Part shown: positions 1 through 64,000 of the stretch, in pieces
Layout of the letters: every line of letters begins with the position of its first letter
How positions within the stretch are numbered: the first letter of the stretch is position 1
Source of the DNA: a virus
DNA: 64,000 bases
IMG/VR virus record: IMGVR_UViG_3300046167_000417
Span: 1-64,000 of that record
Strand: one strand, 5' to 3'
Notes under the pieces: model-generated
Told to the model about the DNA's origin: nothing
Databases searched by the model: none
Seen by the model: only the letters and a program-made list of their open reading frames with translations
Made by a program: the position numbers and the translations under genes

Positions 1-3000
1 CGCCTATGTCTGCTTGTATTTGTTTAGGTGATCTAGAAGATTTTTGATCTAACTTAGAAGCTTTGTCTCTGGCTATAGTGTTAGCAATTATAGAACCTTT
101 TAGTTTAGCTATACCACCTAGAAAGGTACCTATATTTCTATCATATCTATTTAATTCTCCAGCAGGCGTAATACCCATAGCATCTTGAAGATCTTTAATA
201 GTTTGAGTAGAAATACTACCCGTAAACTCAGGCTTTAATTTTCTTATAAAAGGTTGACTGCTTAATCCAGATGATCGCTCACCTGTTTTATCAGCGTAAA
301 AATAATTTAATACTCTACCTTTTAAACCTATAGATCTACCCTGAATATCTTTAGACACAGGAATTTTTTCTCCTCTAGACCCAACTTCAGATTCTTTTGA
401 AGTTACATTTGTAGGAGGTAGTAATTTTATAAATTTTCTAACTTCTTGATCGTTTCTAAAATCATCTTGTATTCTACCCGCTTCAGAGTTTTCAGGTATA
501 CCATTTGTTATTTTTTTAGCATACGTTAGGTTTGCGTTTTTGTCAAGCTTACCCTCTGATATGTTATAAATAGAAGAAGCAATTTTAGTTCCAAACTTAC
601 TACTTATAGATTTAAAATCAGCATTGAAAGGCGCTAAGTCACTTTGAGATATGTTAACAAGGTTTTCAATTTTCTTAATATCTGGACTTACAATTTTAAA
701 CTTTCTAGGATCTATTTTAGATACTGTTTCTTTAGCTTCTCTAGCTTCTCTTTCTTCTAGTGTTTCGTTAGAATCTTGTGATGCTATATCAAATCCTACA
801 CCTATTCTAGTTTGTTTAAAATCTTTAGGTGCAAACTCTTGTTTGTAAAACTTATTTGCTCTACCTGCTTTAAATACGTTAAATACGTATGTAGTAAAAG
901 CTTGTTTATTACCGTCTTTGTCTACAGGTTTATAGTTTTTTATAACGCTTTCAAACTCTGTAGCTACAAACTGAGATGCTTCATTAGCTAATATATCACC
1001 TTTAGAAACGTTATAACCCATAGCATCTAAAGCTACTGATTGATATTGAGTAAAAAAGTCAAAATATTTATCACCCGTGTTAAATGAACTAGGATCATTT
1101 TTATATTCAACAGCTAACTTGTTTACTGTAGATTTATCTGAAAACTTAGTGTCTTTACCTTCAAATTCTTGTAAAGCTTTTTTTGTTTTTTTACTTACCT
1201 TACCAGCTCTAAACGCAGCATTGTTAGCGGCTAAATAACTTAAGGCTTTCTCAGGAGTATTAAGCTTGTTAGGATTAGTGTTGTTAAAAACCCTAGTCAT
1301 AAAACTATCTTCTTGTTCTATCTGTACCTCATCTTCATAAGCATACAAATACTCTTGCATATACTTAGTATACTCATCTCTATACTTCTCACTATTTTCA
1401 AACGTTAAATTTTCATTAGCGTATAAATTATCAAGCATGCTTCTAACACTTTTATCTACAGCTTGTATAGCTTTGTTATTTGTTTTAGCGGCAGCAGCAG
1501 CTAAGTTTTCAGCATATAGCTTTCTGTTTTCAGGCTTTATACGAGCGTCATCAACTATATGAGAAAATTCATGCAATATAACTGTTCCGGCTTTAATTTG
1601 CCCTTTATCTAAATCTTTCTTTGCTTGATCTTTGTCTTGGGTTATTATAGTATTACCCATCACAGCACCGTAAGTCTCGCCATTATTAAATTTAGAAACA
1701 GCGTCTTTATATTCTTTAGAATTAACATCTATTCCTTGGTCCTCAAGTGCTTTCTTTAACTCTTCCTCTGTAGTGTATTCAATTATGTTTACACTTTTTA
1801 CATCTGCAAATATATCACTAGCTTTAGCGCTTACACCTTCAGCCACGGAAATAGCTCTTGATCTGTCTAAAGCCATTTGATCTCCAAGCTCTTTATATCT
1901 AGATTCTTTTTGTTTATTATTTAAAGGCTTATCGTTTATAGTTTCGTTTTCAACAATCTCTACAATCTCAGGATTTGCTTTTGCTGCTTTTTTACTTTCT
2001 CTGCTAACGCTCTCTCTTACATGATTTATAACAGCTACTATTTGATCTTCGATAGATTTAGAGTTATAATTATCTTTGTTTACCTTTTTTAAATACTTGT
2101 TGTTGTTAGTCCATAGATCACCTAAACTTTCTTTGGCTTTTTTAGTACTAGTTGGTTTTTCTTTTATGTTGTTAACCTGCTTATCTAATACGTTTAATTG
2201 AGTTTCAAATACTTTAGCTTCTTCTTTGGTTAAAGACTCTTTATATGAATTTACAACCTCAGCTTTGTCAACGTCAGACATACCAGGCATAACACCTGCT
2301 TGCGATAAAAGCTGTGACTTTATTAACTCAGTACCTATTAATCTTTTTATATCATTAACATCACGACCAAGAATATCTACACCTAACCTGTCTAGTTCTA
2401 ATCCTTGCTCTTGAAGATTTGAAGCCATATCAGATATTAGCAGCTTTTTTTGTTTATCATCTAATTTAGAATCTTGTATTAAAGTGCTAAGCTCGTTGTT
2501 GTTTATTCTAAGCTTGTTTATTTTCTGCTCAAACTTTTTAGTAGCGTTATAATTTACCATACCAGAATAAGCAACACCTGGGCTTTGCGAAACACCTAGT
2601 GTTATTATAGTAGACATAGCAGTGTCGTCCCAAGCGCTAAGATCTAATTCTCTATCAAGTATACCATACTCTGTTATAAACTGTTGACCACCATATATTA
2701 ACTCTTCTTCAGCAAGCTCACCAGCACCTCTTGTCAATAATGGCTTACCTATTAGACTTGCTACTTTTTGATAATTACCTGCGTATAAATTTTCAGCTAT
2801 GCTTGTTAAAGACGTGGGAGATTTAAAATCTTTTAAAAGTTTTATAGTGTTAGGAGCTGTACCTAAAAACCTAGTTACAGTACCTTCAATTATACCATTA
2901 GCTAATGAAGCATTTACTATTTGAGCGTCGCTTATTTCACTCATGGCTTTTGTTTTGTTTATATCTCTCATAGTGCTAGTATAAGTATATAAATCTATAA

Positions 3001-5194
3001 TGCCACTCTCGTAAGCGTTTAAAGCTATTTTAGCTTGCTTGTCAGCTGTTCCAACTATTTGCTGTTGTGTTTTTAAATCACGATAAGTTTGAGTTCCTGA
3101 AGACAAACCAAATAAACCACCAATAGCGTTAGCTGTCATGGAAGAAGATAAACCCGCTGCTGAACCTACCCCACCAGTAGCTATAGCTAAAGTAATGTTA
3201 GCGGACTGCTGACCTAGTGTTCTAAAAAAGTAAGTACCAAAATTACCATCATCATAACTACCCATTTTTTCAAAATAGTCATTTTTAGAGTTTAATCTTT
3301 TTTGTGCTTCTATAGCCCAGTCAGCGTCAACTAAAGTAGGTGCTGCTAATAGTATTCCAGCAAAGGCATCATTAACATCTTTAGCCAACAAACCACCTAT
3401 ACCGTACTCTTTCATTGAATTTCTAAAAACATCAGCATCAGCAGGATTAGCCGCGTAAAATTCTGAAACCTCTCTCTGCATGTTCTCCACAGTAGCTGAG
3501 TAGTCTATTTGAAGATTAACAAAGTCGTTCTGTAGTTTGTACATTTCTGACTGAGCTTGCTTTAGTTTCTCACCCTCTTCAGAACTAAGGTTTCTATCGT
3601 TAGATACTGAAAATATAGCTTCACCACTTGGTGTATACTCTATGCTAATCTTAGTTCCTTCTGGTGAGTTTTTTGAAATTTCATTAGCTTTTTCACTTAG
3701 TATATCAATAAACTTTTTTTGTATATTAGGTAACTCTTTAACTTGAGCTTTTATTCTTTCATCAAACTTTTCTTTTTCAATTTTAGCAACACCCTGACCT
3801 AGTTTAATTAAGTTTTGATCACCAGAGTTAGCCATTATTCTTTCTGCTATAGTAGAAGATCTATCAAGCAACTCTTGATTTTTTAACTCTTTAATACCAG
3901 CGACGTACATGTTTTTAATAAAATCCTCACCACCAGCTTGCTCTATTTTATCCACAACACTTTCAGGTAAACCACGCCAGTTTCTCATTCTTATGATATC
4001 GTCGTCTATCTTTCCAGGTACTTTAATCATTTTATCCAGCTTAGCATTATAAACCATTTCGCCTATAGCGTTGCTTTCCATGTACTCTCTTATTTGATCT
4101 TGCTCTTCCTCGCTAAAACCTTCTGATAAAACTTGGTTTACGTTTGCTATTATATCTTCTGCATACGTATTTTTAAAATATTTTAAGTCTAGAGATTTAT
4201 TAGACTTAATTACTTTTTTTTCAGCTTCGATCTCTCTAGCTTTATTTTCTAAATAAGTGCTAGTTGCTTCGTAACTACTTTTCTTTATAGATTCATAACC
4301 TTCATCTCCTAGATCTTCTTTCATAAAAGACCTTAACTTATTTACATCTAATTTTTCTTGAACAACAACACCATCTTTTAGAACATTATAAGAATAAGGT
4401 TGATATGTTCCGTCTTTTCTAGAACCGCTAGGTTGATTTATAGATACACTATAACCTGTAGACTCTAAAGCTTTGTTTATAGCTCTATCGTCTTTTGTTT
4501 CATTTAACACATCAGCTAGTTGACCAACAGTGTTAATAATTAAATCTTCATCTGTTTGACTATTATAAGCTTTATCTAGTTTTTTTAAAACATCTACAGC
4601 CTCATCTCTACCGTCTAAGGTAAAAGGTTGTAAGTCTAGTTCTATTGGGTTGTCTGTTCCAGGTAAAACTATGTTTAATGCATTTCTAACACCTGTTTGT
4701 TCTATGAAAACACCTGGATATTCATTCATTAAAAATTCTTGAACCTCTTCCTCTGTCTTATCTATAATAGACATAGGTTTATTTATATCCATTTCAGAAC
4801 CAGTATATGCTTTTTTAAGCTTGCTTCTTATGTTAGAGTATCTCTCGTCAAGAAGCATTTTACCTGCTCTAGTACCGTTATATTTGTCACCAAATATACC
4901 TCCTGGTTCAACTTTTTCGTATTCCGATAAAATATCTTCCAACTGAGATTCCAAAGCGAATGTCTCGTCTATTTCCGTTACTACAGGTACATTCTCTCCT
5001 GCAGCAACTATCGGCTTTCCCTCTGTTGGCCTTAATACGGTTCCAGTTCCTACTGGTTCTTTTTCTTTTATCTTTAAATTAAAAGCACTTACGTACTCTT
5101 CTAAAGACATTTCCTCGTAATTAGCGTTGTCTTGCACTTCAGCAAGTGTTAATTCACCTAAAACTGGGTGTATGTAAATAGGATCTATTGCCAT
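1..5194 (-). CDS. Giant virion/ejection protein with zinc metalloprotease motif (N-terminal part, runs off the left edge)
   Basis: One frame stays open from the ATG at 5192-5194 to base 1, giving more than 1,730 residues. Around residue 1208 (bases 1559-1573) lies VILHEFSHIVDD, an HExxH zinc-binding helix, preceded by a TIITQDKD strand as in zincin-like peptidases. The rest is mostly charged helical sequence, with a Gly/Ala-rich stretch near 3.1-3.2 kb. Very long proteins of this style in phages are internal virion or polyvalent proteins that enter the cell with the DNA. A protease there could process virion or host proteins; this is inference. The gene follows the 549-aa gene by 18 bases, in the same late transcript. 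It may be continuous with the ORF at the right edge if the genome is circular. Confidence 0.75.
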   Translation of the reverse strand, partial: MAIDPIYIHPVLGELTLAEVQDNANYEEMSLEEYVSAFNLKIKEKEPVGTGTVLRPTEGKPIVAAGENVPVVTEIDETFALESQLEDILSEYEKVEPGGIFGDKYNGTRAGKMLLDERYSNIRSKLKKAYTGSEMDINKPMSIIDKTEEEVQEFLMNEYPGVFIEQTGVRNALNIVLPGTDNPIELDLQPFTLDGRDEAVDVLKKLDKAYNSQTDEDLIINTVGQLADVLNETKDDRAINKALESTGYSVSINQPSGSRKDGTYQPYSYNVLKDGVVVQEKLDVNKLRSFMKEDLGDEGYESIKKSSYEATSTYLENKAREIEAEKKVIKSNKSLDLKYFKNTYAEDIIANVNQVLSEGFSEEEQDQIREYMESNAIGEMVYNAKLDKMIKVPGKIDDDIIRMRNWRGLPESVVDKIEQAGGEDFIKNMYVAGIKELKNQELLDRSSTIAERIMANSGDQNLIKLGQGVAKIEKEKFDERIKAQVKELPNIQKKFIDILSEKANEISKNSPEGTKISIEYTPSGEAIFSVSNDRNLSSEEGEKLKQAQSEMYKLQNDFVNLQIDYSATVENMQREVSEFYAANPADADVFRNSMKEYGIGGLLAKDVNDAFAGILLAAPTLVDADWAIEAQKRLNSKNDYFEKMGSYDDGNFGTYFFRTLGQQSANITLAIATGGVGSAAGLSSSMTANAIGGLFGLSSGTQTYRDLKTQQQIVGTADKQAKIALNAYESGIIDLYTYTSTMRDINKTKAMSEISDAQIVNASLANGIIEGTVTRFLGTAPNTIKLLKDFKSPTSLTSIAENLYAGNYQKVASLIGKPLLTRGAGELAEEELIYGGQQFITEYGILDRELDLSAWDDTAMSTIITLGVSQSPGVAYSGMVNYNATKKFEQKINKLRINNNELSTLIQDSKLDDKQKKLLISDMASNLQEQGLELDRLGVDILGRDVNDIKRLIGTELIKSQLLSQAGVMPGMSDVDKAEVVNSYKESLTKEEAKVFETQLNVLDKQVNNIKEKPTSTKKAKESLGDLWTNNNKYLKKVNKDNYNSKSIEDQIVAVINHVRESVSRESKKAAKANPEIVEIVENETINDKPLNNKQKESRYKELGDQMALDRSRAISVAEGVSAKASDIFADVKSVNIIEYTTEEELKKALEDQGIDVNSKEYKDAVSKFNNGETYGAVMGNTIITQDKDQAKKDLDKGQIKAGTVILHEFSHIVDDARIKPENRKLYAENLAAAAAKTNNKAIQAVDKSVRSMLDNLYANENLTFENSEKYRDEYTKYMQEYLYAYEDEVQIEQEDSFMTRVFNNTNPNKLNTPEKALSYLAANNAAFRAGKVSKKTKKALQEFEGKDTKFSDKSTVNKLAVEYKNDPSSFNTGDKYFDFFTQYQSVALDAMGYNVSKGDILANEASQFVATEFESVIKNYKPVDKDGNKQAFTTYVFNVFKAGRANKFYKQEFAPKDFKQTRIGVGFDIASQDSNETLEEREAREAKETVSKIDPRKFKIVSPDIKKIENLVNISQSDLAPFNADFKSISSKFGTKIASSIYNISEGKLDKNANLTYAKKITNGIPENSEAGRIQDDFRNDQEVRKFIKLLPPTNVTSKESEVGSRGEKIPVSKDIQGRSIGLKGRVLNYFYADKTGERSSGLSSQPFIRKLKPEFTGSISTQTIKDLQDAMGITPAGELNRYDRNIGTFLGGIAKLKGSIIANTIARDKASKLDQKSSRSPKQIQADIG

Positions 5195-5212
5195 TTCTTA
5201 TATTATATTTAA

Positions 5213-6862
5213 TTAACGATAAAGTTTTTTAGCTTGTTCAAAAGTCATTGCATCACCTATTGGATCACCGTCTTTGTTTTCTATTTGAAACTTTTGTGCC
5301 ACAGGATCATAAACAAGTTTTCTACCACCTGTTCCAGCCCCTAAGGTTCTTGCTACTGTAAAGTATTCTTTTGCTGCATCCTCACCTTCATCTAGAACTT
5401 TTTTGCTTTTTCGTAATTCTCTCTCGTTAGCATCTCCAACATTAGTTCTACTAGGATTATTGTTCTTTTGAGCTTTAGCAACGTCACTTTCTTCTATGTA
5501 GAAATACTGCTCTGTATTTGGTTTAACATTACTTACATCAACACCAGCTTCTTTAAGCTCGTCTATCTGCTCTTGTGTTATCATTCTTTTTTGAAGTTCT
5601 AATCCGTTAACTTTTTGATTAACAAATTTACCAGAAGAATCTCTTTCTTGACCTAAGTTAAAATGAGTTAAAAAATCATCGTTAATGTAGCCTAGTATTT
5701 CTTGCTGAACGTCTTCTGCTGAGAATTTTCCAGATTTAATTTGCTCAGCATAATCTATACCAGCTCTACCTAAGGACTCTAGATAATTATAAGCATCTTG
5801 CTGATCTGTAGGACTTCCTTGTAGCATTTTTGTTATTGTACCTGCCTTAGCGTTAAATAAATTTTTCATAGAACTTAAAGCTCCATCTATATTAACAAAC
5901 TCCATAGACTTAACTTGATCTAAAGTATCTCCCTTTGTTTTTGTTCCTGCTAATTTATGCTTGTACTGTTTGTTTAACTGTCCGTTTTTTACTACATTAA
6001 ACTCTTTAGCCTGTGTGTTGTAGTCTATCTTGGGTATTATATTTTGTCTGGCCATATCACCACTCCAACTACCGTCAGATAAGTTTCTACTCCAATCAAC
6101 ATGTATGTAACCATCAACTACAGGATATTTACTTTCATCACTATAAGATGCTGCTTCAGGAGTTCCAGCCTTTATTTTAAAAGAAAGCTTCATGACTGAC
6201 TCAAGATCGTTTTTTGAGTTTTGTATTCTTTCAAAAGATCTGTTTGTAACCTCTACGTTGCTAGGTAAAGGTTTATTATATATGCTAGAACCTACTAAGT
6301 AATTAGTGTATTGTCCAGCTCCTGTTCCAGCTAAGTAATAACCTTCTTCACCGCTAATTGCTTTTTCAAAATCATCTTTATCAGATAGCGGTATAGCAGC
6401 TTCTTTAGAAAAGTTGTTAAAAGTTCTTTGTTGGCGTGCTATAGCTCTTTGGTATTCTTTTCTTTTATCCGGATCTAAGTCTAAATTTGAATTAACTTCT
6501 GCAGCCATTTTTATGGTACCTATTCCATAGTCTTTTTTAAAACCTTTGTATTCATAAACGCCTCCATACATTTCGTATTCAACTTGTTCTCTAGCTTGTT
6601 CTATAAAACCTTTATCAGCGCCTTCGTTTTCTAGCTTTATAAAGTTAGCTTCTGAGGCTTCTAAGGCTTTTTGCTCTGCAGATATATATGATTTCTGATA
6701 TATTTGTTTTTTCTTTTCTACTATATCAGCTTGTTTATTTCTAGCTTCTACCACTTGGTTAAAGCCGGATACTAAAGCTGCTGAAACTTGACTAGATGCA
6801 TCGGCCCAAGCTTTTGCACCGTATAGATCTTGTATTATTGTTGGATTAGTATATGCGCTCAT
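5213..6862 (-). CDS. Probable internal virion protein, 549 aa
   Basis: A soluble, charged protein with a helical N-terminus (residues 1-120 rich in A, E, K and Q, likely coiled coil) and no transmembrane segment. No family is recognised with certainty. It sits between an Ala/Gln-rich protein resembling the small ejection proteins of podoviruses and the giant protein, which is where T7-like phages keep their ejectosome genes. I infer an internal core or DNA-ejection role. Confidence 0.6.
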   Translation of the reverse strand: MSAYTNPTIIQDLYGAKAWADASSQVSAALVSGFNQVVEARNKQADIVEKKKQIYQKSYISAEQKALEASEANFIKLENEGADKGFIEQAREQVEYEMYGGVYEYKGFKKDYGIGTIKMAAEVNSNLDLDPDKRKEYQRAIARQQRTFNNFSKEAAIPLSDKDDFEKAISGEEGYYLAGTGAGQYTNYLVGSSIYNKPLPSNVEVTNRSFERIQNSKNDLESVMKLSFKIKAGTPEAASYSDESKYPVVDGYIHVDWSRNLSDGSWSGDMARQNIIPKIDYNTQAKEFNVVKNGQLNKQYKHKLAGTKTKGDTLDQVKSMEFVNIDGALSSMKNLFNAKAGTITKMLQGSPTDQQDAYNYLESLGRAGIDYAEQIKSGKFSAEDVQQEILGYINDDFLTHFNLGQERDSSGKFVNQKVNGLELQKRMITQEQIDELKEAGVDVSNVKPNTEQYFYIEESDVAKAQKNNNPSRTNVGDANERELRKSKKVLDEGEDAAKEYFTVARTLGAGTGGRKLVYDPVAQKFQIENKDGDPIGDAMTFEQAKKLYR

Positions 6863-6878
6863 GTTTTGTTTTTTCTAT

Positions 6879-7619
6879 TTACGGGTTAAATAAAGTTCCT
6901 TCTTGAGCTCCACCAATAGCTGTCCCAACACCAATCGCACCTGTTATAGCACCACCCCATGCTTGAGCTTTTGCTTGGTTAGCGGAAGCTTGATTTGCCA
7001 TAGCTTGTTGTTGTTGTCCAGCTGCTCTAGCTAAATCTGCGTTACTTCTGTTTTCCTCTGTTTGCATTACAAATTGTTCTCCAGCTGCCATTTGAGTTTG
7101 CATTCTCTGTCCTTCTGATATTTGTATACCTTGTATTCTTTGTGCTTCACTCATTTGAAGCATTTCCATTTTTTGTTGACCTTGTGCTCTTAGTTTTTCA
7201 TTAGCAACTTCTTGTTGTTCTATACTAGCTGACACTCCTTTTTTACTAGCTAAAGCAGCCTGCGCTAAAGCAGTAGCACCACCTGCACTAGCACCTGTTG
7301 TTGCTAATGTATCTAGTGAATTAGCTAAAGCCATATCCGCTTGTTCCATTTGTATTTCAGAAGCTTGAGTAGCAACAGACATACTAGCAAAAGGATTAGA
7401 TACCATGTCGCTTAAATTAGAAGCTAAACTAGATAGATTACTATTACCTGCATAAGGGTTAGTTATAGGAACTCTTTCAGCCTTTATTCTATCTATCTCT
7501 TGTTGAGCTCTTGATGCTGCTCTACCGGCTCTTTTACCCGCTTTATCGGCTTGATTTGCTGACACGGCTCCACCTATAAGTGATGCTCCCGCGCCTACAA
7601 CCGCTGCTACTACTGCCAT
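6879..7619 (-). CDS. Internal virion protein, Ala/Gln-rich (T7 gp14-like in character)
   Basis: 246 aa. The N-terminus is a hydrophobic Ala/Gly/Val segment (residues 1-20), followed by a basic patch and a long Ala/Gln/Met helical region, and ends with a second Gly/Ala hydrophobic segment (about residues 221-240). This composition and size are typical of the small ejection protein of podoviruses, which inserts in the outer membrane during DNA entry. Its place directly ahead of two larger internal-type proteins supports this. Homology is inferred from composition and position, not from a motif. Confidence 0.55.
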   Translation of the reverse strand: MAVVAAVVGAGASLIGGAVSANQADKAGKRAGRAASRAQQEIDRIKAERVPITNPYAGNSNLSSLASNLSDMVSNPFASMSVATQASEIQMEQADMALANSLDTLATTGASAGGATALAQAALASKKGVSASIEQQEVANEKLRAQGQQKMEMLQMSEAQRIQGIQISEGQRMQTQMAAGEQFVMQTEENRSNADLARAAGQQQQAMANQASANQAKAQAWGGAITGAIGVGTAIGGAQEGTLFNP

Positions 7620-7620
7620 A

Positions 7621-8028
7621 TTAAATGTTTTTAGTTATTTCATGTGATGAGCCAGGATCTACTGTCCAACCCAAGTTCTTATGTATATTTATCAAGTTTC
7701 TATTTCTACCTATAGTAAACATGTGTTTTTTACCTATTTCTTTACAAGCTGCTTCAGCGCTATTTATTAATAACTCTAAAGCTTCTTTACGATCGCTGTC
7801 TCTGTAAGTTGGATCTGAAACTATCCATTCTAATAAAACAGCATCTGAGTTTGTTTGATATACAAAACCAGCGCAAATAGATTTACCTTTTTTTTCTACC
7901 ATAAAACCTCCTTTTCCATTGTCAGGCAAAAAAGATTTAGGTGGGTTAACCCAATTAGGCCATGAGTCCCACCATTCACATAATGTTTCCCAGTCTTGAT
8001 CTGTTAATACTCTTACTTTTAATTCCAT
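7621..8028 (-). CDS. GNAT-like N-acetyltransferase domain protein
   Basis: 135 aa. The order of elements fits a small GNAT fold: an early helix (DQDWETLCEWW), a central strand pair (KSICAGFVYQT then AVLLEWIVSDP), a helix after DPTYRDSDRKEALELLINS, and a C-terminal strand with NIHKNLGWTV, comparable to the N-x-x-x-x-x-x-GW end of GNAT enzymes. Similar small acetyltransferases lie among tail genes of marine podoviruses. The substrate is unknown. The stop lies 2 bases from the start of the next gene. Confidence 0.6.
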   Translation of the reverse strand: MELKVRVLTDQDWETLCEWWDSWPNWVNPPKSFLPDNGKGGFMVEKKGKSICAGFVYQTNSDAVLLEWIVSDPTYRDSDRKEALELLINSAEAACKEIGKKHMFTIGRNRNLINIHKNLGWTVDPGSSHEITKNI

Positions 8029-8038
8029 TTAATTTTAT

Positions 8039-9334
8039 TTAATAAGATGACTCAGAGTAGTTTGATGATAACGCAAACAACTCGTTTGTTCCTGAGCTAG
8101 TTGTATTTGTAGCTCTTAGTTTTACTGTTGCAAAAAATCCTTTAACTCCAGATATTGATCTACCATATATAACCTCGCCACCAGCAGCAGCTGAAGTATT
8201 TATTAGGTTAGCAAAATACTTATCTTCTTTTCTTTTGAATTCATTTTTAAACAAACTACTTTCCATGCTAGCTAAAGTTGTTGGTAAAGCATAAACTGCA
8301 ATTGGATTTGCTGAATCTTCGTTAGTGACAAAGCTTTCCATAGACCAGTTAAAGTTACCTTCATAATTAACTGTTTTAAATGTCTTTATTAAAGAAGGAT
8401 TTGTGTTTAATATACTAGTGACAGTTGAATCATATTGAACTCCATAAAAATTAGCTCTAGGTAAAACAGCACCGGAGTTATTAAACTCAACATAGTGTTT
8501 GTATAAAGAACCGCTTTTAGTAGAAAAGAAGTTGTTTTGTATACTAAACATTTGTCTAGGTATATAGCTTAATGTACTTGTCCAACCTTTTACTTGTTCA
8601 TCAAAAGTTACAGTTATTGGTGATTGGCTTGTAGAGGTTTGTAAAGACAATACATAAGCTTTGTTATATATGTCATAACCACCTATGGCTTTTCCAGCTT
8701 CTAGTATACCAAATTGATCTCTAAAAAAGTCATACATACCGTAGTTAGATATTTCTGTTATACCATCTCTAGACAACCTAAGAACAGATCCTTGAGCTGC
8801 ATCAGTGAAGTATTTTCTATAACCATAAACAGCAAAAGACTCTGGATTCTTTGCAATTCCAAATTCACCAGCGTATGGTTGTATAGCTCCAATAACTACA
8901 TTAGATGTGGTTTGCACTGGTAAACCCTCTTGAGTATATATAGCATCTTTATCTATTAAAGCTCTATTTACTTTTCTTTCTTGAAATATAGTTAAATTAG
9001 TATCCTCAGCGTATAGTTTTTGTATACTACCTTTTGATGGGTCTACGGTTCTAGTTATGTCTTGACCAGATGGAAAAACATTTGTTTGGTTTACACCTGT
9101 TCTAGAATTTACAACGCCAGAATATATAATAGAATTAGCTAATAGCTGTTGAGCGTTTTCATCTGATGCTAAAAAAGCCCTAGGTGCTAGTCCAGTCTGC
9201 ACATTGTTATAGCCACCTCTAATTCTAGATTCTTCAATATACCAATCATACTCAGTTCTAGAAGGCCCAGTCTGTCTGTTTATTTTCTTTAAAACGTATG
9301 TGTTATAATACTTTACTGGTATAGCTGTAGCCAT
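8039..9334 (-). CDS. Tail/muzzle-type structural protein, 431 aa
   Basis: Beta-rich protein. Its central part (FQERKVNRALIDKD, NPESFAVYGYRKYF, VLRLSRDGITEISNYGM) resembles the tail-knob or muzzle proteins of crAss-like podoviruses as I remember them. Such proteins form the distal tail around the DNA exit channel. It follows the large tail ORF within the same late operon. No signal peptide or catalytic motif is visible. The exact tail position is an inference from context. Confidence 0.55.
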   Translation of the reverse strand: MATAIPVKYYNTYVLKKINRQTGPSRTEYDWYIEESRIRGGYNNVQTGLAPRAFLASDENAQQLLANSIIYSGVVNSRTGVNQTNVFPSGQDITRTVDPSKGSIQKLYAEDTNLTIFQERKVNRALIDKDAIYTQEGLPVQTTSNVVIGAIQPYAGEFGIAKNPESFAVYGYRKYFTDAAQGSVLRLSRDGITEISNYGMYDFFRDQFGILEAGKAIGGYDIYNKAYVLSLQTSTSQSPITVTFDEQVKGWTSTLSYIPRQMFSIQNNFFSTKSGSLYKHYVEFNNSGAVLPRANFYGVQYDSTVTSILNTNPSLIKTFKTVNYEGNFNWSMESFVTNEDSANPIAVYALPTTLASMESSLFKNEFKRKEDKYFANLINTSAAAGGEVIYGRSISGVKGFFATVKLRATNTTSSGTNELFALSSNYSESSY

Positions 9335-9369
9335 ATTTTTATTATTACTTGTTTTTTAAATTATTTAGG

Positions 9370-11634
9370 TTATGGTCCTACAAATCCACCTGATGGGACC
9401 GCTGTTGGAAACACGGTTGGATCTGTTGTGCCAGTACCTCCTCTTGGGTAGAATGGCGGATCTGCCATTATAACTTCAGTTAAATTTGTTCCTGGATTTT
9501 GTATAGTTGGTGTTTGACCAGCAGGAAGATACGTAACTATAGCGCCAGCATAACCAGTTGGAGCAACACCTGGCCAATTTTGATTTCGGGTCATTTCTAT
9601 TTTTAAATTAACCGCTGCGCTAGGTTGAAAATTATACGTACCCGTGGTGGTTGTTGGTGTAGGATTTTTTTCACCTGGACTAACGCCTTCTGTTATTTGA
9701 GTTGAAGTTCTAGACAAACCTTCTAATCTAGCAACTCTTTGAAAAGAACCGTTAAAACCTGTGTTTTGGTTTGAACCTTGACTTGTTACATCGCTAACAA
9801 AGTATCCACCAACAGTATTGGTGCCACTACCTAGTGTACCATCAGGATATGTACCTCCGTTTTCAGTACAACCTCGAACATCACAAAAGCCAGGGTTTTG
9901 CTTACTAGAAGCAATCCATATATCTACATCATTTGCTGTCCAGTTTTGAATTTGACCTTGCCAAATAGGTAGATTGTTTGAGCTAGTAATAGTATTTAGC
10001 GATATATCTGATTGAGTACCTTCATATGCTGGATTTGGATTACCCTGTGTATATGAAGCGTATACTACTTGACCCGTGTAGTTAGCTGCTCCAACAGTGT
10101 AATTCATGTAAGTATATGTAACAGCTCCCACGTCGTCTGTAAGACTAAAATATAAAGAATAAGCACCTACTTGTTGGTAATTACCAGTAGTAGCATTACC
10201 AGATAATACAAATTGTCTATACTTAATAGGGCTTGAGCCACTAGCTGTTTGATTAGCTTGATATACTATACTTGCAAAATCACTTATATTTCCAGAAGTG
10301 CCTGAGTTACCAGGGTAAACACCGTAATATGTTACACTACCCGCATTGTTTGTATACCTAGCACCTACAAAATCCCAACCATTATTACTACTAAAAGTCG
10401 CAGAATCACCATTAGTTGGATATCCAACACCGGATGTTATAGCACTACCATTTAAACCTAATGGGCTAAGGCTACGCGCGCCTGCGTTTGGATACATACC
10501 AACTATCAATCCTCCAGTGTTAGGGACTGTAAAAGGAGGTAAAGTGTTAATTATAACAGGTGGATCGTTTTGTAATTGTAAAGTTACAGTTTCAAAAGTA
10601 TCAACACCACCTAAACTCCATTTAAGATTAACTTCAAATTTACCTCTCCACGTAACATCATACAAGTTTGAGTTACTACCGCCGGCGAAAAACCCATTGG
10701 GATCATTAGGTCCTTGAGCTGTTGTTATATTAAAACTACCATTACCAACGGCCACTAGGTTAAATCTACTTATATAATCTATATTAGTGTCTATGGCTTG
10801 TGTCGTTGGATTGTAAGAAAAAATATTTACAATAGAACAAGAGGCAGATGTAACTATTTGACCACCACTAGTTGGAAAAAAGTTACCAGTTATAGTACTA
10901 CCTATAACGTCGTTTTCAGAGAAAGAAACTGATACGCTCGAAAAAGTAGATCCATTTATATCGCCGCTTTCGTTTTGTATATCAGAATTTAAATCAGATA
11001 TAAGCTGTGCTGAAGATGTCTCGTAAAATAATTCTAATTGTGATACGAAAGGAGATGTTTCATAAATAGCTAAACCTAAGTTTGCTGGATATGGATCAGT
11101 ACCTGTGGGTTGAGTGTAAAGCGACTCGTCTAAACCAACTGGTTTTCTAGTAGAAAGCTTAGCAACGTAAGGTTTTGTGTTAAAATTATATATAGAATAT
11201 GGGTTAACATCACCTGCAGCTGTTGGTATAGGATTTGCTGCGTCACCGGTTAAAAGAGGGAATACATCTTTTATTGTTCCAACTAAATCAACTGAGTCAG
11301 GAGAAAATGCAGGATCAAATTGCTTTGTTTGAGTTGAAAAATTATTCACAACTACAGGAACTATATTTGTTACTCTAGGAAACATTGTTTCATCAGACGT
11401 AAATTGATCTTGTAATGGACCAACGTCTTGTAAATTTCTAGGTACTTTGTTTATATTATCAGATATTAAAGTTATAAAACCAGTTTCTCCTTCTTCTAAA
11501 GTAGAGCTTTTAATTGGATAACCATTTATTATACCAGGTAAGTAAACATTATAATAATCTTGCTGTTGTTGTTTTACTCCAAACTTATAAGTGTAAAAAC
11601 CATTTACGTTTATATCGTAAGTAGCACGAGTCAT
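9370..11634 (-). CDS. Large tail protein, C-terminal half (probably fused in frame +1 to the upstream ORF)
   Basis: 754 aa from the first ATG, but the same frame is open upstream to 11724 and overlaps the end of the 859-aa ORF. The 76-base gap contains only sense codons of this frame (PKEEIDVKYLFSNTPDL and onward), whereas neighbouring genes lie a few to a few tens of bases apart. Removing one A of the AAA at 11716-11718 would fuse both into a protein of about 1,640 aa. The sequence is Ser/Thr/Asn/Gly-rich with probable Ig-like beta repeats (residues 240-520), as expected for an extended tail protein. Confidence 0.65.
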   Translation of the reverse strand: MTRATYDINVNGFYTYKFGVKQQQQDYYNVYLPGIINGYPIKSSTLEEGETGFITLISDNINKVPRNLQDVGPLQDQFTSDETMFPRVTNIVPVVVNNFSTQTKQFDPAFSPDSVDLVGTIKDVFPLLTGDAANPIPTAAGDVNPYSIYNFNTKPYVAKLSTRKPVGLDESLYTQPTGTDPYPANLGLAIYETSPFVSQLELFYETSSAQLISDLNSDIQNESGDINGSTFSSVSVSFSENDVIGSTITGNFFPTSGGQIVTSASCSIVNIFSYNPTTQAIDTNIDYISRFNLVAVGNGSFNITTAQGPNDPNGFFAGGSNSNLYDVTWRGKFEVNLKWSLGGVDTFETVTLQLQNDPPVIINTLPPFTVPNTGGLIVGMYPNAGARSLSPLGLNGSAITSGVGYPTNGDSATFSSNNGWDFVGARYTNNAGSVTYYGVYPGNSGTSGNISDFASIVYQANQTASGSSPIKYRQFVLSGNATTGNYQQVGAYSLYFSLTDDVGAVTYTYMNYTVGAANYTGQVVYASYTQGNPNPAYEGTQSDISLNTITSSNNLPIWQGQIQNWTANDVDIWIASSKQNPGFCDVRGCTENGGTYPDGTLGSGTNTVGGYFVSDVTSQGSNQNTGFNGSFQRVARLEGLSRTSTQITEGVSPGEKNPTPTTTTGTYNFQPSAAVNLKIEMTRNQNWPGVAPTGYAGAIVTYLPAGQTPTIQNPGTNLTEVIMADPPFYPRGGTGTTDPTVFPTAVPSGGFVGP

Positions 11635-11710
11635 GTTCGACGTTAGGTCAGGTTCTGGTTGTTGAAGATCTGGCGTATTAGAGAACAGATATTTAACATC
11701 TATTTCTTCC

Positions 11711-14290
11711 TTAGGTTTGTATAGTTATATTATAAACAGGTGTCGAACTGGATGGTGTTACAGTTACTATATCAGTGTAGTCTATATACTGGCCTGACAT
11801 TTTTCTACCAACTGAAAAACATCTACCATAATTTGTAGTAAAATTATCAAACATAAGCCCAGTTCCATTTGAGCGCACCCCAGCTGATCCTAACTTATAT
11901 TGATAGTATCTATTAGGTCCAAACAACAACTCTACTTTAACGTTAAAACCAGGAGTTATAGCGTTATTAAATACAACGTTTACATGAGCTAAACTAACAC
12001 TTGCTGTGTAATCATCGTTTATTTTTTTTAGTATCCAACCATTACCTTCATTAACATATACATTGAGAATGTTAGCATTATTTTGGAAATCAACAGCTTT
12101 GATAGCATAAGCAAAAAATGTTGTTGTTAAATTTGTTGTGTTTGCGGTAAAGTATTGATAACTTTGACTTTCAAAATAAGGATACAAAGCTCCTGTGCCC
12201 GTGGTTCCAGTTCCATCTTCAATATTTACAGCATAATACTCTCCTTGAGCATAAGCACCTGGGTAACCCGATGTTAAAGAGTTTTCTGGTATAGGTTGAA
12301 GATAGTTTACAGAAAGCGTATCACCAGGCCAATTTAATATATTACCATTAAATTGCAAGGTGTTGTAATCAGAAAACACGTTAGAGCCTGGTTGAGGATC
12401 ACCATTGACGTCTAATAAACCGTCATAATTAGACAAAACAATATCAGTTTGTCTACCAAACTTATCTGCTAAAACTATACCAACTTGATAATTTCTGTTT
12501 TGCTTTAATGAATGTTGTGGATATTCTATAAATTGCTGAGTAGATTTATCAGCTACAGACGTGTAATAATCTAAACCTAACGGTGCTGTGTAACTTTCTA
12601 CGTAATTAGAATATAATATTCTATTACCACTAGATTCTTGTGCTAAAGCTCTAACAGGCACCTTGTCGAAAACCCTAGTGGTCTCAGACGCTGGCATTGT
12701 TTTGATAGGTTGCTTAGATTGATAATTGTATTGATATACATTAGTATAATTTAAATTACTTATAAACGCGGCGTCAACATCTACTTTTTCTAATATCTGA
12801 TAAGCCTGCTTGTCTGACTCCTTATATATTATCTCTATGGCTTTTATTTTGTAGTTGTTTATTATATCTATACAAGGAAGTTTAATGTTTAGTACAGCAT
12901 TGTTAATACTGTTCTGCATAAACTCAACTACAGTAGTAATAAAAGCCTGAGTTTCATCATCATTAATAAACTTACCTTCATGTTCAGGTATAAAAACATC
13001 TTGACTAAAAGGAGCTACTACTGAGTATTCGTTGTCGTCAAACTTAAATCTATAGCTAAATCTAACAAACTTATCTTTTAATAACTCGGGATCTCCATTC
13101 CAACCGTTATAACCTGCTTCTTTTATAACTCTTACAGACATTCCGTAAGAAGATGGACTTGTTAATGTTGTGACTGGTAAAGCGTTAGTGTTACTAAAGT
13201 TAACATAAAGATTATTTGCGGTAATAGCATCACTCGTCCAAAACCTAGCTCTTGTAGTTAATTCTCTAAAGTCATTACTGCTAGACGCACCTTGTCTCCA
13301 ACCACCAGGCTTAACATTCATTCCGTTAGCATTTGTGTTTGCTTGAGGTGGATTGTCCCAGAGCGTTGTGCTTTTGAAAAGATTAGAAGTAGCTCCACCA
13401 GCACCTATAATGCCATTCCATTGTGCAGTTGTTGGTATTGTAAATCCTATAGGTGCTAAGCCTCTAGAATCCATTACAGCATATTTGTTGTATAAAACAC
13501 CATAAGTAACTTCGTTTCCTATGTATTCATCATAATAGCAAAAAGCTCCATACTGACCGGTGTCTGCGGCTTGCCACGAAGCTAAAGTCTGTGCTTCAAC
13601 TATTGGGTCTCCATTTCTATATCTAGTTACAGCTAAGTTAGAGTCACTAACCTCGTATACACCTACTGGTACAGTGTCTGGATCAGCGGCGTTTGTCATT
13701 GTAGAAGGGTAAGTATCTAGCTCTGGCGAATAATTGTTTATAAGAGGAGCTCTTAAATTTAAATACTGAGGTGGAAATATAGGTGCAAACTTTGCTACAG
13801 AAATTTGGTCTTCATTAAAGTAATAGGTAGAAGGTTGTTCTACATTTATTTTCCTAGGTTGATTTCTGTTATCTGTCCAAAATAGTAAGTTTTCAACTAA
13901 ATTAACACCTAACACTGGACTTTGTGTTGAAAAGTTCAACCAATATCCTTCAACTTTTACGTTTGTAGTATCAAGTATAGAATTATACACTAGTATCTGG
14001 CATAAGGCTGTGCTTGGCGCTAGCGCAACGCCACTCCAGTTTGTTTTAAAATAATACACAAGAGAATTAGCGTCGTCAACGAAATACCCTATCACCTCAC
14101 CAGCTTCATCATATTCGTTAGATGTAACTTTATTGTTACCTAATATAGACTCCAAAGCTCCAACGTCACTTGCTTCTGATCTAGAGACAGCTATATTTAA
14201 AGCGTCTCTGTATTCGTTATTTGGTATAAGTCTCTCGTCTAAATCTTTATTCATTTTAGACTTGATGAAACTATTTTTAGCCTCTGCCAT
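11711..14290 (-). CDS. Tail tubular/stabilisation protein with an inserted FISUMP domain
   Basis: 859 aa. The N-terminus (FIKSKMNKDLDERLIPNNEY, then EYRDALNIAVSRSE) matches the gp12-like tail tube or stabilisation proteins of Bacteroidota podoviruses as I know them. The backbone continues after residue 393 (PELLKDKFVRFSYRFKFDD). Between about residues 220 and 391 lies a FISUMP (Fibrobacter major paralogous) module: YGVLYNKYAVMDSRGLAP, IPTTAQWN, LKPGGWR-like VKPGGWRQG, FWTSDA, SYGMSVRVIKE. The ORF stops at 11711 where an overlapping +1 frame carries on into the next tail ORF, so the true protein may be longer. Confidence 0.75.
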   Translation of the reverse strand: MAEAKNSFIKSKMNKDLDERLIPNNEYRDALNIAVSRSEASDVGALESILGNNKVTSNEYDEAGEVIGYFVDDANSLVYYFKTNWSGVALAPSTALCQILVYNSILDTTNVKVEGYWLNFSTQSPVLGVNLVENLLFWTDNRNQPRKINVEQPSTYYFNEDQISVAKFAPIFPPQYLNLRAPLINNYSPELDTYPSTMTNAADPDTVPVGVYEVSDSNLAVTRYRNGDPIVEAQTLASWQAADTGQYGAFCYYDEYIGNEVTYGVLYNKYAVMDSRGLAPIGFTIPTTAQWNGIIGAGGATSNLFKSTTLWDNPPQANTNANGMNVKPGGWRQGASSSNDFRELTTRARFWTSDAITANNLYVNFSNTNALPVTTLTSPSSYGMSVRVIKEAGYNGWNGDPELLKDKFVRFSYRFKFDDNEYSVVAPFSQDVFIPEHEGKFINDDETQAFITTVVEFMQNSINNAVLNIKLPCIDIINNYKIKAIEIIYKESDKQAYQILEKVDVDAAFISNLNYTNVYQYNYQSKQPIKTMPASETTRVFDKVPVRALAQESSGNRILYSNYVESYTAPLGLDYYTSVADKSTQQFIEYPQHSLKQNRNYQVGIVLADKFGRQTDIVLSNYDGLLDVNGDPQPGSNVFSDYNTLQFNGNILNWPGDTLSVNYLQPIPENSLTSGYPGAYAQGEYYAVNIEDGTGTTGTGALYPYFESQSYQYFTANTTNLTTTFFAYAIKAVDFQNNANILNVYVNEGNGWILKKINDDYTASVSLAHVNVVFNNAITPGFNVKVELLFGPNRYYQYKLGSAGVRSNGTGLMFDNFTTNYGRCFSVGRKMSGQYIDYTDIVTVTPSSSTPVYNITIQT

Positions 14291-14293
14291 GTA

Positions 14294-14797
14294 TTAATTT
14301 TTTACTTTTCCGTCTGGTAAATATTTTTTTAATCTATCTAATATTTTAGTGCTAGTGTTTTTAGAAAACAAAGATCCAAGTGAACCTACAAAATTATTAG
14401 TTGCATCTTCTACTGATTCTAAAATAGGTCTGCCTTCTTTTATATTTTGAGCTTCGTGAATTAATCCGCCTACATTAGAACCAATAACACCAATAGTTTT
14501 ACCTGGTAGTGTTTTTCCAAAAGAACCTAACTTGTCTTGTATTGATCTAGAAGTTTGATCACCAGCAAAATAATGTCTAGCCGTATCGCCGTGCTCAAAA
14601 GAGTTTTGCTCTTTCATTAAACCATCTTTGTCTGGAGTAATACTTAAATACTCATCAGTTCTTTGTCTTGCTTTTTCTTGTGGAAAGTTTAAAGCCTCTT
14701 CAGCTTTATGTTCTATGTTTGAAAAAGCGTTAGACTGGTTTGGTGGATCTTGTTTGTTAATAGGGTTTTTACCCGTAAATTTTGATGAAAAACTCAT
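14294..14797 (-). CDS. Unknown tail-module protein, 167 aa
   Basis: No family is firmly recognised. A His/Asp-containing core (FEHGDTARHYFAGDQTSR) is followed by a Gly-rich helix (IGVIGSNVGGLIHEAQN), suggesting a small helical domain, possibly membrane-interacting or lytic. The N-terminal 50 residues are polar and disordered. It lies between the ring-type protein and the large tail protein with only 3-5 bases on each side, so it is co-transcribed with the virion genes. Confidence 0.6.
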   Translation of the reverse strand: MSFSSKFTGKNPINKQDPPNQSNAFSNIEHKAEEALNFPQEKARQRTDEYLSITPDKDGLMKEQNSFEHGDTARHYFAGDQTSRSIQDKLGSFGKTLPGKTIGVIGSNVGGLIHEAQNIKEGRPILESVEDATNNFVGSLGSLFSKNTSTKILDRLKKYLPDGKVKN

Positions 14798-14802
14798 GTG
14801 AC

Positions 14803-16071
14803 TTAATGTTTAATCCATTTAGATTTACCTCTCATCACTTGAACTATTTCGTCAAGTTTTATATTAGATAATCTTATTTTAGCATTTCTTAATTTAGAGC
14901 TTTTTTCTCTTCTTAGTCTTTGAACTATGTACTCTGGTTGATTTATTCTAGTAGATATAAGAGCATGTAATATATAAGCATACATTGCGTCTTCAGCCAT
15001 TTTAGGTATTCTACTATCTAGGTCAAAAGCTAGTCCATCTGAGATGTACTCTAGTACTATTAGTTTACCAACTAAATTACTTGAAAAAGAAACTTTACCT
15101 TCTCTTTCGTTCATATTAAACCATCCGTTCATTTGAGAGTACTGAGGATCCATTCCATACATTCTTCCGTAACCAGATCCAATAGTATTGCCTAAGTCAC
15201 CCCAGTTGTAAGCCCACATATCATTTGTAAAATCATTGGTAAAATTACCGTCAATAAAATCAGTGTTAGCGTTATGCCATCTTTCCTGAGTTATAGACGT
15301 TCCTTCTATGTCGTTACCCCATTGATCTTGAGTTGGTATACCTGCTGAGTCTTGAGCTTGAGTGTAGTAAGGGCTAGTTGTTAAGTTGTTGGCTGGATAC
15401 ATAGGTCTTTTAACACCTAATTCATCAATCCAAGACATACTTACATAGTTAACATAGTCTTGAGGCAGCACTAAAGTAAGCTCGTTAGGTACAGTTAGTT
15501 CAGCTTTTTTTATACTTTTTAAAGTGTCATAGCTAAACTCTTGCATTGCTCTTTTAGTGTGGAATATTACATCCGTTCTTTTAGCGTTTGGTATTAATTT
15601 ACCTTGCCCTATATATCCTACTAAGAAATTACTAACAATGTCGTTTAGTTTAATATATTGATATCCTCCGTAGTTATCTTCTACTGCTTGCCCGTATGCT
15701 TTTTCAGCCTCTGTGTTGGCGTACTTACCACCACTTAATGTTTTTAATTGAACAACTATAAAAGCGTTTGCTTGTGGAGACGCAGTTAAAGATATAGTTT
15801 TGCCATTAGTAACTACTATTTCTGTAACCCATTGACTCCAGGTCCCAGCTAAACCGCTTTGACTTGTGTAAACTTTAAAGTTGTTTAAGCCATAGTCAGG
15901 GTCACTAGGATTCCAGCTAGTAGGACTTCCTAATATTAAGTCTGTATTAAAATCTGTTGTAAATTTTTGATTAGGTGCTACAGATCCAGCTCCTCTAAAG
16001 TCTTGCGTTCCTTGATAATACTGTTGAGAATTTTCAGTTATTAATCCGTTATTAGTAGGTTGTATAGCCAT
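14803..16071 (-). CDS. Ring/neck structural protein, 422 aa
   Basis: The protein begins with a polar segment, then a beta domain and a conserved-looking helix block (YIKLNDIVSNFLVGYIGQGK, IFHTKRAMQEFSYDTLKSIK). Its C-terminus is basic and helical (RLRREKSSKLRNAKIRLS). It resembles the collar/ring proteins placed after the major capsid gene in crAss-like phages. These proteins join portal and tail. It follows another ring-type gene by 6 bases. Confidence 0.6.
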   Translation of the reverse strand: MAIQPTNNGLITENSQQYYQGTQDFRGAGSVAPNQKFTTDFNTDLILGSPTSWNPSDPDYGLNNFKVYTSQSGLAGTWSQWVTEIVVTNGKTISLTASPQANAFIVVQLKTLSGGKYANTEAEKAYGQAVEDNYGGYQYIKLNDIVSNFLVGYIGQGKLIPNAKRTDVIFHTKRAMQEFSYDTLKSIKKAELTVPNELTLVLPQDYVNYVSMSWIDELGVKRPMYPANNLTTSPYYTQAQDSAGIPTQDQWGNDIEGTSITQERWHNANTDFIDGNFTNDFTNDMWAYNWGDLGNTIGSGYGRMYGMDPQYSQMNGWFNMNEREGKVSFSSNLVGKLIVLEYISDGLAFDLDSRIPKMAEDAMYAYILHALISTRINQPEYIVQRLRREKSSKLRNAKIRLSNIKLDEIVQVMRGKSKWIKH

Positions 16072-16077
16072 TGTATA

Positions 16078-17010
16078 TTAGTTTCTTTCGTTTTGTGCCT
16101 CTTGAGCAATTTCACTAGCAGCGGCTTGAACTATACTTGGATCTTTTATTACAACTCCAGCATAAAGCAAAATTTGCAAAACAACATTTGTTTGTTCTGT
16201 TATATCTAACTGAAAGTCAACTGATGTTGAAGGATTCCACGTGTATGTATAGTCAGGAGCTGACGATGTAAAGTTCCAAACAACATCCGCTGGTTTTTTA
16301 ACGTAAGTAGCTTGTACGTTAGAATTTATTGATTGAGGATATATAGTTATTTTATTATCTTCGTATATGTAAACTGGAAAATAAGTTGAAGGTTTAGTTA
16401 TTGTAGATAAGTTTAATTGAGCTAGTTCATTTCTTTGAACAGCTTCAACCTCTTTGTCGTCATTATAAATAACAGTACCTAACTTATAAAAATCTAAAGG
16501 ATACAATGTTATAACTATACTTACGCCTACCCCTAGTGCTCCAGCTGTTAAATTAAAATTACCACCTGTTATATTGTAGTTGGTGTATACAACACCATTA
16601 ACAGTTACAACAACTTGGCTTTGTTCAACCTGAGCTTGAGTTATAGTTGTTAAAGGATATGATATAGTGTTTAGTGTTCCTGTTAAGTTTTGAGTTCCAG
16701 TAGCTGTCCCTGAAGATGTTGGGGTTGTAAAAAAACCTGGTTGCGTGGTAGTTGGCGCCGTATAAGTACAAGAGCCTATAGTTTTAAAAACGTCAAGTTT
16801 TTCCTGTACGCTTTTATACCTGTTGCCGTATTCACTTTCGTTTTGCGGCACTCGTAGTTGTTGGTTTATAGTTTCAAAGTAAGTGTCAACTATATCAAGC
16901 TGTACTTGAGTAGCTAACTTGTTAAACTCGTTAGGCGTGAGATAACCTCTTTGTTCCTTATTTATTATTAACAAGACTGTTTTATAAACTTGATCTACGT
17001 TTATTGCCAT
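16078..17010 (-). CDS. Ring/neck structural protein, 310 aa
   Basis: The N-terminal block VYKTVLLIINKEQRGYLTPN, followed by EFNKLATQVQLDIVDTYFE, is a signature I associate with a ring protein downstream of the capsid gene in Bacteroidota podoviruses. Residues 85-175 are a Thr/Asn/Gly-rich beta insertion and the C-terminus is an Ala-rich helix. The gene begins after a GC-rich hairpin at 17032-17051. Role in the neck is inferred from position and similarity. Confidence 0.6.
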   Translation of the reverse strand: MAINVDQVYKTVLLIINKEQRGYLTPNEFNKLATQVQLDIVDTYFETINQQLRVPQNESEYGNRYKSVQEKLDVFKTIGSCTYTAPTTTQPGFFTTPTSSGTATGTQNLTGTLNTISYPLTTITQAQVEQSQVVVTVNGVVYTNYNITGGNFNLTAGALGVGVSIVITLYPLDFYKLGTVIYNDDKEVEAVQRNELAQLNLSTITKPSTYFPVYIYEDNKITIYPQSINSNVQATYVKKPADVVWNFTSSAPDYTYTWNPSTSVDFQLDITEQTNVVLQILLYAGVVIKDPSIVQAAASEIAQEAQNERN

Positions 17011-17031
17011 TTTAATTTGTTTATTATAATA

Positions 17032-17051
17032 TGGGCCCGAGTGAACGAGCC
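17032..17051 (-). terminator. GC-rich hairpin between the 254-aa gene and the ring-protein gene
   Basis: On the minus strand a 7-bp stem (GGGCTCG / CGGGCCC, one G-U pair) with a 6-base loop stands out in AT-rich DNA. It lies just after the stop of the 254-aa gene and before the ATG at 17010. No U-tract follows, so it may be an RNA processing or pausing site and not a true terminator. Confidence 0.4.
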
Positions 17052-17069
17052 CTATATTAGTATTACATG

Positions 17070-17834
17070 TTATTTAAACTTTTTCTCGATAGACTTGTAT
17101 ATTTCTACTCCTTCGTCAGTCTTCAAGAAAGCAGCAAACGCTGCATATGGATTTTCATCAAATGGTACAGTCATTAATTTTCTTCCATTGCTAGCCCAAG
17201 TAAATACACGTTGATCTTGTGATAACTTTATTATTCTAGCTTCAGTGGCTTTTATACCAAAATTTCTTAATTGTACATTTTCATCATTTGCTAACTCCAT
17301 AAATAATTGTGGATTTGATTTAGCAAACATTAATAAATCTCTCTTTATTTCTTTAGAACTTAGTTTGTTTATGCTAGTTCCTATTTCCACTCTCAATACA
17401 GCTTCAGCTTGGTCTATATCCATATCTCTAGCTGCTAAAAGTGCTTGTATTTCCCACTCCATCCACTGTAATTCGTTAACAGCATTTTCTTGTGGTTTTA
17501 GTTCTTTAAATCTATGCCCTGACAAAGGGTGATATAAAGACAATAGTTTTTGTAAGTTTTGTTTTTCTTTTGGAACAGCTAAAACGCCGTCTCTAAAAGT
17601 TATATGACCCATTGTTGATTCTCCTTTGTGTTCATCTACAAAGACAGATGCTTGGTTTGTTGCGTACTTAAGTTCTCTTTGAGATCCTCTTGATTCATCA
17701 AACCACAATAATGGATGTTTTTTTGTATGCTTACTAGGTATTGTATAAGTCAATGGTGACTCATTACCTGTTAGATAGTAATTTCTATCTTTTATTTCCC
17801 ACTCAGTAGGTTTAGTTTGTTTTTTTGTTGACAT
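17070..17834 (-). CDS. Conserved capsid-module protein, 254 aa
   Basis: A charged protein immediately downstream of the major capsid gene. It starts with a basic arm (STKKQTKPTEWEIKDRNYYL), followed by a domain with SPLTYTIPSKHTKKHPLLWFD and an acidic helical middle (residues 115-200). No enzymatic motif is seen. Position after MCP suggests a capsid accessory or head-completion protein. It starts after a perfect terminator-like hairpin, so its expression may be lower than that of the capsid. Confidence 0.55.
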   Translation of the reverse strand: MSTKKQTKPTEWEIKDRNYYLTGNESPLTYTIPSKHTKKHPLLWFDESRGSQRELKYATNQASVFVDEHKGESTMGHITFRDGVLAVPKEKQNLQKLLSLYHPLSGHRFKELKPQENAVNELQWMEWEIQALLAARDMDIDQAEAVLRVEIGTSINKLSSKEIKRDLLMFAKSNPQLFMELANDENVQLRNFGIKATEARIIKLSQDQRVFTWASNGRKLMTVPFDENPYAAFAAFLKTDEGVEIYKSIEKKFK

Positions 17835-17862
17835 AATATAATATAATTAAATAATTTTATAA

Positions 17863-17877
17863 GGGTAATTGTTACCC
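17863..17877 (-). terminator. Hairpin terminator after the major capsid gene
   Basis: On the minus strand a perfect 6-bp inverted repeat (GGGTAA-CAA-TTACCC) is followed by TTAT and an AT-rich run. It lies 41 bases beyond the capsid stop codon. A larger imperfect fold pairs the flanks (GTAATT with AATTAC). It probably ends, or attenuates, the capsid transcript. Confidence 0.5.
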
Positions 17878-17917
17878 CCGTAATTACAACGAGGGTAAGA
17901 ATTACATTTGTTGAATC

Positions 17918-19396
17918 TTAGATTCCTTTGAACAATACGAAGTTGTTCGCAGCTTGTGTAACTAAACATCTTTCTGATAAGAAGTTTACTTCCATTGCAT
18001 CCAAAGATGAAGTAAAAGCACCTCCTACAGAACCAGTCAACCAAGACTTCATACGTCTGTCATCAGCTTGAGAAGCTCTATAACGCACGTGTAAGAATGG
18101 TCTTCTAATATTTGTTCCTAAGATTTGATCATATACCGTAGAAGTTCCAGCTGGTACTAACACACCTTCAATAGATGCAGGTCCAGAAATAGCTCCACGA
18201 GTAGAAGCATCGTTTAAGTATTTCCAGTCAGTTTTGTAGAAGTCATAAGAACCTCTTCTGAAACCAGAGAAACCTAAATTTAATGCCATTTCTTCAGAAT
18301 TTTCAAATAATCCAAAAGCAGTACCTCCAGCGAATCCACCTGAGATAGAAGCAAGCATATCATCAAAATCAAGAGCAGTAGCTCTGTTTAAGAATAACAT
18401 GTTTTCTTCAATAGCTCCTTGAGTATCTAAGTTTTTAAGTATTGCATCAAAAGCATCTAATCCAGCAGCAGCTGTAAATCCAGTTTGTACATTACCTCTC
18501 TGACTGATAGCAGAGAATAAACCTTGAGAACCACCACTTTGATTTGTTAATGCAGCAGGTCCACCAGCACTTAATTCTCCTTCAACCATTGCCATTTCTA
18601 AGTAATCTTCAAAACGTAAACGAGTTTCAGATTCAGCTTTTAAATACCATAAGTATCCTCCAGTTCCATCTTCAGTAGCAACTTCTACCCATCCAATCTG
18701 AGCAGTGTCAGAACCATTAATAGTATAAGTACTTCTAATGATTATTGGAGAGTTTGAAAATTGAGTAAAGCTAGGATCTACAGTAACCATAGGGTTAGCG
18801 TTAGCAGCGTAAGTATTTGCTCCTACAGCTGCGTTTGCAGTTGAAGTTCCTTTTTGAAAATCAGAACCGTAAACAAATATCTTTTTTCCAGCACCGTCAG
18901 CGATACCAGCAGCAGCTAAATTAGCGAAGCCATAAGGCTCTACAACTAACTGTCCTGGATTACCTCCTCCACCTGCTAAGCGAGTGTCAGAAGTTCTAAC
19001 GAAACATTTTGCTTCACCACCGAATTGATCCATTACAACTATTGTTGCACCTGGAGAAATTACGTTTACAATTGGCACAGCAGCACCCGCAGCTGTAACA
19101 GGAATTGTAATTGTTCCCGCTCCAGAAGCTGAAGTACAGTCGTTGTAAGCAATGTGTAATCTATTTTGTTCAGACCAAATTACTTGATCAGATGTCATTG
19201 GCATTTCAGCGCCAACCATTCTTAAAAATCCTGATAACGTTCTGTTACCATATCTTTCTACCTCTGCTTCGTAAAGCTCTGGTAGGTATTGTTGTGAGAA
19301 ATCGTTTTGTCCACCTGTAAAATTTAGGTAGTTGTTTGCCAACGTTTGTTGTTGTTGACTTGGTACGATTGAACCAAATTGCGGAGCAATTGCCAT
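17918..19396 (-). CDS. Major capsid protein (HK97-fold expected)
   Basis: 492 aa. Its place after portal and scaffold, its size and its Ala/Gly-rich composition indicate the major capsid subunit. Visible landmarks are an N-arm (FSQQYLPELYEAEVERYGNR), a repeated-strand region, and a C-terminal P-domain-like end (RASQADDRRMKSWLTGSVGG, NFLSERCLVTQAANNFVLFKG). The ATG is preceded by an A/T tract and no Shine-Dalgarno, the usual pattern for highly expressed Bacteroidota genes. The sequence resembles MCPs of crAss-like marine phages. Confidence 0.85.
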   Translation of the reverse strand: MAIAPQFGSIVPSQQQQTLANNYLNFTGGQNDFSQQYLPELYEAEVERYGNRTLSGFLRMVGAEMPMTSDQVIWSEQNRLHIAYNDCTSASGAGTITIPVTAAGAAVPIVNVISPGATIVVMDQFGGEAKCFVRTSDTRLAGGGGNPGQLVVEPYGFANLAAAGIADGAGKKIFVYGSDFQKGTSTANAAVGANTYAANANPMVTVDPSFTQFSNSPIIIRSTYTINGSDTAQIGWVEVATEDGTGGYLWYLKAESETRLRFEDYLEMAMVEGELSAGGPAALTNQSGGSQGLFSAISQRGNVQTGFTAAAGLDAFDAILKNLDTQGAIEENMLFLNRATALDFDDMLASISGGFAGGTAFGLFENSEEMALNLGFSGFRRGSYDFYKTDWKYLNDASTRGAISGPASIEGVLVPAGTSTVYDQILGTNIRRPFLHVRYRASQADDRRMKSWLTGSVGGAFTSSLDAMEVNFLSERCLVTQAANNFVLFKGI

Positions 19397-19411
19397 AATT
19401 TTAATTTTTAA

Positions 19412-20638
19412 TTAGTTAAACTTTTTAGTTTTAATTTTTAGTTTTGACGAGTCTAACCCACTAATTGCTTTAACTTTTAATCCATTTATAAATACATTTC
19501 CGTCGGCAACTCGCCTAGGTTCGTCTTTAGATGGATTTTTAGATCCACTGATTATGCTTTTTACACCATCAGCTTTTCCTTGTTCGTAAAAATGATTAGC
19601 AAGTTTATCTGCGTTCATAGCAGCATACATCGCTTTATGGTAACCTGCAGCATCTGTCATTAATCCTTCTTCGTTTGTATATTTACCCACGAAATTTTGT
19701 ACGTCAGCTTGTAGTTCACCTACTTTAACCGGATCTTTAATTCCATATCTAAATCTTTTTTCCCCAAGATTAAATTCAAAACCTTTGAATTCATTGTTGA
19801 ATAGTTTTTTAGTTCTGTCTCTAAAATCACCGTGCATTTGTGTAGCAACTTCTTGTTGCTGCTTATATTGGTCGTAAAAGCTAATAGCTTCTTGTTGCTC
19901 TTGAGTAACGCCCGGTCTCAACTTGATCTCGTCGTAATATTTGCTCTTAGAACTTTCAAGAAATTGTTTTGCATTTGCAACCTCTTCCTTAAACGCAAGT
20001 TTTTTCTTACGTATTTCTCTTGGCTCATCTACATCTTCATCAAAATCAAAATTATCTTCCATTAAAAAGCTAATTTCTTCTTGATCTAAATGTGGTTTTG
20101 CCTTTGTATAATATTCTCTTAAAACATCTTTAGAACTGTAAGAGTTGTAGTCTTTATTTAAAGCTACATAATCTTGTACAGTTCCGCCGGTTTCTTCCAT
20201 AAAAGATACTAGCTTTTCGATATTTTCTGGTAAAGGTTTACCTAAGATTTTTTCATCTCTTTGTGCTTCTTTAACTTCTTGAGCTATTTCCTTTACCTCT
20301 TCTTTTGTTATTTCTTGGATGGGGGTAATTTCTTCAACAACCTTTTCGGGCTTTGATACTTGTTCGTCCATTCCAGAGCTATCTCCGGTTTGTTCGCCCA
20401 CATCCATCTTCTTTGTTTCTCCGATTTGAATGGCATCTTCTTCTTTGTTTAGAGCCTCAGTAGGTACTTCTATTTTTATAACCTCTGGAGCTATCTCACC
20501 TGTTGCTTCTGGTTTTGTTAAATCAACCTTAGTTATTTCTTCCTTAGATTGTAAACTTAGATTTTTAGGTTTTCTTTTTTTAACTTTGAACTCGCCTTCT
20601 TGTTTAACGGGTTCTTGTGGTTTTGTTTCTTCTGACAT
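19412..20638 (-). CDS. Capsid scaffolding protein
   Basis: 408 aa, highly acidic, with a disordered Glu/Lys-rich N-terminal 150 residues and a helical remainder (LREYYTKAKPHLDQEEISF is typical of podoviral scaffolds). The basic C-terminus (GLKVKAISGLDSSKLKIKTK) would contact the coat protein. It sits between portal and MCP genes with 15-28 base spacers, the canonical scaffold position. No protease domain is seen. Confidence 0.75.
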   Translation of the reverse strand: MSEETKPQEPVKQEGEFKVKKRKPKNLSLQSKEEITKVDLTKPEATGEIAPEVIKIEVPTEALNKEEDAIQIGETKKMDVGEQTGDSSGMDEQVSKPEKVVEEITPIQEITKEEVKEIAQEVKEAQRDEKILGKPLPENIEKLVSFMEETGGTVQDYVALNKDYNSYSSKDVLREYYTKAKPHLDQEEISFLMEDNFDFDEDVDEPREIRKKKLAFKEEVANAKQFLESSKSKYYDEIKLRPGVTQEQQEAISFYDQYKQQQEVATQMHGDFRDRTKKLFNNEFKGFEFNLGEKRFRYGIKDPVKVGELQADVQNFVGKYTNEEGLMTDAAGYHKAMYAAMNADKLANHFYEQGKADGVKSIISGSKNPSKDEPRRVADGNVFINGLKVKAISGLDSSKLKIKTKKFN

Positions 20639-20666
20639 GATAAAATATTATATAATTATTAAATAG

Positions 20667-23081
20667 TTAACTAGGCGGCATTATATTTTGTAAACCAAAC
20701 GTGCCTAGTTGTGATGAATCTCCACTTTCAAAATCTACTGGAGCTGAATCATTTTGTCGTTGATTTATTAATTGACTTTGTTGAGTTCCTTGTAATTTAA
20801 CTCTTTTATCTTTTCTATCCTCTATTTTGTTTTCTTTTTCAGACTCTACGCCCATTTTTATTTGAGCTAACTGTTTTTGGTACTCAAACTCTTGAGCCAT
20901 TAGCTGTTGCTTAACCGTCATCTCTGTTTGCATCCTTTGAATTTCAAACTGTGATTTAGCTTGCTCTACTTGCACCTTTGATTCTGTCATAGCTTGGTTT
21001 TTTTGAACCTCAGCCATAGCGGCAGCCTCTGTAGTTTTAGCATTTGCCTGTGCTTGCGCTTGAATCATTTGTTGTTGTTGTGCCTGTTCTCTTGCTAGTT
21101 TCTTTTTTCTTTTCTGCTTCAACAGCTGATTAGCTAATTTAAGGTTTTTTATTTGCCTTATATCTATAGCGTCTTCTAAATCAATACCTCCACTTTGTAA
21201 AGCTATTTGTATGTTTTGCTCTAACTGAGCTTGAGCTTCGTCGTCAGGTTCTAGTTCTAAGAATATACCAAAATCATGTAGATTAAGTGTGGCTATTTCA
21301 GCTAACGTACTAGCATTAAATAGTGATATACTCTCTATTAAAGCATTTTTAGTTAAAGGAAAAGAAAGTACATCAACCATTTTTAAAGATATGTTTTCAC
21401 ATATTCTAAGAGCAAGAAACAAGCTAGCTTGATTAACGTGCTTAGTTGCTATATTAGATTGATTAGCAGCCATCTTTGCTATACCTACTAAAGCGTCTTT
21501 ATCTTGCATACTACCATCTCTAGCTTCGTTAAGACCTGTTACATCTCTTATCATTTGTAGATAATAATTGTAAGTCATTATTAAGCTTTGTAGCTTAGCA
21601 CTTCCAGCTGATGACTGTAGTTCTTGAATAGGTACTTTACCTCTATTAAGCTCTCCATCTTGAGTTAAGGATCTACCAACAATGGAACCAGTTTGAAAAT
21701 ACATATTTAATGCTTCTGCTGGGTTGTAATTTGTACCATTACCTAGGTCAACTTCAGCAAGCCCATCCATATCTAAGAATACACCATCTGGTACCATTCT
21801 AGATAAAACTTGCTGCATTTTCAAATGTGTTATTTGAATCATGTCAGCAAAACCTGTTATCTTACTTACTATAGACTCTATTCTACCCTTGTACATTCTA
21901 GGAGCACATATAGCATAGTTCATTTCAACTTTAGTGCTATCAGAATTAGGTCTAGTCATGTTTTCAGCAAGTTCCCATTTTAGCATTATATCTGTACCAA
22001 GAACTTTTACACCTGAATATAAAACCTCTATAGTTCTAGAAACTCTATTATATGTATCAGCAGGAGGTGGATTAAATTCGTCTGTTTTTTGAATAACTTT
22101 TTCTAAACCATTTTCAGTGTTTTTTAACTTAAACACTTGGTTCATGTATGTTTTATATTCAAAATACATAACTTGAACAGTGTTACTATCGTAATTACCC
22201 CACCCTGTTATATACTGCCTATTACCTGGCATTTCCTGTATTCTTTGAAGTTCTCTTTCTGGTATATTAGGAAATTGTTTTTTTAGTTCAGGTATTGTAA
22301 TAGATTTAACTTCACCGACATAGTAAACATCTTCAAAGTTAGGGTCTTCTGTATATGAATATATTAAGTTAGCTGGATCAACGTAGTCAACAACTATACC
22401 ATTTGTTTTGTTGAAACTTGTCTTAGCACAAGCAATACCACAGACAACTAAATCCTCGTTTATTCTTCTTTTTATCAAAGGCCACCTATTGCTAGCCAAT
22501 GTAGTTGTTATAGCTTCTTCTTCTGCTATTTCTACTGATTGCTTGTAGGAAAGCTGCATGTGAAGTTCTAATTCCTCATTACTTTGAGGTAGTTGTTCGT
22601 CTGGTATTTTTGACTGCTTAGCGTCAATACCTAAAGCTTGTTTTGCTTGCTGCATTAGCTCTTTAGCGTACATATCTTCCGCTATAGCTTGTGCATACTT
22701 TGTTCGTTTTTTTACAGACTCTGGATCTTGGGAAAAAGCTTTAATTTCAAACTCCTTATTTGATATACCATTTACTACTATATTTACAAATTTTGATATA
22801 ACAGGAACTGGCTTCCAGTCTAAATTTAAATAAGACAAATCACCATTTATAGATAATTCGTCTTTGTATTTTTGAACAGATTGTTCTCCTCTAGCGTACA
22901 GTCTTAGATTATGAAAATTATTCCAACTCGTAAGGTATCTGTTACCGTTTGTTCTACCTTGATTAAACCACTCAGTTTCAATAGCAGAAGCTACTTGAGA
23001 GCCGTACTCTCTTGAAGCTTTTTCAGCGTCTGGTACTACCTGACTAGGAAAAGCGCTATTTGAATTAGTATATATTTTCAT
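20667..23081 (-). CDS. Portal protein
   Basis: 804 aa. It is located between TerL and scaffold and has the portal pattern: a mixed N-terminal part (WKPVPVISKFVNIVVNGISN), a long middle containing VDYVDPANLIYSYTEDPNFE, and a long Gln/Lys-rich C-terminal coiled coil (residues 655-770) like the barrel of podoviral portals. It would form the dodecameric channel at the packaging vertex. The gene starts one base after the TerL stop reading frame, indicating translational coupling. Confidence 0.85.
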   Translation of the reverse strand: MKIYTNSNSAFPSQVVPDAEKASREYGSQVASAIETEWFNQGRTNGNRYLTSWNNFHNLRLYARGEQSVQKYKDELSINGDLSYLNLDWKPVPVISKFVNIVVNGISNKEFEIKAFSQDPESVKKRTKYAQAIAEDMYAKELMQQAKQALGIDAKQSKIPDEQLPQSNEELELHMQLSYKQSVEIAEEEAITTTLASNRWPLIKRRINEDLVVCGIACAKTSFNKTNGIVVDYVDPANLIYSYTEDPNFEDVYYVGEVKSITIPELKKQFPNIPERELQRIQEMPGNRQYITGWGNYDSNTVQVMYFEYKTYMNQVFKLKNTENGLEKVIQKTDEFNPPPADTYNRVSRTIEVLYSGVKVLGTDIMLKWELAENMTRPNSDSTKVEMNYAICAPRMYKGRIESIVSKITGFADMIQITHLKMQQVLSRMVPDGVFLDMDGLAEVDLGNGTNYNPAEALNMYFQTGSIVGRSLTQDGELNRGKVPIQELQSSAGSAKLQSLIMTYNYYLQMIRDVTGLNEARDGSMQDKDALVGIAKMAANQSNIATKHVNQASLFLALRICENISLKMVDVLSFPLTKNALIESISLFNASTLAEIATLNLHDFGIFLELEPDDEAQAQLEQNIQIALQSGGIDLEDAIDIRQIKNLKLANQLLKQKRKKKLAREQAQQQQMIQAQAQANAKTTEAAAMAEVQKNQAMTESKVQVEQAKSQFEIQRMQTEMTVKQQLMAQEFEYQKQLAQIKMGVESEKENKIEDRKDKRVKLQGTQQSQLINQRQNDSAPVDFESGDSSQLGTFGLQNIMPPS

Positions 23082-25295
23082 TTATTCAATTATTTTTGAC
23101 AATGTACCTTTATTATTATATCTTTTAAAACCTAAATTGTAAGAAGGTCTTTTGAATGTTGGGTTTGGTTTATACTTATTTTTATTACAGGCCATAATAG
23201 CTAAGCCTGAACTTATAGATGCATCATGTGATGTTCTATTGTTTATATTAAATTTAGCCCAATCTTCAAGAGTTCTTTGGAAATAAACATCGCCATAGTT
23301 ACCATCATCTTTTAAACCAACATGATGTTCTATGTAAGATTCTATAGCTGCAGCATGAGCTTGCTTTATGTCTTCACTAGAGTTTGGTATTCCACCTATC
23401 TCTCTTTCTGTAGTTGATAGTTTACTGTATTTTTTATCTGGTCTGTTTATAGAATAACCTCTATAGCCTCTACGTTTAAAATAGTACAATAGTCTAGGTT
23501 TATTGTTTTCAGCAAGTATTGGCATACCGTAAAAAACACAAGCCATTAATACATCTTCAAAAAATATTTCAGCTGTTTGAGGTCTAGATATATATTCTAG
23601 GAAAAAATGATTTGATGGAACGTTATCCATGTTAAACTTAGTTAAACCATGTAAAGCCCCATTAGATCCTCTTCTATCTACAGTTCCAGATATATCGTAA
23701 CTATCACAGCCAAAAGCCCCCATGTAATCATTACCAGGCCATTTAAGTCCATTTTTCTTTATAACACTATTTTGCATTTCAACAGATGGTATCCAGGATA
23801 CAAAAAATCTACCCTGCTTGCTAGGCATAAAAACAACTTTAGTATCTTTAACACCATTAACCCATTGGAAATTGCCTTGTGTTATTATTCCGCTGTTTTT
23901 TAAATCAGCATTCCAATCTACTTGTTGGTATATTTTAGTAAGATTAAATAAAGATGATTTAGCCTCATCTCTAAATGCGTGTTCTTCTGTTCTTGGAAAC
24001 TGACGGTAAAATTCGTTTAAACCATCTTGATCTTCTTTTAAACCATTTACTTCATTTTGCCAGTATTCAATTACACCTATTTTTATATCAGATCCATGCG
24101 GATCTTTTACAGCTTTTTTAGGCGTGTCGAAGACAGGTATGCCATAAGAATCAATGTATCCTTCGTAATTCCATTCCATAGGTATGAACAAAGAATATAG
24201 TCCCGAGCTAGTTTGCCCATTGGCGTTTCTTTTTGTAACATCTGAAGCGTTATATAGGTTTTTAAAATTATCTCCTCCTTTATCTAAAGCGTTTGATGTA
24301 CTTCCCATCATGCACTTACCTATGACCTTACTACCTAGTCTTAATGTTGTTTTCGTAACCCTCCAGTTATTGAGGATGTTGTTTGGTCTTTCCCATTTAC
24401 CTGATTCATCATGAACGAGGAGCTTGAGTTTCTCTCCATCATAGGAGTTATCCCCTGTGTTCTTCCAGTCGATAGTGGTGTCAAGACCGGTAATTTCTTG
24501 TACTTTTGTATTGGCGTCAAGCTTTCTACGGGTGAATTTAGAAGCGGGAACTCTGTAAGCAAGCTCGGTTTTTGGCCTGTCCATACCATCTTGGATCGGT
24601 TTAAAAAAGAAAGGGTAGTTAACGGAAATTGGTACAACTTTATCTGTGAACATCTTTTTAGCATCGGGACCAGATTTGGACAATATGCCGAACCGTGAAT
24701 CCGTGGATATTGTAGCAAGGTTGACCGATTCAGCTGAGGACATAAATGAGAATCCTGATCTACGGTTTTTAAGATAGCACATTCCATATGATCTTGGGTC
24801 TGCTTTGCAAGCCTCCCAAAAGATGTAGAATAATCTATTTGATTCCCTAAAGTCTGGTTTCCCAACATCAATCTTGGACCACTGCAAGTACATGTAATGA
24901 GTACCAGTGATATAAGTAGGAATGTCTTTGTTAACAAACCAAAAACCTTCTTCACGTCTAGTAAATTCTTTGTCAATATAGTCATACCATTTTTCTTTAA
25001 AATCTAATGGATATTCTTCCCAGTCGAATACAGATTTAATTTTTTTTAATTGCTTAGGGTATTCAGAATAATTCCACTTATTGTTTTCAAACTTTACGAC
25101 TTCATTTTCTTTTGGCAGAGCTATTTTAAGATTCTGTATTTCATACACCTCTCCTATTTGACCTGTCTTACTTATTACTACTATGTCATATTCCTCATTG
25201 TAGCCATATTCCCATTTCTTATGTTTGTTCTTGTGATTTAAAGTTTTAGAATCAACATAGTTTTTTAATACTTTATATAGAGTTTGCTCGTACAT
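23082..25295 (-). CDS. Terminase large subunit
   Basis: 737 aa. The ATPase part has a degenerate Walker A around residues 176-185 (KNRRSGFSFM), as in crAss-like terminases, and a clear Walker B at 290-298 (LKLLVHDES). The C-terminal nuclease shows GCDSYDISGTVDRRGSNGA from about residue 529, including the first metal-binding Asp. It cuts and pumps DNA into the prohead through the portal, whose gene follows directly. The first about 120 residues form an extra N-terminal region. Confidence 0.9.
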   Translation of the reverse strand: MYEQTLYKVLKNYVDSKTLNHKNKHKKWEYGYNEEYDIVVISKTGQIGEVYEIQNLKIALPKENEVVKFENNKWNYSEYPKQLKKIKSVFDWEEYPLDFKEKWYDYIDKEFTRREEGFWFVNKDIPTYITGTHYMYLQWSKIDVGKPDFRESNRLFYIFWEACKADPRSYGMCYLKNRRSGFSFMSSAESVNLATISTDSRFGILSKSGPDAKKMFTDKVVPISVNYPFFFKPIQDGMDRPKTELAYRVPASKFTRRKLDANTKVQEITGLDTTIDWKNTGDNSYDGEKLKLLVHDESGKWERPNNILNNWRVTKTTLRLGSKVIGKCMMGSTSNALDKGGDNFKNLYNASDVTKRNANGQTSSGLYSLFIPMEWNYEGYIDSYGIPVFDTPKKAVKDPHGSDIKIGVIEYWQNEVNGLKEDQDGLNEFYRQFPRTEEHAFRDEAKSSLFNLTKIYQQVDWNADLKNSGIITQGNFQWVNGVKDTKVVFMPSKQGRFFVSWIPSVEMQNSVIKKNGLKWPGNDYMGAFGCDSYDISGTVDRRGSNGALHGLTKFNMDNVPSNHFFLEYISRPQTAEIFFEDVLMACVFYGMPILAENNKPRLLYYFKRRGYRGYSINRPDKKYSKLSTTEREIGGIPNSSEDIKQAHAAAIESYIEHHVGLKDDGNYGDVYFQRTLEDWAKFNINNRTSHDASISSGLAIMACNKNKYKPNPTFKRPSYNLGFKRYNNKGTLSKIIE

Positions 25296-25570
25296 TATCT
25301 AGATCTACCTTCAGCAAAACCTTTAAAAGCTGTTTCTTCTTTAACTTTTTTAGGTTTTTCATTTAACAAATCTTCTTCTTCCTGTATTCTATTTAATATT
25401 TCAAAAGCATCAAATATAGCTAACTTTTTTGTAGCCGCTGCGTTTTTTAGTCTATCTGCTGATATATCATCATCAGAATCAACAATAGCCTCTTTAGCTA
25501 CTTTTATTAATTCCTCAACTGCTACTTGCCCAGCTTGGATTATATTCCTTTTGGTTTTGTTGATCTCCAT
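25295..25570 (-). CDS. Candidate terminase small subunit, 91 aa
   Basis: All-helical, charged protein (VAVEELIKVAKEAIVDSDDD, LKNAAATKKLAIFDAFEIL) ending in a basic tail. Its stop overlaps the TerL start by one base. Small terminase subunits are short helical oligomers encoded exactly here. No HTH is obvious, so the call is by size, fold type and position. Confidence 0.5.
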   Translation of the reverse strand: MEINKTKRNIIQAGQVAVEELIKVAKEAIVDSDDDISADRLKNAAATKKLAIFDAFEILNRIQEEEDLLNEKPKKVKEETAFKGFAEGRSR

Positions 25571-26120
25571 ACTTAATTACAATATCATTTGATTTCATAC
25601 AATACAACCGCTCTTTATCTACAATGAAGTCATATTCACCATAGGGCGTGTAGCCTACAGTGTCACCCTCGCTTATTCCTAGAGCTTCTAAGGAGCTATT
25701 ACCTATTTTAAGTATACCAATAAGTTTTTGCTCTTTACTCACTTCTAAACCATCTTTATTAACTAGTGGTTTTATAAAACATCTATTGTTTATAGATTTC
25801 CATTTGTCTTTTTTCTTATAAAGATACACTTGATCTAGTGCACAAAAATATAAACCATCAATAAATGACGATCTACTTTTTTTCTTAACACCTTTCATGT
25901 CGTAGAACGTGCGAAAAACATTGTGATGTATAACTATGAAGTCACCTTTATTTATAGGTGTTTTAAATGCTTTAGGAGTTTCTACAACCTCGGCTATGTT
26001 GTTAACGAATTTAAAACTTTCTATTTTAGTATTAAGTATTATTTTTTTATTACCTATTTCTATTTCGTTATCGTATTCGTTTCCAACCGGTCTAACTATA
26101 AAGTCGTATAAGCTTTTCAT
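25515..26120 (-). CDS. GroES-like co-chaperonin fold protein, 201 aa
   Basis: The N-terminus (SLYDFIVRPVGNEYDNEIEI) and C-terminus (GDTVGYTPYGEYDFIVDKER followed by LYCMKSNDIVI) line up with the first and last strands of GroES (KPLGDRVLVKP and GDKVLFKKYAGTEV...DILAI). An insertion of about 90 residues separates the halves. It may be a second, enlarged co-chaperonin that works with the phage GroEL encoded at 31.3 kb, as T4 gp31 does with host GroEL. Its 3' end overlaps the TerS candidate by 56 bases. Confidence 0.6.
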   Translation of the reverse strand: MKSLYDFIVRPVGNEYDNEIEIGNKKIILNTKIESFKFVNNIAEVVETPKAFKTPINKGDFIVIHHNVFRTFYDMKGVKKKSRSSFIDGLYFCALDQVYLYKKKDKWKSINNRCFIKPLVNKDGLEVSKEQKLIGILKIGNSSLEALGISEGDTVGYTPYGEYDFIVDKERLYCMKSNDIVIKYGDQQNQKEYNPSWASSS

Positions 26121-26347
26121 TAGTATTCTAAATCGTACTCAACGGATATAGCCATGTTAGAGTTAAACTTTTTCCATGGCAATACCTCGTTGTTTTTCTT
26201 TATATGTATATTATAAGAATTATCTGAGTCTTCAAAAAGTATATGTGATATTTCATGACCACCATAAACTTGTTGACCTACAGAGTAATGCATAGCATCA
26301 TTTTTGTAGTCAGACCCAATACTAATCTTTCTAATATTATTTGTCAT
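26120..26347 (-). CDS. Small conserved phage protein, 75 aa
   Basis: Start chosen at MTNNIRKISIGSDY; the ORF could begin 10 residues earlier, but that would lie deeper in the preceding gene. The pattern IRKISIGSDYKNDAMHYSVG, then YNIHIKKNNEVLPWKKFN and VEYDLEY, is one I have seen in marine Bacteroidota phages. It contains HEISH, but the surroundings are short beta strands and a zinc-protease role is unlikely. Function unknown. Confidence 0.6.
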   Translation of the reverse strand: MTNNIRKISIGSDYKNDAMHYSVGQQVYGGHEISHILFEDSDNSYNIHIKKNNEVLPWKKFNSNMAISVEYDLEY

Positions 26348-26600
26348 CTTTCTGCTCAATGTCTGTATAAGAACCATCTTTTAAGTCTATATTGACTTGA
26401 CCATATTGATCTTCTAATTCTTTTTTTGTTTTATCTATTTCAGCAGTTATTTCTTTAATAGCAGCGTGCGTGTTTAATTTTTGCACGTCTAACAAACCTA
26501 TGTGTCTTAACAGATCATTCATCTTAGTCTGTTGCTCAGTTACAGTTTTTAATTGCTCTTCTGTAATCTTGTTTACTTTCATTTCTTTTACTTTACTCAT
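26337..26600 (-). CDS. Coiled-coil protein, 87 aa
   Basis: Almost entirely a predicted coiled coil (residues 12-70, Glu/Lys/Gln heptads such as EITAEIDKTKKELEDQ) with an acidic C-terminal tail. It overlaps the next gene by 11 bases. Expressed with the packaging block; function unknown, perhaps assembly or oligomerisation. Confidence 0.6.
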   Translation of the reverse strand: MSKVKEMKVNKITEEQLKTVTEQQTKMNDLLRHIGLLDVQKLNTHAAIKEITAEIDKTKKELEDQYGQVNIDLKDGSYTDIEQKDDK

Positions 26601-26608
26601 AATTTAAT

Positions 26609-26950
26609 TTAATTTAATTTAGTGAATTGTTGAAGCATACCATTTGCTTCTTTTGTTAGTATATTATCTTCTAATCTGTACTCGGTAATAAATTTGACAT
26701 TATTAATATTGTCTTCATACTCTGTTTGAACTAAACCGTTTTTTTCATATAAAAAACTTTCTTTAATGTTAAACTTGTCACCTAATTTAAAGTTCCAAAA
26801 TTTTAAAGATTTAATAATTTTGTCGTGATACACAACTAAAACAGTTTCTTCGTTATTGATGTCTTGCCACACTCCAGCAAATTCTTTTCTATCTTGTGAA
26901 TACATTAGAATAGAACAGAATAAACATAATGATAATATTAGTTTTTTCAT
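26609..26950 (-). CDS. Secreted lipocalin-like small protein with flavobacterial signal peptide
   Basis: 113 aa. Residues 1-19 (MKKLILSLCLFCSILMYSQ) are a signal peptide ending in the YSQ pattern typical of flavobacteria. The mature part begins FAGVWQDINNEETVLVVY and has alternating strands, like small lipocalin-type domains of host origin. It may act in the periplasm, for example in superinfection exclusion or envelope modification. It is probably a host-derived accessory gene. Confidence 0.6.
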   Translation of the reverse strand: MKKLILSLCLFCSILMYSQDRKEFAGVWQDINNEETVLVVYHDKIIKSLKFWNFKLGDKFNIKESFLYEKNGLVQTEYEDNINNVKFITEYRLEDNILTKEANGMLQQFTKLN

Positions 26951-26986
26951 TTTATTAGATTTTATTTAATTTAATTAATACTCTTA

Positions 26987-27388
26987 CTATTTATTATTAC
27001 TTATAGATTTGAATTTTTCCACGCCTCGTGATCCAAAGTAAGCTATATAAACAGTTGTAAGTAACTGTTTTAATAATCCAATCCACTCTTGCTCTACAGT
27101 AAAAGATATTTCATGATGACTATCAACCCATATAAAAGCTATAGCCATAATAGATAAAAATATTAAAGCCATAGGTCGTGTGTTTTTAGAAAGCCATGAA
27201 TCTGATTTCATATCGCTTTCCCAACGCCTTGTTATTTGACTCTCTGCCTCAGCATTAGCTTTATCCATGATTTCTTGGATTTGCTTTTTAATTAGCAGCT
27301 TTTCTTCTTTTGTGGTTGTAAGCTTATCAATGACGTCACCAACTTCTTTGATGACGCCACCTGTAAGCCATTGAATTATTTTTTTCAA
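26987..27388 (-). CDS. Holin of the 3TM type (candidate)
   Basis: 133 aa. A charged helical N-terminal half is followed by WESDMKSDSWLSKNTRPMAL, a segment characteristic of the 3TM holin family, then a hydrophobic helix (MALIFLSIMAIAFIWV) and a second weaker one near 107-122 (LKQLLTTVYIAYFGS). Such proteins permeabilise the inner membrane before the muralytic enzyme acts. The amidase gene lies in the other lysis cluster at 62.2-62.6 kb. Confidence 0.65.
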   Translation of the reverse strand: MKKIIQWLTGGVIKEVGDVIDKLTTTKEEKLLIKKQIQEIMDKANAEAESQITRRWESDMKSDSWLSKNTRPMALIFLSIMAIAFIWVDSHHEISFTVEQEWIGLLKQLLTTVYIAYFGSRGVEKFKSISNNK

Positions 27389-27394
27389 AGTCTA

Positions 27395-27805
27395 TTATTG
27401 TTTATTTTGACCACCTCTATACATATTAGTAACCTCTTCTCTACTGAAAAGACCGCTATCACGTCTAGATTGTGCAGCTGCTCTACCTCCAGCTCTACCT
27501 GCGAAATTCTGTCCTTGTGGCGTTAATTGTCTATGTCTAGGCAATCTATCTAACGCTCTATTAGAAGCCCTAATAGAATCATTAGCGGCTTTAATATTAG
27601 CCTCGTCTCTATCAAAATTAAATCTCTGTGCTCTATTTTCATTTCCAATATTAGCTTGAAGAAGTGTCTCAGCCATCGAGTTTGGTGATGTAGTTGTATT
27701 AGAAGTAGTTGTACTTCTACCAGCATTAGTATTGTTAGATGAACTACTAGACGATGTTACATTCGCAGCATTAGCTGTAGCTGCATCCGCGTCTTTCTTT
27801 TTCAA
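27395..27805 (-). CDS. Low-complexity Ser/Asn/Thr/Arg-rich virion-module protein, 136 aa
   Basis: The N-terminal third is a Ser/Asn/Thr run; the C-terminal part is Arg-rich with GRAGGRAAAQSRRDS. The gene is preceded by the frameshifted small protein gene. Such disordered small proteins are common among late minor virion genes of this phage type. No domain is recognised. Confidence 0.5.
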   Translation of the reverse strand: MKKKDADAATANAANVTSSSSSSNNTNAGRSTTTSNTTTSPNSMAETLLQANIGNENRAQRFNFDRDEANIKAANDSIRASNRALDRLPRHRQLTPQGQNFAGRAGGRAAAQSRRDSGLFSREEVTNMYRGGQNKQ

Positions 27806-27821
27806 CTCTCTAACTCTAGCG

Positions 27822-28341
27822 TTAGCTCCTTGCTGTTTGCTCTGCAGTTGGCTTAAAATCAGGTCCTAAATCTTTCAAACCTGCTTGATAGTTAGCTAAA
27901 TTATCTGTTGATTGCATAGAGCTAGAACTTCCGCCTCCAGTGGTGTTTGAGCTAGAAGAAGAACTTCCACCACCGCTAGTATTTCTAGATGTTATTGTCA
28001 TTGATGGGTGATCGTGACCTTCTGGTCCACCGTGTCCTGCGTCAGCTGCACCATGTTTCATATATTTAGAAGCTCCAAATGTCATTATTTCCGCTACCTT
28101 AGCAGCGCCTTTTGCATAGCAGTTTGCTTTATTTGCTCCAAATGATTGTTTGTAACCCATTCTAGATGCTCCGTGTGGGTGATCGTGAGATCCTTTTCCA
28201 ACACTGTAGTCAGCAGGCACCTTTTTTATGGTCCATACCTTTAGCTGCACCTTTTTGGTTTGCCGCTAACTCCTTTGCTGGAGCGCTTGATTTTTTAGCA
28301 GAATAACTTCCGCCATCTTGATTTGTTTTCATTTTTGCCAT
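27822..28341 (-). CDS. His/Gly/Ser-rich small protein, split by an apparent frameshift near 28222
   Basis: Reading from the ATG at 28339-28341 gives a basic N-terminus (SYSAKKSSAPAKELAANQKG, ending GMDHKK) that stops at a TGA. The +1 frame continues as VPADYSVGKGSHDHPHGASR and a Ser-rich tail to 27822. Reducing the run of six T (28222-28227) to five restores one protein of about 172 aa. The His-rich pieces (HDHPHG, KHGAADAGHGGPEGHDHP) suggest metal binding or surface display. Whether the split is real is unresolved. Confidence 0.55.
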
Positions 28342-28351
28342 TGTTGTTTTT

Positions 28352-28717
28352 TTAATTTTTTTGCTTTAATTTTCTTTCCGCGGCGTATGCGTCTTTTTCC
28401 CAAGGACCTTTACCGGCTTGCATTACTGAATAGTCGTACTCTTTTCCTTTAAACATTACTTTACCAGCTCCTTTAGAATCAACCTCATAATCTAATCCAG
28501 TGCCTGGATTTTTTAATTCATCTTTGTATTGATCAACGTGAACTTGTTCATGAGCTAATGTTTTCTCTAATTCTACTGGATCTTTTAAGTCTTCATTTAT
28601 AATGATAACCCCGTTTTTAGGTGTTCTAGCAAATACAGGATCTTCTCCCATATCTCTTTCGAACACAGATGTATTCATCTTGCTTAAATCAAACGGAGAA
28701 TTAATTTTAAATGCCAT
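28352..28717 (-). CDS. Small zincin-like metalloprotease candidate (HEQVH)
   Basis: 121 aa from MAFKINSPFD. The motif TLAHEQVHVDQYKDEL gives the two zinc histidines and the general base (H56, E57, H60). A downstream PWEKDAYAAE offers the third ligand glutamate, as in toxin-immunity style and phage zincins. A strand GVIIINED precedes the helix as expected. The start was chosen because it is in step with the end of the 51-aa gene; a longer ORF to 28792 would cover that gene. Probably a virion-associated or lytic peptidase. Confidence 0.65.
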   Translation of the reverse strand: MAFKINSPFDLSKMNTSVFERDMGEDPVFARTPKNGVIIINEDLKDPVELEKTLAHEQVHVDQYKDELKNPGTGLDYEVDSKGAGKVMFKGKEYDYSVMQAGKGPWEKDAYAAERKLKQKN

Positions 28718-28718
28718 G

Positions 28719-28874
28719 TTATCTTCTGTAAGGAAACTTTTCGTTAAACCATTCTTGTCTATTATTACAACCACAGTTAATGTTAAGACCATCAGACACT
28801 CTGTCTACGATAGTCTTAACACCTGTTTTCTGTGTGAATTTAGCAATGCTGTCGCCAAGTCCTCTAGATTTCAT
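28719..28874 (-). CDS. Small Cys-containing conserved protein, 51 aa
   Basis: Reads MKSRGLGDSIAKFTQKTGV and then IVDRVSDGLNINCGCNNRQE, ending FPYRR. The CGC-x-x-R-x-E block after an amphipathic helix is a small module often seen beside late genes of Bacteroidota phages. It probably binds a metal or nucleic acid. The stop is one base before the zincin gene start. Confidence 0.6.
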   Translation of the reverse strand: MKSRGLGDSIAKFTQKTGVKTIVDRVSDGLNINCGCNNRQEWFNEKFPYRR

Positions 28875-28877
28875 CTA

Positions 28878-29342
28878 CTATAGAGTTGAATCAGAACTAA
28901 ATACAGCGCTTGACCAGTACATTTGATTGCTAGATGGTAATCCAGCTCCGTCTTTACCTAACTGGCAAGAAGCAGCTACACCACCAGGGTTAGCTGTTAA
29001 AGCTTTTATAATAGATTGAGAAGGCATGTTAGCAGGTACAGTGATTGCAACTGGCTCATCAGCGTTAGCTGGAGTAGCAGCTCCAATAGGGCTTTTTGAA
29101 ACTTGAAGAGTAAGTATTCTACCACCAATAGTATCTGCTGGTACAGCAGCTCCGTCAGCATGACCAACTCCTAGTCCAACAATTCCTTTTAATGTTACTA
29201 CTACACTGTAGTTTCCTGCTGCTACAACATCTCCTACGTTTTCAATGTCATCAACGTTTACTAATACATCTCTAGAGTAATCTCCCCCAGCTGCTAAAGT
29301 AGCGTTGTTGTTTACGATTTTAAATTTTACAAATTTTGCCAT
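28878..29342 (-). CDS. Minor virion protein, beta-rich, 154 aa
   Basis: Ala/Val/Gly-rich with alternating strands and no charge clusters, similar in style to decoration or fibre-base proteins. The start is preceded by a (CAAAAA)6 run on the coding strand, which could affect translation or vary in length. Its neighbours are other small beta-rich proteins. Confidence 0.5.
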   Translation of the reverse strand: MAKFVKFKIVNNNATLAAGGDYSRDVLVNVDDIENVGDVVAAGNYSVVVTLKGIVGLGVGHADGAAVPADTIGGRILTLQVSKSPIGAATPANADEPVAITVPANMPSQSIIKALTANPGGVAASCQLGKDGAGLPSSNQMYWSSAVFSSDSTL

Positions 29343-29344
29343 AA

Positions 29345-29380
29345 TTTTTGTTTTTGTTTTTGTTTTTGTTTTTGTTTTTG
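29345..29380. repeat. Hexanucleotide tandem repeat (TTTTTG)6
   Basis: Six perfect TTTTTG units are followed by TTTT, directly 5' of the minus-strand ATG at 29342. On the coding strand this is CAAAAA repeated, i.e. an A-rich leader. Perfect microsatellites are rare elsewhere in the window. Confidence 0.9.
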
Positions 29381-29413
29381 TTTTATGTGATTTATCAGTT
29401 TACTCTGTTTGTT

Positions 29414-29650
29414 TTAATGATGTTTTTCATCATACTTAAGATCTCCAGCTAATTTTGAAATGTGTTTTTCATCAGCAGTCATATCTATATCACTGTGACC
29501 ATGTTCATTATCATAATCAATATCTTCTTTTAGATATTTCATATGGTGTATATCATCAGCTCTTGTAGCCTTGTAGTTGTGTTGAGTCACTCTAGTATGT
29601 CTGTGATAGTTACCAGAGTATTGTCCTGTGTATCCTTTTTTTGTATCCAT
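29414..29650 (-). CDS. His/Asp/Lys-rich hydrophilic protein, 78 aa
   Basis: Strongly charged, with Tyr/His-rich N-terminus (YHRHTRVTQHNYKATRADD) and acidic middle (EDIDYDNEHGHSDIDMT). It looks disordered and metal-binding in composition. No family is recognised. It lies in the run of small late genes. Confidence 0.5.
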   Translation of the reverse strand: MDTKKGYTGQYSGNYHRHTRVTQHNYKATRADDIHHMKYLKEDIDYDNEHGHSDIDMTADEKHISKLAGDLKYDEKHH

Positions 29651-29653
29651 ATC

Positions 29654-30010
29654 TTATCTACCTACTATAAAGTCACTTACTGTTATACCTGTTCCTGCAA
29701 CTGCTGTTACATAATCTACAGCCACGGGAAGTATAGTTCCTGATTGTAAACCTTCAAATGTTATAGCTTGAGACGGTACTGGTGCACCTCCTGTTGCTGA
29801 TACCACTCCTGGTAAAATTACAGTTATTTTTGCATCACCAGCTGTACCCATGTCTCCACAGTATATAACAGATGAGTTTAAGTTAGTACCTAATACGCCT
29901 GATTGATTTTGAAACTCCCAAGCTGGTCTAACATCTATACTTGCAATCATTGCACCTGTCAATGGCATTGCTTTGCTTATTACAGCGTCTTGTGTTCTAA
30001 ATAGTCCCAT
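29654..30010 (-). CDS. Minor virion protein, beta-rich, 118 aa
   Basis: Contains long hydrophobic strands (AKITVILPGVVSATGG, ILPVAVDYVTAVAGTG) without a membrane-type profile. It resembles the 154-aa neighbour in composition, so the two may be related structural proteins. It has an A/T leader and no Shine-Dalgarno sequence. Confidence 0.5.
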   Translation of the reverse strand: MGLFRTQDAVISKAMPLTGAMIASIDVRPAWEFQNQSGVLGTNLNSSVIYCGDMGTAGDAKITVILPGVVSATGGAPVPSQAITFEGLQSGTILPVAVDYVTAVAGTGITVSDFIVGR

Positions 30011-30020
30011 TTATTTTTTT

Positions 30021-30239
30021 TTAATATTGTTTTCCTTGAGCACACAAAACAGCATTTAAACCTTTATAAGGCACAGCTGCTTTTGATATTTGCATACCTG
30101 TTATTCCTGAGCTAGAGCCCATTCCGTGTACTCTACCTTCTTGATCTAATGGTCCGTCCCATATAGCGCTTTCACCTACTACGCCGTGAGCGTTTTTAGA
30201 TGCCATAGTTTCATTGTAATTTGGATCTGTTTTATGCAT
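30021..30239 (-). CDS. Unknown small late protein, 72 aa
   Basis: A short protein with a polar N-terminus and Gly/Met-rich centre (WDGPLDQEGRVHGMGSSSGI). It shows no recognised domain. It lies 10-13 bases from its neighbours in the late operon. Confidence 0.5.
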   Translation of the reverse strand: MHKTDPNYNETMASKNAHGVVGESAIWDGPLDQEGRVHGMGSSSGITGMQISKAAVPYKGLNAVLCAQGKQY

Positions 30240-30251
30240 AATTTTTTTTAT

Positions 30252-30650
30252 TTACATGTTAATCATAGGGACGTTCATAGACTGCTCTAGCATTTGTTGC
30301 TGAGGTTGAAATGTTCCTGTTATCTGTTCGTTTGGTAAACCAAAAGCTTTTTCACTTATAGGGCTATTTTGCATTTGCGATACACCCATCATACTTGGAT
30401 TAGAAGCAGCTAAAGAACCTTGATCAGAAATATCAGCAGCCATAGCTGAAGCTGGATCTGCAGGGGGAGTTGAACCCACTGCTGATTGTTGCGCTGATTC
30501 TAAAGCACTAACTCTTGACGTTAAGTCTTGAATGTTATTATTACTAGTATTTTGACCAGTTGCTGATTGTGATTGTCTAGCTGCAAGTTTAGATGCTAAA
30601 CCGCCTAGTAGCCCACCAGCAGATCTTCCGAAGTTCATGAATGGAATCAT
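30252..30650 (-). CDS. Ala/Gln/Ser-rich protein, 132 aa
   Basis: A short hydrophobic start (MIPFMNFGRSAGGLLGGLAS), a predicted coiled coil (DLTSRVSALESAQQ) and a low-complexity Met/Gln-rich end. Its stop-start junction with the wHTH-like gene overlaps by 4 bases, implying coupled translation. Likely a minor virion component. Confidence 0.5.
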   Translation of the reverse strand: MIPFMNFGRSAGGLLGGLASKLAARQSQSATGQNTSNNNIQDLTSRVSALESAQQSAVGSTPPADPASAMAADISDQGSLAASNPSMMGVSQMQNSPISEKAFGLPNEQITGTFQPQQQMLEQSMNVPMINM

Positions 30651-31090
30651 AGTGTATCTTTGTTTACGTTTTTTATGGATTTAGTCAAAACCTTATCCAT
30701 GTAAGATTTACCGTTAATTATTTTGTTTCTTCTAGAGCTAGTAGGTATTTTTTCATCTCCTAGCATTATCTTGTAAATTCTATTTATTAATTGCTTACCT
30801 TTAAAAGAAACTTTATATATATTATAAGTCTGTGTTGTTCTGTTTCTTTTTCTCCAAACAGTTATCCAGTTTTCTTTTATCAATCTAGACCAACGTCTAT
30901 TATCCCAACTATAAGAATATACACCTGCTTCAAAATCTTTTTTCGTAAAAAGATCTACGCAGTCAAGATATATTAATAACTCCAAATCAGACTCACGTAA
31001 GCTGTTGTTTTTACAAGCCCATTTGCGTATTATACGGTAATGTTTTAGCAAGTTTAAATCTTTTAAACTACTTGCGTCTAGCTTTTTCAT
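30647..31090 (-). CDS. Winged-helix DNA-binding-like protein, 147 aa
   Basis: Helix-rich N-terminus (LLKHYRIIRKWACKNNSLRE, then SDLELLIYLDCV) followed by RWSRLIKENWITVWRKRN and a strand pair TYNIYKVSFKGKQLINRIYK, matching the layout of MarR-type winged helices. A basic C-tail follows. It overlaps the GroES gene by 4 bases. It could regulate late genes or be a structural protein re-using this fold. Confidence 0.6.
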   Translation of the reverse strand: MKKLDASSLKDLNLLKHYRIIRKWACKNNSLRESDLELLIYLDCVDLFTKKDFEAGVYSYSWDNRRWSRLIKENWITVWRKRNRTTQTYNIYKVSFKGKQLINRIYKIMLGDEKIPTSSRRNKIINGKSYMDKVLTKSIKNVNKDTL

Positions 31091-31347
31091 AAAACAACAA
31101 CCACATCTTGTGTCTTAATTACGTGGTATGATCTATCGTTAATTTCTATCTTGTGTCCAGCATGTCTATCGTAGTATATAACGTCATCTTTTTGTAATCC
31201 AACAACTTCGTCTCCTATCTCAACTACGTTTGCTCTAATGTACCTTATATCGTCTCTATGTAAACCTGCTAAAAGTAAACCACCTTTTGTTTCAGTAGTT
31301 CCTTCTTTTATTTTTTCTATTATTAAATTTCTACCTACTGCCTTCAT
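31087..31347 (-). CDS. groES: Co-chaperonin GroES
   Basis: 86 aa, slightly shorter than bacterial GroES (about 95). It begins with the first strand RNLIIEKIKEG and the mobile-loop region (TTETKGGLLLAG), and ends with VIYYDRHAGHKIEINDRSYH, then VIKTQDVVVVL, the typical GroES ending. It caps the GroEL cage. The start overlaps the GroEL stop by 17 bases, so the order is groEL then groES, the reverse of the usual bacterial operon. Confidence 0.85.
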   Translation of the reverse strand: MKAVGRNLIIEKIKEGTTETKGGLLLAGLHRDDIRYIRANVVEIGDEVVGLQKDDVIYYDRHAGHKIEINDRSYHVIKTQDVVVVL

Positions 31348-32902
31348 CTATTCTCATGTTATTGATTACACAATCGGTAGATAGTATTGTTGATGCTACG
31401 GAAGCTGCATTAATTAAGGCACTTTTAGTAACCAATAAAGGATCTATAATACCAAACTTAACCATATTAACCATTTTTCCTGTAACTACATCTAGCCCTT
31501 TGCCTTTAGAAGATTCTAATTGCTTTTTTTGTTCAGATGTTAAAACCACACCAGCATTTGCTAGTAGTGTTGAGAAAGGCGCTGTTATTGCTTTAAGTAA
31601 TATTTCTTCGCCAATACTTTTTGGTTTTAAAACATTAGAAGCGTTTAACAAAGCAATACCTCCTCCTGGTACAATACCTTCTTTAATGGCAGCTTTTGTA
31701 GCACAAATAGCGTCTTCAACTCTATCGCTTTTTTCTTTTAATTCAATGTCAGAATTAGCGCCTATTTTAACTACAGCTACTTTCGCGCTTAGTCTAGCTA
31801 ATCTTAATTCTAACCCAACTTGAATATGAGGTTTGTTTTTCTTTTTTAAATCTTCTTTTATAGTTGCTATAATGTCTTCAACTTCTTCAGAAACATCATT
31901 TACTTGTATTATCGTTTGATCTTGCGTAGATGTTGATTTTTCGCAAACACCTAAATAATCAACATGTATAGAACTTAAGTCATCTCCTAAATCTTCATTT
32001 ATGACAGTAGCCCCTGTAAGTAAAGATAAATCTCCAAATATTTCTTTTCTTCTTAATCCAAAAGCTGGAGGCTCAATAACATTTATTTTAATATTACCTT
32101 TCTTTTTGTTCATCACTAAAGCTGATAGCACTCCTGCTTCTATTTCGCCAATAATTAGTAATGATCTGTTGTTCTTTATAACATATTCTAGTACTGGTTG
32201 TATTTGCCTTATTGAATCTACTTTTGAATCCATTAAAAGAACTAAAGCGTTTTCTAATTCAGAAACGTTTTTCTCTTTATTTGTTATAAACTCAGCGTGT
32301 GAAAATCCTTTATTATATTCTACACCTTCTACTATTTCAACCTTAGTCACACCACCGTCTGACGGCTCCATTGTGACCACACCTGTTTCGCCTACAGCTC
32401 TAAAAGCATCAGCTATTAGTTTACCCAACTCTTTATCGTTGTTTGTTGATATAGTAGCTATATCGTCTATCATATCACCTTTAACAGCTATAGAAATAGA
32501 CTTTAAATAATCTACAACTTTCTCAACTCCAGATGATATACCATCTTTCATTTCTCTAAAGCTTTTATCAGAACCTAATTCTAAATAAGCTGTTTTCATT
32601 ATAGAGTGGGCTAAAACTGTAGCTGTAGTTGTTCCGTCTCCAGCTTCTTTAACCGTTTTACGCGCTGCTTCTTTTAAAAGCGTAGCACCCATGTTTTCAA
32701 CAGGATCTCTTAATATAACTGAATTAGCAACAGTTACACCATCTTTAGTTATTATAGGGTTACCAGAGTTGTCCTCCATGATAACACATTTGCCGCTAGC
32801 CCCTAACGTGGAGCTAACAGCTTTTGTGAGTTGTTCTATTCCTTTAAATACCTTGTTTTTAGCTTGTTTTCCAAAACTAAGGTTTTTGACGATTCCGTCC
32901 AT
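31331..32902 (-). CDS. groEL: Chaperonin GroEL
   Basis: 523 aa. It carries the nucleotide-binding signature GDGTTTATVLAHS, the apical domain region, and RVEDAICATKAAIKEGIVPG with the catalytic Asp equivalent to D398. The C-terminus ends in NNMRIDEGSR and lacks the GGM repeat tail of bacterial GroEL, which shapes the cage floor. It would fold capsid or tail proteins with the adjacent GroES. The ATG is preceded by an AT-rich leader of about 28 bases. Complete phage chaperonins are uncommon. Confidence 0.95.
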   Translation of the reverse strand: MDGIVKNLSFGKQAKNKVFKGIEQLTKAVSSTLGASGKCVIMEDNSGNPIITKDGVTVANSVILRDPVENMGATLLKEAARKTVKEAGDGTTTATVLAHSIMKTAYLELGSDKSFREMKDGISSGVEKVVDYLKSISIAVKGDMIDDIATISTNNDKELGKLIADAFRAVGETGVVTMEPSDGGVTKVEIVEGVEYNKGFSHAEFITNKEKNVSELENALVLLMDSKVDSIRQIQPVLEYVIKNNRSLLIIGEIEAGVLSALVMNKKKGNIKINVIEPPAFGLRRKEIFGDLSLLTGATVINEDLGDDLSSIHVDYLGVCEKSTSTQDQTIIQVNDVSEEVEDIIATIKEDLKKKNKPHIQVGLELRLARLSAKVAVVKIGANSDIELKEKSDRVEDAICATKAAIKEGIVPGGGIALLNASNVLKPKSIGEEILLKAITAPFSTLLANAGVVLTSEQKKQLESSKGKGLDVVTGKMVNMVKFGIIDPLLVTKSALINAASVASTILSTDCVINNMRIDEGSR

Positions 32903-32930
32903 AATTTGATTAGATTAAATTTTATTTATT

Positions 32931-33254
32931 TTACTTAAAGGTCTTAACGACTTGTGGTCCGCGAATATAAGAAAGTTTTTTCTCATAGTGGTTAATTGAA
33001 GCATCTATAGCTTGCTCAGCTCCTTCAATTGTTTCGCGTCTCGTTACGTCTATCCATTTTTCGCAGCAGATATCCTTTTCTGGATTACACTCGCAGTCTG
33101 GATCTTTGTATTCGGTTTGATAAAAACCGTTTGGTAATTGCACAATTCTCCAATTAGATTTTTTGGCAACATGCTTCCAAAGGTCTAAGGTTTGTTGTGT
33201 TGGTTGTGATTGTGGTTGACTACTCCACGTATTAGTCGAATAAAATAGTGTCAT
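32931..33254 (-). CDS. Cys-rich small protein, 107 aa
   Basis: Contains a Cys cluster (PDCECNPEKDICCEKWIDV) flanked by a helix (DLWKHVAKKSNWRIVQ) and a C-terminal helix with the tail YIRGPQVVKTFK. Probably a small zinc-binding fold or a disulphide-bonded virion part. No family recognised. It precedes GroEL, separated by 28 bases. Confidence 0.55.
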   Translation of the reverse strand: MTLFYSTNTWSSQPQSQPTQQTLDLWKHVAKKSNWRIVQLPNGFYQTEYKDPDCECNPEKDICCEKWIDVTRRETIEGAEQAIDASINHYEKKLSYIRGPQVVKTFK

Positions 33255-33335
33255 TGGTTTTGGTTTTAAATTGACATTGGTTATCGCTCTTCCCGAGCAG
33301 GGTATAAATATATTATTACAAGTTTTTACTATTTT
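33255..33335. other. Intergenic spacer with a short GC hairpin
   Basis: 81 bases without a gene. On the minus strand GCTC-GGGAA-GAGC forms a 4-bp hairpin at about 33286-33299, upstream of the 107-aa gene. It may separate the tail-fibre and chaperonin segments; the stem is too weak to call a terminator. Confidence 0.35.
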
Positions 33336-36300
33336 TTACTTTTTTTGTTCTAAGGTGTCAAGTCTGGTTTCTAATGACTCAATTTTAGCTAAAGCTTCTT
33401 GTAAAGCGCTTGTTAATAAAGGTACTAATTTTGATTGATCAATTGATTGGTATTCAGGATCTCCCTTGTAATCTAATTCATCTTTTTGACCTGTAACGGC
33501 TTCTGGAACAACACCTGAAGCTTCGTGGGCTAAAAAACCATCTACTTTTCTTTTAACGCCTTTTTTATCCTTTATTTCTTCTTCAATAAAGTTAAACCTG
33601 CAGGGTTTTAAAGCCTTTATTCTTTCTATAGAACCTGACATTGGCTCTATATTTTCTTTTAATCTATAATCAGATGAAGTATTATAACTAGTAGACGAAC
33701 TTCCACTTTGACTAATAGTACCTACAGACGATCCAGAGCTACTATAAAATCTCATGAAGGTAGATCCAACATTAGGATTTTTAACAGATATACCAGCATT
33801 ACCGTACCTTGGCCCGTTAACAAAAATACCATGCGCACCGTAAGGAGCACCTGATGTAGAGTTGTATATTTGAAGACCTATTCCACCTGAATTTGAAGTT
33901 GGACCTTGGATTTGCACTGCTCCACTATTGAATGTAGATCCACTGTAGTTTACACCTAAAACATTATTAGTTGAATTCCAATATAAAGTATCAGAACCTA
34001 TTGAGTTTGTAAATCCACTACCAGTCCAGACAGCTACTCTTCCACTTGTTCCTGGCGCACCTTTGACTATTCCATTATTCTCAATAAACTTAGCAGGTGT
34101 TTGTTGTCTTTGTACTTGAGGTGTTGAACTCGAGGCAGAAGTGTAAACAGGTATGTATGTAGCAGTGCTATTAGTAATAAAATTATCAACTACGTTTCTC
34201 AGGGTATTAACTGTTATTTCTCCATAAATATTTTCTTCAATATTCCGTAAAGTTAACCCATTACCACCAACACCCATTTCCATATCACCACTTGTAGCTT
34301 GGATGTAATTCCATTGATCACCATCATCATCAAATATAATTTTATTGTCTTCCTCTAAATTTATTGGCCCACTATTAAATGTGTTTCCATTTCCAGAAAT
34401 AGTACCATTTGATTGTACTGAAAATCGAGTAGAACCTCCATCTTTTATCCTAAAATTATCTCCAAAATATATATTAGTATCAGAACTCGCTGATAAAGCT
34501 GCATTTGAAATTTCAACATTATTACTGTTATCTAAGGTAATTAATGTTCTTGCAGCTCCACTTGTATCTGTTCCTAAATAATCACCATTGTTTGGTATTA
34601 TATAATTACCTGAAGACAATCTATTAGTTCCAACAGCAAATGTTAAATCTTGGTCAGATGTTAAAGATGAACCACCACTCCAGAAAGCTATACGTGTACT
34701 TAATCCAGATCCACTTACATTTCCTGTGGGTACTGCATCTACATACGCTTTAGTAGCAGCATCAGTTGATACGGTAGGCGTAGATAAATTCGTTATTTTA
34801 TTTGAGTTTAAATTTATATTTGCCTCTGCAGCTCCAAAATCATCTAAGTGTATATCGCTTACTCGTATTTTATTAACTGGACCGGCTGCAAGTCCAGGAT
34901 TGCTTTCCGCAGCTAATACATAAGCAGCATAACCGCTTGATGCTCCATTAATAGAATTAACAGCTGTGGCAGCGTGTATTAAATTATCTGAATCACCAGA
35001 ATCGTAATTTGCAGAAATAGTAACACTTGAAGCTGTACCTGATTTTTTTATACCGTCTCCTTCATTGATAGTTTGCACTCCACTAGTGTGAGCATCTACA
35101 TAGGCTTTATTAGCAGCATCAGTACTTGCTGACACTGTATCTACTCCTTGTATTCTACCGGTACCACTTAATGTAATATCTCCACCACTAATTGTTAAAT
35201 CACCTCCAATTGTTGCTGCACCAGTTGCTTGGAAAAAAGTTCCAGATGTGCCACTTGCTCCGTTTCCAATTACAAGAGAGCTTCCAGTATCAGTTCCTGT
35301 GTAATAGTTTACATATGTTGAATGGCCATCATCAGAGTCAATATGTAAATTACCGTTTGTTGTTTTTATAACTGAAGCACCATTGTTAGCTGTAGTTCCG
35401 TATAATAATAGTCTTGCTGTTGTAGTCCCAGCTTGAGTACCTATAGCAAGATCGTTGCCAGAAATACTTAAATTTTCATTTGAATCAATAGCTGTTGTTC
35501 CGTTCCATAAAGCTAATCTATTATTGCTACCAGTACCAGTTACAGTTCCTTGTGGTACGTTAAATGATGTGCTTAAACTATTACCATCTTGTCTACCTAT
35601 TGTTAACGTCACGGTAGACGTACCTGAATCACTAAATGAAGTAATACTTCTATCATAAGCTAAATTAGATTCAGTTGAACTACCACCTGACCAGGTCATG
35701 CTCCCACCAACAGCTAAATTATTGCCATCATAAGTAAAATTACTATTACTACTTAGTGTATTTGTACCGTTCCAAAATGTTACTCTTCCAGAAACACCAA
35801 CACCTGTTAGTGCAGAAGTATTATCAATTTTTTCCCATTTATCAGTTGCGCCAGCTTCTACAAACACAGCCCAATCACCAACTTGCCAATCAGTTTCGCC
35901 ATCTAAGTTTGTGCTACCAGCAACAGATACATTGTAATAAAAACCAGGTGTACCAGATCCACTTGTAAGTGTTGGTGAGTTTGTACTTGCGTTCCAGTTA
36001 CCTTGAAAATTTAAACCAGAAGGTATTGTAGCTATTTGCGAATCAACATAAGCCTTGTTTGCCGCATCAGTACTTGCAGATACGGTATCTACACCTTGGA
36101 TTCTACCAGTACCATTTAAAACTATTTGACCATTGCTGACAGTTACAGTACTTGAGAAAGTAGCTGCAGTTGCTGTCAACCCTTGGATTTCCATATTTTT
36201 ATTAACCTCTATATGCTCACCTCCATTAGTGGTGATAAATCTCATATATAAATCAGAACCTTGCTTTACTTCTAAAGCAGCACCGCTATTATCTATTATA

Positions 36301-37103
36301 GAAATATCAGAACTACTTGGAGTTAAATCAATATTACCTATAATACTAACACCATTGCTTGCAGTTTCAAACTTTTTTAGACCATTATGAAACAACATTG
36401 TTTGAGCATTTGCAGCTCCATATAAAGCGTGTTCACCAGTTGAAGTATTAAGTTTAACATCTCCATTAGCCTTTATCTCATTTACACCAGTAATATTGTT
36501 ATTGCCCATTCCAATATTACCTGACATAGTTCCACCAGCTAGTGGTAAGTAAGCTCCAGTTGCTGTAGTGATAGCATTATCAACATATAGTTTATTAGCC
36601 GCGTCTGTATTTGCTGAAACAGTATCAACGCCTTGTATTCTACCAGTACCACCTAAAGTTATATCACCACCCGAAACAGTTATATCACCACCAAAAGTTC
36701 CTGTTGTAGCTACATTTAAACCTGCATAACTTCTTAGTAATCCTAAAGTCTCAAGACCATCACTTACTCTAATAGCAGAATTAGCCGCTACTCTAGTCAT
36801 AGTAAGTCCATTAATATTTATACCAGAATCAGTTGAAGAAATAAATGATGTAGCGGTAGCTGTTCCTGCAAAAGTTGCGTTACCATTGCTATTTAAAATT
36901 TCTAAAGCACGACTGCTTGTGCCGCCGTATGTTATATAAAGCTGAGTACCATCATTGTCTATTCTATTAGTGGAATTCGTACCTCCAGATGTTATATAAA
37001 CATTTTCAGTAAAAACATTTGGAGTTATTACATTACTTGAAAAAGTTGCGTTGCCAGTAACGGTTAAAGTACCTTTTATGTCATAATTACAATATTGTAT
37101 CAT
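33336..37103 (-). CDS. Tail fibre with C-terminal peptidase S74 (intramolecular chaperone)
   Basis: 1255 aa. The body consists of repeated beta-helix-like modules, including three copies of GTGRIQGVDTVSA followed by TDAANKxYVD at roughly residues 151, 331 and 651. The C-terminus starts with SSDYRLKENIEP (Ser/Lys autoprocessing dyad), continues through a folding domain with DGFLAHE and ends in a coiled coil (LQEALAKIESLETRLDTLEQ). S74 domains trimerise the fibre and then cleave themselves off. It is the likely receptor-binding fibre. Confidence 0.85.
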   Translation of the reverse strand: MIQYCNYDIKGTLTVTGNATFSSNVITPNVFTENVYITSGGTNSTNRIDNDGTQLYITYGGTSSRALEILNSNGNATFAGTATATSFISSTDSGININGLTMTRVAANSAIRVSDGLETLGLLRSYAGLNVATTGTFGGDITVSGGDITLGGTGRIQGVDTVSANTDAANKLYVDNAITTATGAYLPLAGGTMSGNIGMGNNNITGVNEIKANGDVKLNTSTGEHALYGAANAQTMLFHNGLKKFETASNGVSIIGNIDLTPSSSDISIIDNSGAALEVKQGSDLYMRFITTNGGEHIEVNKNMEIQGLTATAATFSSTVTVSNGQIVLNGTGRIQGVDTVSASTDAANKAYVDSQIATIPSGLNFQGNWNASTNSPTLTSGSGTPGFYYNVSVAGSTNLDGETDWQVGDWAVFVEAGATDKWEKIDNTSALTGVGVSGRVTFWNGTNTLSSNSNFTYDGNNLAVGGSMTWSGGSSTESNLAYDRSITSFSDSGTSTVTLTIGRQDGNSLSTSFNVPQGTVTGTGSNNRLALWNGTTAIDSNENLSISGNDLAIGTQAGTTTARLLLYGTTANNGASVIKTTNGNLHIDSDDGHSTYVNYYTGTDTGSSLVIGNGASGTSGTFFQATGAATIGGDLTISGGDITLSGTGRIQGVDTVSASTDAANKAYVDAHTSGVQTINEGDGIKKSGTASSVTISANYDSGDSDNLIHAATAVNSINGASSGYAAYVLAAESNPGLAAGPVNKIRVSDIHLDDFGAAEANINLNSNKITNLSTPTVSTDAATKAYVDAVPTGNVSGSGLSTRIAFWSGGSSLTSDQDLTFAVGTNRLSSGNYIIPNNGDYLGTDTSGAARTLITLDNSNNVEISNAALSASSDTNIYFGDNFRIKDGGSTRFSVQSNGTISGNGNTFNSGPINLEEDNKIIFDDDGDQWNYIQATSGDMEMGVGGNGLTLRNIEENIYGEITVNTLRNVVDNFITNSTATYIPVYTSASSSTPQVQRQQTPAKFIENNGIVKGAPGTSGRVAVWTGSGFTNSIGSDTLYWNSTNNVLGVNYSGSTFNSGAVQIQGPTSNSGGIGLQIYNSTSGAPYGAHGIFVNGPRYGNAGISVKNPNVGSTFMRFYSSSGSSVGTISQSGSSSTSYNTSSDYRLKENIEPMSGSIERIKALKPCRFNFIEEEIKDKKGVKRKVDGFLAHEASGVVPEAVTGQKDELDYKGDPEYQSIDQSKLVPLLTSALQEALAKIESLETRLDTLEQKK
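35080..36660. repeat. Three internal repeats in the fibre gene
   Basis: Segments of about 75 bases near 35095-35165, 36050-36120 and 36580-36660 encode the same TGRIQGVDTVSA...TDAANKxYVD module with only synonymous or few changes. They could recombine to change fibre length. A fourth, diverged copy (STDAATKAYVD) lies near 34736. Confidence 0.7.
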
Positions 37104-37150
37104 TTACGTTGGTTTTATCATTAATTTAATTAAATTTGATTTATATGACA

Positions 37151-39625
37151 CTATCCAATTTTCTCAACAAGAACTCTTATTCCACCTGCTGGGAACGAGT
37201 TTCCTGATATAAGAACAGCATTTACACTTGTTCTATCTACACATGCATGAACTGTTTCTTTAGTAGTGTTGTCAAATAACTGCACTGAAACATCGTAAGA
37301 ATTTAAATTATGTGTAACTGATCCAAATGCGCTTAATGTAGCGGCGTGACCAGAAGCTTGTCTAGCATAGTTCGATACAGCATCAATTGTAGTTGTGTTG
37401 TTTGTATCTGTGTCAACGTTATAGTATATTAACTTATCAGCAGCTACTATTGTTGAACTTGATGTACCTTTAATATCAAGACCAACTTTTGGTATAGGAC
37501 CTGTACTACTTGTTACTATAATACCTTTTTCATCATTAGTTGTTGAAGCTTGTACAGCTGTAACATCACCTTGTGGTATAGCTGGAAAAGTAACTAAATT
37601 ACCCTCACCATTTATGTACTGGCTAGAAGAACCAACAACATCTATATCAATAGCCGGTGCTGTGGTTGGATTACCAACGCTTACAGTAAACGCATTCCCT
37701 TCATGTGAAGCACTAACGTTAGTCACTGTACCTCCTGAGTTGTTGTCTGACCAAGGTACGTTAACTACTAAGTTATCTCCTGAATCAACTTGAATCTTAT
37801 ATGTTCTATTTGTATTTGATGATGAGCTATTTGCTGCGACAGTTTGTGTTCCGTCTACGTTTGCGTTTATAGTATTTCCTGACAAGCTTAAACCTGTACC
37901 TGCAGCTCTTTGTGTGTTTGTATCTGTTGATGTTATAGTTAAAGTATCTCCAGCTACAGAGGTAGTAACGTTTGCGCCACCTGTTATAGTTAGCGTATCA
38001 TTGTTATTATCTGCAACCGCTGTACCTGAATCAGATGCTACGTTTTTAAATATGTTCTGACTTGATCCTCTATCTAAGTTTGTTAATGTAGCTGTACCTG
38101 CTGAGTATGTAACACCTATTTGGTTAGATGTTCCGTTTACATTACCTAAACCAACTGTTGTTAATGTCGCTAGATCTGTATCGGATTGAACAACTATAAA
38201 GTCGCCTTCAACAGAAGCTCCCGCTGCTGCAGCTGTTTGAACTATAACTGAATCACCAGGTGTTAAAGGTGTTGCGGCGTTTCCAAAGAAATTACCAGCA
38301 ACTGTTACTACGTAGTAATCACCTACTGCAACTGCAACTCTACCGGCACCTGATGTTAAATTACCACCACCGACTATTGCACCGGTACTGGCATTGAAAC
38401 CACCCTTAAACTCTAATAAACCAGTTAATGAAGATTGCACGAAAGCAGTTGTTGCTATTTTAGTAGAACTATCACCAGAATTTGGTGTTATAACATAACC
38501 ATAACCAGAACCGTCTCTTGCTACAATTTTATTTGCTGTAGCCGCGACTGTTGCTTCAACATCAAGCTCAACTGAGCCAGAAGCTCCACCGCCAGTTAAA
38601 TAATCTCCAGCTACTACTTCAGTTATGTCACCTTGAGGTATTGCTGGGAAAGTAACTCTATCACCTTCACCATTTACATATTCAGAAGAAGTTCCTTGCC
38701 ATACACCTGTCATGGTTGTTGAACCAGACCCTGTAACTGTGTTTGAAACTACATTTAAAGCAGTACCGTCTGTTTTAAAGTTAACAGCCGTTACACCAGA
38801 TACTGTTCCTGCTGGAGCAAATGGTAAGTCAGAAACTAAACCTCTTTTAACAGCATCACTAGCGGAAGAATCTCCATATATAATAATATCAGCTGTGTTT
38901 ATAGCAGTTCCTTCAGCGTCTGGGGCTTTAACCACAACGTTGTTTGTACCTGTATATTCTACGTTTACTTCTGGAGTTGCCGTAGATCCGTCATCTATTC
39001 TAATACCATCACCAGCGTCTACACCTGTTACATCACCTACAGCAGATATAGTAACCGCACCTGTTGATCCACTTATAGATATATTAGAACCAGCTACAAT
39101 ACTTGTTACACCTGAGTTTGTTATTGTTAATGTATTTGGAGATGCAGCTGCATCAGCTAATGAAATTCCTGTACCGCTAATAAAGTTTACAACTTCACCG
39201 TCAACCATATCAATAGCAGTTCCACCATCTGTTTGGTATTGCCATTTAGTATATGCTCCTGCTGGAGTTGCCCATACATTATCACCTCTTAAAAACTTAG
39301 TAGCACTAGGCGTACCAGTAGCAGAAAGATCCGCTGTTGTTGTTATTGCTCCTGAGGTTGCATTTTGAGTTATGTCTATAAAAGTACCGTCAGTTGGTGT
39401 TAAACTTATAACCCCAGATCCTGAACCATCCATTTCTACCCAAGCACTTCCGTTGTAAAAGTACATTTTTTTATCACCAACAGTAGTATCATAGTACATT
39501 TGACCTTCAACAGGTGAAGATGGTTGGCTTGCTGAGTTTTCAATTACCGGTTCCAGTAACTGGTTTTTATTCATCTCGATGTTTGATCCAACCATTCCGA
39601 TTGAACAGTAATAATTAATAGGCAT
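37151..39625 (-). CDS. Second tail-fibre-like protein, 824 aa
   Basis: Gly/Thr/Ser/Val-rich throughout, with repeated beta-helix-like units. The block SS(E/Q)Y(V/I)NGEG followed by VTFPAIPQGD occurs twice, near residues 310 and 685. An N-terminal block (PSSPVEGQMYYDTTVGDKKM, then YFYNGSAWVE) is the common short fibre-attachment or adhesin module. The C-terminus ends with a small domain containing HNLNSYDVSVQLFDN. It lacks an S74 domain. Probable adsorption apparatus. Confidence 0.75.
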   Translation of the reverse strand: MPINYYCSIGMVGSNIEMNKNQLLEPVIENSASQPSSPVEGQMYYDTTVGDKKMYFYNGSAWVEMDGSGSGVISLTPTDGTFIDITQNATSGAITTTADLSATGTPSATKFLRGDNVWATPAGAYTKWQYQTDGGTAIDMVDGEVVNFISGTGISLADAAASPNTLTITNSGVTSIVAGSNISISGSTGAVTISAVGDVTGVDAGDGIRIDDGSTATPEVNVEYTGTNNVVVKAPDAEGTAINTADIIIYGDSSASDAVKRGLVSDLPFAPAGTVSGVTAVNFKTDGTALNVVSNTVTGSGSTTMTGVWQGTSSEYVNGEGDRVTFPAIPQGDITEVVAGDYLTGGGASGSVELDVEATVAATANKIVARDGSGYGYVITPNSGDSSTKIATTAFVQSSLTGLLEFKGGFNASTGAIVGGGNLTSGAGRVAVAVGDYYVVTVAGNFFGNAATPLTPGDSVIVQTAAAAGASVEGDFIVVQSDTDLATLTTVGLGNVNGTSNQIGVTYSAGTATLTNLDRGSSQNIFKNVASDSGTAVADNNNDTLTITGGANVTTSVAGDTLTITSTDTNTQRAAGTGLSLSGNTINANVDGTQTVAANSSSSNTNRTYKIQVDSGDNLVVNVPWSDNNSGGTVTNVSASHEGNAFTVSVGNPTTAPAIDIDVVGSSSQYINGEGNLVTFPAIPQGDVTAVQASTTNDEKGIIVTSSTGPIPKVGLDIKGTSSSTIVAADKLIYYNVDTDTNNTTTIDAVSNYARQASGHAATLSAFGSVTHNLNSYDVSVQLFDNTTKETVHACVDRTSVNAVLISGNSFPAGGIRVLVEKIG

Positions 39626-39644
39626 AATTTATTTTTTTGTTTTG

Positions 39645-40349
39645 TTAGTTTAAAAATGAAGACCCCGTGACAGGTATGTCAAAGTCTACTGTTATTGTTG
39701 TTGCGTTAGTATAATCAATACAACCAAATATAACTTGATCTTGCGCATTCACAAGTGTTACAGATGGTTCTGCTTTACCAGTTGTGTTATTTATCACCCA
39801 TTGGTTAGATGATCCAAAGTCCTGTCTTATACTTACTCCAGAGCCTCCAGTTATATCAAAATGAATTAAAGTATATTGTGTGCCTTCTGTAGCTACGGTA
39901 CCATTACCTCCTATGTATGTTAAGGTTGCGATATAGTAACTACTTGTTTGTGGGTCTACGACATAAGTATCCAATGTGTAATGACCAAATTGGCTTATTT
40001 GATCACCTTGACCTAATAATATAGGTTTACCCGTTATATATTCTAAAAACTTAACTACGTTTTGTCCGTTTAGTTCTTTAGTAGATATTCTTATTTGAGT
40101 TAAATTGTTAAAGCTAGAGCCAGAACCACCACCACCTGTTTTAGATATAGTGCCAACACCGCCATTTTGAGTATCTGACCATTTAAAAGACATTTGCCCA
40201 CCGATGTTTACTTTAGCGTTTAAGTTTAAGTAATTAGCTACAGCGGAAGCTGTAAACTGTCTGGTTAATCTATTTGTGGCTTCAGTTCCTATCCACGCAT
40301 CATTATCCGAAATTACTGTATCAAATGGATACGAACTTATTCTTGCCAT
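39645..40349 (-). CDS. Fibre-associated protein, 234 aa
   Basis: Starts with MARISSYPFDTVISDNDAWI followed by GTEATNRLTRQFTASAVANY, a module resembling the start of the next gene (MANITAYPTGTPKVNDLLLG). The remainder is beta-rich. I infer a shared N-terminal domain used to attach fibre parts to a common base. Confidence 0.6.
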   Translation of the reverse strand: MARISSYPFDTVISDNDAWIGTEATNRLTRQFTASAVANYLNLNAKVNIGGQMSFKWSDTQNGGVGTISKTGGGGSGSSFNNLTQIRISTKELNGQNVVKFLEYITGKPILLGQGDQISQFGHYTLDTYVVDPQTSSYYIATLTYIGGNGTVATEGTQYTLIHFDITGGSGVSIRQDFGSSNQWVINNTTGKAEPSVTLVNAQDQVIFGCIDYTNATTITVDFDIPVTGSSFLN

Positions 40350-40352
40350 GTG

Positions 40353-40844
40353 TTATTTGTATATTCTTATTTCTATCATTCCGTTTGTAACGTCATCTAC
40401 AAAGCTACCATCAGCATTGTCTATATTGGTAACTCTTATGTAGTTTGGTCCAGCTGTTTTTATACTAACAGACTTTGACCCTGTAGAAGCAGGTGTAGAA
40501 ATTCCCTTGTCTTCCCATGCAGAAACTGTTGCATATACTTTTTCTGTAAAACTAGCAGAAGCTGTTAAGTCATAAGAACCTATACCCAGTCTTGTCCAAG
40601 TCCATGTTAGACCTGTTGTGTTTTGTAGTATGTTTGACACCGGTACACCTGAACTTCCTTGTTGACTCCACCTAGCTACATACGTTGTGTAGGCAGCTGT
40701 TGGATTAGCAAATCCTGCTATCGAGCTTACTGTAAAGTTTGTGGTGGTTGGCTGGTCGTCTGTGTTGGGTAGAGGTACACTTGTTCCAAGCAGTAGGTCA
40801 TTTACCTTAGGTGTTCCTGTTGGGTACGCTGTTATGTTAGCCAT
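40353..40844 (-). CDS. First late gene: fibre-associated protein, 163 aa
   Basis: N-terminus similar to the preceding protein in design (MANITAYPTGTP... TTTNFTVSSIAGF), then a beta-sandwich-like domain (VYATVSAWEDKGISTP). It is the promoter-proximal gene of the minus-strand module. Its leader contains TATATAATATATAAG about 25 bases upstream, a possible -10 region. Confidence 0.6.
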   Translation of the reverse strand: MANITAYPTGTPKVNDLLLGTSVPLPNTDDQPTTTNFTVSSIAGFANPTAAYTTYVARWSQQGSSGVPVSNILQNTTGLTWTWTRLGIGSYDLTASASFTEKVYATVSAWEDKGISTPASTGSKSVSIKTAGPNYIRVTNIDNADGSFVDDVTNGMIEIRIYK

Positions 40845-41180
40845 TTAGTTGTTTTTTTCTTGTTCTTATATATTATATATACTTACACAATTACTTCTTT
40901 TTTTACATAGGGTGTGACACTAGCCCCTTACTTATATCTCTTATAAGGCTTATGTCCTGTTTTTAAAAAATCGTTACGTATATAGGGGTATAGCACTGCC
41001 CCCTTTCTTTCACTAGCCAAACTCTCAGGAAAATGCAATTTATTTCGCCGGGCCCCCATTGTTTTCTAGCTTTCCAGCGTATATATACGAACTTTTGCTG
41101 GCCCCCTCCCCCTATATTTAGACTTTTTTCTCTAATTTTTCACATGCTATTCTATATATTTAAAGAGATTTTACACAAGA
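40845..41180. promoter_or_regulatory. Divergent intergenic region between late and early modules
   Basis: About 400 gene-free bases (40845-41244) lie between the two diverging modules. This part is unusual in having short C-runs (GCCCC, TGCCCCC, GGGCCCCC, GGCCCCCTCCCCC) in AT-rich DNA. CACTAGCCCCTTACTTA and CACTGCCCCCTTTCTTT form an approximate direct repeat, and CTTATA-TCTCT-TATAAG is a hairpin. On the minus strand a TATAAT-like box faces the late genes. A regulatory or replication role is inferred. Confidence 0.5.
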
Positions 41181-41213
41181 AATACAGAATCAGTTTGATA
41201 ATATATATGTAAC
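41181..41213 (+). promoter_or_regulatory. Early promoter-like motif, copy 1
   Basis: AATAC (41181-41185), an 11-base spacer, then GATAATATA (41197-41205) and TATGTAAC. The first of seven copies with identical spacing. The first ATG follows 40 bases downstream. Confidence 0.7.
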
Positions 41214-41244
41214 TAAAATACTAATAACAATTAAACTAAACAAT

Positions 41245-41316
41245 ATGCTATTACTTGTCATCGCACTACCAATCGCTCTCATCGCTACATTCCTTAGATC
41301 TGGAAACAATAGCTAA
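41245..41316 (+). CDS. Tiny hydrophobic peptide, 23 aa
   Basis: Reads MLLLVIALPIALIATFLRSG and a short polar end. It is almost a single membrane helix and is the first ORF after promoter copy 1, with an A-rich leader. Its size and position suit an early membrane-acting peptide, but the ORF is short enough to be chance. Confidence 0.4.
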   Translation: MLLLVIALPIALIATFLRSGNNS

Positions 41317-41321
41317 TCGCT

Positions 41322-41409
41322 AAGTGACACATTGTCATGACATTACAAAGTATAATACTTATAATAGTATATGACACAATGACACACTGTGGTATGACAT
41401 AACGACATA
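41322..41409. promoter_or_regulatory. TGACA repeat cluster with a palindrome
   Basis: TGACA occurs at 41324, 41338, 41372, 41380 and 41394, with CGACA at 41403. The first copy is part of the palindrome TGACA-CAT-TGTCA (41324-41336). Such iterated half-sites between early genes resemble operators or replication iterons. Nothing else occupies 41317-41447. Confidence 0.5.
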
Positions 41410-41447
41410 TTAAACAACTAAACAAACATACACATTTATACATACAA

Positions 41448-41480
41448 AATACAAAACACAATTGATAATATAAATGTAAC
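41448..41480 (+). promoter_or_regulatory. Early promoter-like motif, copy 2
   Basis: AATAC, 11 bases, GATAATATA, AATGTAAC. The ATG of the 75-aa gene follows 49 bases after the GATAATATA block. Confidence 0.7.
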
Positions 41481-41520
41481 TAAATAACTAAATAATAATA
41501 ATAACTTAAATATCTTAACT

Positions 41521-41748
41521 ATGCAAAATTTAAATTCAAAAAGATTTGTAATCAGAAAATCTTTAATCGGCAAAAACACTACAATCAATGTAGTATTCAC
41601 TAACGGCAAAACTGTCACTTACAATCACGATAAAGTGTATGAAGTAATGAAGTCTAAATTAGACACTATGAACTGCTGGCACAAGTATAAATCATATACT
41701 TCTTCAACTAGCGTTCCAGTAATCTGTCGTGAAGTAGTAGAAAAATAG
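41521..41748 (+). CDS. Small early protein, 75 aa
   Basis: Basic, with a beta-hairpin-like middle (TTINVVFTNGKTVTYNHD) and several aromatic residues. No family recognised. Directly downstream of promoter copy 2 with an A-rich leader; a typical candidate for early host takeover. Confidence 0.6.
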   Translation: MQNLNSKRFVIRKSLIGKNTTINVVFTNGKTVTYNHDKVYEVMKSKLDTMNCWHKYKSYTSSTSVPVICREVVEK

Positions 41749-41769
41749 TATACTACTTCAAATACAAAC

Positions 41770-41845
41770 AGACATAACGGTTTCACTCTGCATTTTGACT
41801 ACGTGAGCTCTACTTTGTGAGGTGGTTCGATTCCACTAATGTCTA
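41770..41845 (+). ncRNA. tRNA-like element 1 (decayed tRNA-Gln or T-arm minihelix)
   Basis: AGACAT (41770-41775) pairs with ATGTCT (41839-41844). Just inside is a 5-bp T-arm, GGTGG-TTCGATT-CCACT, with one G-T pair. Between lies a D-loop-like GGTTT and a loop TTTTGAC that fits a Gln (TTG) anticodon, but its stem pairs in only about three of five positions. The element is followed by ACTAATAA. It is not a canonical cloverleaf. Confidence 0.5.
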
Positions 41846-41869
41846 CTAATAACTAATAATAATATAAAT

Positions 41870-42049
41870 ATGAACAGAAAATTTATTCACTACGTACTAA
41901 TCAAAATAACAGACATCGCTATTAAAGGATTTATAGCATCACTTGCAACCTTAGCCTTTGGCGGAATAGCTTACTTCATCTTCATGATGATAACAGGTCA
42001 AGTAGATTACTCAGCGATGGATTCTATTCCATGTGGAATATGTAAATAA
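41870..42049 (+). CDS. Small membrane protein, 59 aa
   Basis: A basic N-terminus is followed by one long hydrophobic helix (IASLATLAFGGIAYFIFMMI, about residues 22-41) and a C-terminal CGIC motif. It would insert in the inner membrane. The gene follows tRNA-like element 1. Function unknown. Confidence 0.55.
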   Translation: MNRKFIHYVLIKITDIAIKGFIASLATLAFGGIAYFIFMMITGQVDYSAMDSIPCGICK

Positions 42050-42061
42050 GTTCACACAGTA

Positions 42062-42086
42062 AATACAATATCTATATGATAATATA
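42062..42086 (+). promoter_or_regulatory. Early promoter-like motif, copy 3
   Basis: AATAC, 11 bases, GATAATATA (42078-42086). The ATG of the next ORF begins only 6 bases later, so a transcript from here would be almost leaderless. Confidence 0.65.
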
Positions 42087-42091
42087 ATAAA

Positions 42092-42232
42092 ATGAAACGT
42101 ATAAAATACATATCGCTCTTATCACTCTGGCTACAAAGTAACCATGAAATACTACCAGTTCTTCCACAAGAATTACTCGATGAAGTATATGTATACCAAC
42201 GCTTCCAAACTAAACTAATTAATAATCTTTAA
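42092..42232 (+). CDS. Small early protein, 46 aa
   Basis: Reads MKRIKYISLLSLWLQSNHEI and ends in KLINNL. An amphipathic helix is likely. No family. The start is fixed by promoter copy 3, six bases upstream. Confidence 0.5.
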   Translation: MKRIKYISLLSLWLQSNHEILPVLPQELLDEVYVYQRFQTKLINNL

Positions 42233-42244
42233 AACAATATAACT

Positions 42245-42364
42245 ATGTCTACATTTTCATACACATTACTAAAAATATCTTGGCGACTATACGACAAGCA
42301 TTACACTAAATTAACTGACGAGCAAAAGTCTAAAGTTATGGATATCTACTACGATTTCTACTAG
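42245..42364 (+). CDS. Small early protein, 39 aa
   Basis: Rich in aromatic and charged residues (SWRLYDKHYTKLTDEQKSKV). It follows the 46-aa gene by 12 bases. No family recognised. Confidence 0.45.
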   Translation: MSTFSYTLLKISWRLYDKHYTKLTDEQKSKVMDIYYDFY

Positions 42365-42379
42365 TGTACATAAAGGTGA

Positions 42380-42416
42380 CTATCCGAACCTGCGGGCAAC
42401 GAGCTTAACTGGATAG
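42380..42416 (+). other. Stem-loop between small ORF and tRNA-like element 2
   Basis: CTATCC pairs with GGATAG across a 25-base loop containing CCTGCGGG. It lies immediately upstream of tRNA-like element 2 and could be part of the same RNA. Confidence 0.4.
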
Positions 42417-42422
42417 AACAAA

Positions 42423-42463
42423 AGACATAATGGTTAACGTGAGTTCGATTCTCACCATGTCTA
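42423..42463 (+). ncRNA. tRNA-like element 2: acceptor/T-arm minihelix without anticodon arm
   Basis: AGACAT (42423-42428) pairs with ATGTCT (42457-42462). Inside is a perfect T-arm, GTGAG-TTCGATT-CTCAC. Only ten bases (AATGGTTAAC) separate the acceptor from the T-arm; they contain the GG that in tRNA docks on the T-loop. There is no anticodon arm. This layout resembles the tRNA-like domain of tmRNA, but with nothing inserted. Followed by ACTAATAAT. Confidence 0.55.
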
Positions 42464-42492
42464 CTAATAATAACTTTTAAAATAATAATACT

Positions 42493-42627
42493 ATGCAATT
42501 TATACTTACATGCCAAAACGGCAAGCAAATAGATATGTCAAGCGACGTACTAAAACAAATGAGCGGCGAGATAACTCGTGAAGACGTTCAAGAAAGAATA
42601 ACCTTCTATCAAAATACTAATAAATAA
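42493..42627 (+). CDS. Small early protein, 44 aa
   Basis: A strand (MQFILTCQNGKQIDM) then a helix (SSDVLKQMSGEITRED), ending in a Gln/Arg-rich helix. Its design resembles the 59-aa protein at 43028 (both end in an ERI-x-FY segment), suggesting duplication. Function unknown. Confidence 0.5.
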   Translation: MQFILTCQNGKQIDMSSDVLKQMSGEITREDVQERITFYQNTNK

Positions 42628-42628
42628 T

Positions 42629-42760
42629 ATGGATTTACTAGACTACATTGACTGGAATGGAATATGTGAAGATAATGATTTAAAATATGGTGATCTATCA
42701 CCTCATCAATATCAACAACTAGAAATAATAATAAAAGAATTTATAAAACAAAATAAATAA
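42629..42760 (+). CDS. Small acidic early protein, 43 aa
   Basis: Starts MDLLDYIDWNGICEDNDLKY and ends in a helix with LEIIIKEFIKQNK. Starts one base after the preceding stop. The DWNG piece recalls the end of the small ORF at 57548 (DLNWNGMYNY). No known family. Confidence 0.5.
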   Translation: MDLLDYIDWNGICEDNDLKYGDLSPHQYQQLEIIIKEFIKQNK

Positions 42761-42765
42761 TAACT

Positions 42766-43026
42766 ATGGCTAAATACAGAAATGCAGAATATTTCCACAA
42801 AGAGTGGATTGCGTATAACGGCGAACATTGCTCAGCTTATACTTGTAACGACGTAGACTTACTAAGAGGCTACAACACAGTATCATTTCCTGCAAAAACA
42901 GAAGCAGAAATGAAAGAAAAAATAGATCACTACATAGATAATAGATCTAATATACTAAAAGGTCTCGAGCTAGAGCGTAAAGCAGCGGCTGTATTCTATC
43001 AAACCTTAGACTATAAAGGCGACTAA
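42766..43026 (+). CDS. Small early protein, 86 aa
   Basis: Contains NAEYFHKEWIAYNGEHCSAY and a C-terminal helix with Lys/Glu. It has a small mixed alpha/beta look. No family recognised. Part of the tightly packed early block. Confidence 0.55.
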   Translation: MAKYRNAEYFHKEWIAYNGEHCSAYTCNDVDLLRGYNTVSFPAKTEAEMKEKIDHYIDNRSNILKGLELERKAAAVFYQTLDYKGD

Positions 43027-43027
43027 T

Positions 43028-43207
43028 ATGACTATGAGAGAACTAAGAGAAGTTTTTGGTCAAAAGGTGATCGACTTCACAATAAGTAAAGATCTATTAT
43101 GTTATGATGAGATAATGGATAGAGATTACTTAGAGGAAAGAATAAGATTTTATGTAGATACACAACAAATACAAATTGAGTTGGATAATACAAATGTAAC
43201 AAATTAA
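43028..43207 (+). CDS. Small early protein, 59 aa
   Basis: Starts MTMRELREVFGQKVIDFTIS; acidic helix in the second half ending YLEERIRFYVDT. Its 3' third contains promoter copy 4, so the C-terminal residues IELDNTNVTN are specified by promoter bases. That makes the last part of the protein poorly constrained. Confidence 0.5.
   Translation: MTMRELREVFGQKVIDFTISKDLLCYDEIMDRDYLEERIRFYVDTQQIQIELDNTNVTN
43168..43200 (+). promoter_or_regulatory. Early promoter-like motif, copy 4 (inside an ORF)
   Basis: AATAC, 11 bases, GATAATACA, AATGTAAC. It lies in the end of the 59-aa ORF and 26 bases before the 66-aa gene. Confidence 0.65.
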
Positions 43208-43217
43208 CAAATAAACT

Positions 43218-43418
43218 ATGCTAAAATTAAAACAAGTCAATTCGACTACTATTAAAATCGACGGCAAAACCTACAAAGGTTATACTGTTGGCGATTTACC
43301 AAAAAGATTTGCTTTCATTTATAATGAAGAAAAAGATCAAGAAGGTATCACTGAGTTTTTCAACTTCAAAGGTCTTACTTATGTTGAATATAACCCTTCA
43401 ATATGGTCTTATGTCTAA
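43218..43418 (+). CDS. Small early protein, 66 aa
   Basis: Beta-rich (VNSTTIKIDGKTYKGYTVGD) with aromatic C-terminus (NPSIWSYV). First gene after promoter copy 4. Function unknown. Confidence 0.55.
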   Translation: MLKLKQVNSTTIKIDGKTYKGYTVGDLPKRFAFIYNEEKDQEGITEFFNFKGLTYVEYNPSIWSYV

Positions 43419-43665
43419 TCCAAAAAACATGAAAGAAGCATGCCTCTATGTAGAACAGGCAAGAAAAAATCGTGGTCGCGAGCATAGGCGTGTCCACTCC
43501 CATGAAGTATGCGGCAGACTGACTGATAGCGAATGGCTGTCTGTAGTTACAAGGCAAAAGAAAACGTTTGCTAAAGGTAAGACGTTTGCCCATACTGCAA
43601 GGTGGAATGATCACCACGAAAAGTGGGATTTAAAAACAGTAAAAAATAAATACAATAAACTATGA
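43411..43665 (+). CDS. Small basic His/Arg-rich protein, 84 aa
   Basis: Start taken at the ATG overlapping the previous stop by 8 bases; a longer ORF exists but would cover the 66-aa gene. The sequence has a basic core (KNRGREHRRVHSHEVCGRL) and a Lys/His-rich end (ARWNDHHEKWDLKTVKN), suggesting nucleic-acid or metal binding. Confidence 0.5.
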   Translation: MSNPKNMKEACLYVEQARKNRGREHRRVHSHEVCGRLTDSEWLSVVTRQKKTFAKGKTFAHTARWNDHHEKWDLKTVKNKYNKL

Positions 43666-43781
43666 GTAAAATAAAAAACCCGTGGGATTTAGCCTACGAA
43701 TTAAACAAAGATAATTATAGTAGAGCAGATATAGATGATATGTTGTTCTGTGAAGTAGAAGAATTAATAAATCAAGAATAA
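43662..43781 (+). CDS. Small acidic early protein, 39 aa
   Basis: Starts MSKIKNPWDLAYELNKDNYS and ends with an acidic helix. ATGA overlap with the previous gene shows coupled translation. No family. Confidence 0.5.
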   Translation: MSKIKNPWDLAYELNKDNYSRADIDDMLFCEVEELINQE

Positions 43782-44027
43782 ATGAAAGATAATATTAGAG
43801 TAAACGGATGGGACTTCGAGTATGTAAGTCAAGATGATGGTAACGACCAGTTTTACCAGTGTAGAGGTGAGGTAATGTATGATGACGAGCATGACCAAAT
43901 ACCTGAACCAGCGTTGTGGAATGCAGCGTTGAAGTTAGAAGAACAGTTAACCGAAGAAGGTTATAGATGTGATGCAAATCATTCAGAAAAAGGTTGGGTT
44001 GAAGTAACAATATATAATAAGATATAA
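43782..44027 (+). CDS. Small acidic early protein, 81 aa
   Basis: Asp/Glu-rich with a strand (RVNGWDFEYVSQDDGNDQFY), a helix (EPALWNAALKLEEQLTEEG) and a final strand (WVEVTIYNK), i.e. a compact alpha/beta fold. Acidic small early proteins of this type sometimes mimic DNA; nothing here proves that. Confidence 0.55.
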   Translation: MKDNIRVNGWDFEYVSQDDGNDQFYQCRGEVMYDDEHDQIPEPALWNAALKLEEQLTEEGYRCDANHSEKGWVEVTIYNKI

Positions 44028-44028
44028 T

Positions 44029-44226
44029 ATGGAAAAAGTAAAAGACTATGTAGAAAGTGAATTAAAAATGTTAGATAGAGGTATTGTAGCCACACCTAAT
44101 CAAGATTACCTTTTACAATTTACAGAAGCTAACAATGGAAGTAATGATTACTTACTAATGCAAATGGCAAAAAACTATGGCTATAAAATAGCTTTATTAA
44201 ATATAAAAGATAGATTTTATGAGTAG
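44029..44226 (+). CDS. Small early protein, 65 aa
   Basis: Helical, starting EKVKDYVESELKMLDRGIVA and ending NIKDRFYE. It overlaps the next gene by 8 bases. Function unknown. Confidence 0.5.
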   Translation: MEKVKDYVESELKMLDRGIVATPNQDYLLQFTEANNGSNDYLLMQMAKNYGYKIALLNIKDRFYE

Positions 44227-44434
44227 AATGAAAGAAATAGACGAAATAGCACAAGGTATTGCTGACGTCACTAAAGAATTAATGTATGATAGTATACATT
44301 GGCAAATAGCAGATCAACACGTTGAAGGTGATTCTTACAACGACTTGCACGATTATGTTATGGCTAAGGCTATTGAGTATATGTATTTATCTCAAGAGAG
44401 ATTTCCACACAAACAAAATACGATTTCAAATTGA
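44219..44434 (+). CDS. Small helical early protein, 71 aa
   Basis: Reads MSRMKEIDEIAQGIADVTKE, with HWQIADQHVEGDSYNDLHDY in the middle and MAKAIEYMYLSQERF near the end. All-helical, charged. The 3' end runs into promoter copy 5. No family recognised. Confidence 0.5.
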   Translation: MSRMKEIDEIAQGIADVTKELMYDSIHWQIADQHVEGDSYNDLHDYVMAKAIEYMYLSQERFPHKQNTISN

Positions 44435-44449
44435 TAATATAAATGTAAC
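44417..44449 (+). promoter_or_regulatory. Early promoter-like motif, copy 5
   Basis: AATAC, 11 bases, GATAATATA, AATGTAAC. The ATG of the zinc-ribbon gene follows 26 bases after GATAATATA, the same distance as in copy 4. Confidence 0.7.
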
Positions 44450-44466
44450 TATTAAAATAATAAACT

Positions 44467-44655
44467 ATGTATTGTAAATGCGGCACAGAAGTGCACCCTA
44501 TCAGAATAAATTATGGCTATAAAACTTGTGTTCCTTGCAGCACTGTAGAAGATTACAGTTATATTCCTATAATAAATCACAAGACAGGTAATACAATACA
44601 AGTTGTTAGCCAAGAAGTAAGTGCATCAGTGCACAGAGCTTGGCGACGTAAGTAG
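44467..44655 (+). CDS. Small zinc-ribbon protein, 62 aa
   Basis: MYCKCGTEVHPIRINYGYKT followed by CVPC gives CxC and CxxC pairs separated by about 15 residues, a zinc-ribbon or rubredoxin knuckle layout. A basic tail (SVHRAWRRK) could contact nucleic acid or RNA polymerase. It is the only gene behind promoter copy 5 before the non-coding region. Confidence 0.6.
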   Translation: MYCKCGTEVHPIRINYGYKTCVPCSTVEDYSYIPIINHKTGNTIQVVSQEVSASVHRAWRRK

Positions 44656-44894
44656 ACTGTCGCTGTGTGTACTCAGGGAGGAGATGACACGGCAGGTCTA
44701 ATAGCTACTGTGGAGGGATTAGTACGGCTACGGTATTTTAAGTAGTTAAGCTAACGAAGATCCTCTAAGGTAGTAAATAGCTAGACTAGTAGCTTAATTA
44801 GGTATGATTAAAGGCGAACGAAGATTAATTAGAAGCATCATTGCATCACCTTCTATTCGGCTCGATGATTACACATAAGTGAATAGCTAGCGGG

Positions 44895-44975
44895 AACTAG
44901 GTCAGGTTAGAGACGCAAGACAGGCTTCGCGACTCGGGCTACCGACGGGTATGAGGTTCGAATCCTCACTAGTTA
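44895..44975 (+). ncRNA. tRNA-like element 4, 81 nt
   Basis: AACTAG (44895-44900) pairs with CTAGTT (44969-44974), stacked on a perfect T-arm TGAGG-TTCGAAT-CCTCA. A short D-arm GTC-AGGTTAGA-GAC follows the acceptor directly. The middle folds into an imperfect stem (GCAAG with CTT-GC, one bulge) and a perfect TCGG-GCTA-CCGA hairpin. No normal 7-base anticodon loop. Followed by ACTAAG. It may be a highly diverged long-arm tRNA. Confidence 0.5.
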
Positions 44976-45064
44976 CTAAGCCCAGCGAATAAATAACAAA
45001 CCTGCGTACTGGTTGAGTGTAACTAAATCAAGGTACCGGAGAGCGGTTAGGAAATGACTGGGTA

Positions 45065-45129
45065 GGACGTGAATGGTTAAACGTTATACAATATGTATTG
45101 TAGTGCGGGTTCGATTCCCGCCACGTCCA
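45065..45129 (+). ncRNA. tRNA-like element 3, compact cloverleaf
   Basis: A perfect 7-bp acceptor (GGACGTG/CACGTCC) and perfect T-arm (GCGGG-TTCGATT-CCCGC) flank a reduced centre: a D-arm AATG-GTTAAA-CGTT with no linker after the acceptor, and a hairpin TACAA-TATGTA-TTGTA with a 6-base loop where 7 are expected. Total 64 nt plus A. Followed by CTAATTAC. It could be a shortened tRNA or a non-decoding tRNA-like RNA. Confidence 0.6.
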
Positions 45130-45143
45130 CTAATTACAAATTA

Positions 45144-45168
45144 AATACGAATAAAAACTGATAATATA
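45144..45168 (+). promoter_or_regulatory. Early promoter-like motif, copy 6
   Basis: AATAC, 11 bases, GATAATATA. The 79-aa gene starts 10 bases downstream, so the mRNA would be nearly leaderless. Confidence 0.65.
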
Positions 45169-45177
45169 ATAAAACAA

Positions 45178-45417
45178 ATGGCAGAATTAAAAACAATTTA
45201 CGACGAGCTTTTACCAAATGTAAAGCTAAAATTAAGAGCTAGCGCTAGAGAATACGCTACAGCTAAAAGATTAAAATATACATTAATGTCTAAGTACCTA
45301 TGGTCACACTTAACAATTGACGAGGTTAGAGATCTATTGACATATGGTGGAGTTAACAGCTGGGAGTTAGACTCTTTTAGTTTCATGTATGGTGATAAAA
45401 TTATAGATAAAAACTAA
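45178..45417 (+). CDS. Small helical early protein, 79 aa
   Basis: Basic, helical (VKLKLRASAREYATAKRLKY) with an acidic stretch (LTIDEVRDLLTYGG). Shares with the protein at 45653 a final pattern of TYGGVxSWxx / MYGGVSIWNY, suggesting that the two are related. Start overlaps the neighbouring stop by one base (A of TAATG). Confidence 0.5.
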   Translation: MAELKTIYDELLPNVKLKLRASAREYATAKRLKYTLMSKYLWSHLTIDEVRDLLTYGGVNSWELDSFSFMYGDKIIDKN

Positions 45418-45656
45418 TGGAACAGGTGTTTAAATTAACGAAAAGCGACTTAAGTGAAAGAGCTTCTAACAAAGCTTTTGCTAAAGTTGCTATGCTAAAA
45501 TTCGAAATAGACGGTTTAGCAAACGACATAAAGTCGGGAAATACAGGTGGTATAACAATGGAAGAGCTATGTATGGTGTACGAGAGTACTAAAGTAGAAT
45601 TACAAGTATGGAATTACTTATCAGAATTAATAGAAAAAAACAATAAATTAACATGA
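45417..45656 (+). CDS. Small helical early protein, 79 aa
   Basis: Charged and helical (SDLSERASNKAFAKVAMLKF, then SGNTGGITMEELCMVYEST). It is translationally coupled on both sides (one-base and four-base overlaps). No family recognised. Confidence 0.5.
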   Translation: MEQVFKLTKSDLSERASNKAFAKVAMLKFEIDGLANDIKSGNTGGITMEELCMVYESTKVELQVWNYLSELIEKNNKLT

Positions 45657-46078
45657 GAGACTTAGAACAAGAGCATATGGACTGGAAACAGAGACGTGCA
45701 GAACTAGTAGATTTATTCGCTAAACGTATGTTTATAGAGTACGGCATCAAAGAAATGACTACTAAAAGACAAAAGAAAAATGGTACAAAACAGTTTGTTT
45801 TACCTAATGGTGATCAAATAGCTTCGTATAAAACCGGTTATGTAAGAAGATGTAACTCAAGCGACAGAATATATCAGTTAAACAAGGTATATAAACGTGA
45901 AGAAAGATACACTGTTATAAATGGCGGTGAGCTAAAGACTATGAAATATATAGTGCATGCTAGAGAATTAATTAATGATCCACTTGCAAGACTTATGTAT
46001 ATAGTAGATTTTTGCAAAAGAAACTATGACATGAGAAACTTAACCATGTACGGTGGAGTATCAATATGGAATTATTAA
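45653..46078 (+). CDS. Early protein, 141 aa
   Basis: Basic, with a Lys-rich centre (TTKRQKKNGTKQFVLPNGDQ) and C-terminal LTMYGGVSIWNY. No known domain. The end resembles the middle of the 79-aa protein at 45178 (YGGVNSW), so both may carry a shared short motif for a common partner. Confidence 0.5.
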   Translation: MRDLEQEHMDWKQRRAELVDLFAKRMFIEYGIKEMTTKRQKKNGTKQFVLPNGDQIASYKTGYVRRCNSSDRIYQLNKVYKREERYTVINGGELKTMKYIVHARELINDPLARLMYIVDFCKRNYDMRNLTMYGGVSIWNY

Positions 46079-46095
46079 CACTTTATTAAATAAAA

Positions 46096-46452
46096 ATGAC
46101 TAAAATAGAATTACAAGAAAAAGTTGACAAACTAGAAACAACTTTAAACTCAGTAGAGTTAAACGCAAAAGTACTAAAAGACGATCTAGCAGAAGCTCAG
46201 AGAAAACTAGCTGATGTTAGTAAACCTAAGCTTTATCCGTCTCAGATAGATGAATTAAGAGAAGCTGTACATCAAGCAGTACAACAGATAAGTTTTGATA
46301 ACGTAGATTCTTACAGTTATGACTTTGAAATTGACTACGACAACCAACTAAGATTATCTAACATAGAATTCGATGGTGAGTCTGACTTAGAGGAATGCAT
46401 ATGTGACTATGTAGAAGATTGTTTTAATGTAATAGATGCTGAAGATGAATAG
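46096..46452 (+). CDS. Acidic coiled-coil early protein, 118 aa
   Basis: N-terminal coiled coil (IELQEKVDKLETTLNSVELN), then an acidic C-terminal half (YDFEIDYDNQLRLSNIEFDG; ECICDYVEDC). No family. It overlaps the next gene by 17 bases. Confidence 0.5.
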   Translation: MTKIELQEKVDKLETTLNSVELNAKVLKDDLAEAQRKLADVSKPKLYPSQIDELREAVHQAVQQISFDNVDSYSYDFEIDYDNQLRLSNIEFDGESDLEECICDYVEDCFNVIDAEDE

Positions 46453-46708
46453 TACTAAGCAAAAATTACCTAAATGGTTTAACGGTGAATTATACACTGA
46501 AGGTGAAACTGTAGCAAACCCGTTTACAGGTGAAGAGATTGAGCTTACTAATGTTGAGCTCAGTCTTTATGACTTTATAATGGGTTGTAACATGCTATTT
46601 GAGTCATCTCCAAGAGTAATGACAAAAAAAAGAATAAACCAATTTGATAAAGCTCTAATTTGGTTTAGAATTAATAACCCACAAGCATACATGGTATTGC
46701 TTGACTAA
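46436..46708 (+). CDS. Early protein, 90 aa
   Basis: Starts MLKMNSTKQKLPKWFNGELY, continues with EGETVANPFTGEEIELT and a helical end (ALIWFRINNPQAYMVLLD). The TGEEIELTxxELSLYDFIMG piece is one seen in other phages' small early genes. No function assigned. An alternative start at the ATG near 46445 would shorten it by three residues. Confidence 0.55.
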   Translation: MLKMNSTKQKLPKWFNGELYTEGETVANPFTGEEIELTNVELSLYDFIMGCNMLFESSPRVMTKKRINQFDKALIWFRINNPQAYMVLLD

Positions 46709-46712
46709 AAAT

Positions 46713-46785
46713 TGCGCGGTAGAGCAGCAGGTAGCTCGCTAGCCTCATAAGCTAGAGGTCGGAGGTTCGAGTCCTCCCTGCGCAC
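46713..46785 (+). tRNA. tRNA-Met (anticodon CAT)
   Basis: A complete cloverleaf: acceptor TGCGCGG/CTGCGCA with one G-T pair, D-arm GAGC-AGCAGGTA-GCTC, anticodon stem CTAGC/GCTAG with loop CTCATAA, variable AGGTC, T-arm GGAGG-TTCGAGT-CCTCC. The anticodon stem lacks the three G-C pairs of initiator tRNA, so it is elongator Met or, if C34 is lysidinylated, Ile2. CCA is not encoded. The discriminator base is C. Confidence 0.9.
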
Positions 46786-46806
46786 CTAATATTTAAATAA
46801 CAAACA

Positions 46807-47247
46807 ATGAGTACAAGAAGTATAACAATGGTTGTAGACAGATCAGAAGCTGAAAACAACGAACTAGGTTTTGCTTGTGAACCATCCTTATTGGCTGACA
46901 AAAGCTATGTAAATATGTATTTACACCACGACGGTTATCCCGAGTGGCATGGCGTTAATTTAGCTAGATGGGTAAATCACATGCAACAAGATCAAGGATT
47001 TACTAATTTTAATGACGCATCAAGAATAGCTGCACACTTAGTAAAAGACTTTCACTACAACAGTCAATATCTATACCCTAGCGTAGAAAGTATTGATCAC
47101 ATGTACACTTATATACTATGGACTGGTAAATCTGATGTATGGATAAGCTGCTTTAATAATTATGAGAACAAAAATGTATTTGTTTTACCTTCATATAATG
47201 TTGATGTAAGATATAATCAAGACATGGATTATAAGAAGTGGAGCTAA
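46807..47247 (+). CDS. Conserved phage protein, 146 aa
   Basis: The start MSTRSITMVVDRSE and the block YVNMYLHHDGYPEWHGVNLA form a recognisable small family seen in other phages (DGYPxxHG) with unknown function. It has mixed alpha/beta character and several conserved-looking His and Trp residues. It begins 21 bases after the tRNA. Confidence 0.6.
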   Translation: MSTRSITMVVDRSEAENNELGFACEPSLLADKSYVNMYLHHDGYPEWHGVNLARWVNHMQQDQGFTNFNDASRIAAHLVKDFHYNSQYLYPSVESIDHMYTYILWTGKSDVWISCFNNYENKNVFVLPSYNVDVRYNQDMDYKKWS

Positions 47248-47257
47248 ATACATAAAA

Positions 47258-47282
47258 AATACGGATGAAATCAGATAATATA
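47258..47282 (+). promoter_or_regulatory. Early promoter-like motif, copy 7
   Basis: AATAC, 11 bases, GATAATATA (47274-47282). It overlaps a possible ATG at 47265; the next ATG is at 47286. It precedes the ligase-to-nrdA block, which has no further copies. Confidence 0.65.
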
Positions 47283-47285
47283 TAT

Positions 47286-47555
47286 ATGACAAACGAAGAG
47301 ATTGAAAAATTAGCAAAGCTAGTTGCAAGATTGGTTATTGAAAATATGCCTGACATGAAAATAGAAATTGTAGACGACGAACAAGATTGGAAGTTTACAT
47401 TAGATGATGAAGAAGAGGAAATTAGCCTATTAACCCAACTAGCTAAAGCTATGACAGAACTTGACTTTAACTTAAAAAATGAAAATTATTTAAAATGTAA
47501 AGAACTGCAAGATCAAATTAAATCAATAGAAAAAAAACTTAAAAACAAAAAGTAA
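47286..47555 (+). CDS. Small acidic helical protein with UVR-like C-terminus, 89 aa
   Basis: Start placed at MTNEEIEKLAKLVARLVIEN because the earlier ATG (47265) lies inside promoter copy 7. The C-terminal helix pair (AMTELDFNLKNENYLKCKEL, then QDQIKSIEKKL) resembles a UVR motif of UvrB/UvrC type. Function unknown; a protein-protein contact role is plausible. The ligase ATG follows directly. Confidence 0.55.
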   Translation: MTNEEIEKLAKLVARLVIENMPDMKIEIVDDEQDWKFTLDDEEEEISLLTQLAKAMTELDFNLKNENYLKCKELQDQIKSIEKKLKNKK

Positions 47556-48401
47556 ATGAAAATTAAACCAATGCTCGCATACAAAGTAGATGCAAAACCT
47601 ATCGACTGGTCCGAGAATGTGTTTATGCAACCAAAACTTGACGGTGTAAGGTGTATAATACAGACTGACGATCAAGGCAAAGTGATAGCTTATTCACGCA
47701 CGGGTAAACCGTGGCTTAACATTAATCACATATTAAAAGATCTTAAACCTTTCTTCGATCAACAGCCAGACGTTATACTAGACGGTGAGCTGTATAATCA
47801 TGATCTAAGAGATGATTTTGAACAAATAATATCATTAGTCAGAACTCAAAAACCAAGTCCTTACGTGCGTTCTAAGTCTAAAAAATTAGTACAATTTCAT
47901 TGTTACGATTATGCTAATGGTAGTGATAGTTATAAAACACGTATGGATAACCTAGCTGTAGCTAGTTTTTATTCTTATTGTGTAAAATATGTACCAACAA
48001 GCGTAGTTTATCACTATAATCACGCTCAATTAAAGCATGAAGCTTTTTTAGAACGAGGTTACGAAGGCTCTATACTGCGTTTAAATAAACCTTATGAACA
48101 AAAACGCTCTTATAGCTTACAAAAATTCAAGGATTTCCATGATGCTGAAGCTACAATAATTGGTTATGTTAAAGGTAAAGGTAAACGCACAGGAACGTTA
48201 GGTAAATTTATAATGAAAGATGATGAAGGTATAGAGTTCGGTTGCCCACCAGGTAAAGGATTCAACTACAAAGATCTAACAAAAATACTTAACAATATTG
48301 ATGACTATATAGGTCAACGTGCTACTTTTACTTATTTCGAACGTACTAAAGCTAATAGCTACAGGCATCCAATGTTTAAAACACTACGTAATTATGAGTA
48401 A
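47556..48401 (+). CDS. ATP-dependent DNA ligase
   Basis: 281 aa, a minimal viral-size ligase. The nucleotidyltransferase motif I is MQPKLDGVR with the adenylated Lys27. Further motifs are ILDGELYN (III), EGSILRLNKPY (IV) and YSLQKFKDF (V). A C-terminal OB-like part has KRTGTLGKFIMKDDEG. It seals nicks during replication. The gene is the first of the replication block after promoter copy 7. Confidence 0.9.
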   Translation: MKIKPMLAYKVDAKPIDWSENVFMQPKLDGVRCIIQTDDQGKVIAYSRTGKPWLNINHILKDLKPFFDQQPDVILDGELYNHDLRDDFEQIISLVRTQKPSPYVRSKSKKLVQFHCYDYANGSDSYKTRMDNLAVASFYSYCVKYVPTSVVYHYNHAQLKHEAFLERGYEGSILRLNKPYEQKRSYSLQKFKDFHDAEATIIGYVKGKGKRTGTLGKFIMKDDEGIEFGCPPGKGFNYKDLTKILNNIDDYIGQRATFTYFERTKANSYRHPMFKTLRNYE

Positions 48402-48501
48402 GTTAATATACCAATTATATAACGACAATATGATAAGCGAAGAAGTAGTACACTTATTATTAGATAAATACTATAATAGACCAAATAAAAGAAGATATTA
48501 A
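48394..48501 (+). CDS. Small basic protein, 35 aa
   Basis: Reads MSKLIYQLYNDNMISEEVVH and ends in KYYNRPNKRRY. It overlaps the ligase stop by 8 bases and the next start by one base (TAATG), the same coupling as other genes here, which supports expression. Confidence 0.5.
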   Translation: MSKLIYQLYNDNMISEEVVHLLLDKYYNRPNKRRY

Positions 48502-48998
48502 TGAATATATTTTATTTAGATGAAGATCCAGTGAAAGCAGCGAGCCATTTCTATGACAAACATAAAGTAAAAATGATATTAGAATCGGCTCAAATGCTTT
48601 GCACAGCGCATCACCATTATGCTGAACTTAACTACCCAATGGTTGAAGTTCCTTATAAAAAAGCGCATTATAATCATCCGTCTACTATATGGTGTAGACA
48701 AAACGCAGAGCAATACATGTGGTTGTATAATCACATGCTAGCTCTCGGTGAAGAATATACTAAAAGATACAAAAAAACACATTTAACTATAATAAAATGC
48801 AAAGAACCTTTAAAACATTTACCTCTAGGAATACCGGACAGTACTTTTACAGAACCTCCTCAATGCATGCCAGACGAGTACAAGGTGCATGGAGATAGCG
48901 TCACAGGTTACTGGAATTATTACGAGGGTGAAAAACACACAGTAAGAAACAAAAATGAACAAATAATAACAAGACCATATGCAAAGGAAATTATATAA
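48501..48998 (+). CDS. Conserved phage protein, 165 aa (DPxKAAxxxxDKHxVKM family)
   Basis: Starts MNIFYLDEDPVKAASHFYDK and HKVKMILESAQMLCTAHHHY, a pattern I know from uncharacterised proteins of cyanophages and other marine phages. The region with AEQYMWLYNHMLALGEEYTK is helical and His/Tyr-rich. Function unknown; in other phages it often sits near nucleotide or DNA genes, as here. Confidence 0.6.
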   Translation: MNIFYLDEDPVKAASHFYDKHKVKMILESAQMLCTAHHHYAELNYPMVEVPYKKAHYNHPSTIWCRQNAEQYMWLYNHMLALGEEYTKRYKKTHLTIIKCKEPLKHLPLGIPDSTFTEPPQCMPDEYKVHGDSVTGYWNYYEGEKHTVRNKNEQIITRPYAKEII

Positions 48999-49002
48999 AC
49001 AC

Positions 49003-49101
49003 ATGGAATCAAATGATTCCTTCGGAATTAGAACAAAAATTAAAAATTTTAGGAAACCTAAGATGACAAAAGGGCCTAAAGATAATAAAGTAAGAGGCTA
49101 A
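49003..49101 (+). CDS. Tiny basic ORF, 32 aa
   Basis: Starts MESNDSFGIRTKIKNFRKPK and ends KDNKVRG. Its stop shares bases with the next ATG (TAATG). It contains Lys-rich sequence typical of unstructured RNA-binding tails. Existence is supported only by the coupling. Confidence 0.4.
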   Translation: MESNDSFGIRTKIKNFRKPKMTKGPKDNKVRG

Positions 49102-49730
49102 TGTCACAAGATAGAAACATGAAATGGTTAAATGATCGCAGGGTTTTGTATAGACGAGATCCAATAAACGATAAGCCAACCAAAGAAACCGCTTTGTATA
49201 GCTACTATGAAAATGGTACATATGAATGTTATCACTTGTTTCGTAGCAAAGCAAAGATTACTACTTATAGATCTTTAAAATGGCATTATTTAGTTTTGTA
49301 CTATTTAAATCAAGACAGCGGCGGTGGATTGTTACCGTCGCATGTTTATGAGTTTATAGCAGATAAAAATAATGGATTTGTAACGTTTTTTATAAGTGAA
49401 AAAAAGTTAAACGAAATGATAGATGATGTTTTTTTAATAGGTGGAGAACCACCAGTTAATAAGAAGCGTAAGATAATATTCAAGGAACATAGCGGTTTAA
49501 CTCCTAACGAGAAGATGAGTATTGTAGGAAAATTAATAGGAAGATCAAGTAGAGTAGATGCAGAAGCTATATATCAAGCTATGTTAGATATATCTCACAG
49601 ATATGAGAATATAACATGGTCAAAAATAGCAGGTATACTCGATTGTTCTACTAGAACAGTTCAACGTAATTTAACAAAACAGTTAAGAGACGAAAAAGAA
49701 ATATTAAACATGGAAAATGAAAAAATATAA
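49101..49730 (+). CDS. Helix-turn-helix DNA-binding protein, 209 aa
   Basis: The C-terminal part contains YENITWSKIAGILDCSTRTV followed by QRNLTKQL, a good helix-turn-helix. The N-terminal part is mixed and basic. It directly precedes and overlaps the sigma-factor gene, so a role in phage transcription or replication control is plausible. No enzyme motif is seen. Confidence 0.65.
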   Translation: MSQDRNMKWLNDRRVLYRRDPINDKPTKETALYSYYENGTYECYHLFRSKAKITTYRSLKWHYLVLYYLNQDSGGGLLPSHVYEFIADKNNGFVTFFISEKKLNEMIDDVFLIGGEPPVNKKRKIIFKEHSGLTPNEKMSIVGKLIGRSSRVDAEAIYQAMLDISHRYENITWSKIAGILDCSTRTVQRNLTKQLRDEKEILNMENEKI

Positions 49731-50478
49731 CATACAAAACTATATAAGATACAAAGAAGATGTTAAGACGTCTATAGCTAATCTAGAAGGTAAGTTTTAC
49801 GATGAATACACGAGAAATGAACTTATAGTAAAGTTTATGCCTCTTGTAGAGAATTTAGCTCGTAAGTTTTCAACATCACAGCAAGCATCTGGTGTTTTAA
49901 GTATAAACGATTTACTTCAAATAGGTAATGAAGGATTAGTTAAAGCCGTAGATAAAATAGATTGGTCAATGATAGAAGAATCACCTGATGTTGAAAAAAC
50001 ACTAAAGTCTTTCTTATCAAAAAGAATCAAAGGTAATATAAGACGTAGGATAGACATAAACAGAGGTGATATAAGGATTCCAGAACACAAGATCAATGAA
50101 ATGCGTAAGAATCCAAAAGACAAAAAGCTAGTAGAAATATTTTTTAATAGTATATTTATGTCTATAGACGCTCAAGTTACTAATGATGATGAAGAAAACA
50201 TGATATATCAAATAGCAGATAAATCTGAGCCTTATAATATTCAATTAATGAATATTTACTTAAAAGGTTTAATGAAAAAGCATTTAAATACCGAAGAGTA
50301 CGAGGTGCTTAGATTGTCTTATGGTTTAGACTGTGATAAGTATTCTGCTAAAGAAATAGCTAAAGAATTAAATATAACAGGTGTAAGTGATTATGTGCGT
50401 GTTTCTGAGCTAAAAAAGAAAGCTGTACAGAAATTAATAGACAACGTAGATCACTCGCAAGTGCTTGATTATCTTTAA
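49717..50478 (+). CDS. Sigma-70 family RNA polymerase sigma factor
   Basis: 253 aa. Region 2 shows NELIVKFMPLVENLARKFS and then INDLLQIGNEGLVKAVDKID; region 3 has RGDIRIPEHKINEMRKN; region 4 has EVLRLSYGLDCDKYSAKEIA and a recognition helix (VSDYVRVSELKKKAVQKL). Phage sigma factors redirect host RNA polymerase to phage promoters. The repeated AATAC-N11-GATAATAYA motif is an attractive target, but this link is inferred. It overlaps the HTH gene by 14 bases. Confidence 0.85.
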   Translation: MKKYNIQNYIRYKEDVKTSIANLEGKFYDEYTRNELIVKFMPLVENLARKFSTSQQASGVLSINDLLQIGNEGLVKAVDKIDWSMIEESPDVEKTLKSFLSKRIKGNIRRRIDINRGDIRIPEHKINEMRKNPKDKKLVEIFFNSIFMSIDAQVTNDDEENMIYQIADKSEPYNIQLMNIYLKGLMKKHLNTEEYEVLRLSYGLDCDKYSAKEIAKELNITGVSDYVRVSELKKKAVQKLIDNVDHSQVLDYL

Positions 50479-50543
50479 CTTACTCATGTAAATGACTAAA
50501 ACAACATGTAATTATATTAATAAGCAATTTAAAAAACAAACGA

Positions 50544-51098
50544 ATGAACATAAACGAAAAATTAGCGACAATTCAAACAAAATTTAAATCTAAAAAGTCT
50601 AGATTTAATTCCTTTGGCAAATACAACTTCAGATCAGCCGAAGACATTCTCGAAGCAACAAAACCCTTTCTATTAGAGTTAGGAGTATCAGTAACGATCA
50701 ATGAAGAAATTATAAGTGTTGATCCAGTACCTATGATGCAGTCTACTGCAAACGTAAGTGATGGTGAAAACAATATAAGTGCTACAGCAATTGTAGGTGT
50801 TGACTTAAATCAAAAAGGTATGAACGTACCTCAGCAATTTGGCTCAGCGTCTTCTTATGCAAAAAAGTATGCATTAGGTAATTTATTCTTGATTGATGAT
50901 ACAGCTGACAGTGATGCTACAAATGATCACGGCAAGAAGAAATTTACGCCAACAACAGGTAAACCAACTTTAACATCAAAGAAAGATCCGGCTTATGAAA
51001 AAGCTGTTGAATACGTAGCTGCAGGCGGTAAAATAGAAGCAATAAAAGCTAAGTATGCTCTTTCTAAAGAAGTTGAAGGCGCATTAAATACACTATAA
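50544..51098 (+). CDS. ERF-family single-strand annealing protein
   Basis: 184 aa. ERF hallmarks: FNSFGKYNFRSAEDILEATK, a central strand pattern, and QQFGSASSYAKKYALGNLFL followed by DDTADSDATND. It anneals complementary single strands in phage recombination. It is followed at once by a PD-(D/E)XK nuclease and an SSB-like protein, giving a complete recombination cassette. Confidence 0.85.
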   Translation: MNINEKLATIQTKFKSKKSRFNSFGKYNFRSAEDILEATKPFLLELGVSVTINEEIISVDPVPMMQSTANVSDGENNISATAIVGVDLNQKGMNVPQQFGSASSYAKKYALGNLFLIDDTADSDATNDHGKKKFTPTTGKPTLTSKKDPAYEKAVEYVAAGGKIEAIKAKYALSKEVEGALNTL

Positions 51099-51101
51099 AA
51101 T

Positions 51102-51833
51102 ATGAATAAAGAAGAAGTAATTGAAAAGTTACGTGATGATGAGCATTACTATGGAAACTTTGGTAAAAAATACCTTAGTAACTCAGACATTAGTACTTTA
51201 CTTACAAACCCTTTAGCACTAGGTAAAGCTTCTGAAGCTAGACCAGCTTTTTTAGTAGGTGGATATTTCCATACAGCTATTCTAGAACCTGATAAACTTA
51301 AAAAGTTTAAGATTATAGAAGCTACAACTAGAAATACTAAAGTGTATAAAGAGATGTCAGGTGGTGAATTATGTTTACTACAACACGAAGTTGACAATAT
51401 AGAAAAACTAACAGATAAAATGTTATCTAATAAAATATGTTATGATCTTATAAGAAACGCAAAGTGTGAATATGAAGTACCTGGTGTTACAAAGCTTGAA
51501 GGCCATAATTGGAAAGGAAAAGCTGATATAATTAATCATGATGAAAAGCTGATAATAGATTTAAAAACTACAGCTGATCTTCAACAATTTAAATGGTCAG
51601 CCTCTAAGTACAATTACGATAGTCAAGCTTATATTTATAGCAAACTATTTGGTTATGAAATGTTATTTATCGCTATAGATAAAAATACAGGTCAAATAGG
51701 TATTTTTGACTGCTCACCACAATTTTACGAACGAGGAAAGGACAAAGTCGAAAGAGCGGTACAGGCTTATGAATTATTTTATAAGTCTGAAGGTTTTGAC
51801 CCAACTCAATATTTTATTAATAAAACATTATAA
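51102..51833 (+). CDS. PD-(D/E)XK exonuclease of the recombination cassette
   Basis: 243 aa. The core reads GHNWKGKADIINHDEKLIID followed by LKTT, giving the motif GKxD...DxK. The start SNSDISTLLTNPLALGKASE is typical of RecE-like phage nucleases. It likely resects DNA ends to make 3' single strands for the ERF protein, encoded 3 bases upstream. Confidence 0.8.
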   Translation: MNKEEVIEKLRDDEHYYGNFGKKYLSNSDISTLLTNPLALGKASEARPAFLVGGYFHTAILEPDKLKKFKIIEATTRNTKVYKEMSGGELCLLQHEVDNIEKLTDKMLSNKICYDLIRNAKCEYEVPGVTKLEGHNWKGKADIINHDEKLIIDLKTTADLQQFKWSASKYNYDSQAYIYSKLFGYEMLFIAIDKNTGQIGIFDCSPQFYERGKDKVERAVQAYELFYKSEGFDPTQYFINKTL

Positions 51834-51835
51834 TT

Positions 51836-52150
51836 ATGGCAAGTATCATTAAAGCAAGTATAAATTTAAATAATATAGATAAATCTAAAATAATCGAAGG
51901 TAAAAAAGGTAAATATCTACCTATAACTATAACTTTAAACGATGAATTAGATCAATTTGGAAACCAAGGACCTATCGTTGTTTCTCAAACAAAAGAGGAA
52001 CGTGAAACAAAAACTGCTAAAACGTATTTAGGCAACGTACAAGTAGTTTGGACTAACGGCGATAACGTGGCTGCAGCTCCTAGAGAAGACAATCCGCAGA
52101 GATCTCAAGCAGTACCAGCTGCTGAACCTGCAGACGATCTACCTTTCTAA
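51836..52150 (+). CDS. Single-stranded DNA-binding-like protein, 104 aa
   Basis: An OB-fold-like run of strands (ASIIKASINLNNIDKSKIIE, YLPITITLNDELDQF, KTYLGNVQVVWTNGD) is followed by a flexible Pro/Ala/Gln linker and an acidic tip DDLPF like the SSB C-terminal tail that recruits partners. It sits in the recombination cassette, so ssDNA binding is the natural role. Confidence 0.75.
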   Translation: MASIIKASINLNNIDKSKIIEGKKGKYLPITITLNDELDQFGNQGPIVVSQTKEERETKTAKTYLGNVQVVWTNGDNVAAAPREDNPQRSQAVPAAEPADDLPF

Positions 52151-52251
52151 TGGATTTTTGCGAAACGTGTGGGTGCGAAATGTCGCAGGAGGAGTATGAC
52201 TTCTGCGATATATGCCCAGATTGTAGAGATGAATATCTACACGGAGATTAA
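52150..52251 (+). CDS. Mini zinc-knuckle protein, 33 aa
   Basis: The ORF starts in TAATG overlap with the SSB-like gene. It encodes MDFCETCGCEMSQEEYDFCD and then CPDCRDEY, with CxxC pairs on both sides of 14 residues. Two knuckles could bind one zinc. Its acidic character and position suggest an accessory to ssDNA binding or primase. Small but well supported by coupling and motif. Confidence 0.6.
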   Translation: MDFCETCGCEMSQEEYDFCDICPDCRDEYLHGD

Positions 52252-52268
52252 CAATTAAATTAAATTAA

Positions 52269-53990
52269 ATGCAGACAACAGAGATCAATGGATTTTTGAT
52301 TGACGAGTTCAATCAACATAAGCTTGAAGAGGGAAAGAAGCAGGGTATATGCCCTCTTTGTTCTCACGATAGAAAACCCAAGAATCAAAAGGCTAAATGC
52401 GCGTCTTATGATTGGGAACGGGGTCTCGGTACTTGTCACAATTGTAACACGTCATTTCAGTTACATACTTATCAGCGTAAAGGAGCTAGTGAAAAAGAAT
52501 ATGTAAGACCACCAGGTCCTCCTAACTCAACTGAACACCCTGAGTTTTTAAGTGATAAAGTAATTGAGTGGTTTAAAACAAGAGGTATAGGATCTCAGAC
52601 CTTGATTGACTTAGAAGTCAGTGAAGGTTTTGAGTTTATGCCACAGACCGGTAGAGCCGAGAACACTATAAAGTTCAATTATTTCATGGGCGATCAACTT
52701 ATTAACGTTAAGTATCGCGATGGTAGAAAGAACTTTAAATTATATAAGGGTGCTGAAAAAGTATTCTACAATATAAACAGTATAGTAGGTTATGAGTATT
52801 GTATTATAACTGAAGGTGAAATGGATGTTTTAGCTTTACATGAAGCAGGTATACCTAATAGTATATCTGTACCTAATGGCGCTACTTTAAACTCCAACAA
52901 TCTTGATTACTTAGATAATTGTATTGATTACTTTGAAGATAAAGAGAAAATAATATTAGCTGTTGACTCAGATGAAGCAGGGCAAGCATTGCAATCAGAA
53001 TTAGTCCGTAGACTTGGAGCTGAAGTTTGTTACCTAGCGTCATTTGATGACTGTAAAGATGCTAATGAATATTTACAGAAATATGGAAAAGAAAAATTGG
53101 TACAACGTATCACCGGAGCAAGACCCGTACCGTTGGAGAATGTTACGACATTCAGAGATATTGAAGATGAAGTTACTGACTTTGTTCGTAATGGCTTTAA
53201 GAAAGGATATCAAATTGGCCTTGAGAATTTTGATGACATATTTTCTACTTATACCGGTCAATTTATTACGGTCACTGGTATTCCTAGTAGTGGTAAATCA
53301 GACTTTGTTGATCAAATGGTTGTCGGATATAACCGTAACTACGGTTGGAAGACTGCTTTTGCGTCGCCAGAGAATGCGCCAACGTATTTACATGCTCACA
53401 AATTAATGCGTAAGACATGGGAAGGTATGCCTACTAAAAATGATATTGGTGGTGATAGATGGAATAAAATAGCGGATCATTGTAATAGTAATTATTTCCA
53501 TATAGACATGGAGCGTTATACATTAGAATCCGTGTTGCGTAAAGGTGCTGAGTTAGTTAAACGTAAAGGTATTAAATGCTTAGTTATTGATCCATTTAAT
53601 AAAGTTAGAGACGTTGACTGTAAGACAGAGGACGTTAATAGATATACTATGGAGTACTTAACTAAAATAGAAATATTTGCTAAAAAGTATGATGTGTTAG
53701 TATTTATAGTAGCTCACCCAACTAAAATGTATAAAGACAAAGATGGTAAGATTGAAGAACCAACTATGTATAACATTAAAGGTGGTGGAGAATGGTATGA
53801 TGCTAGTTACCACGGTATATTAGTTCACAGAGATTATGAAGCTAAAACTGTTAAGGCTAAAATATTAAAAGTTAAGTTTCAAAACCTCGGTGAAAACGGA
53901 GCTGAAGCTCATTTTAAATGGGAGCCAAAGTCAGGTTGCTTTATACCTCATGAACCTGTGTCTAATAATGATCCTATGCCTTGGGAATAG
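52269..53990 (+). CDS. Primase-helicase (T7 gp4-like)
   Basis: 573 aa. Zinc finger: C28-x2-C31 ... C56-x2-C59. TOPRIM: IITEGEMDVLALHEAG near residue 180 and AVDSDEAG at 231-238. RecA-like helicase: Walker A GIPSSGKS at 337-344, Walker B CLVIDPF at 437-443, then FIVAHPTKM. It makes primers and unwinds the fork. The gene lies downstream of the recombination cassette and before the nucleotide genes. Confidence 0.9.
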   Translation: MQTTEINGFLIDEFNQHKLEEGKKQGICPLCSHDRKPKNQKAKCASYDWERGLGTCHNCNTSFQLHTYQRKGASEKEYVRPPGPPNSTEHPEFLSDKVIEWFKTRGIGSQTLIDLEVSEGFEFMPQTGRAENTIKFNYFMGDQLINVKYRDGRKNFKLYKGAEKVFYNINSIVGYEYCIITEGEMDVLALHEAGIPNSISVPNGATLNSNNLDYLDNCIDYFEDKEKIILAVDSDEAGQALQSELVRRLGAEVCYLASFDDCKDANEYLQKYGKEKLVQRITGARPVPLENVTTFRDIEDEVTDFVRNGFKKGYQIGLENFDDIFSTYTGQFITVTGIPSSGKSDFVDQMVVGYNRNYGWKTAFASPENAPTYLHAHKLMRKTWEGMPTKNDIGGDRWNKIADHCNSNYFHIDMERYTLESVLRKGAELVKRKGIKCLVIDPFNKVRDVDCKTEDVNRYTMEYLTKIEIFAKKYDVLVFIVAHPTKMYKDKDGKIEEPTMYNIKGGGEWYDASYHGILVHRDYEAKTVKAKILKVKFQNLGENGAEAHFKWEPKSGCFIPHEPVSNNDPMPWE

Positions 53991-54242
53991 ATGGCTAAGA
54001 AAGGAAAAGTTAACATGGGTAATTACGTACCTACAAGAAGTAATGTAAAGCATATGAGCTGGTGTATAAACAACAATATATATATATCACCTTTTGCTCA
54101 CAATACATTTCAATGGCACGTAGACATAGTTATAAAAGGAAAACTAAACAGATCCCCTAAAACATTTGAAAAAATAGAAATATGGGAGATGATATTTAAA
54201 TACTACAAATATTATTACGAGAAATATGAACAAAAGATATAA
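53991..54242 (+). CDS. Small basic protein, 83 aa
   Basis: Basic (MAKKGKVNMGNYVPTRSNVK) with HMSWCINNNIYISPFAHNTF and a Lys/Tyr-rich helical end (YYKYYYEKYEQKI). No family. It begins right after the primase-helicase stop and overlaps the ThyA-family gene by 17 bases. Confidence 0.5.
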   Translation: MAKKGKVNMGNYVPTRSNVKHMSWCINNNIYISPFAHNTFQWHVDIVIKGKLNRSPKTFEKIEIWEMIFKYYKYYYEKYEQKI

Positions 54243-54867
54243 AAACGCAAATGAAGCTTATGAGGCTGTTCTTGATGAAATACTACAAAACGGTATAGAC
54301 TTTGGTGATACTAAAGCTATATTTAATTGTGGTTTTTATATAGATAATCCTTCAGATAAGTATATAACAAACATAGAAAGAAAATGGAGTCAAAAATACG
54401 CAGCTGCTGAGTGGTCTTGGTATTTGTCCGGTGACCCTACTGTTGATAAGCTAGCTGAGTTATATGGTAAAGTACCACCGATATGGGTACGTATGGCTGA
54501 TGAGCGTGGTGAGGTAAACTCTAACTATGGTTATCAATGGAAAAGAAGCAATCAACTAGATTATGTAGTTAATAAGTTAAGAGATAATCCAGATACGAGA
54601 CACGCGGCTATAAGTATATATGATGCTAAAGAGCATGCACAATATAGCAATGATACACCTTGTACATATGCTGTACAGTTTAGTATTATAAACAACAAGC
54701 TTTGTATGTCAGTCTATATGCGTTCTAATGACATCTGGTACGGTTTTTGTAACGATCAATATCAATTTGCGTCGTTACACCAAATGATCGCAGACAGACT
54801 GTCTATGGACACGGGTTGGTATTACCATCACGCACATAACATGCATTTATATAAAAATAAATTATAA
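54226..54867 (+). CDS. thyA: Thymidylate synthase-family enzyme
   Basis: 213 aa, shorter than bacterial ThyA (about 264). The catalytic Cys146 is in SNDTPCTYAVQF. The substrate and folate region is LCMSVYMRSNDIWYGFCND, and the C-terminus has TGWYYHHAHNMHLY. The usual PCH is PCT here. Family members methylate dUMP or hydroxymethylate dUMP/dCMP; the sequence alone does not decide which. It supplies modified or ordinary pyrimidine for phage DNA. Confidence 0.8.
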   Translation: MNKRYKNANEAYEAVLDEILQNGIDFGDTKAIFNCGFYIDNPSDKYITNIERKWSQKYAAAEWSWYLSGDPTVDKLAELYGKVPPIWVRMADERGEVNSNYGYQWKRSNQLDYVVNKLRDNPDTRHAAISIYDAKEHAQYSNDTPCTYAVQFSIINNKLCMSVYMRSNDIWYGFCNDQYQFASLHQMIADRLSMDTGWYYHHAHNMHLYKNKL

Positions 54868-54875
54868 CAAAAATT

Positions 54876-55640
54876 ATGTATTATTTATACCACATACCAG
54901 GTAAAAAGATCGGCGTTACACGTGATCTTAATAACAGGGTAACCCTTATGCAAGGCTATAAGGAGAATGAGTACGAAGTTTTATTTACTAGTGATGATAT
55001 AGATTTTATATCAGACAAGGAGATAGAACTTCAAAAGTCTTACGGCTACAAGGTCGATAGAAAACTATATAAAAACTTATTTAATAATATGAAGATAAAC
55101 GCAACAGAACAAACCTCAACATTCCCCGTGCCTGTGAGTAAATTAAAAGGCAGGTTAAGTGATAACATAGGTTTAAAATGGAAAACAAGTTTTGGCCAGT
55201 TTGAGATAACAAAAGAAAACATACAGTGGATAATGATGAACGTAAAACCTTCTATGTATAATGAAAACAGGTGTTACGTTTATAACAAAGCTTTTTATGA
55301 GGCTTTCTATAATACGGAACATACACCTCAACCTTATCCTATACCCTCTCGCTTTGATCTAATTAGAACTTGGGCTAAAGACAGGGGTTTATATGATAAA
55401 GGTAATTCACATACACAATATGTTAAGTTACAAGAAGAAGCTGGTGAACTTGCTAAAGCATTACTTAAAAATGACAAACCAGAAATAATAGACGCTATAG
55501 GTGATATAGTTGTTGTGCTAACTAATTTAGCTCATTTAGAAGGATATAATATAGAATATTGTATTGATGAAGCTTATAAGGTTATAGCAGCAAGAACAGG
55601 TAAGATGGTTAACGGAACATTTGTAAAAGATGCAGATTAA
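54876..55640 (+). CDS. MazG-like NTP pyrophosphohydrolase with GIY-YIG-like N-terminus
   Basis: 254 aa. Residues 1-70 (YYLYHIPGKKIGVTRDLNNR, IELQKSYGYKVD) resemble a GIY-YIG nuclease fold without an obvious full catalytic set. Residues about 165-254 are MazG: LQEEAGELAKALL (ExxE) then EIIDAIGDIVVVL (ExxD). A linker with basic residues joins them. The MazG part would hydrolyse noncanonical or excess dNTPs or (p)ppGpp. Fusion of these modules is unusual. Confidence 0.7.
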   Translation: MYYLYHIPGKKIGVTRDLNNRVTLMQGYKENEYEVLFTSDDIDFISDKEIELQKSYGYKVDRKLYKNLFNNMKINATEQTSTFPVPVSKLKGRLSDNIGLKWKTSFGQFEITKENIQWIMMNVKPSMYNENRCYVYNKAFYEAFYNTEHTPQPYPIPSRFDLIRTWAKDRGLYDKGNSHTQYVKLQEEAGELAKALLKNDKPEIIDAIGDIVVVLTNLAHLEGYNIEYCIDEAYKVIAARTGKMVNGTFVKDAD

Positions 55641-55896
55641 AACACAAGACAAGATAGTACAAAATGTACTAAGGAAGATGGACGAACGTAGCTTAATAGG
55701 TCAAAAAAAGTATGGGGCTACAATGATGCAAGAGATTGAAGGTCAAAAGAAAGACTTGTCAAGGTTTATAGTTGATGTTCAAGAAGAATTAATGGATGCA
55801 ATACTGTATCTAGAATCAGCACGTCATTGTTTACAGAATGAAATTGAAGAAGCAATGATAAACCAAATACAATTAAATGAAGAAGAAATCTTATAA
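55630..55896 (+). CDS. MazG-superfamily-like small protein, 88 aa
   Basis: Helical: MDERSLIGQKKYGATMMQ, then LSRFIVDVQEELMDAILYLE with an ExxxD pattern like dATP/dGTP pyrophosphohydrolase-type proteins encoded in phages. It overlaps its neighbours by 11 and 20 bases. Together with the preceding gene it suggests control of the dNTP pool. Confidence 0.6.
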   Translation: MQIKTQDKIVQNVLRKMDERSLIGQKKYGATMMQEIEGQKKDLSRFIVDVQEELMDAILYLESARHCLQNEIEEAMINQIQLNEEEIL

Positions 55897-56332
55897 AAGA
55901 AAAAAAGGTCCAGTACAGTCGAAGAAGATCTCATATGATGGGATCAACTTCGCGTCTGGTCTAGAACGTTATATGTATATGGCATTACGTAAAGCTAAAA
56001 TAACGGCTTTATACGAAGGTCAAACCTTTGAATTATCAGAAGCTTTTGATTTTCCTTTTGAGGCATATGAAAGATGTAGCAACAGTAAAGGAGAATATAA
56101 AAACAGAGGTAATAAAAAAATACTTAATATAAAATATACACCTGACTTTGTAGGTAAGGGTTTTATAATTGAAACTAAAGGTAGAGCTAATGAATCGTTT
56201 CCGCTGCGTTGGAAATTGTTTAAAAAGCTTATCACTGAAAGACGATTAGGGCCACTTACATTATATAAACCACAAAATCAAAAAGAATGCGACGAAACGG
56301 TAAGATTAATCCTAGAGAAGCAAAAAGGTTAG
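55877..56332 (+). CDS. Phage endonuclease (DUF1064-like, PD-(D/E)XK)
   Basis: 151 aa. The core YTPDFVGKGFIIETKGRANE has the D...ExK catalytic pattern. The N-terminus (KKISYDGINFASGLERYMYM, with glutamate E32) is typical of DUF1064-like phage nucleases, which may cut branched DNA. It stands among replication genes and could resolve recombination intermediates. Confidence 0.8.
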   Translation: MKKKSYKRKKGPVQSKKISYDGINFASGLERYMYMALRKAKITALYEGQTFELSEAFDFPFEAYERCSNSKGEYKNRGNKKILNIKYTPDFVGKGFIIETKGRANESFPLRWKLFKKLITERRLGPLTLYKPQNQKECDETVRLILEKQKG

Positions 56333-56463
56333 CAAGAAAAATGTATGCTGAACGTCAGATAGATAAATGGTGGAAATGGAGTTGGGAAGTAAGAGGTAAG
56401 GTTAAATACAAAGAATTAGTAGAACAACAAGATAAATATGATATAAAAGTTTATGGGAAATAA
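56287..56463 (+). CDS. Small basic Trp-rich protein, 58 aa
   Basis: Starts MRRNGKINPREAKRLARKMY and continues with KWWKWSWEVRGKVKYKEL. Arg/Lys/Trp-rich helices suggest nucleic-acid binding. It overlaps the endonuclease end by 46 bases and the next ORF by 11. Confidence 0.5.
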   Translation: MRRNGKINPREAKRLARKMYAERQIDKWWKWSWEVRGKVKYKELVEQQDKYDIKVYGK

Positions 56464-56611
56464 AAAACAAAAAGCAAAAAATTGGTCATTAAGTATAGGA
56501 TGGTATCCAGGTGTGCTGTTTGGCATAAGAACTTACGATGAACCAAATCAAACAACTCACGTATTATATATACCTATGATTGATATTGCACTAGAAATAT
56601 TTAAAAAGTAA
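56453..56611 (+). CDS. Small protein, 52 aa
   Basis: MGNKKQKAKNWSLSIGWYPG then VLFGIRTYDEPN and a hydrophobic helix (IPMIDIALEIF). Its stop shares bases with the nrdB start (TAATG). It resembles small phage proteins of the WYPGxLFGxR type. No function assigned. Confidence 0.55.
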   Translation: MGNKKQKAKNWSLSIGWYPGVLFGIRTYDEPNQTTHVLYIPMIDIALEIFKK

Positions 56612-57579
56612 TGGGATTATTTGATGAGCGCGTAGCGTACAAGCCATTTGAATATCCTGAATACTACACAGAAGGTTGGTTAAAACAAGCTCAAGCGTTT
56701 TGGTTACATACTGAAATCTCAATGCAGAGCGATATAAAAGATTGGAATGAAAAACTTAATGAAAAAGAAAAAAACCTCGTTGGGAACATACTTCTTGGAT
56801 TCGCGCAGACCGAATGCGCTGTTTCAGACTATTGGACCCAGAAGGTCGTATCGTGGTTTCCTAAACACGAAATAAGACAAATGGCCATGATGTTTGGCTC
56901 ACAGGAAACAGTACATGCAGTAGCTTATAGTTACTTAAACGAAACTTTAAAACTAGAAGATTATGAAGCGTTTTTACACGAGCCTGCGACGGCTAATAGA
57001 TTTGATAATCTTGTATCTTATTCTGGGAGTGATAGAACTAGTATTGCTAGGTCTCTTGCTGTATTTTCTGCATTTGCCGAAGGAGTTTCTTTATATTCTG
57101 CCTTTGCAGTTCTTTATTCTTTTCAGCTTAGAAATTTGCTTAAAGGTATTGGGCAACAAATGAAATGGTCAGTAAGAGATGAGTCATTACACAGTAAAAT
57201 GGGTTGCCAATTGTTTAGACATATGTGCGAAGAAGATAAAACTTTACTTGGCTCGTGCAGAGAAGATGTTATTAAAGCAGCTGAAACAATGGTTGAGTTA
57301 GAAGTTAAATATATAGACAAAATGTTTGAGATGGGCGACATTGAAGGCATCTCTGCTAATGACTTAAAACAATTTATAAAAAAGAGAGCAAATGAAAAAC
57401 TTGTGGAACTTGGTTATGTTGACTTGGGATCGTATTTCGCATATGACGCTAAAGCATCGAGTAATCTCGATTGGTTTTATCATCTTACCGGGGGCGTTAC
57501 CCATACTGATTTTTTCGCTATTCGTCCGACAGATTATTCGAAGGCTGGTGAAAACGAAGACTACGAAGATATATGGTAA
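56611..57579 (+). CDS. nrdB: Ribonucleotide reductase small subunit NrdB
   Basis: 322 aa. The di-iron ligands E68 (AQTECAV), E99 and H102, then E157 (AFAEGVS), E191 and H194 (RDESLHS) are present, and Y106 is the expected radical tyrosine (E-TV-H-AVA-Y spacing). It makes the radical used by NrdA to reduce ribonucleotides. nrdA lies 1.5 kb downstream, with five small genes in between. Confidence 0.9.
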   Translation: MGLFDERVAYKPFEYPEYYTEGWLKQAQAFWLHTEISMQSDIKDWNEKLNEKEKNLVGNILLGFAQTECAVSDYWTQKVVSWFPKHEIRQMAMMFGSQETVHAVAYSYLNETLKLEDYEAFLHEPATANRFDNLVSYSGSDRTSIARSLAVFSAFAEGVSLYSAFAVLYSFQLRNLLKGIGQQMKWSVRDESLHSKMGCQLFRHMCEEDKTLLGSCREDVIKAAETMVELEVKYIDKMFEMGDIEGISANDLKQFIKKRANEKLVELGYVDLGSYFAYDAKASSNLDWFYHLTGGVTHTDFFAIRPTDYSKAGENEDYEDIW

Positions 57580-57658
57580 AATAAATATAACCGAAGAAGA
57601 CATATACCATGATCTTAATTGGAATGGAATGTATAACTATTTTAAAAAGAAAAAATAA
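57548..57658 (+). CDS. Small basic ORF, GTG start, 36 aa
   Basis: Starts at a GTG overlapping the nrdB end by 32 bases and encodes a Lys-rich peptide containing ITEEDIYHDLNWNGMYNYF. Its stop overlaps the next ATG (TAATG), a signature of real genes in this region. A longer ATG frame inside nrdB is most likely spurious. Confidence 0.4.
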   Translation: MKTKTTKIYGKINITEEDIYHDLNWNGMYNYFKKKK

Positions 57659-58062
57659 TGAAAAAAATAATAATTGCATTAGCAGTACTTTTCATGTCCT
57701 GTGGTAGCACTTATAATCTTTCAACAGATTATAGGATTAAAAGCATATTAACAATAACAGAAAAAGGAGATACTTTAGCTGTCCCGGTGAACGACTTTAA
57801 ATTTAGAGTGCTTGATAGAAGAATAAAAGAGTTAATAGATCGTGACCCTTTTAGATATCAATACAGAAGAAGCTTACAAAACTGGAACTATAATTTTTAT
57901 CCTGCTCCAAGCTTTAATCAAGGTTACAATTATAATAGATCTAAACCTAACGTAAAACCACCAAAACCACCTGTGTTTGTTAAGCCTTATAAACCTACAA
58001 ACCCACCAAGGATTAAACCAGTAATTAAACCAAATAATAAAAATGATTTACATAAAAGATGA
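57658..58062 (+). CDS. Putative lipoprotein, 134 aa
   Basis: MKKIIIALAVLFMSCGSTYN is a signal peptide with lipobox FMSC; Cys15 would be lipidated, placing it in the periplasmic or outer membrane. The C-terminal half is Pro/Lys/Asn-rich (KPPKPPVFVKPYKPTNPPR), a likely spacer. Its place between nrdB and nrdA is odd. It may alter the envelope or block superinfection. Confidence 0.65.
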   Translation: MKKIIIALAVLFMSCGSTYNLSTDYRIKSILTITEKGDTLAVPVNDFKFRVLDRRIKELIDRDPFRYQYRRSLQNWNYNFYPAPSFNQGYNYNRSKPNVKPPKPPVFVKPYKPTNPPRIKPVIKPNNKNDLHKR

Positions 58063-58609
58063 CTTTCTTCCTAAGAATTTATTAAAAGCTGTAATAGCAG
58101 ATAAAAATAAATACAAGGAACATAAAACGCCTGGTAAATCTTTTTGGGTAAAAGAGCCAAGCTCTATGTTTATAGAGTATATAACAGATAGAATTTCTGA
58201 CATTGAAGGATCTAAAGTTAGTAATATACTTTGTTTTTTTAGACAAGCTAATGAGCATCAAGATACTGATTGGAGAATACATAATGATTCTATAATACAA
58301 GGTGAACAACCTGATAGAGCTTTAGTTTTGTTTTTAAGTCAAGATAATTGTAGTGGTTTAAACGGAACAGCTTTTTGGAAACATAAAACACACGGGGACA
58401 CGTACGTAGGAGACTCATTGGATGATTTTAACAGACTATTGATTGAAGACAGCAACGATATATCTAAATGGGATTTAAAGACCGTTATAGGACATAAAAC
58501 AAATAGACTTGTTTCTTATCCTTGCGAATATTTTCATAGTAAATATCCTAATAAATTTAAGGATAATAGAGAAGTGATGGTAATGTTTTATAAAAAAACA
58601 AATGAATAG
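58043..58609 (+). CDS. 2-oxoglutarate/Fe(II) oxygenase-like protein, 188 aa
   Basis: The double-stranded beta-helix pattern is visible: DWRIHNDS gives HxD, CEYFHSKYPNKFKDNR gives the distal His and the Arg that binds 2-oxoglutarate, about 115 residues later. The start MIYIKDDFLPKNLLKAV is typical of phage prolyl/hydroxylase-like proteins. Substrate unknown; protein or nucleotide hydroxylation possible. It overlaps the lipoprotein end. Confidence 0.65.
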   Translation: MIYIKDDFLPKNLLKAVIADKNKYKEHKTPGKSFWVKEPSSMFIEYITDRISDIEGSKVSNILCFFRQANEHQDTDWRIHNDSIIQGEQPDRALVLFLSQDNCSGLNGTAFWKHKTHGDTYVGDSLDDFNRLLIEDSNDISKWDLKTVIGHKTNRLVSYPCEYFHSKYPNKFKDNREVMVMFYKKTNE

Positions 58610-58853
58610 AAGAATATTAAAACTATTAGCTTATACGAACAAGCTAACTTCGTATCAAAAAGTGGCGTCACGTATAGGTTACATGGGCGCTGGGTTTTTA
58701 ATAGCTGCTCAGTGGACGCTAGAACCTGTACTATATGTTATAGGTTTTATTTGCGTGATGGTACAAACATCATCAAGAAAACAATGGAACTTAGTAGCTT
58801 TAAATTTTAATGGTCTACTAGCGTGGATAACACACTTAATAAGAAATATATAA
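58602..58853 (+). CDS. Small membrane protein, 83 aa
   Basis: Two hydrophobic segments (IGYMGAGFLIAAQWTLEPVL and YVIGFICVMVQTSS) and a final one with NGLLAWITHLI give two or three membrane helices. The N-terminus is basic. No family recognised. TAATG overlap with the next gene. Confidence 0.55.
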   Translation: MNRRILKLLAYTNKLTSYQKVASRIGYMGAGFLIAAQWTLEPVLYVIGFICVMVQTSSRKQWNLVALNFNGLLAWITHLIRNI

Positions 58854-59068
58854 TGGCACAAAATAAATTAAAACTAAAAGTAGAAGCGTTAACTAACGTA
58901 ATGCAAAAATTAATAAAAGAAGTTCAAATGAATACTAGTTTAGCTCAAGGAACTCTAACAGCTTTTCAATTATATATAGGAGAGGAAGAATGGGAAAAAG
59001 TTGTTAAACAATTACAAGACAGAGAGCAAGAGCAAAACAATAATAAAGAAAAAAAACTAGAACTATAA
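58853..59068 (+). CDS. Coiled-coil protein, 71 aa
   Basis: Start taken at the ATG overlapping the preceding stop; MAQNKLKLKVEALTNVMQKL opens a helix that runs to an acidic-basic tail (EWEKVVKQLQDREQEQNNNK). It immediately precedes nrdA and is probably translated from the same mRNA. Function unknown. Confidence 0.5.
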   Translation: MAQNKLKLKVEALTNVMQKLIKEVQMNTSLAQGTLTAFQLYIGEEEWEKVVKQLQDREQEQNNNKEKKLEL

Positions 59069-60787
59069 ATGTGGAACAATGAATGGAAAAAAGGAGAAGA
59101 TTACCCTACGTGGGGTAATACGGACGTATACAAGAAGACTATATCCGGGGGATATTTATTTGACGGAGAAACGCCTAGAGAAGCATACCAAAGAGTCGCT
59201 AAAACAGTTGCTCGTAGGCTTTATAAACCAGAAATGGCTGAAGTATTTTTTGATTATATCTGGAATGGTTGGCTTTGCCTTGCTTCTCCAGTATTGTCCA
59301 ACACGGGTACAGATCGCGGCTTGCCTATTAGTTGCTTTGGTATCGACGTTGCTGACAGCATCCAAGACATAGGACAAAAAAATTTAGAAATGATGCTACT
59401 CGCTAAGCATGGCGGTGGGGTTGGTATCGGTATAAATCAAATCAGACCCGCCGGCGCTAGAATAACAGGTAATGGAACATCAGACGGAGTCGTACCTTTC
59501 TGCAAGATATATGACTCAACAATTCTTGCAACTAATCAAGGGAGTGTCCGTCGTGGAGCTGCCTCAGTTAATATCAACATTGAACACGATGACTTCGAGG
59601 AATGGCTTGAGATCAGGGAACCTAAAGGAGATGTTAACAGACAGTCGCTTAACTTACATCAGTGCGCAATTGTTGGTGACAAGTTTATGCGTAAGCTTGA
59701 ACAAGGAGATAAGGAAGCAAGATCTAGATGGAGTAAATTACTTAGAAAGCGAAAAGCAACTGGAGAACCGTATATTATGTTTAAAGGAAATGTTAACAAA
59801 GCAAATCCAAAAGCATATAAAGACAATGGATTAAAGGTACATATGACTAATATATGTTCAGAAATAACATTAACAACAGATGAGAATCACAGCTTTGTTT
59901 GCTGTTTATCATCATTAAATTTAGCAAAATATGAAGAATGGAAAGACACTAATCTTATATACCACGCTACGTGGTTTCTTGATGGGGTTATGGAGGAATT
60001 TATTCAAAGAGCAAAAGGACTTAGAGGTTTTGAAAATGCCGTTCGTTCTGCTCAAAAAGGAAGAGCACTCGGGTTGGGTGTACTCGGATGGCACACGTAT
60101 CTCCAAGAAAAAGGTATTCCTTTTGAAGGCTTACTTGCTCAGTTCGAAACTAGGAAAATATTTTCACAGATTAAAATCGAAAGTGAAAGAGCCTCGAGAG
60201 ATTTGGCTGAAATTTACGGAGAGCCTTTATGGTGTGTTGGTACCGGTATGCGTAATACTCATCTCCGTGCTATTGCTCCTACTGTTTCTAATAGTAAGCT
60301 TAGTGGCAATGTTTCTCCAGGTATTGAACCGTGGGCTGCGAATGTTTTTACAGAGCAGAGTGCGAAGGGGACTTTCATTAGGAAAAACCCAACACTAATT
60401 AAATTATTAAGAAAACATAAACTAAATAATGAAGAAATCTGGAATAAAATCTTGGCTGACGGTGGTAGCGTTCAAGGTTTACCTGAACTTGACGATGTTA
60501 AAATGGGGCACGATATACCATCTAAGGAAGTTTTTAAAACGTTTAAGGAAATAAATCAACTAGAGTTAGTTAATCAAGCTGGACTGAGACAGCAATACGT
60601 AGATCAGTCAGTTAGTTTAAACTTAGCTTTTCCAAGTGTAGCAACCCCTAAATGGCTTAATAAAGTGCATTTTGAAGCTTGGAAAAAAGGTGTTAAAACT
60701 TTATATTATACTAGAACAGAATCTGTTTTACGTGGAGATATAGCTCAACAAGCAATGAGTGAAGACTGTTTGGCTTGTGATGGCTAA
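59069..60787 (+). CDS. nrdA: Ribonucleotide reductase large subunit NrdA
   Basis: 572 aa, shorter than bacterial NrdA because the N-terminal ATP-cone is absent. Active-site residues: Cys89 (ISCFGI), N261-C263-E265 (NICSE), Cys278, and the Tyr pair 546-547 (LYYTRT) for radical transfer. The C-terminus DCLACDG has the redox CxxC that receives electrons from thioredoxin or glutaredoxin. Lack of the cone means no dATP feedback inhibition, which suits rapid phage replication. The last early/middle gene. Confidence 0.95.
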   Translation: MWNNEWKKGEDYPTWGNTDVYKKTISGGYLFDGETPREAYQRVAKTVARRLYKPEMAEVFFDYIWNGWLCLASPVLSNTGTDRGLPISCFGIDVADSIQDIGQKNLEMMLLAKHGGGVGIGINQIRPAGARITGNGTSDGVVPFCKIYDSTILATNQGSVRRGAASVNINIEHDDFEEWLEIREPKGDVNRQSLNLHQCAIVGDKFMRKLEQGDKEARSRWSKLLRKRKATGEPYIMFKGNVNKANPKAYKDNGLKVHMTNICSEITLTTDENHSFVCCLSSLNLAKYEEWKDTNLIYHATWFLDGVMEEFIQRAKGLRGFENAVRSAQKGRALGLGVLGWHTYLQEKGIPFEGLLAQFETRKIFSQIKIESERASRDLAEIYGEPLWCVGTGMRNTHLRAIAPTVSNSKLSGNVSPGIEPWAANVFTEQSAKGTFIRKNPTLIKLLRKHKLNNEEIWNKILADGGSVQGLPELDDVKMGHDIPSKEVFKTFKEINQLELVNQAGLRQQYVDQSVSLNLAFPSVATPKWLNKVHFEAWKKGVKTLYYTRTESVLRGDIAQQAMSEDCLACDG

Positions 60788-60863
60788 AGGCTAAAAGTTA
60801 TGACTTTTTTATACATACAATAACTAATGTGTATAAAAAATTTAATAATCTATACATATCAAA
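60788..60863. other. Short 3' region of the early/middle module
   Basis: An imperfect inverted repeat TTATACATA...TGTATAA near 60808-60837 precedes the main terminator. No ORF. Confidence 0.4.
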
Positions 60864-60890
60864 AAAGGGCTCTCGTAATGAGGGCCCTTT
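60864..60890. terminator. Bidirectional hairpin terminator between converging modules
   Basis: An 8-bp stem (GGGCTCTC / GAGGGCCC, one G-T pair) with loop GTAAT is flanked by AAA on the left and TTT on the right, giving a rho-independent pattern in both directions. It separates nrdA from the minus-strand lysis module. Confidence 0.85.
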
Positions 60891-60920
60891 CTGGTTACAG
60901 GAACTTTAGGTATGGTACGC

Positions 60921-61088
60921 CTATTTTTTTTTGTTCCTTTCTTTTCTAAGTTTTAACCACTTATCTACAGTATAACCTATAGTAACTACTAATAGTAATA
61001 TTTTTAAACCCATCTCTAATGTTGTGAAGGTAGTAACCCCAAGAGTAGAGGCGTTTATAACGTATAATTTTATCTGCTGAAAATCCAT
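60921..61088 (-). CDS. Holin-like small membrane protein, 55 aa
   Basis: MDFQQIKLYVINASTLGVTT, then one hydrophobic helix (MGLKILLLVVTIGYTV) and a very basic end (KLRKERNKKK). This is a class of marine-phage small holin-like proteins. Its start overlaps the preceding 25-aa ORF. The amidase lies four genes upstream in the same operon. The phage would then have two holin candidates (see 26987). Confidence 0.6.
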   Translation of the reverse strand: MDFQQIKLYVINASTLGVTTFTTLEMGLKILLLVVTIGYTVDKWLKLRKERNKKK

Positions 61089-61165
61089 TATCTATATTTT
61101 TTAAACATTAACTTATATAATAACTTGTTCCATAAATGTTGTAATTTATCTATTAGCTTTTTCAT
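61088..61165 (-). CDS. Tiny basic ORF, 25 aa
   Basis: MKKLIDKLQHLWNKLLYKLM followed by FKKYR forms one amphipathic, strongly basic helix. TAATG coupling with the holin-like gene supports its translation. It could be a lysis accessory peptide. Confidence 0.45.
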   Translation of the reverse strand: MKKLIDKLQHLWNKLLYKLMFKKYR

Positions 61166-61169
61166 TGTT

Positions 61170-61751
61170 TTATTTATTTTGTTTATATATATTATTACCT
61201 GTTTTTAATCCTTTATAACCATAATACAAGCTTAATAATGATTTGCTTGGATCTAGACCAGTTTTTTTAATAGCGTTGTAAATAGGTTTAACTACTTTAG
61301 CTTTCTTTAATAAAGCTGCTTTAGGATCTCCTTGTGCAAGGTCGTTAACTGTTGATGCCGTTAATACAGCTCCACTGGTTAAAGCGGCTAATTGAGATGC
61401 TGTATTAAAAGCTGAGCTCCTTGATAACGCTTTTTTAACATCTTCGCTATTGGATGCTTTTGCTCTTCTTAAATTGGAAAGGCTACCATAAACTCCATCT
61501 CTATCTCCCTCGTCTCTCATACCAAGTGATTCACGTATACCTCCTCTTGTCTGGTTAACTAAAGCTTTTACACCATCAAATGGATTACTAAACAAGGTTC
61601 CAATTTGTTGGAAAACACCATCGTCTGGAGTAGGCATACTTATAGTAGCAGGCGGATTTTTTGGATCTTCTGTAGCAAACTTATAATCATCTTGAGGTGT
61701 TTGTGCTGGCCCAAAGTGAAAGGGCGTAATATTTCTTAGCTTGTCTCTCAT
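61170..61751 (-). CDS. Unknown protein of the lysis/tail module, 193 aa
   Basis: Start taken at the ATG overlapping the preceding stop by one base (MRDKLRNITPFHFGPAQTPQ). It has a polar N-terminus, an Ala/Leu-rich middle (ASQLAALTSGAVLTASTVND) and a Tyr/Gly/Lys end. It resembles small internal virion or membrane-active proteins. No family recognised. Confidence 0.5.
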   Translation of the reverse strand: MRDKLRNITPFHFGPAQTPQDDYKFATEDPKNPPATISMPTPDDGVFQQIGTLFSNPFDGVKALVNQTRGGIRESLGMRDEGDRDGVYGSLSNLRRAKASNSEDVKKALSRSSAFNTASQLAALTSGAVLTASTVNDLAQGDPKAALLKKAKVVKPIYNAIKKTGLDPSKSLLSLYYGYKGLKTGNNIYKQNK

Positions 61752-62011
61752 TACCATTTAACTTTATTAGCCCAGTAAGCTGCGCTCATTTTACCTTTAG
61801 CTATGTTTTTTCCGTGACGAGCCTTAAAACTAGCTCTTCTAGCTTTTGATTTAGAATCTGTTTTTTTACCAGCTGTACTCACTCCTTGCTGACCAAATCT
61901 AATTATCTTTTCTCTACCGTTCTCACATGCTTTAACTATGTGTGACTTAGTTTTATGACTTGGCGTTCTTCTTGGTTTGTTACAAGCTAATGTTTTCTTG
62001 TCTGTAGCCAT
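61751..62011 (-). CDS. Conserved small basic protein, 86 aa
   Basis: The motif KSHIVKACENGREKIIRFGQ followed by QGVSTAGKK and the C-terminus ARHGKNIAKGKMSAAYWANK plus VKW form a family found in many marine and cyanophages. It is highly basic and may bind nucleic acid in the virion or the cell. Function unknown. Confidence 0.7.
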   Translation of the reverse strand: MATDKKTLACNKPRRTPSHKTKSHIVKACENGREKIIRFGQQGVSTAGKKTDSKSKARRASFKARHGKNIAKGKMSAAYWANKVKW

Positions 62012-62157
62012 TATTTTTTCTTTTTAGTAGGTTTGCAATCAGGAACCATTTTACCACCTTTCTTTTTAAACTTTGGCTTTCCGTTAACAATATTGCTGTA
62101 ACCTTTCCAGCAAGTTGTTTTCTTTTTAGCAGGTCCTCCTATTATTCTATCTATCAT
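62011..62157 (-). CDS. Small basic Cys-containing protein, 48 aa
   Basis: MIDRIIGGPAKKKTTCWKGY and a Lys-rich middle end in PDCKPTKKKK. Two cysteines are 27 residues apart. One-base TAATG overlap with the 86-aa gene shows coupled translation. Related by style to its basic neighbour. Confidence 0.55.
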   Translation of the reverse strand: MIDRIIGGPAKKKTTCWKGYSNIVNGKPKFKKKGGKMVPDCKPTKKKK

Positions 62158-62168
62158 TTTTTTAGTTT

Positions 62169-62594
62169 TTATATGTTACAATATTCTTTATAAGCATCAA
62201 AGCACGGGCAACTTTTCGCAGCAAACTCATTGTGGCCATGTATAGTAGCAAGTGGATGCATTTTCTTTAATGTTTTAAGCAATAATAATAAGCTTTCTTT
62301 TTGTTCTGATGTTCTAGTATCCTTAGCAATCCATTTGCCATTAGATCCACGTTCTGATTCAACACCTCCAATATAACAAATTCCTATTGATCCTTTGTTA
62401 TGATTTTTAACGTGAGCACCTTGCTCATATATGTTGCGACCATATTCTATAGTCCCATCTAGTAAAACTACGTAGTGATATCCTATCCCTTTCCAACCTC
62501 TTTTTAAATGCCACTGATTTATTTCAGCCGCATCCAAGTTTCTACCTTCTTGCGTAGCAGAGCAATGTACTATTATTTTGTTTATTGTTCTCAT
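62169..62594 (-). CDS. N-acetylmuramoyl-L-alanine amidase (T7 lysozyme-like endolysin)
   Basis: 141 aa Amidase_2 fold. Zinc ligands are His10 (IIVHCSAT), His121 and Cys129 (GHNEFAAKSCPC); Lys127 corresponds to the catalytic Lys of T7 lysozyme. The core IGYHYVVLLDGTIEYGR is typical. It cuts the amide bond between muramic acid and the stem peptide. Its start overlaps the stop of the giant protein by 4 bases. Confidence 0.9.
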   Translation of the reverse strand: MRTINKIIVHCSATQEGRNLDAAEINQWHLKRGWKGIGYHYVVLLDGTIEYGRNIYEQGAHVKNHNKGSIGICYIGGVESERGSNGKWIAKDTRTSEQKESLLLLLKTLKKMHPLATIHGHNEFAAKSCPCFDAYKEYCNI

Positions 62595-64000
62595 TTTAGA
62601 TCGTTGTATTTTTCTTCTAATTTTTGTAACTTAAACGCAGGTGTTTTTATACCAGATTCTTTTTCTTTTCTATAAAGTTCCTCTCTCACTTCAACAGGTA
62701 GCATGTATAAAATTTTTCTTCTATAAGCTTTGTATTCTTTTGACTTCTGCTTGTTTATTTTTCTAGTTTCTTTAGCTTTTTCTTTACCAGCTTCTTTTCT
62801 AGCAGCTTTAGCTTTTGTCTTTATTAAATCATGCTCTTCAATTTTAACACCTGTATCCCATGATCTCCAACCTAAAGCAAGAGCTATTCTTTGCCACTGT
62901 GTGTTTCTAGTATCTAAAGCTTCTGTTATAGAATTAACTTCATCTACAGCTCTATCTAAAGGTAAATTAAGTGTTGCAGCTGATAATGAACCTATCATGT
63001 TATATGTAGGGCTAAGTTGAAACTTACCATCTATTGTAACATCAAAACCTCTTTCATTTATTACGTCTTTTTCATATTGCAAAGTTTGTAATGCCGAGTT
63101 TATTTTTCTAGCTTTAGAACCTATAGGTGGTGATATTTGAAGAGCTGCTAATATTATATCTGCATTTTCCCTAGAAAACTGAGGTTTTTCTTGGTACTCA
63201 ATAAACTCTCTTATAGTATTTTTAACAGTAACAGCTACAGCACCTGCTAAACCAGATCCACGAACAATTGAATCGATCATACCATTTGAAATTCTAGCTA
63301 TTTTATTTTCCTCACCTCTAATTTTCTTTTCGTCGTATTTTTCTTTTTCTTTATCTGTTGCAAAATCTTCGTCTTCATCATCGAATCCTGGTACTAAAGC
63401 AAACAATGCGTTTTGTAATGCGTTAAATATAAAGTTTTGTATAGCTCCGTAGTATAATATTTTAGATATATTTTGTTTTTTACTGCCTCTTCCGTTTATA
63501 AGATCTTGACCAGCTTTTTTAATCAACCTAGTATACTGCATAGGTGTATTTTGAAAAGCTAAAACTAATCTACCTAAAACACTAGACTGTTGACCTGATA
63601 TAAGCATTGGATCTGCAGACTGTTGTGTTTCGTCTGATATAGCACTAAAGTCTTCAAAAGCTTTTGCCTCTGCTTCACTTGCTTCAAAACCTTGCTTTTT
63701 ATAAGTATTAATTCTATTTCTATAAAAAGTAGCGCCACCCTGTAGATATAGCTATACTATCTGCTATTTGTGTTGGTGTAAAACCTATTTTAAGTAAATA
63801 AGATATAACACCTGTCATTCCTCCTTTTCTAGACGCTTGAGCGATTTCAGCTTCTTGTATGTCACCCTCTAACCCAGATCTTCTTTGTTTTAGTTTGTCT
63901 GAGTTAAACAATCTTATAACATCTTTCCAATACTGAGGTTGATTTGCTAAAGCTAAAGCTGCTTGTGCGGGGTTGTTGTCTGACCAGTTTATAAAGTTAG
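62591..64000 (-). CDS. C-terminal part of a giant virion/polyvalent protein (runs off the right edge; apparent frameshift near 63739)
   Basis: Frame 1 runs from the edge to a TAG at 63720-63722, ending ADSIAISTGWRYFL. The +1 frame carries on as GGATFYRNRINTYKKQGF and runs to 62591. Reducing the GGG at about 63738-63740 to GG joins them smoothly (ISTGGATFYRNR). The segment VLGRLVLAFQNTPMQYTRLI and a hydrophobic stretch (FIFNALQNALFALVPGF) are typical of large internal virion proteins in marine phages. If the genome is circular this may be the end of the ORF at 1-5194. Confidence 0.7.

Follow-up and report, generated by a model that had tools for sequence, protein, structure and literature searches.

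A predicted zincin-like metallopeptidase domain within a giant polyvalent-type protein at the end of a phage virion operon

A question is raised by the first bases of the 64,000-nt stretch of viral DNA analysed here (the window, which comprises positions 1-64000 of a 66,464-nt virus record): does a short zinc-protease motif, encoded on the minus strand inside a very long reading frame, mark a working peptidase and, if so, which protein would that peptidase cut? The original prediction for this locus was of a zinc protease within a giant, probably injected, phage protein, together with the suggestion that such a protease might disarm host defence or process other internal proteins, which is speculation. 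The reading favoured here, to which a probability of roughly 0.5 is assigned, is that the motif forms the active site in a zincin-like zinc metallopeptidase domain within a polyvalent protein of ~3,020 residues that travels as virion cargo and cuts itself. The parts of this reading differ in strength, as is described below.

The giant gene and the virion operon that it ends

The frame in question starts at nt 5194 and is still open at base 1 (nt 5194..2, minus strand), which gives 1,731 residues. It resumes in frame at the opposite end of the record, for a joined length of 2,507 aa, and a contig that is 99.75-100% identical to the record (termed L003) spans the junction and encodes an unbroken giant of 3,021 aa. 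Hence the record corresponds to a circularly permuted genome that was cut within the giant gene, and its first base is an artificial start. Intact giants of 3,017-3,027 aa occur in L003 and in five more near-identical or related contigs, so that the >1,730 residues originally credited to the protein describe the frame within the window correctly and understate the protein itself. Compared with L003 (99.75% identical), the record carries two single-base indels that split the gene near its 3' end. These are probably assembly or sequencing errors; a programmed frameshift was considered and rejected, inasmuch as single-base differences from so similar an intact relative resemble errors instead. 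The pieces of the giant gene are:

1..5194, minus strand: first 1,731 residues of the giant (relatives: ~3,021 aa), whose gene crosses the circular junction and goes on from record position 66464
62591..63607, minus strand: C-terminal fragment of the giant, a 338-aa ORF severed by single-base indels
63720..64000, minus strand: another C-terminal fragment of the giant, reaching record position 64133
Record 62591-64195, minus strand: the indel-split 3' end as a whole, from comparison with intact L003

The genome around this gene has PHROGs matches to portal, TerL, capsid and GroEL families. Its TerL is 64% identical to that of MW202828 (Manatee Spring), 45% to that of Flavobacterium Elemovirus, 38% to that of Cellulophaga phi18:3 and 30% to that of Tenacibaculum Gundel_1. 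Judged from these sequence relationships, the phage is a marine podovirus whose tail tip is crAss-like, and its relatives point to Bacteroidota as hosts. In the virion operon the giant gene comes last, as do its counterparts in MW202828 (3,859 aa), Elemovirus (3,694 aa) and phi18:3 (gp123; 1,935 aa), and nearly all members of this podovirus group encode a giant of this sort there. Record annotations describe Elemovirus gp18 as a 'structural protein' and phi18:3 gp123 as a 'virion structural protein, MS/MS proteomics', and HHalign relates the N-terminal half of the giant to a set from phi18:3, Calle and elemo phages (probability 93%, E 2.7e-7). The relevant features are:

3140..3520, minus strand: aa 559-685 of the giant, within the N-terminal half that is distantly homologous to phi18:3 gp123 (BLASTP E 0.005-0.007; HHalign)
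5213..6862, minus strand: 549-aa protein beside the giant, matched by position only to phi18:3 gp121, an MS/MS virion protein
6879..7619, minus strand: 246-aa protein, matched by position only to phi18:3 gp120, an MS/MS virion protein
8039..9334, minus strand: tail protein of the muzzle type (crAss_MUZ_C at 49.9 bits, cut-off 27; phrog_14478)
17918..25295, minus strand: block of capsid, portal and terminase genes from which the phage was identified (phrog_13704; portal, phrog_6547; TerL, phrog_6681)

Operon position and distant homology to a protein annotated by MS/MS thus lend indirect support to the proposal that the giant is injected: from such comparisons, it is quite probably a virion protein, and its delivery into the cell appears reasonably likely.

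As a separate observation, a 754-aa ORF (window 9370-11634, minus strand) separates the apparent halves of a ~1,500-aa protein (phrog_14478) of related phages, these halves being window 11711-14290, which has a Fib_succ_major domain, and the muzzle part at 8039-9334.

The putative active site and its fold

The zincin signature pairs an HExxH motif with a Glu that lies distally, on a subsequent helix. Both elements of the original motif are present on the minus strand: HEFSH at nt 1573-1559, within VILHEFSHIVDD (nt 1582-1547; aa 1205-1216 of the giant ORF), and the preceding strand GNTIITQDKD at nt 1657-1628. HEFSH is the sole HExxH in the protein, where composition predicts only ~0.0008 occurrences because just 4 of its 1,731 residues are His. 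The interval first assigned to the motif (1555-1720) does hold HEFSH; the domain is larger (~nt 1199-1873), however, and the probable third ligand, E1274, lies outside that interval. The predicted elements are:

1199..1873, minus strand: zincin-like metallopeptidase domain, aa 1108-1332 (domain alignment, AF2 model, structural matches)
1628..1669, minus strand: beta-hairpin G(1176)AVM-GN-TIIT before the active-site helix, with Gly1176 invariant (alignment; model strands 69-72 and 75-78)
1559..1573, minus strand: HEFSH, aa 1208-1212, with two His predicted to bind zinc and a Glu predicted to act as general base (HExxH invariant in 21 sequences)
1550..1552, minus strand: Asp1215, three residues past HExxH, invariant in the alignment and fitting the phage-type pattern of PMC5512222
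1373..1375, minus strand: Glu1274 in the helix KYRDEYTKYMQ, invariant in the alignment, candidate third zinc ligand (model helix 162-178)
1355..1357, minus strand: Gln1280, invariant in the alignment

The alignment on which these assignments rest has 21 members, the relatives being 21-94% identical to the window's domain, and only eight of its columns are invariant: G1176, V1205, H1208, E1209, H1212, D1215, E1274 and Q1280. The His and Glu residues on whose conservation the original prediction depended--that is, both motif His residues, the Glu between them and, in addition, a distal Glu--are therefore unchanged in every aligned sequence, and probably H1208 and H1212 are zinc ligands, E1209 the base and E1274 the third ligand. 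No conserved His is evident at the end of strand 2 in this alignment. The domain is under strong purifying selection (dN/dS 0.119, 0.084 and 0.03 against relatives L004, L005 and L006, respectively).

An initial AF2 run on six similar sequences gave a poor model (pLDDT 55), which was set aside; a usable model needed diverse relatives, and these were reached through the muzzle gene. With all 21 sequences a model of moderate quality was obtained (pLDDT 72.6, pTM 0.68), whose elements follow the order of the zincin core, namely alpha-beta-alpha-alpha-beta-beta-alpha-[HExxH helix]-...-[Glu helix]. In this model a three-stranded sheet (strands 29-32, 69-72 and 75-78) is accompanied by an N-terminal helix and two C-terminal helices, HExxH lies on a helix (99-111, the start of which, 95-97, is of low confidence), and E1274 is placed by both sequence and model position on a following helix, the geometry being predicted. 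Foldseek alone returned no match to this model with E < 0.001. With VIA-align the best matches were PPEP-1 (Z 4.0) and PPEP-3 (Z 3.9), at rmsd 4.4-4.7 over 127-140 residues with 14-16% identity, and lethal factor ranked seventh (Z 3.5), in a list that does not exclude families absent from it. A Z of about 4 is weak and would be insufficient by itself; that the leading matches are zincins agrees, as far as the model can be trusted, with the motif evidence.

Profile searches place the domain at the margin of the described families, so that the metallopeptidase relation expected by the original prediction emerges through relatives and not from the window's own domain. Against Pfam, PHROGs and NCBIfam, the window's protein matches no metallopeptidase profile, its only matches being to non-peptidase profiles near E 0.03, which are taken as chance. 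By score, Peptidase_M91 (PF14891) comes closest among the Pfam families: one relative (G002, contig L027) passes its cut-off of 25 with 25.1 bits (E 3.8e-7) and another (G006) approaches it with 21.8 bits (E 3.6e-6), whereas the window's own domain has no match to it. A dedicated search of 18 records for ATLF / M34 (PF07737) found no match at E <= 1, and a single-domain scan gave two weak matches (best E 0.033). Membership in the Pfam family MPTase-PolyVal (PF18818) was rejected after no match at E <= 1 was found in the window's record and nine relatives. Nor did LPD38 (PF18857) match in the related phages, where the controls likewise gave no match, and no LPD or PolyVal model appeared in Pfam scans of the window giant and several relatives. 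A tblastn search with the giant and the domains of two relatives found nothing among 50,697 phage records, and a PDB sequence search with zincin domain profiles found no zincin. HHalign, in contrast, joins the window's clade to an 'IxIN...HEFLH' clade from other giants with a probability of 94% (E 1e-7), aligning HExxH on HExxH. By sequence comparison, then, this appears to be a zincin clade without its own Pfam model.

The window also encodes a second HExxH protein, of 146 aa (28352-28792, minus strand; VELEKTLAHEQVHVDQYKDELKN...EKDAYAAERK), near a holin-like gene at 26987-27388 (GTA_holin_3TM, E 9e-4); it has no match in Pfam or the phage records.

Zincins and the shared C-terminal part across related giants

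Related phages were gathered through the muzzle gene (80 loci), and nearly all of the giants encoded downstream of these loci carry HExxH. Among giants longer than 1,400 aa, dereplicated at 80% identity (n = 33), exactly one HExxH occurs in 29, where composition predicts 0.12 for the whole set; a chance origin of the motif, for which the expectation in the window giant alone is also small, was accordingly rejected. One further giant (L080) carries the HExxxH variant HEFIGH. More relatives were recovered in a later scan with the domain alignment.

Both the position of the zincin and its sequence clade differ between giants. Two of these (L060 and L075) are 63% identical over 1,228 aa starting right after the zincin, and no comparable identity was found upstream of it; their zincins are unlike, with HETGH in one and HEFLH in the other. 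That identity begins only past the zincin indicates that the domain sits at a recombination boundary. From such sequence comparisons it appears that the zincin is exchanged along with the N-terminal half, yet that some zincin usually stays. Three complete giants (L083, L087 and L095) lack HExxH, as does L098 as far as its sequence reaches, and this sub-lineage constitutes a natural control for the role of the zincin. Together with phi18:3 gp123, which likewise lacks the motif, it implies that the giant can serve in the virion without a zincin.

No region of the giant is shared more widely than the C-terminal part, which is represented in as many as 19 of the 37 proteins compared. It includes a HAD-like domain (aa ~2090-2279 of the L003 giant, L003 16268-16837; record 64822-65391, beyond the window), in which 13 giants show the motifs DxDDT (DFDDT), TAR, K and DD without variation; the HAD motif is also kept by three giants without HExxH (L083, L087 and L098). 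The region matches phrog_415 (polynucleotide kinase; E 1.2e-4), and a PDB sequence search with the HAD profile found nothing, so that the HAD call rests on the motifs and the weak PHROG match. With a zincin and a HAD-like domain, the giant has at least two unrelated enzymatic or effector domains in one large phage polypeptide, as is characteristic of polyvalent proteins. In one relative (L070 19140-19709), a ~150-aa insert lies inside the HAD domain (VYHGAPKGK...GVKFFATDKREADEYAR...); by eye it resembles ADP-ribosyltransferase domains of polyvalent proteins, and it has no match in Pfam.

What the zincin may cut, and its likeness to known systems

The evidence points to an active zincin, for which zinc binding and proteolysis are very probable predictions from sequence. 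It is very unlikely that HEFSH is instead a fortuitous HExxH in a helical protein that has no peptidase. The missing metallopeptidase profile match for the window sequence and the weakness of the structural matches would agree with such an accident; the excess of HExxH among the dereplicated giants, the invariance of both His residues, the Glu, the Asp and the distal Glu, and the leading position of zincins in the structural list all speak against it. A retained zincin fold whose proteolysis is unused, serving as a folding or docking module for loading the giant into the head, is improbable as well, although it has a parallel: encapsidation of the N4 virion RNA polymerase depends on its MPTase region, yet the polymerase remains unprocessed (PMC5512222), and some giants do without the motif. 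A purely structural module, however, would have no need of E1209, and here the catalytic Glu and all ligand candidates stay constant in a domain that for the most part diverges to ~21% identity.

If the domain does cleave, its target may be the giant itself, and self-processing is tentatively favoured as its main role, at slightly less than even odds, because the zincin separates an exchangeable N-terminal part from a conserved C-terminal one and because phage P1 DdrB has been discussed as a precedent (PMC5512222). The giant would be packaged as virion cargo and would leave the capsid before or together with the DNA; the zincin would cleave its own polypeptide, either in packaging or after entry; and the cut would part an N-terminal virion/ejection half from a C-terminal half that carries the HAD-phosphatase-like domain. 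The N4 virion RNA polymerase, which is the classic analogue and is packaged unprocessed (PMC5512222), counts against this, and no conserved cleavage site was noticed in the giant. An unlikely alternative target, listed as possible in PMC5512222, is a host defence, envelope or regulatory protein, with the zincin acting as an effector delivered with the DNA and leaving the giant uncut. The nearest Pfam family, Peptidase_M91, is indeed described as 'Effector protein', and zincins of differing clades on C-terminal parts as similar as those of L060 and L075 are what changing targets would be expected to produce; domain replacement fits the self-processing of an altered N-terminal half equally well, however, the domain sits in the middle of the protein, and no target or link to a defence system was found. 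A doubtful extension of self-processing is that the ejected giant has a near-obligatory 'zincin slot', in which zincin clades would be swapped with the N-terminal half and rarely lost since a cut after entry must free the HAD-phosphatase-bearing C-terminal part in the host.

What zincin domains in giant phage proteins cut is largely unproven. In these environmental and partly cultivated flavobacterial podoviruses nearly every giant has exactly one zincin, drawn from several sequence clades, and a natural control lineage exists; self-processing can therefore be tested in cultivated relatives, such as Flavobacterium Elemovirus phages. A predicted active site can now be named, moreover, in proteins annotated merely as 'structural' or 'hypothetical'.

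Several known systems resemble the window giant in part. Closest in position are phi18:3 gp123, Calle_1 gp001, Elemovirus gp18 and the MW202828 giant, which share the place at the operon end and a distantly homologous N-terminal half. The Elemovirus and MW202828 giants also have HExxH, in motifs that do not align confidently to the window's clade; phi18:3 gp123, unlike the window giant, has none. The MW202828 giant itself (L009 741-12320, minus strand) has two HEFGH motifs, at aa 1615 and 2500, and its annotation as a 'reticulocyte binding/rhoptry protein' is surely a misannotation. The phage crAss001 also has a muzzle-type tail, and its large cargo proteins are carried in the virion until ejection, with RNA-polymerase association in three of its five cargo proteins (PMC10172136). 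Peptidase_M91 is likewise an HExxH zinc peptidase, whose cut-off one relative barely exceeds and others approach; it is annotated as an effector family, whereas the domain here lies inside a phage virion-operon protein. PPEP-1 and PPEP-3 (Pro-Pro endopeptidases) and the lethal factor catalytic domain are zincins and the best structural matches, but they are secreted proteins and are remote in sequence.

The likeness is strongest to the MPTase domains of polyvalent proteins (PMC5512222), which likewise sit inside giant phage proteins next to domains with other enzymatic functions and have HExxH, a Glu in a downstream helix and an Asp three residues after HExxH, the last reported for a widespread phage-type clade. 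The match proposed originally thus stands for architecture and active-site pattern and fails for the Pfam MPTase-PolyVal family; the window's domain also differs in that its strand 2 does not evidently end with a conserved His. Because zincin sequence features, topology and architecture are all present, while MPTase-PolyVal and ATLF do not match and Peptidase_M91 is borderline, it is classed as a zincin-like domain in a polyvalent-type phage protein. Zincin domains were already known from "polyvalent" phage proteins and were proposed in 2017 to process the giant phage proteins that carry them (Iyer et al. 2017, PMC5512222); the giant is a solid new example of this known theme.
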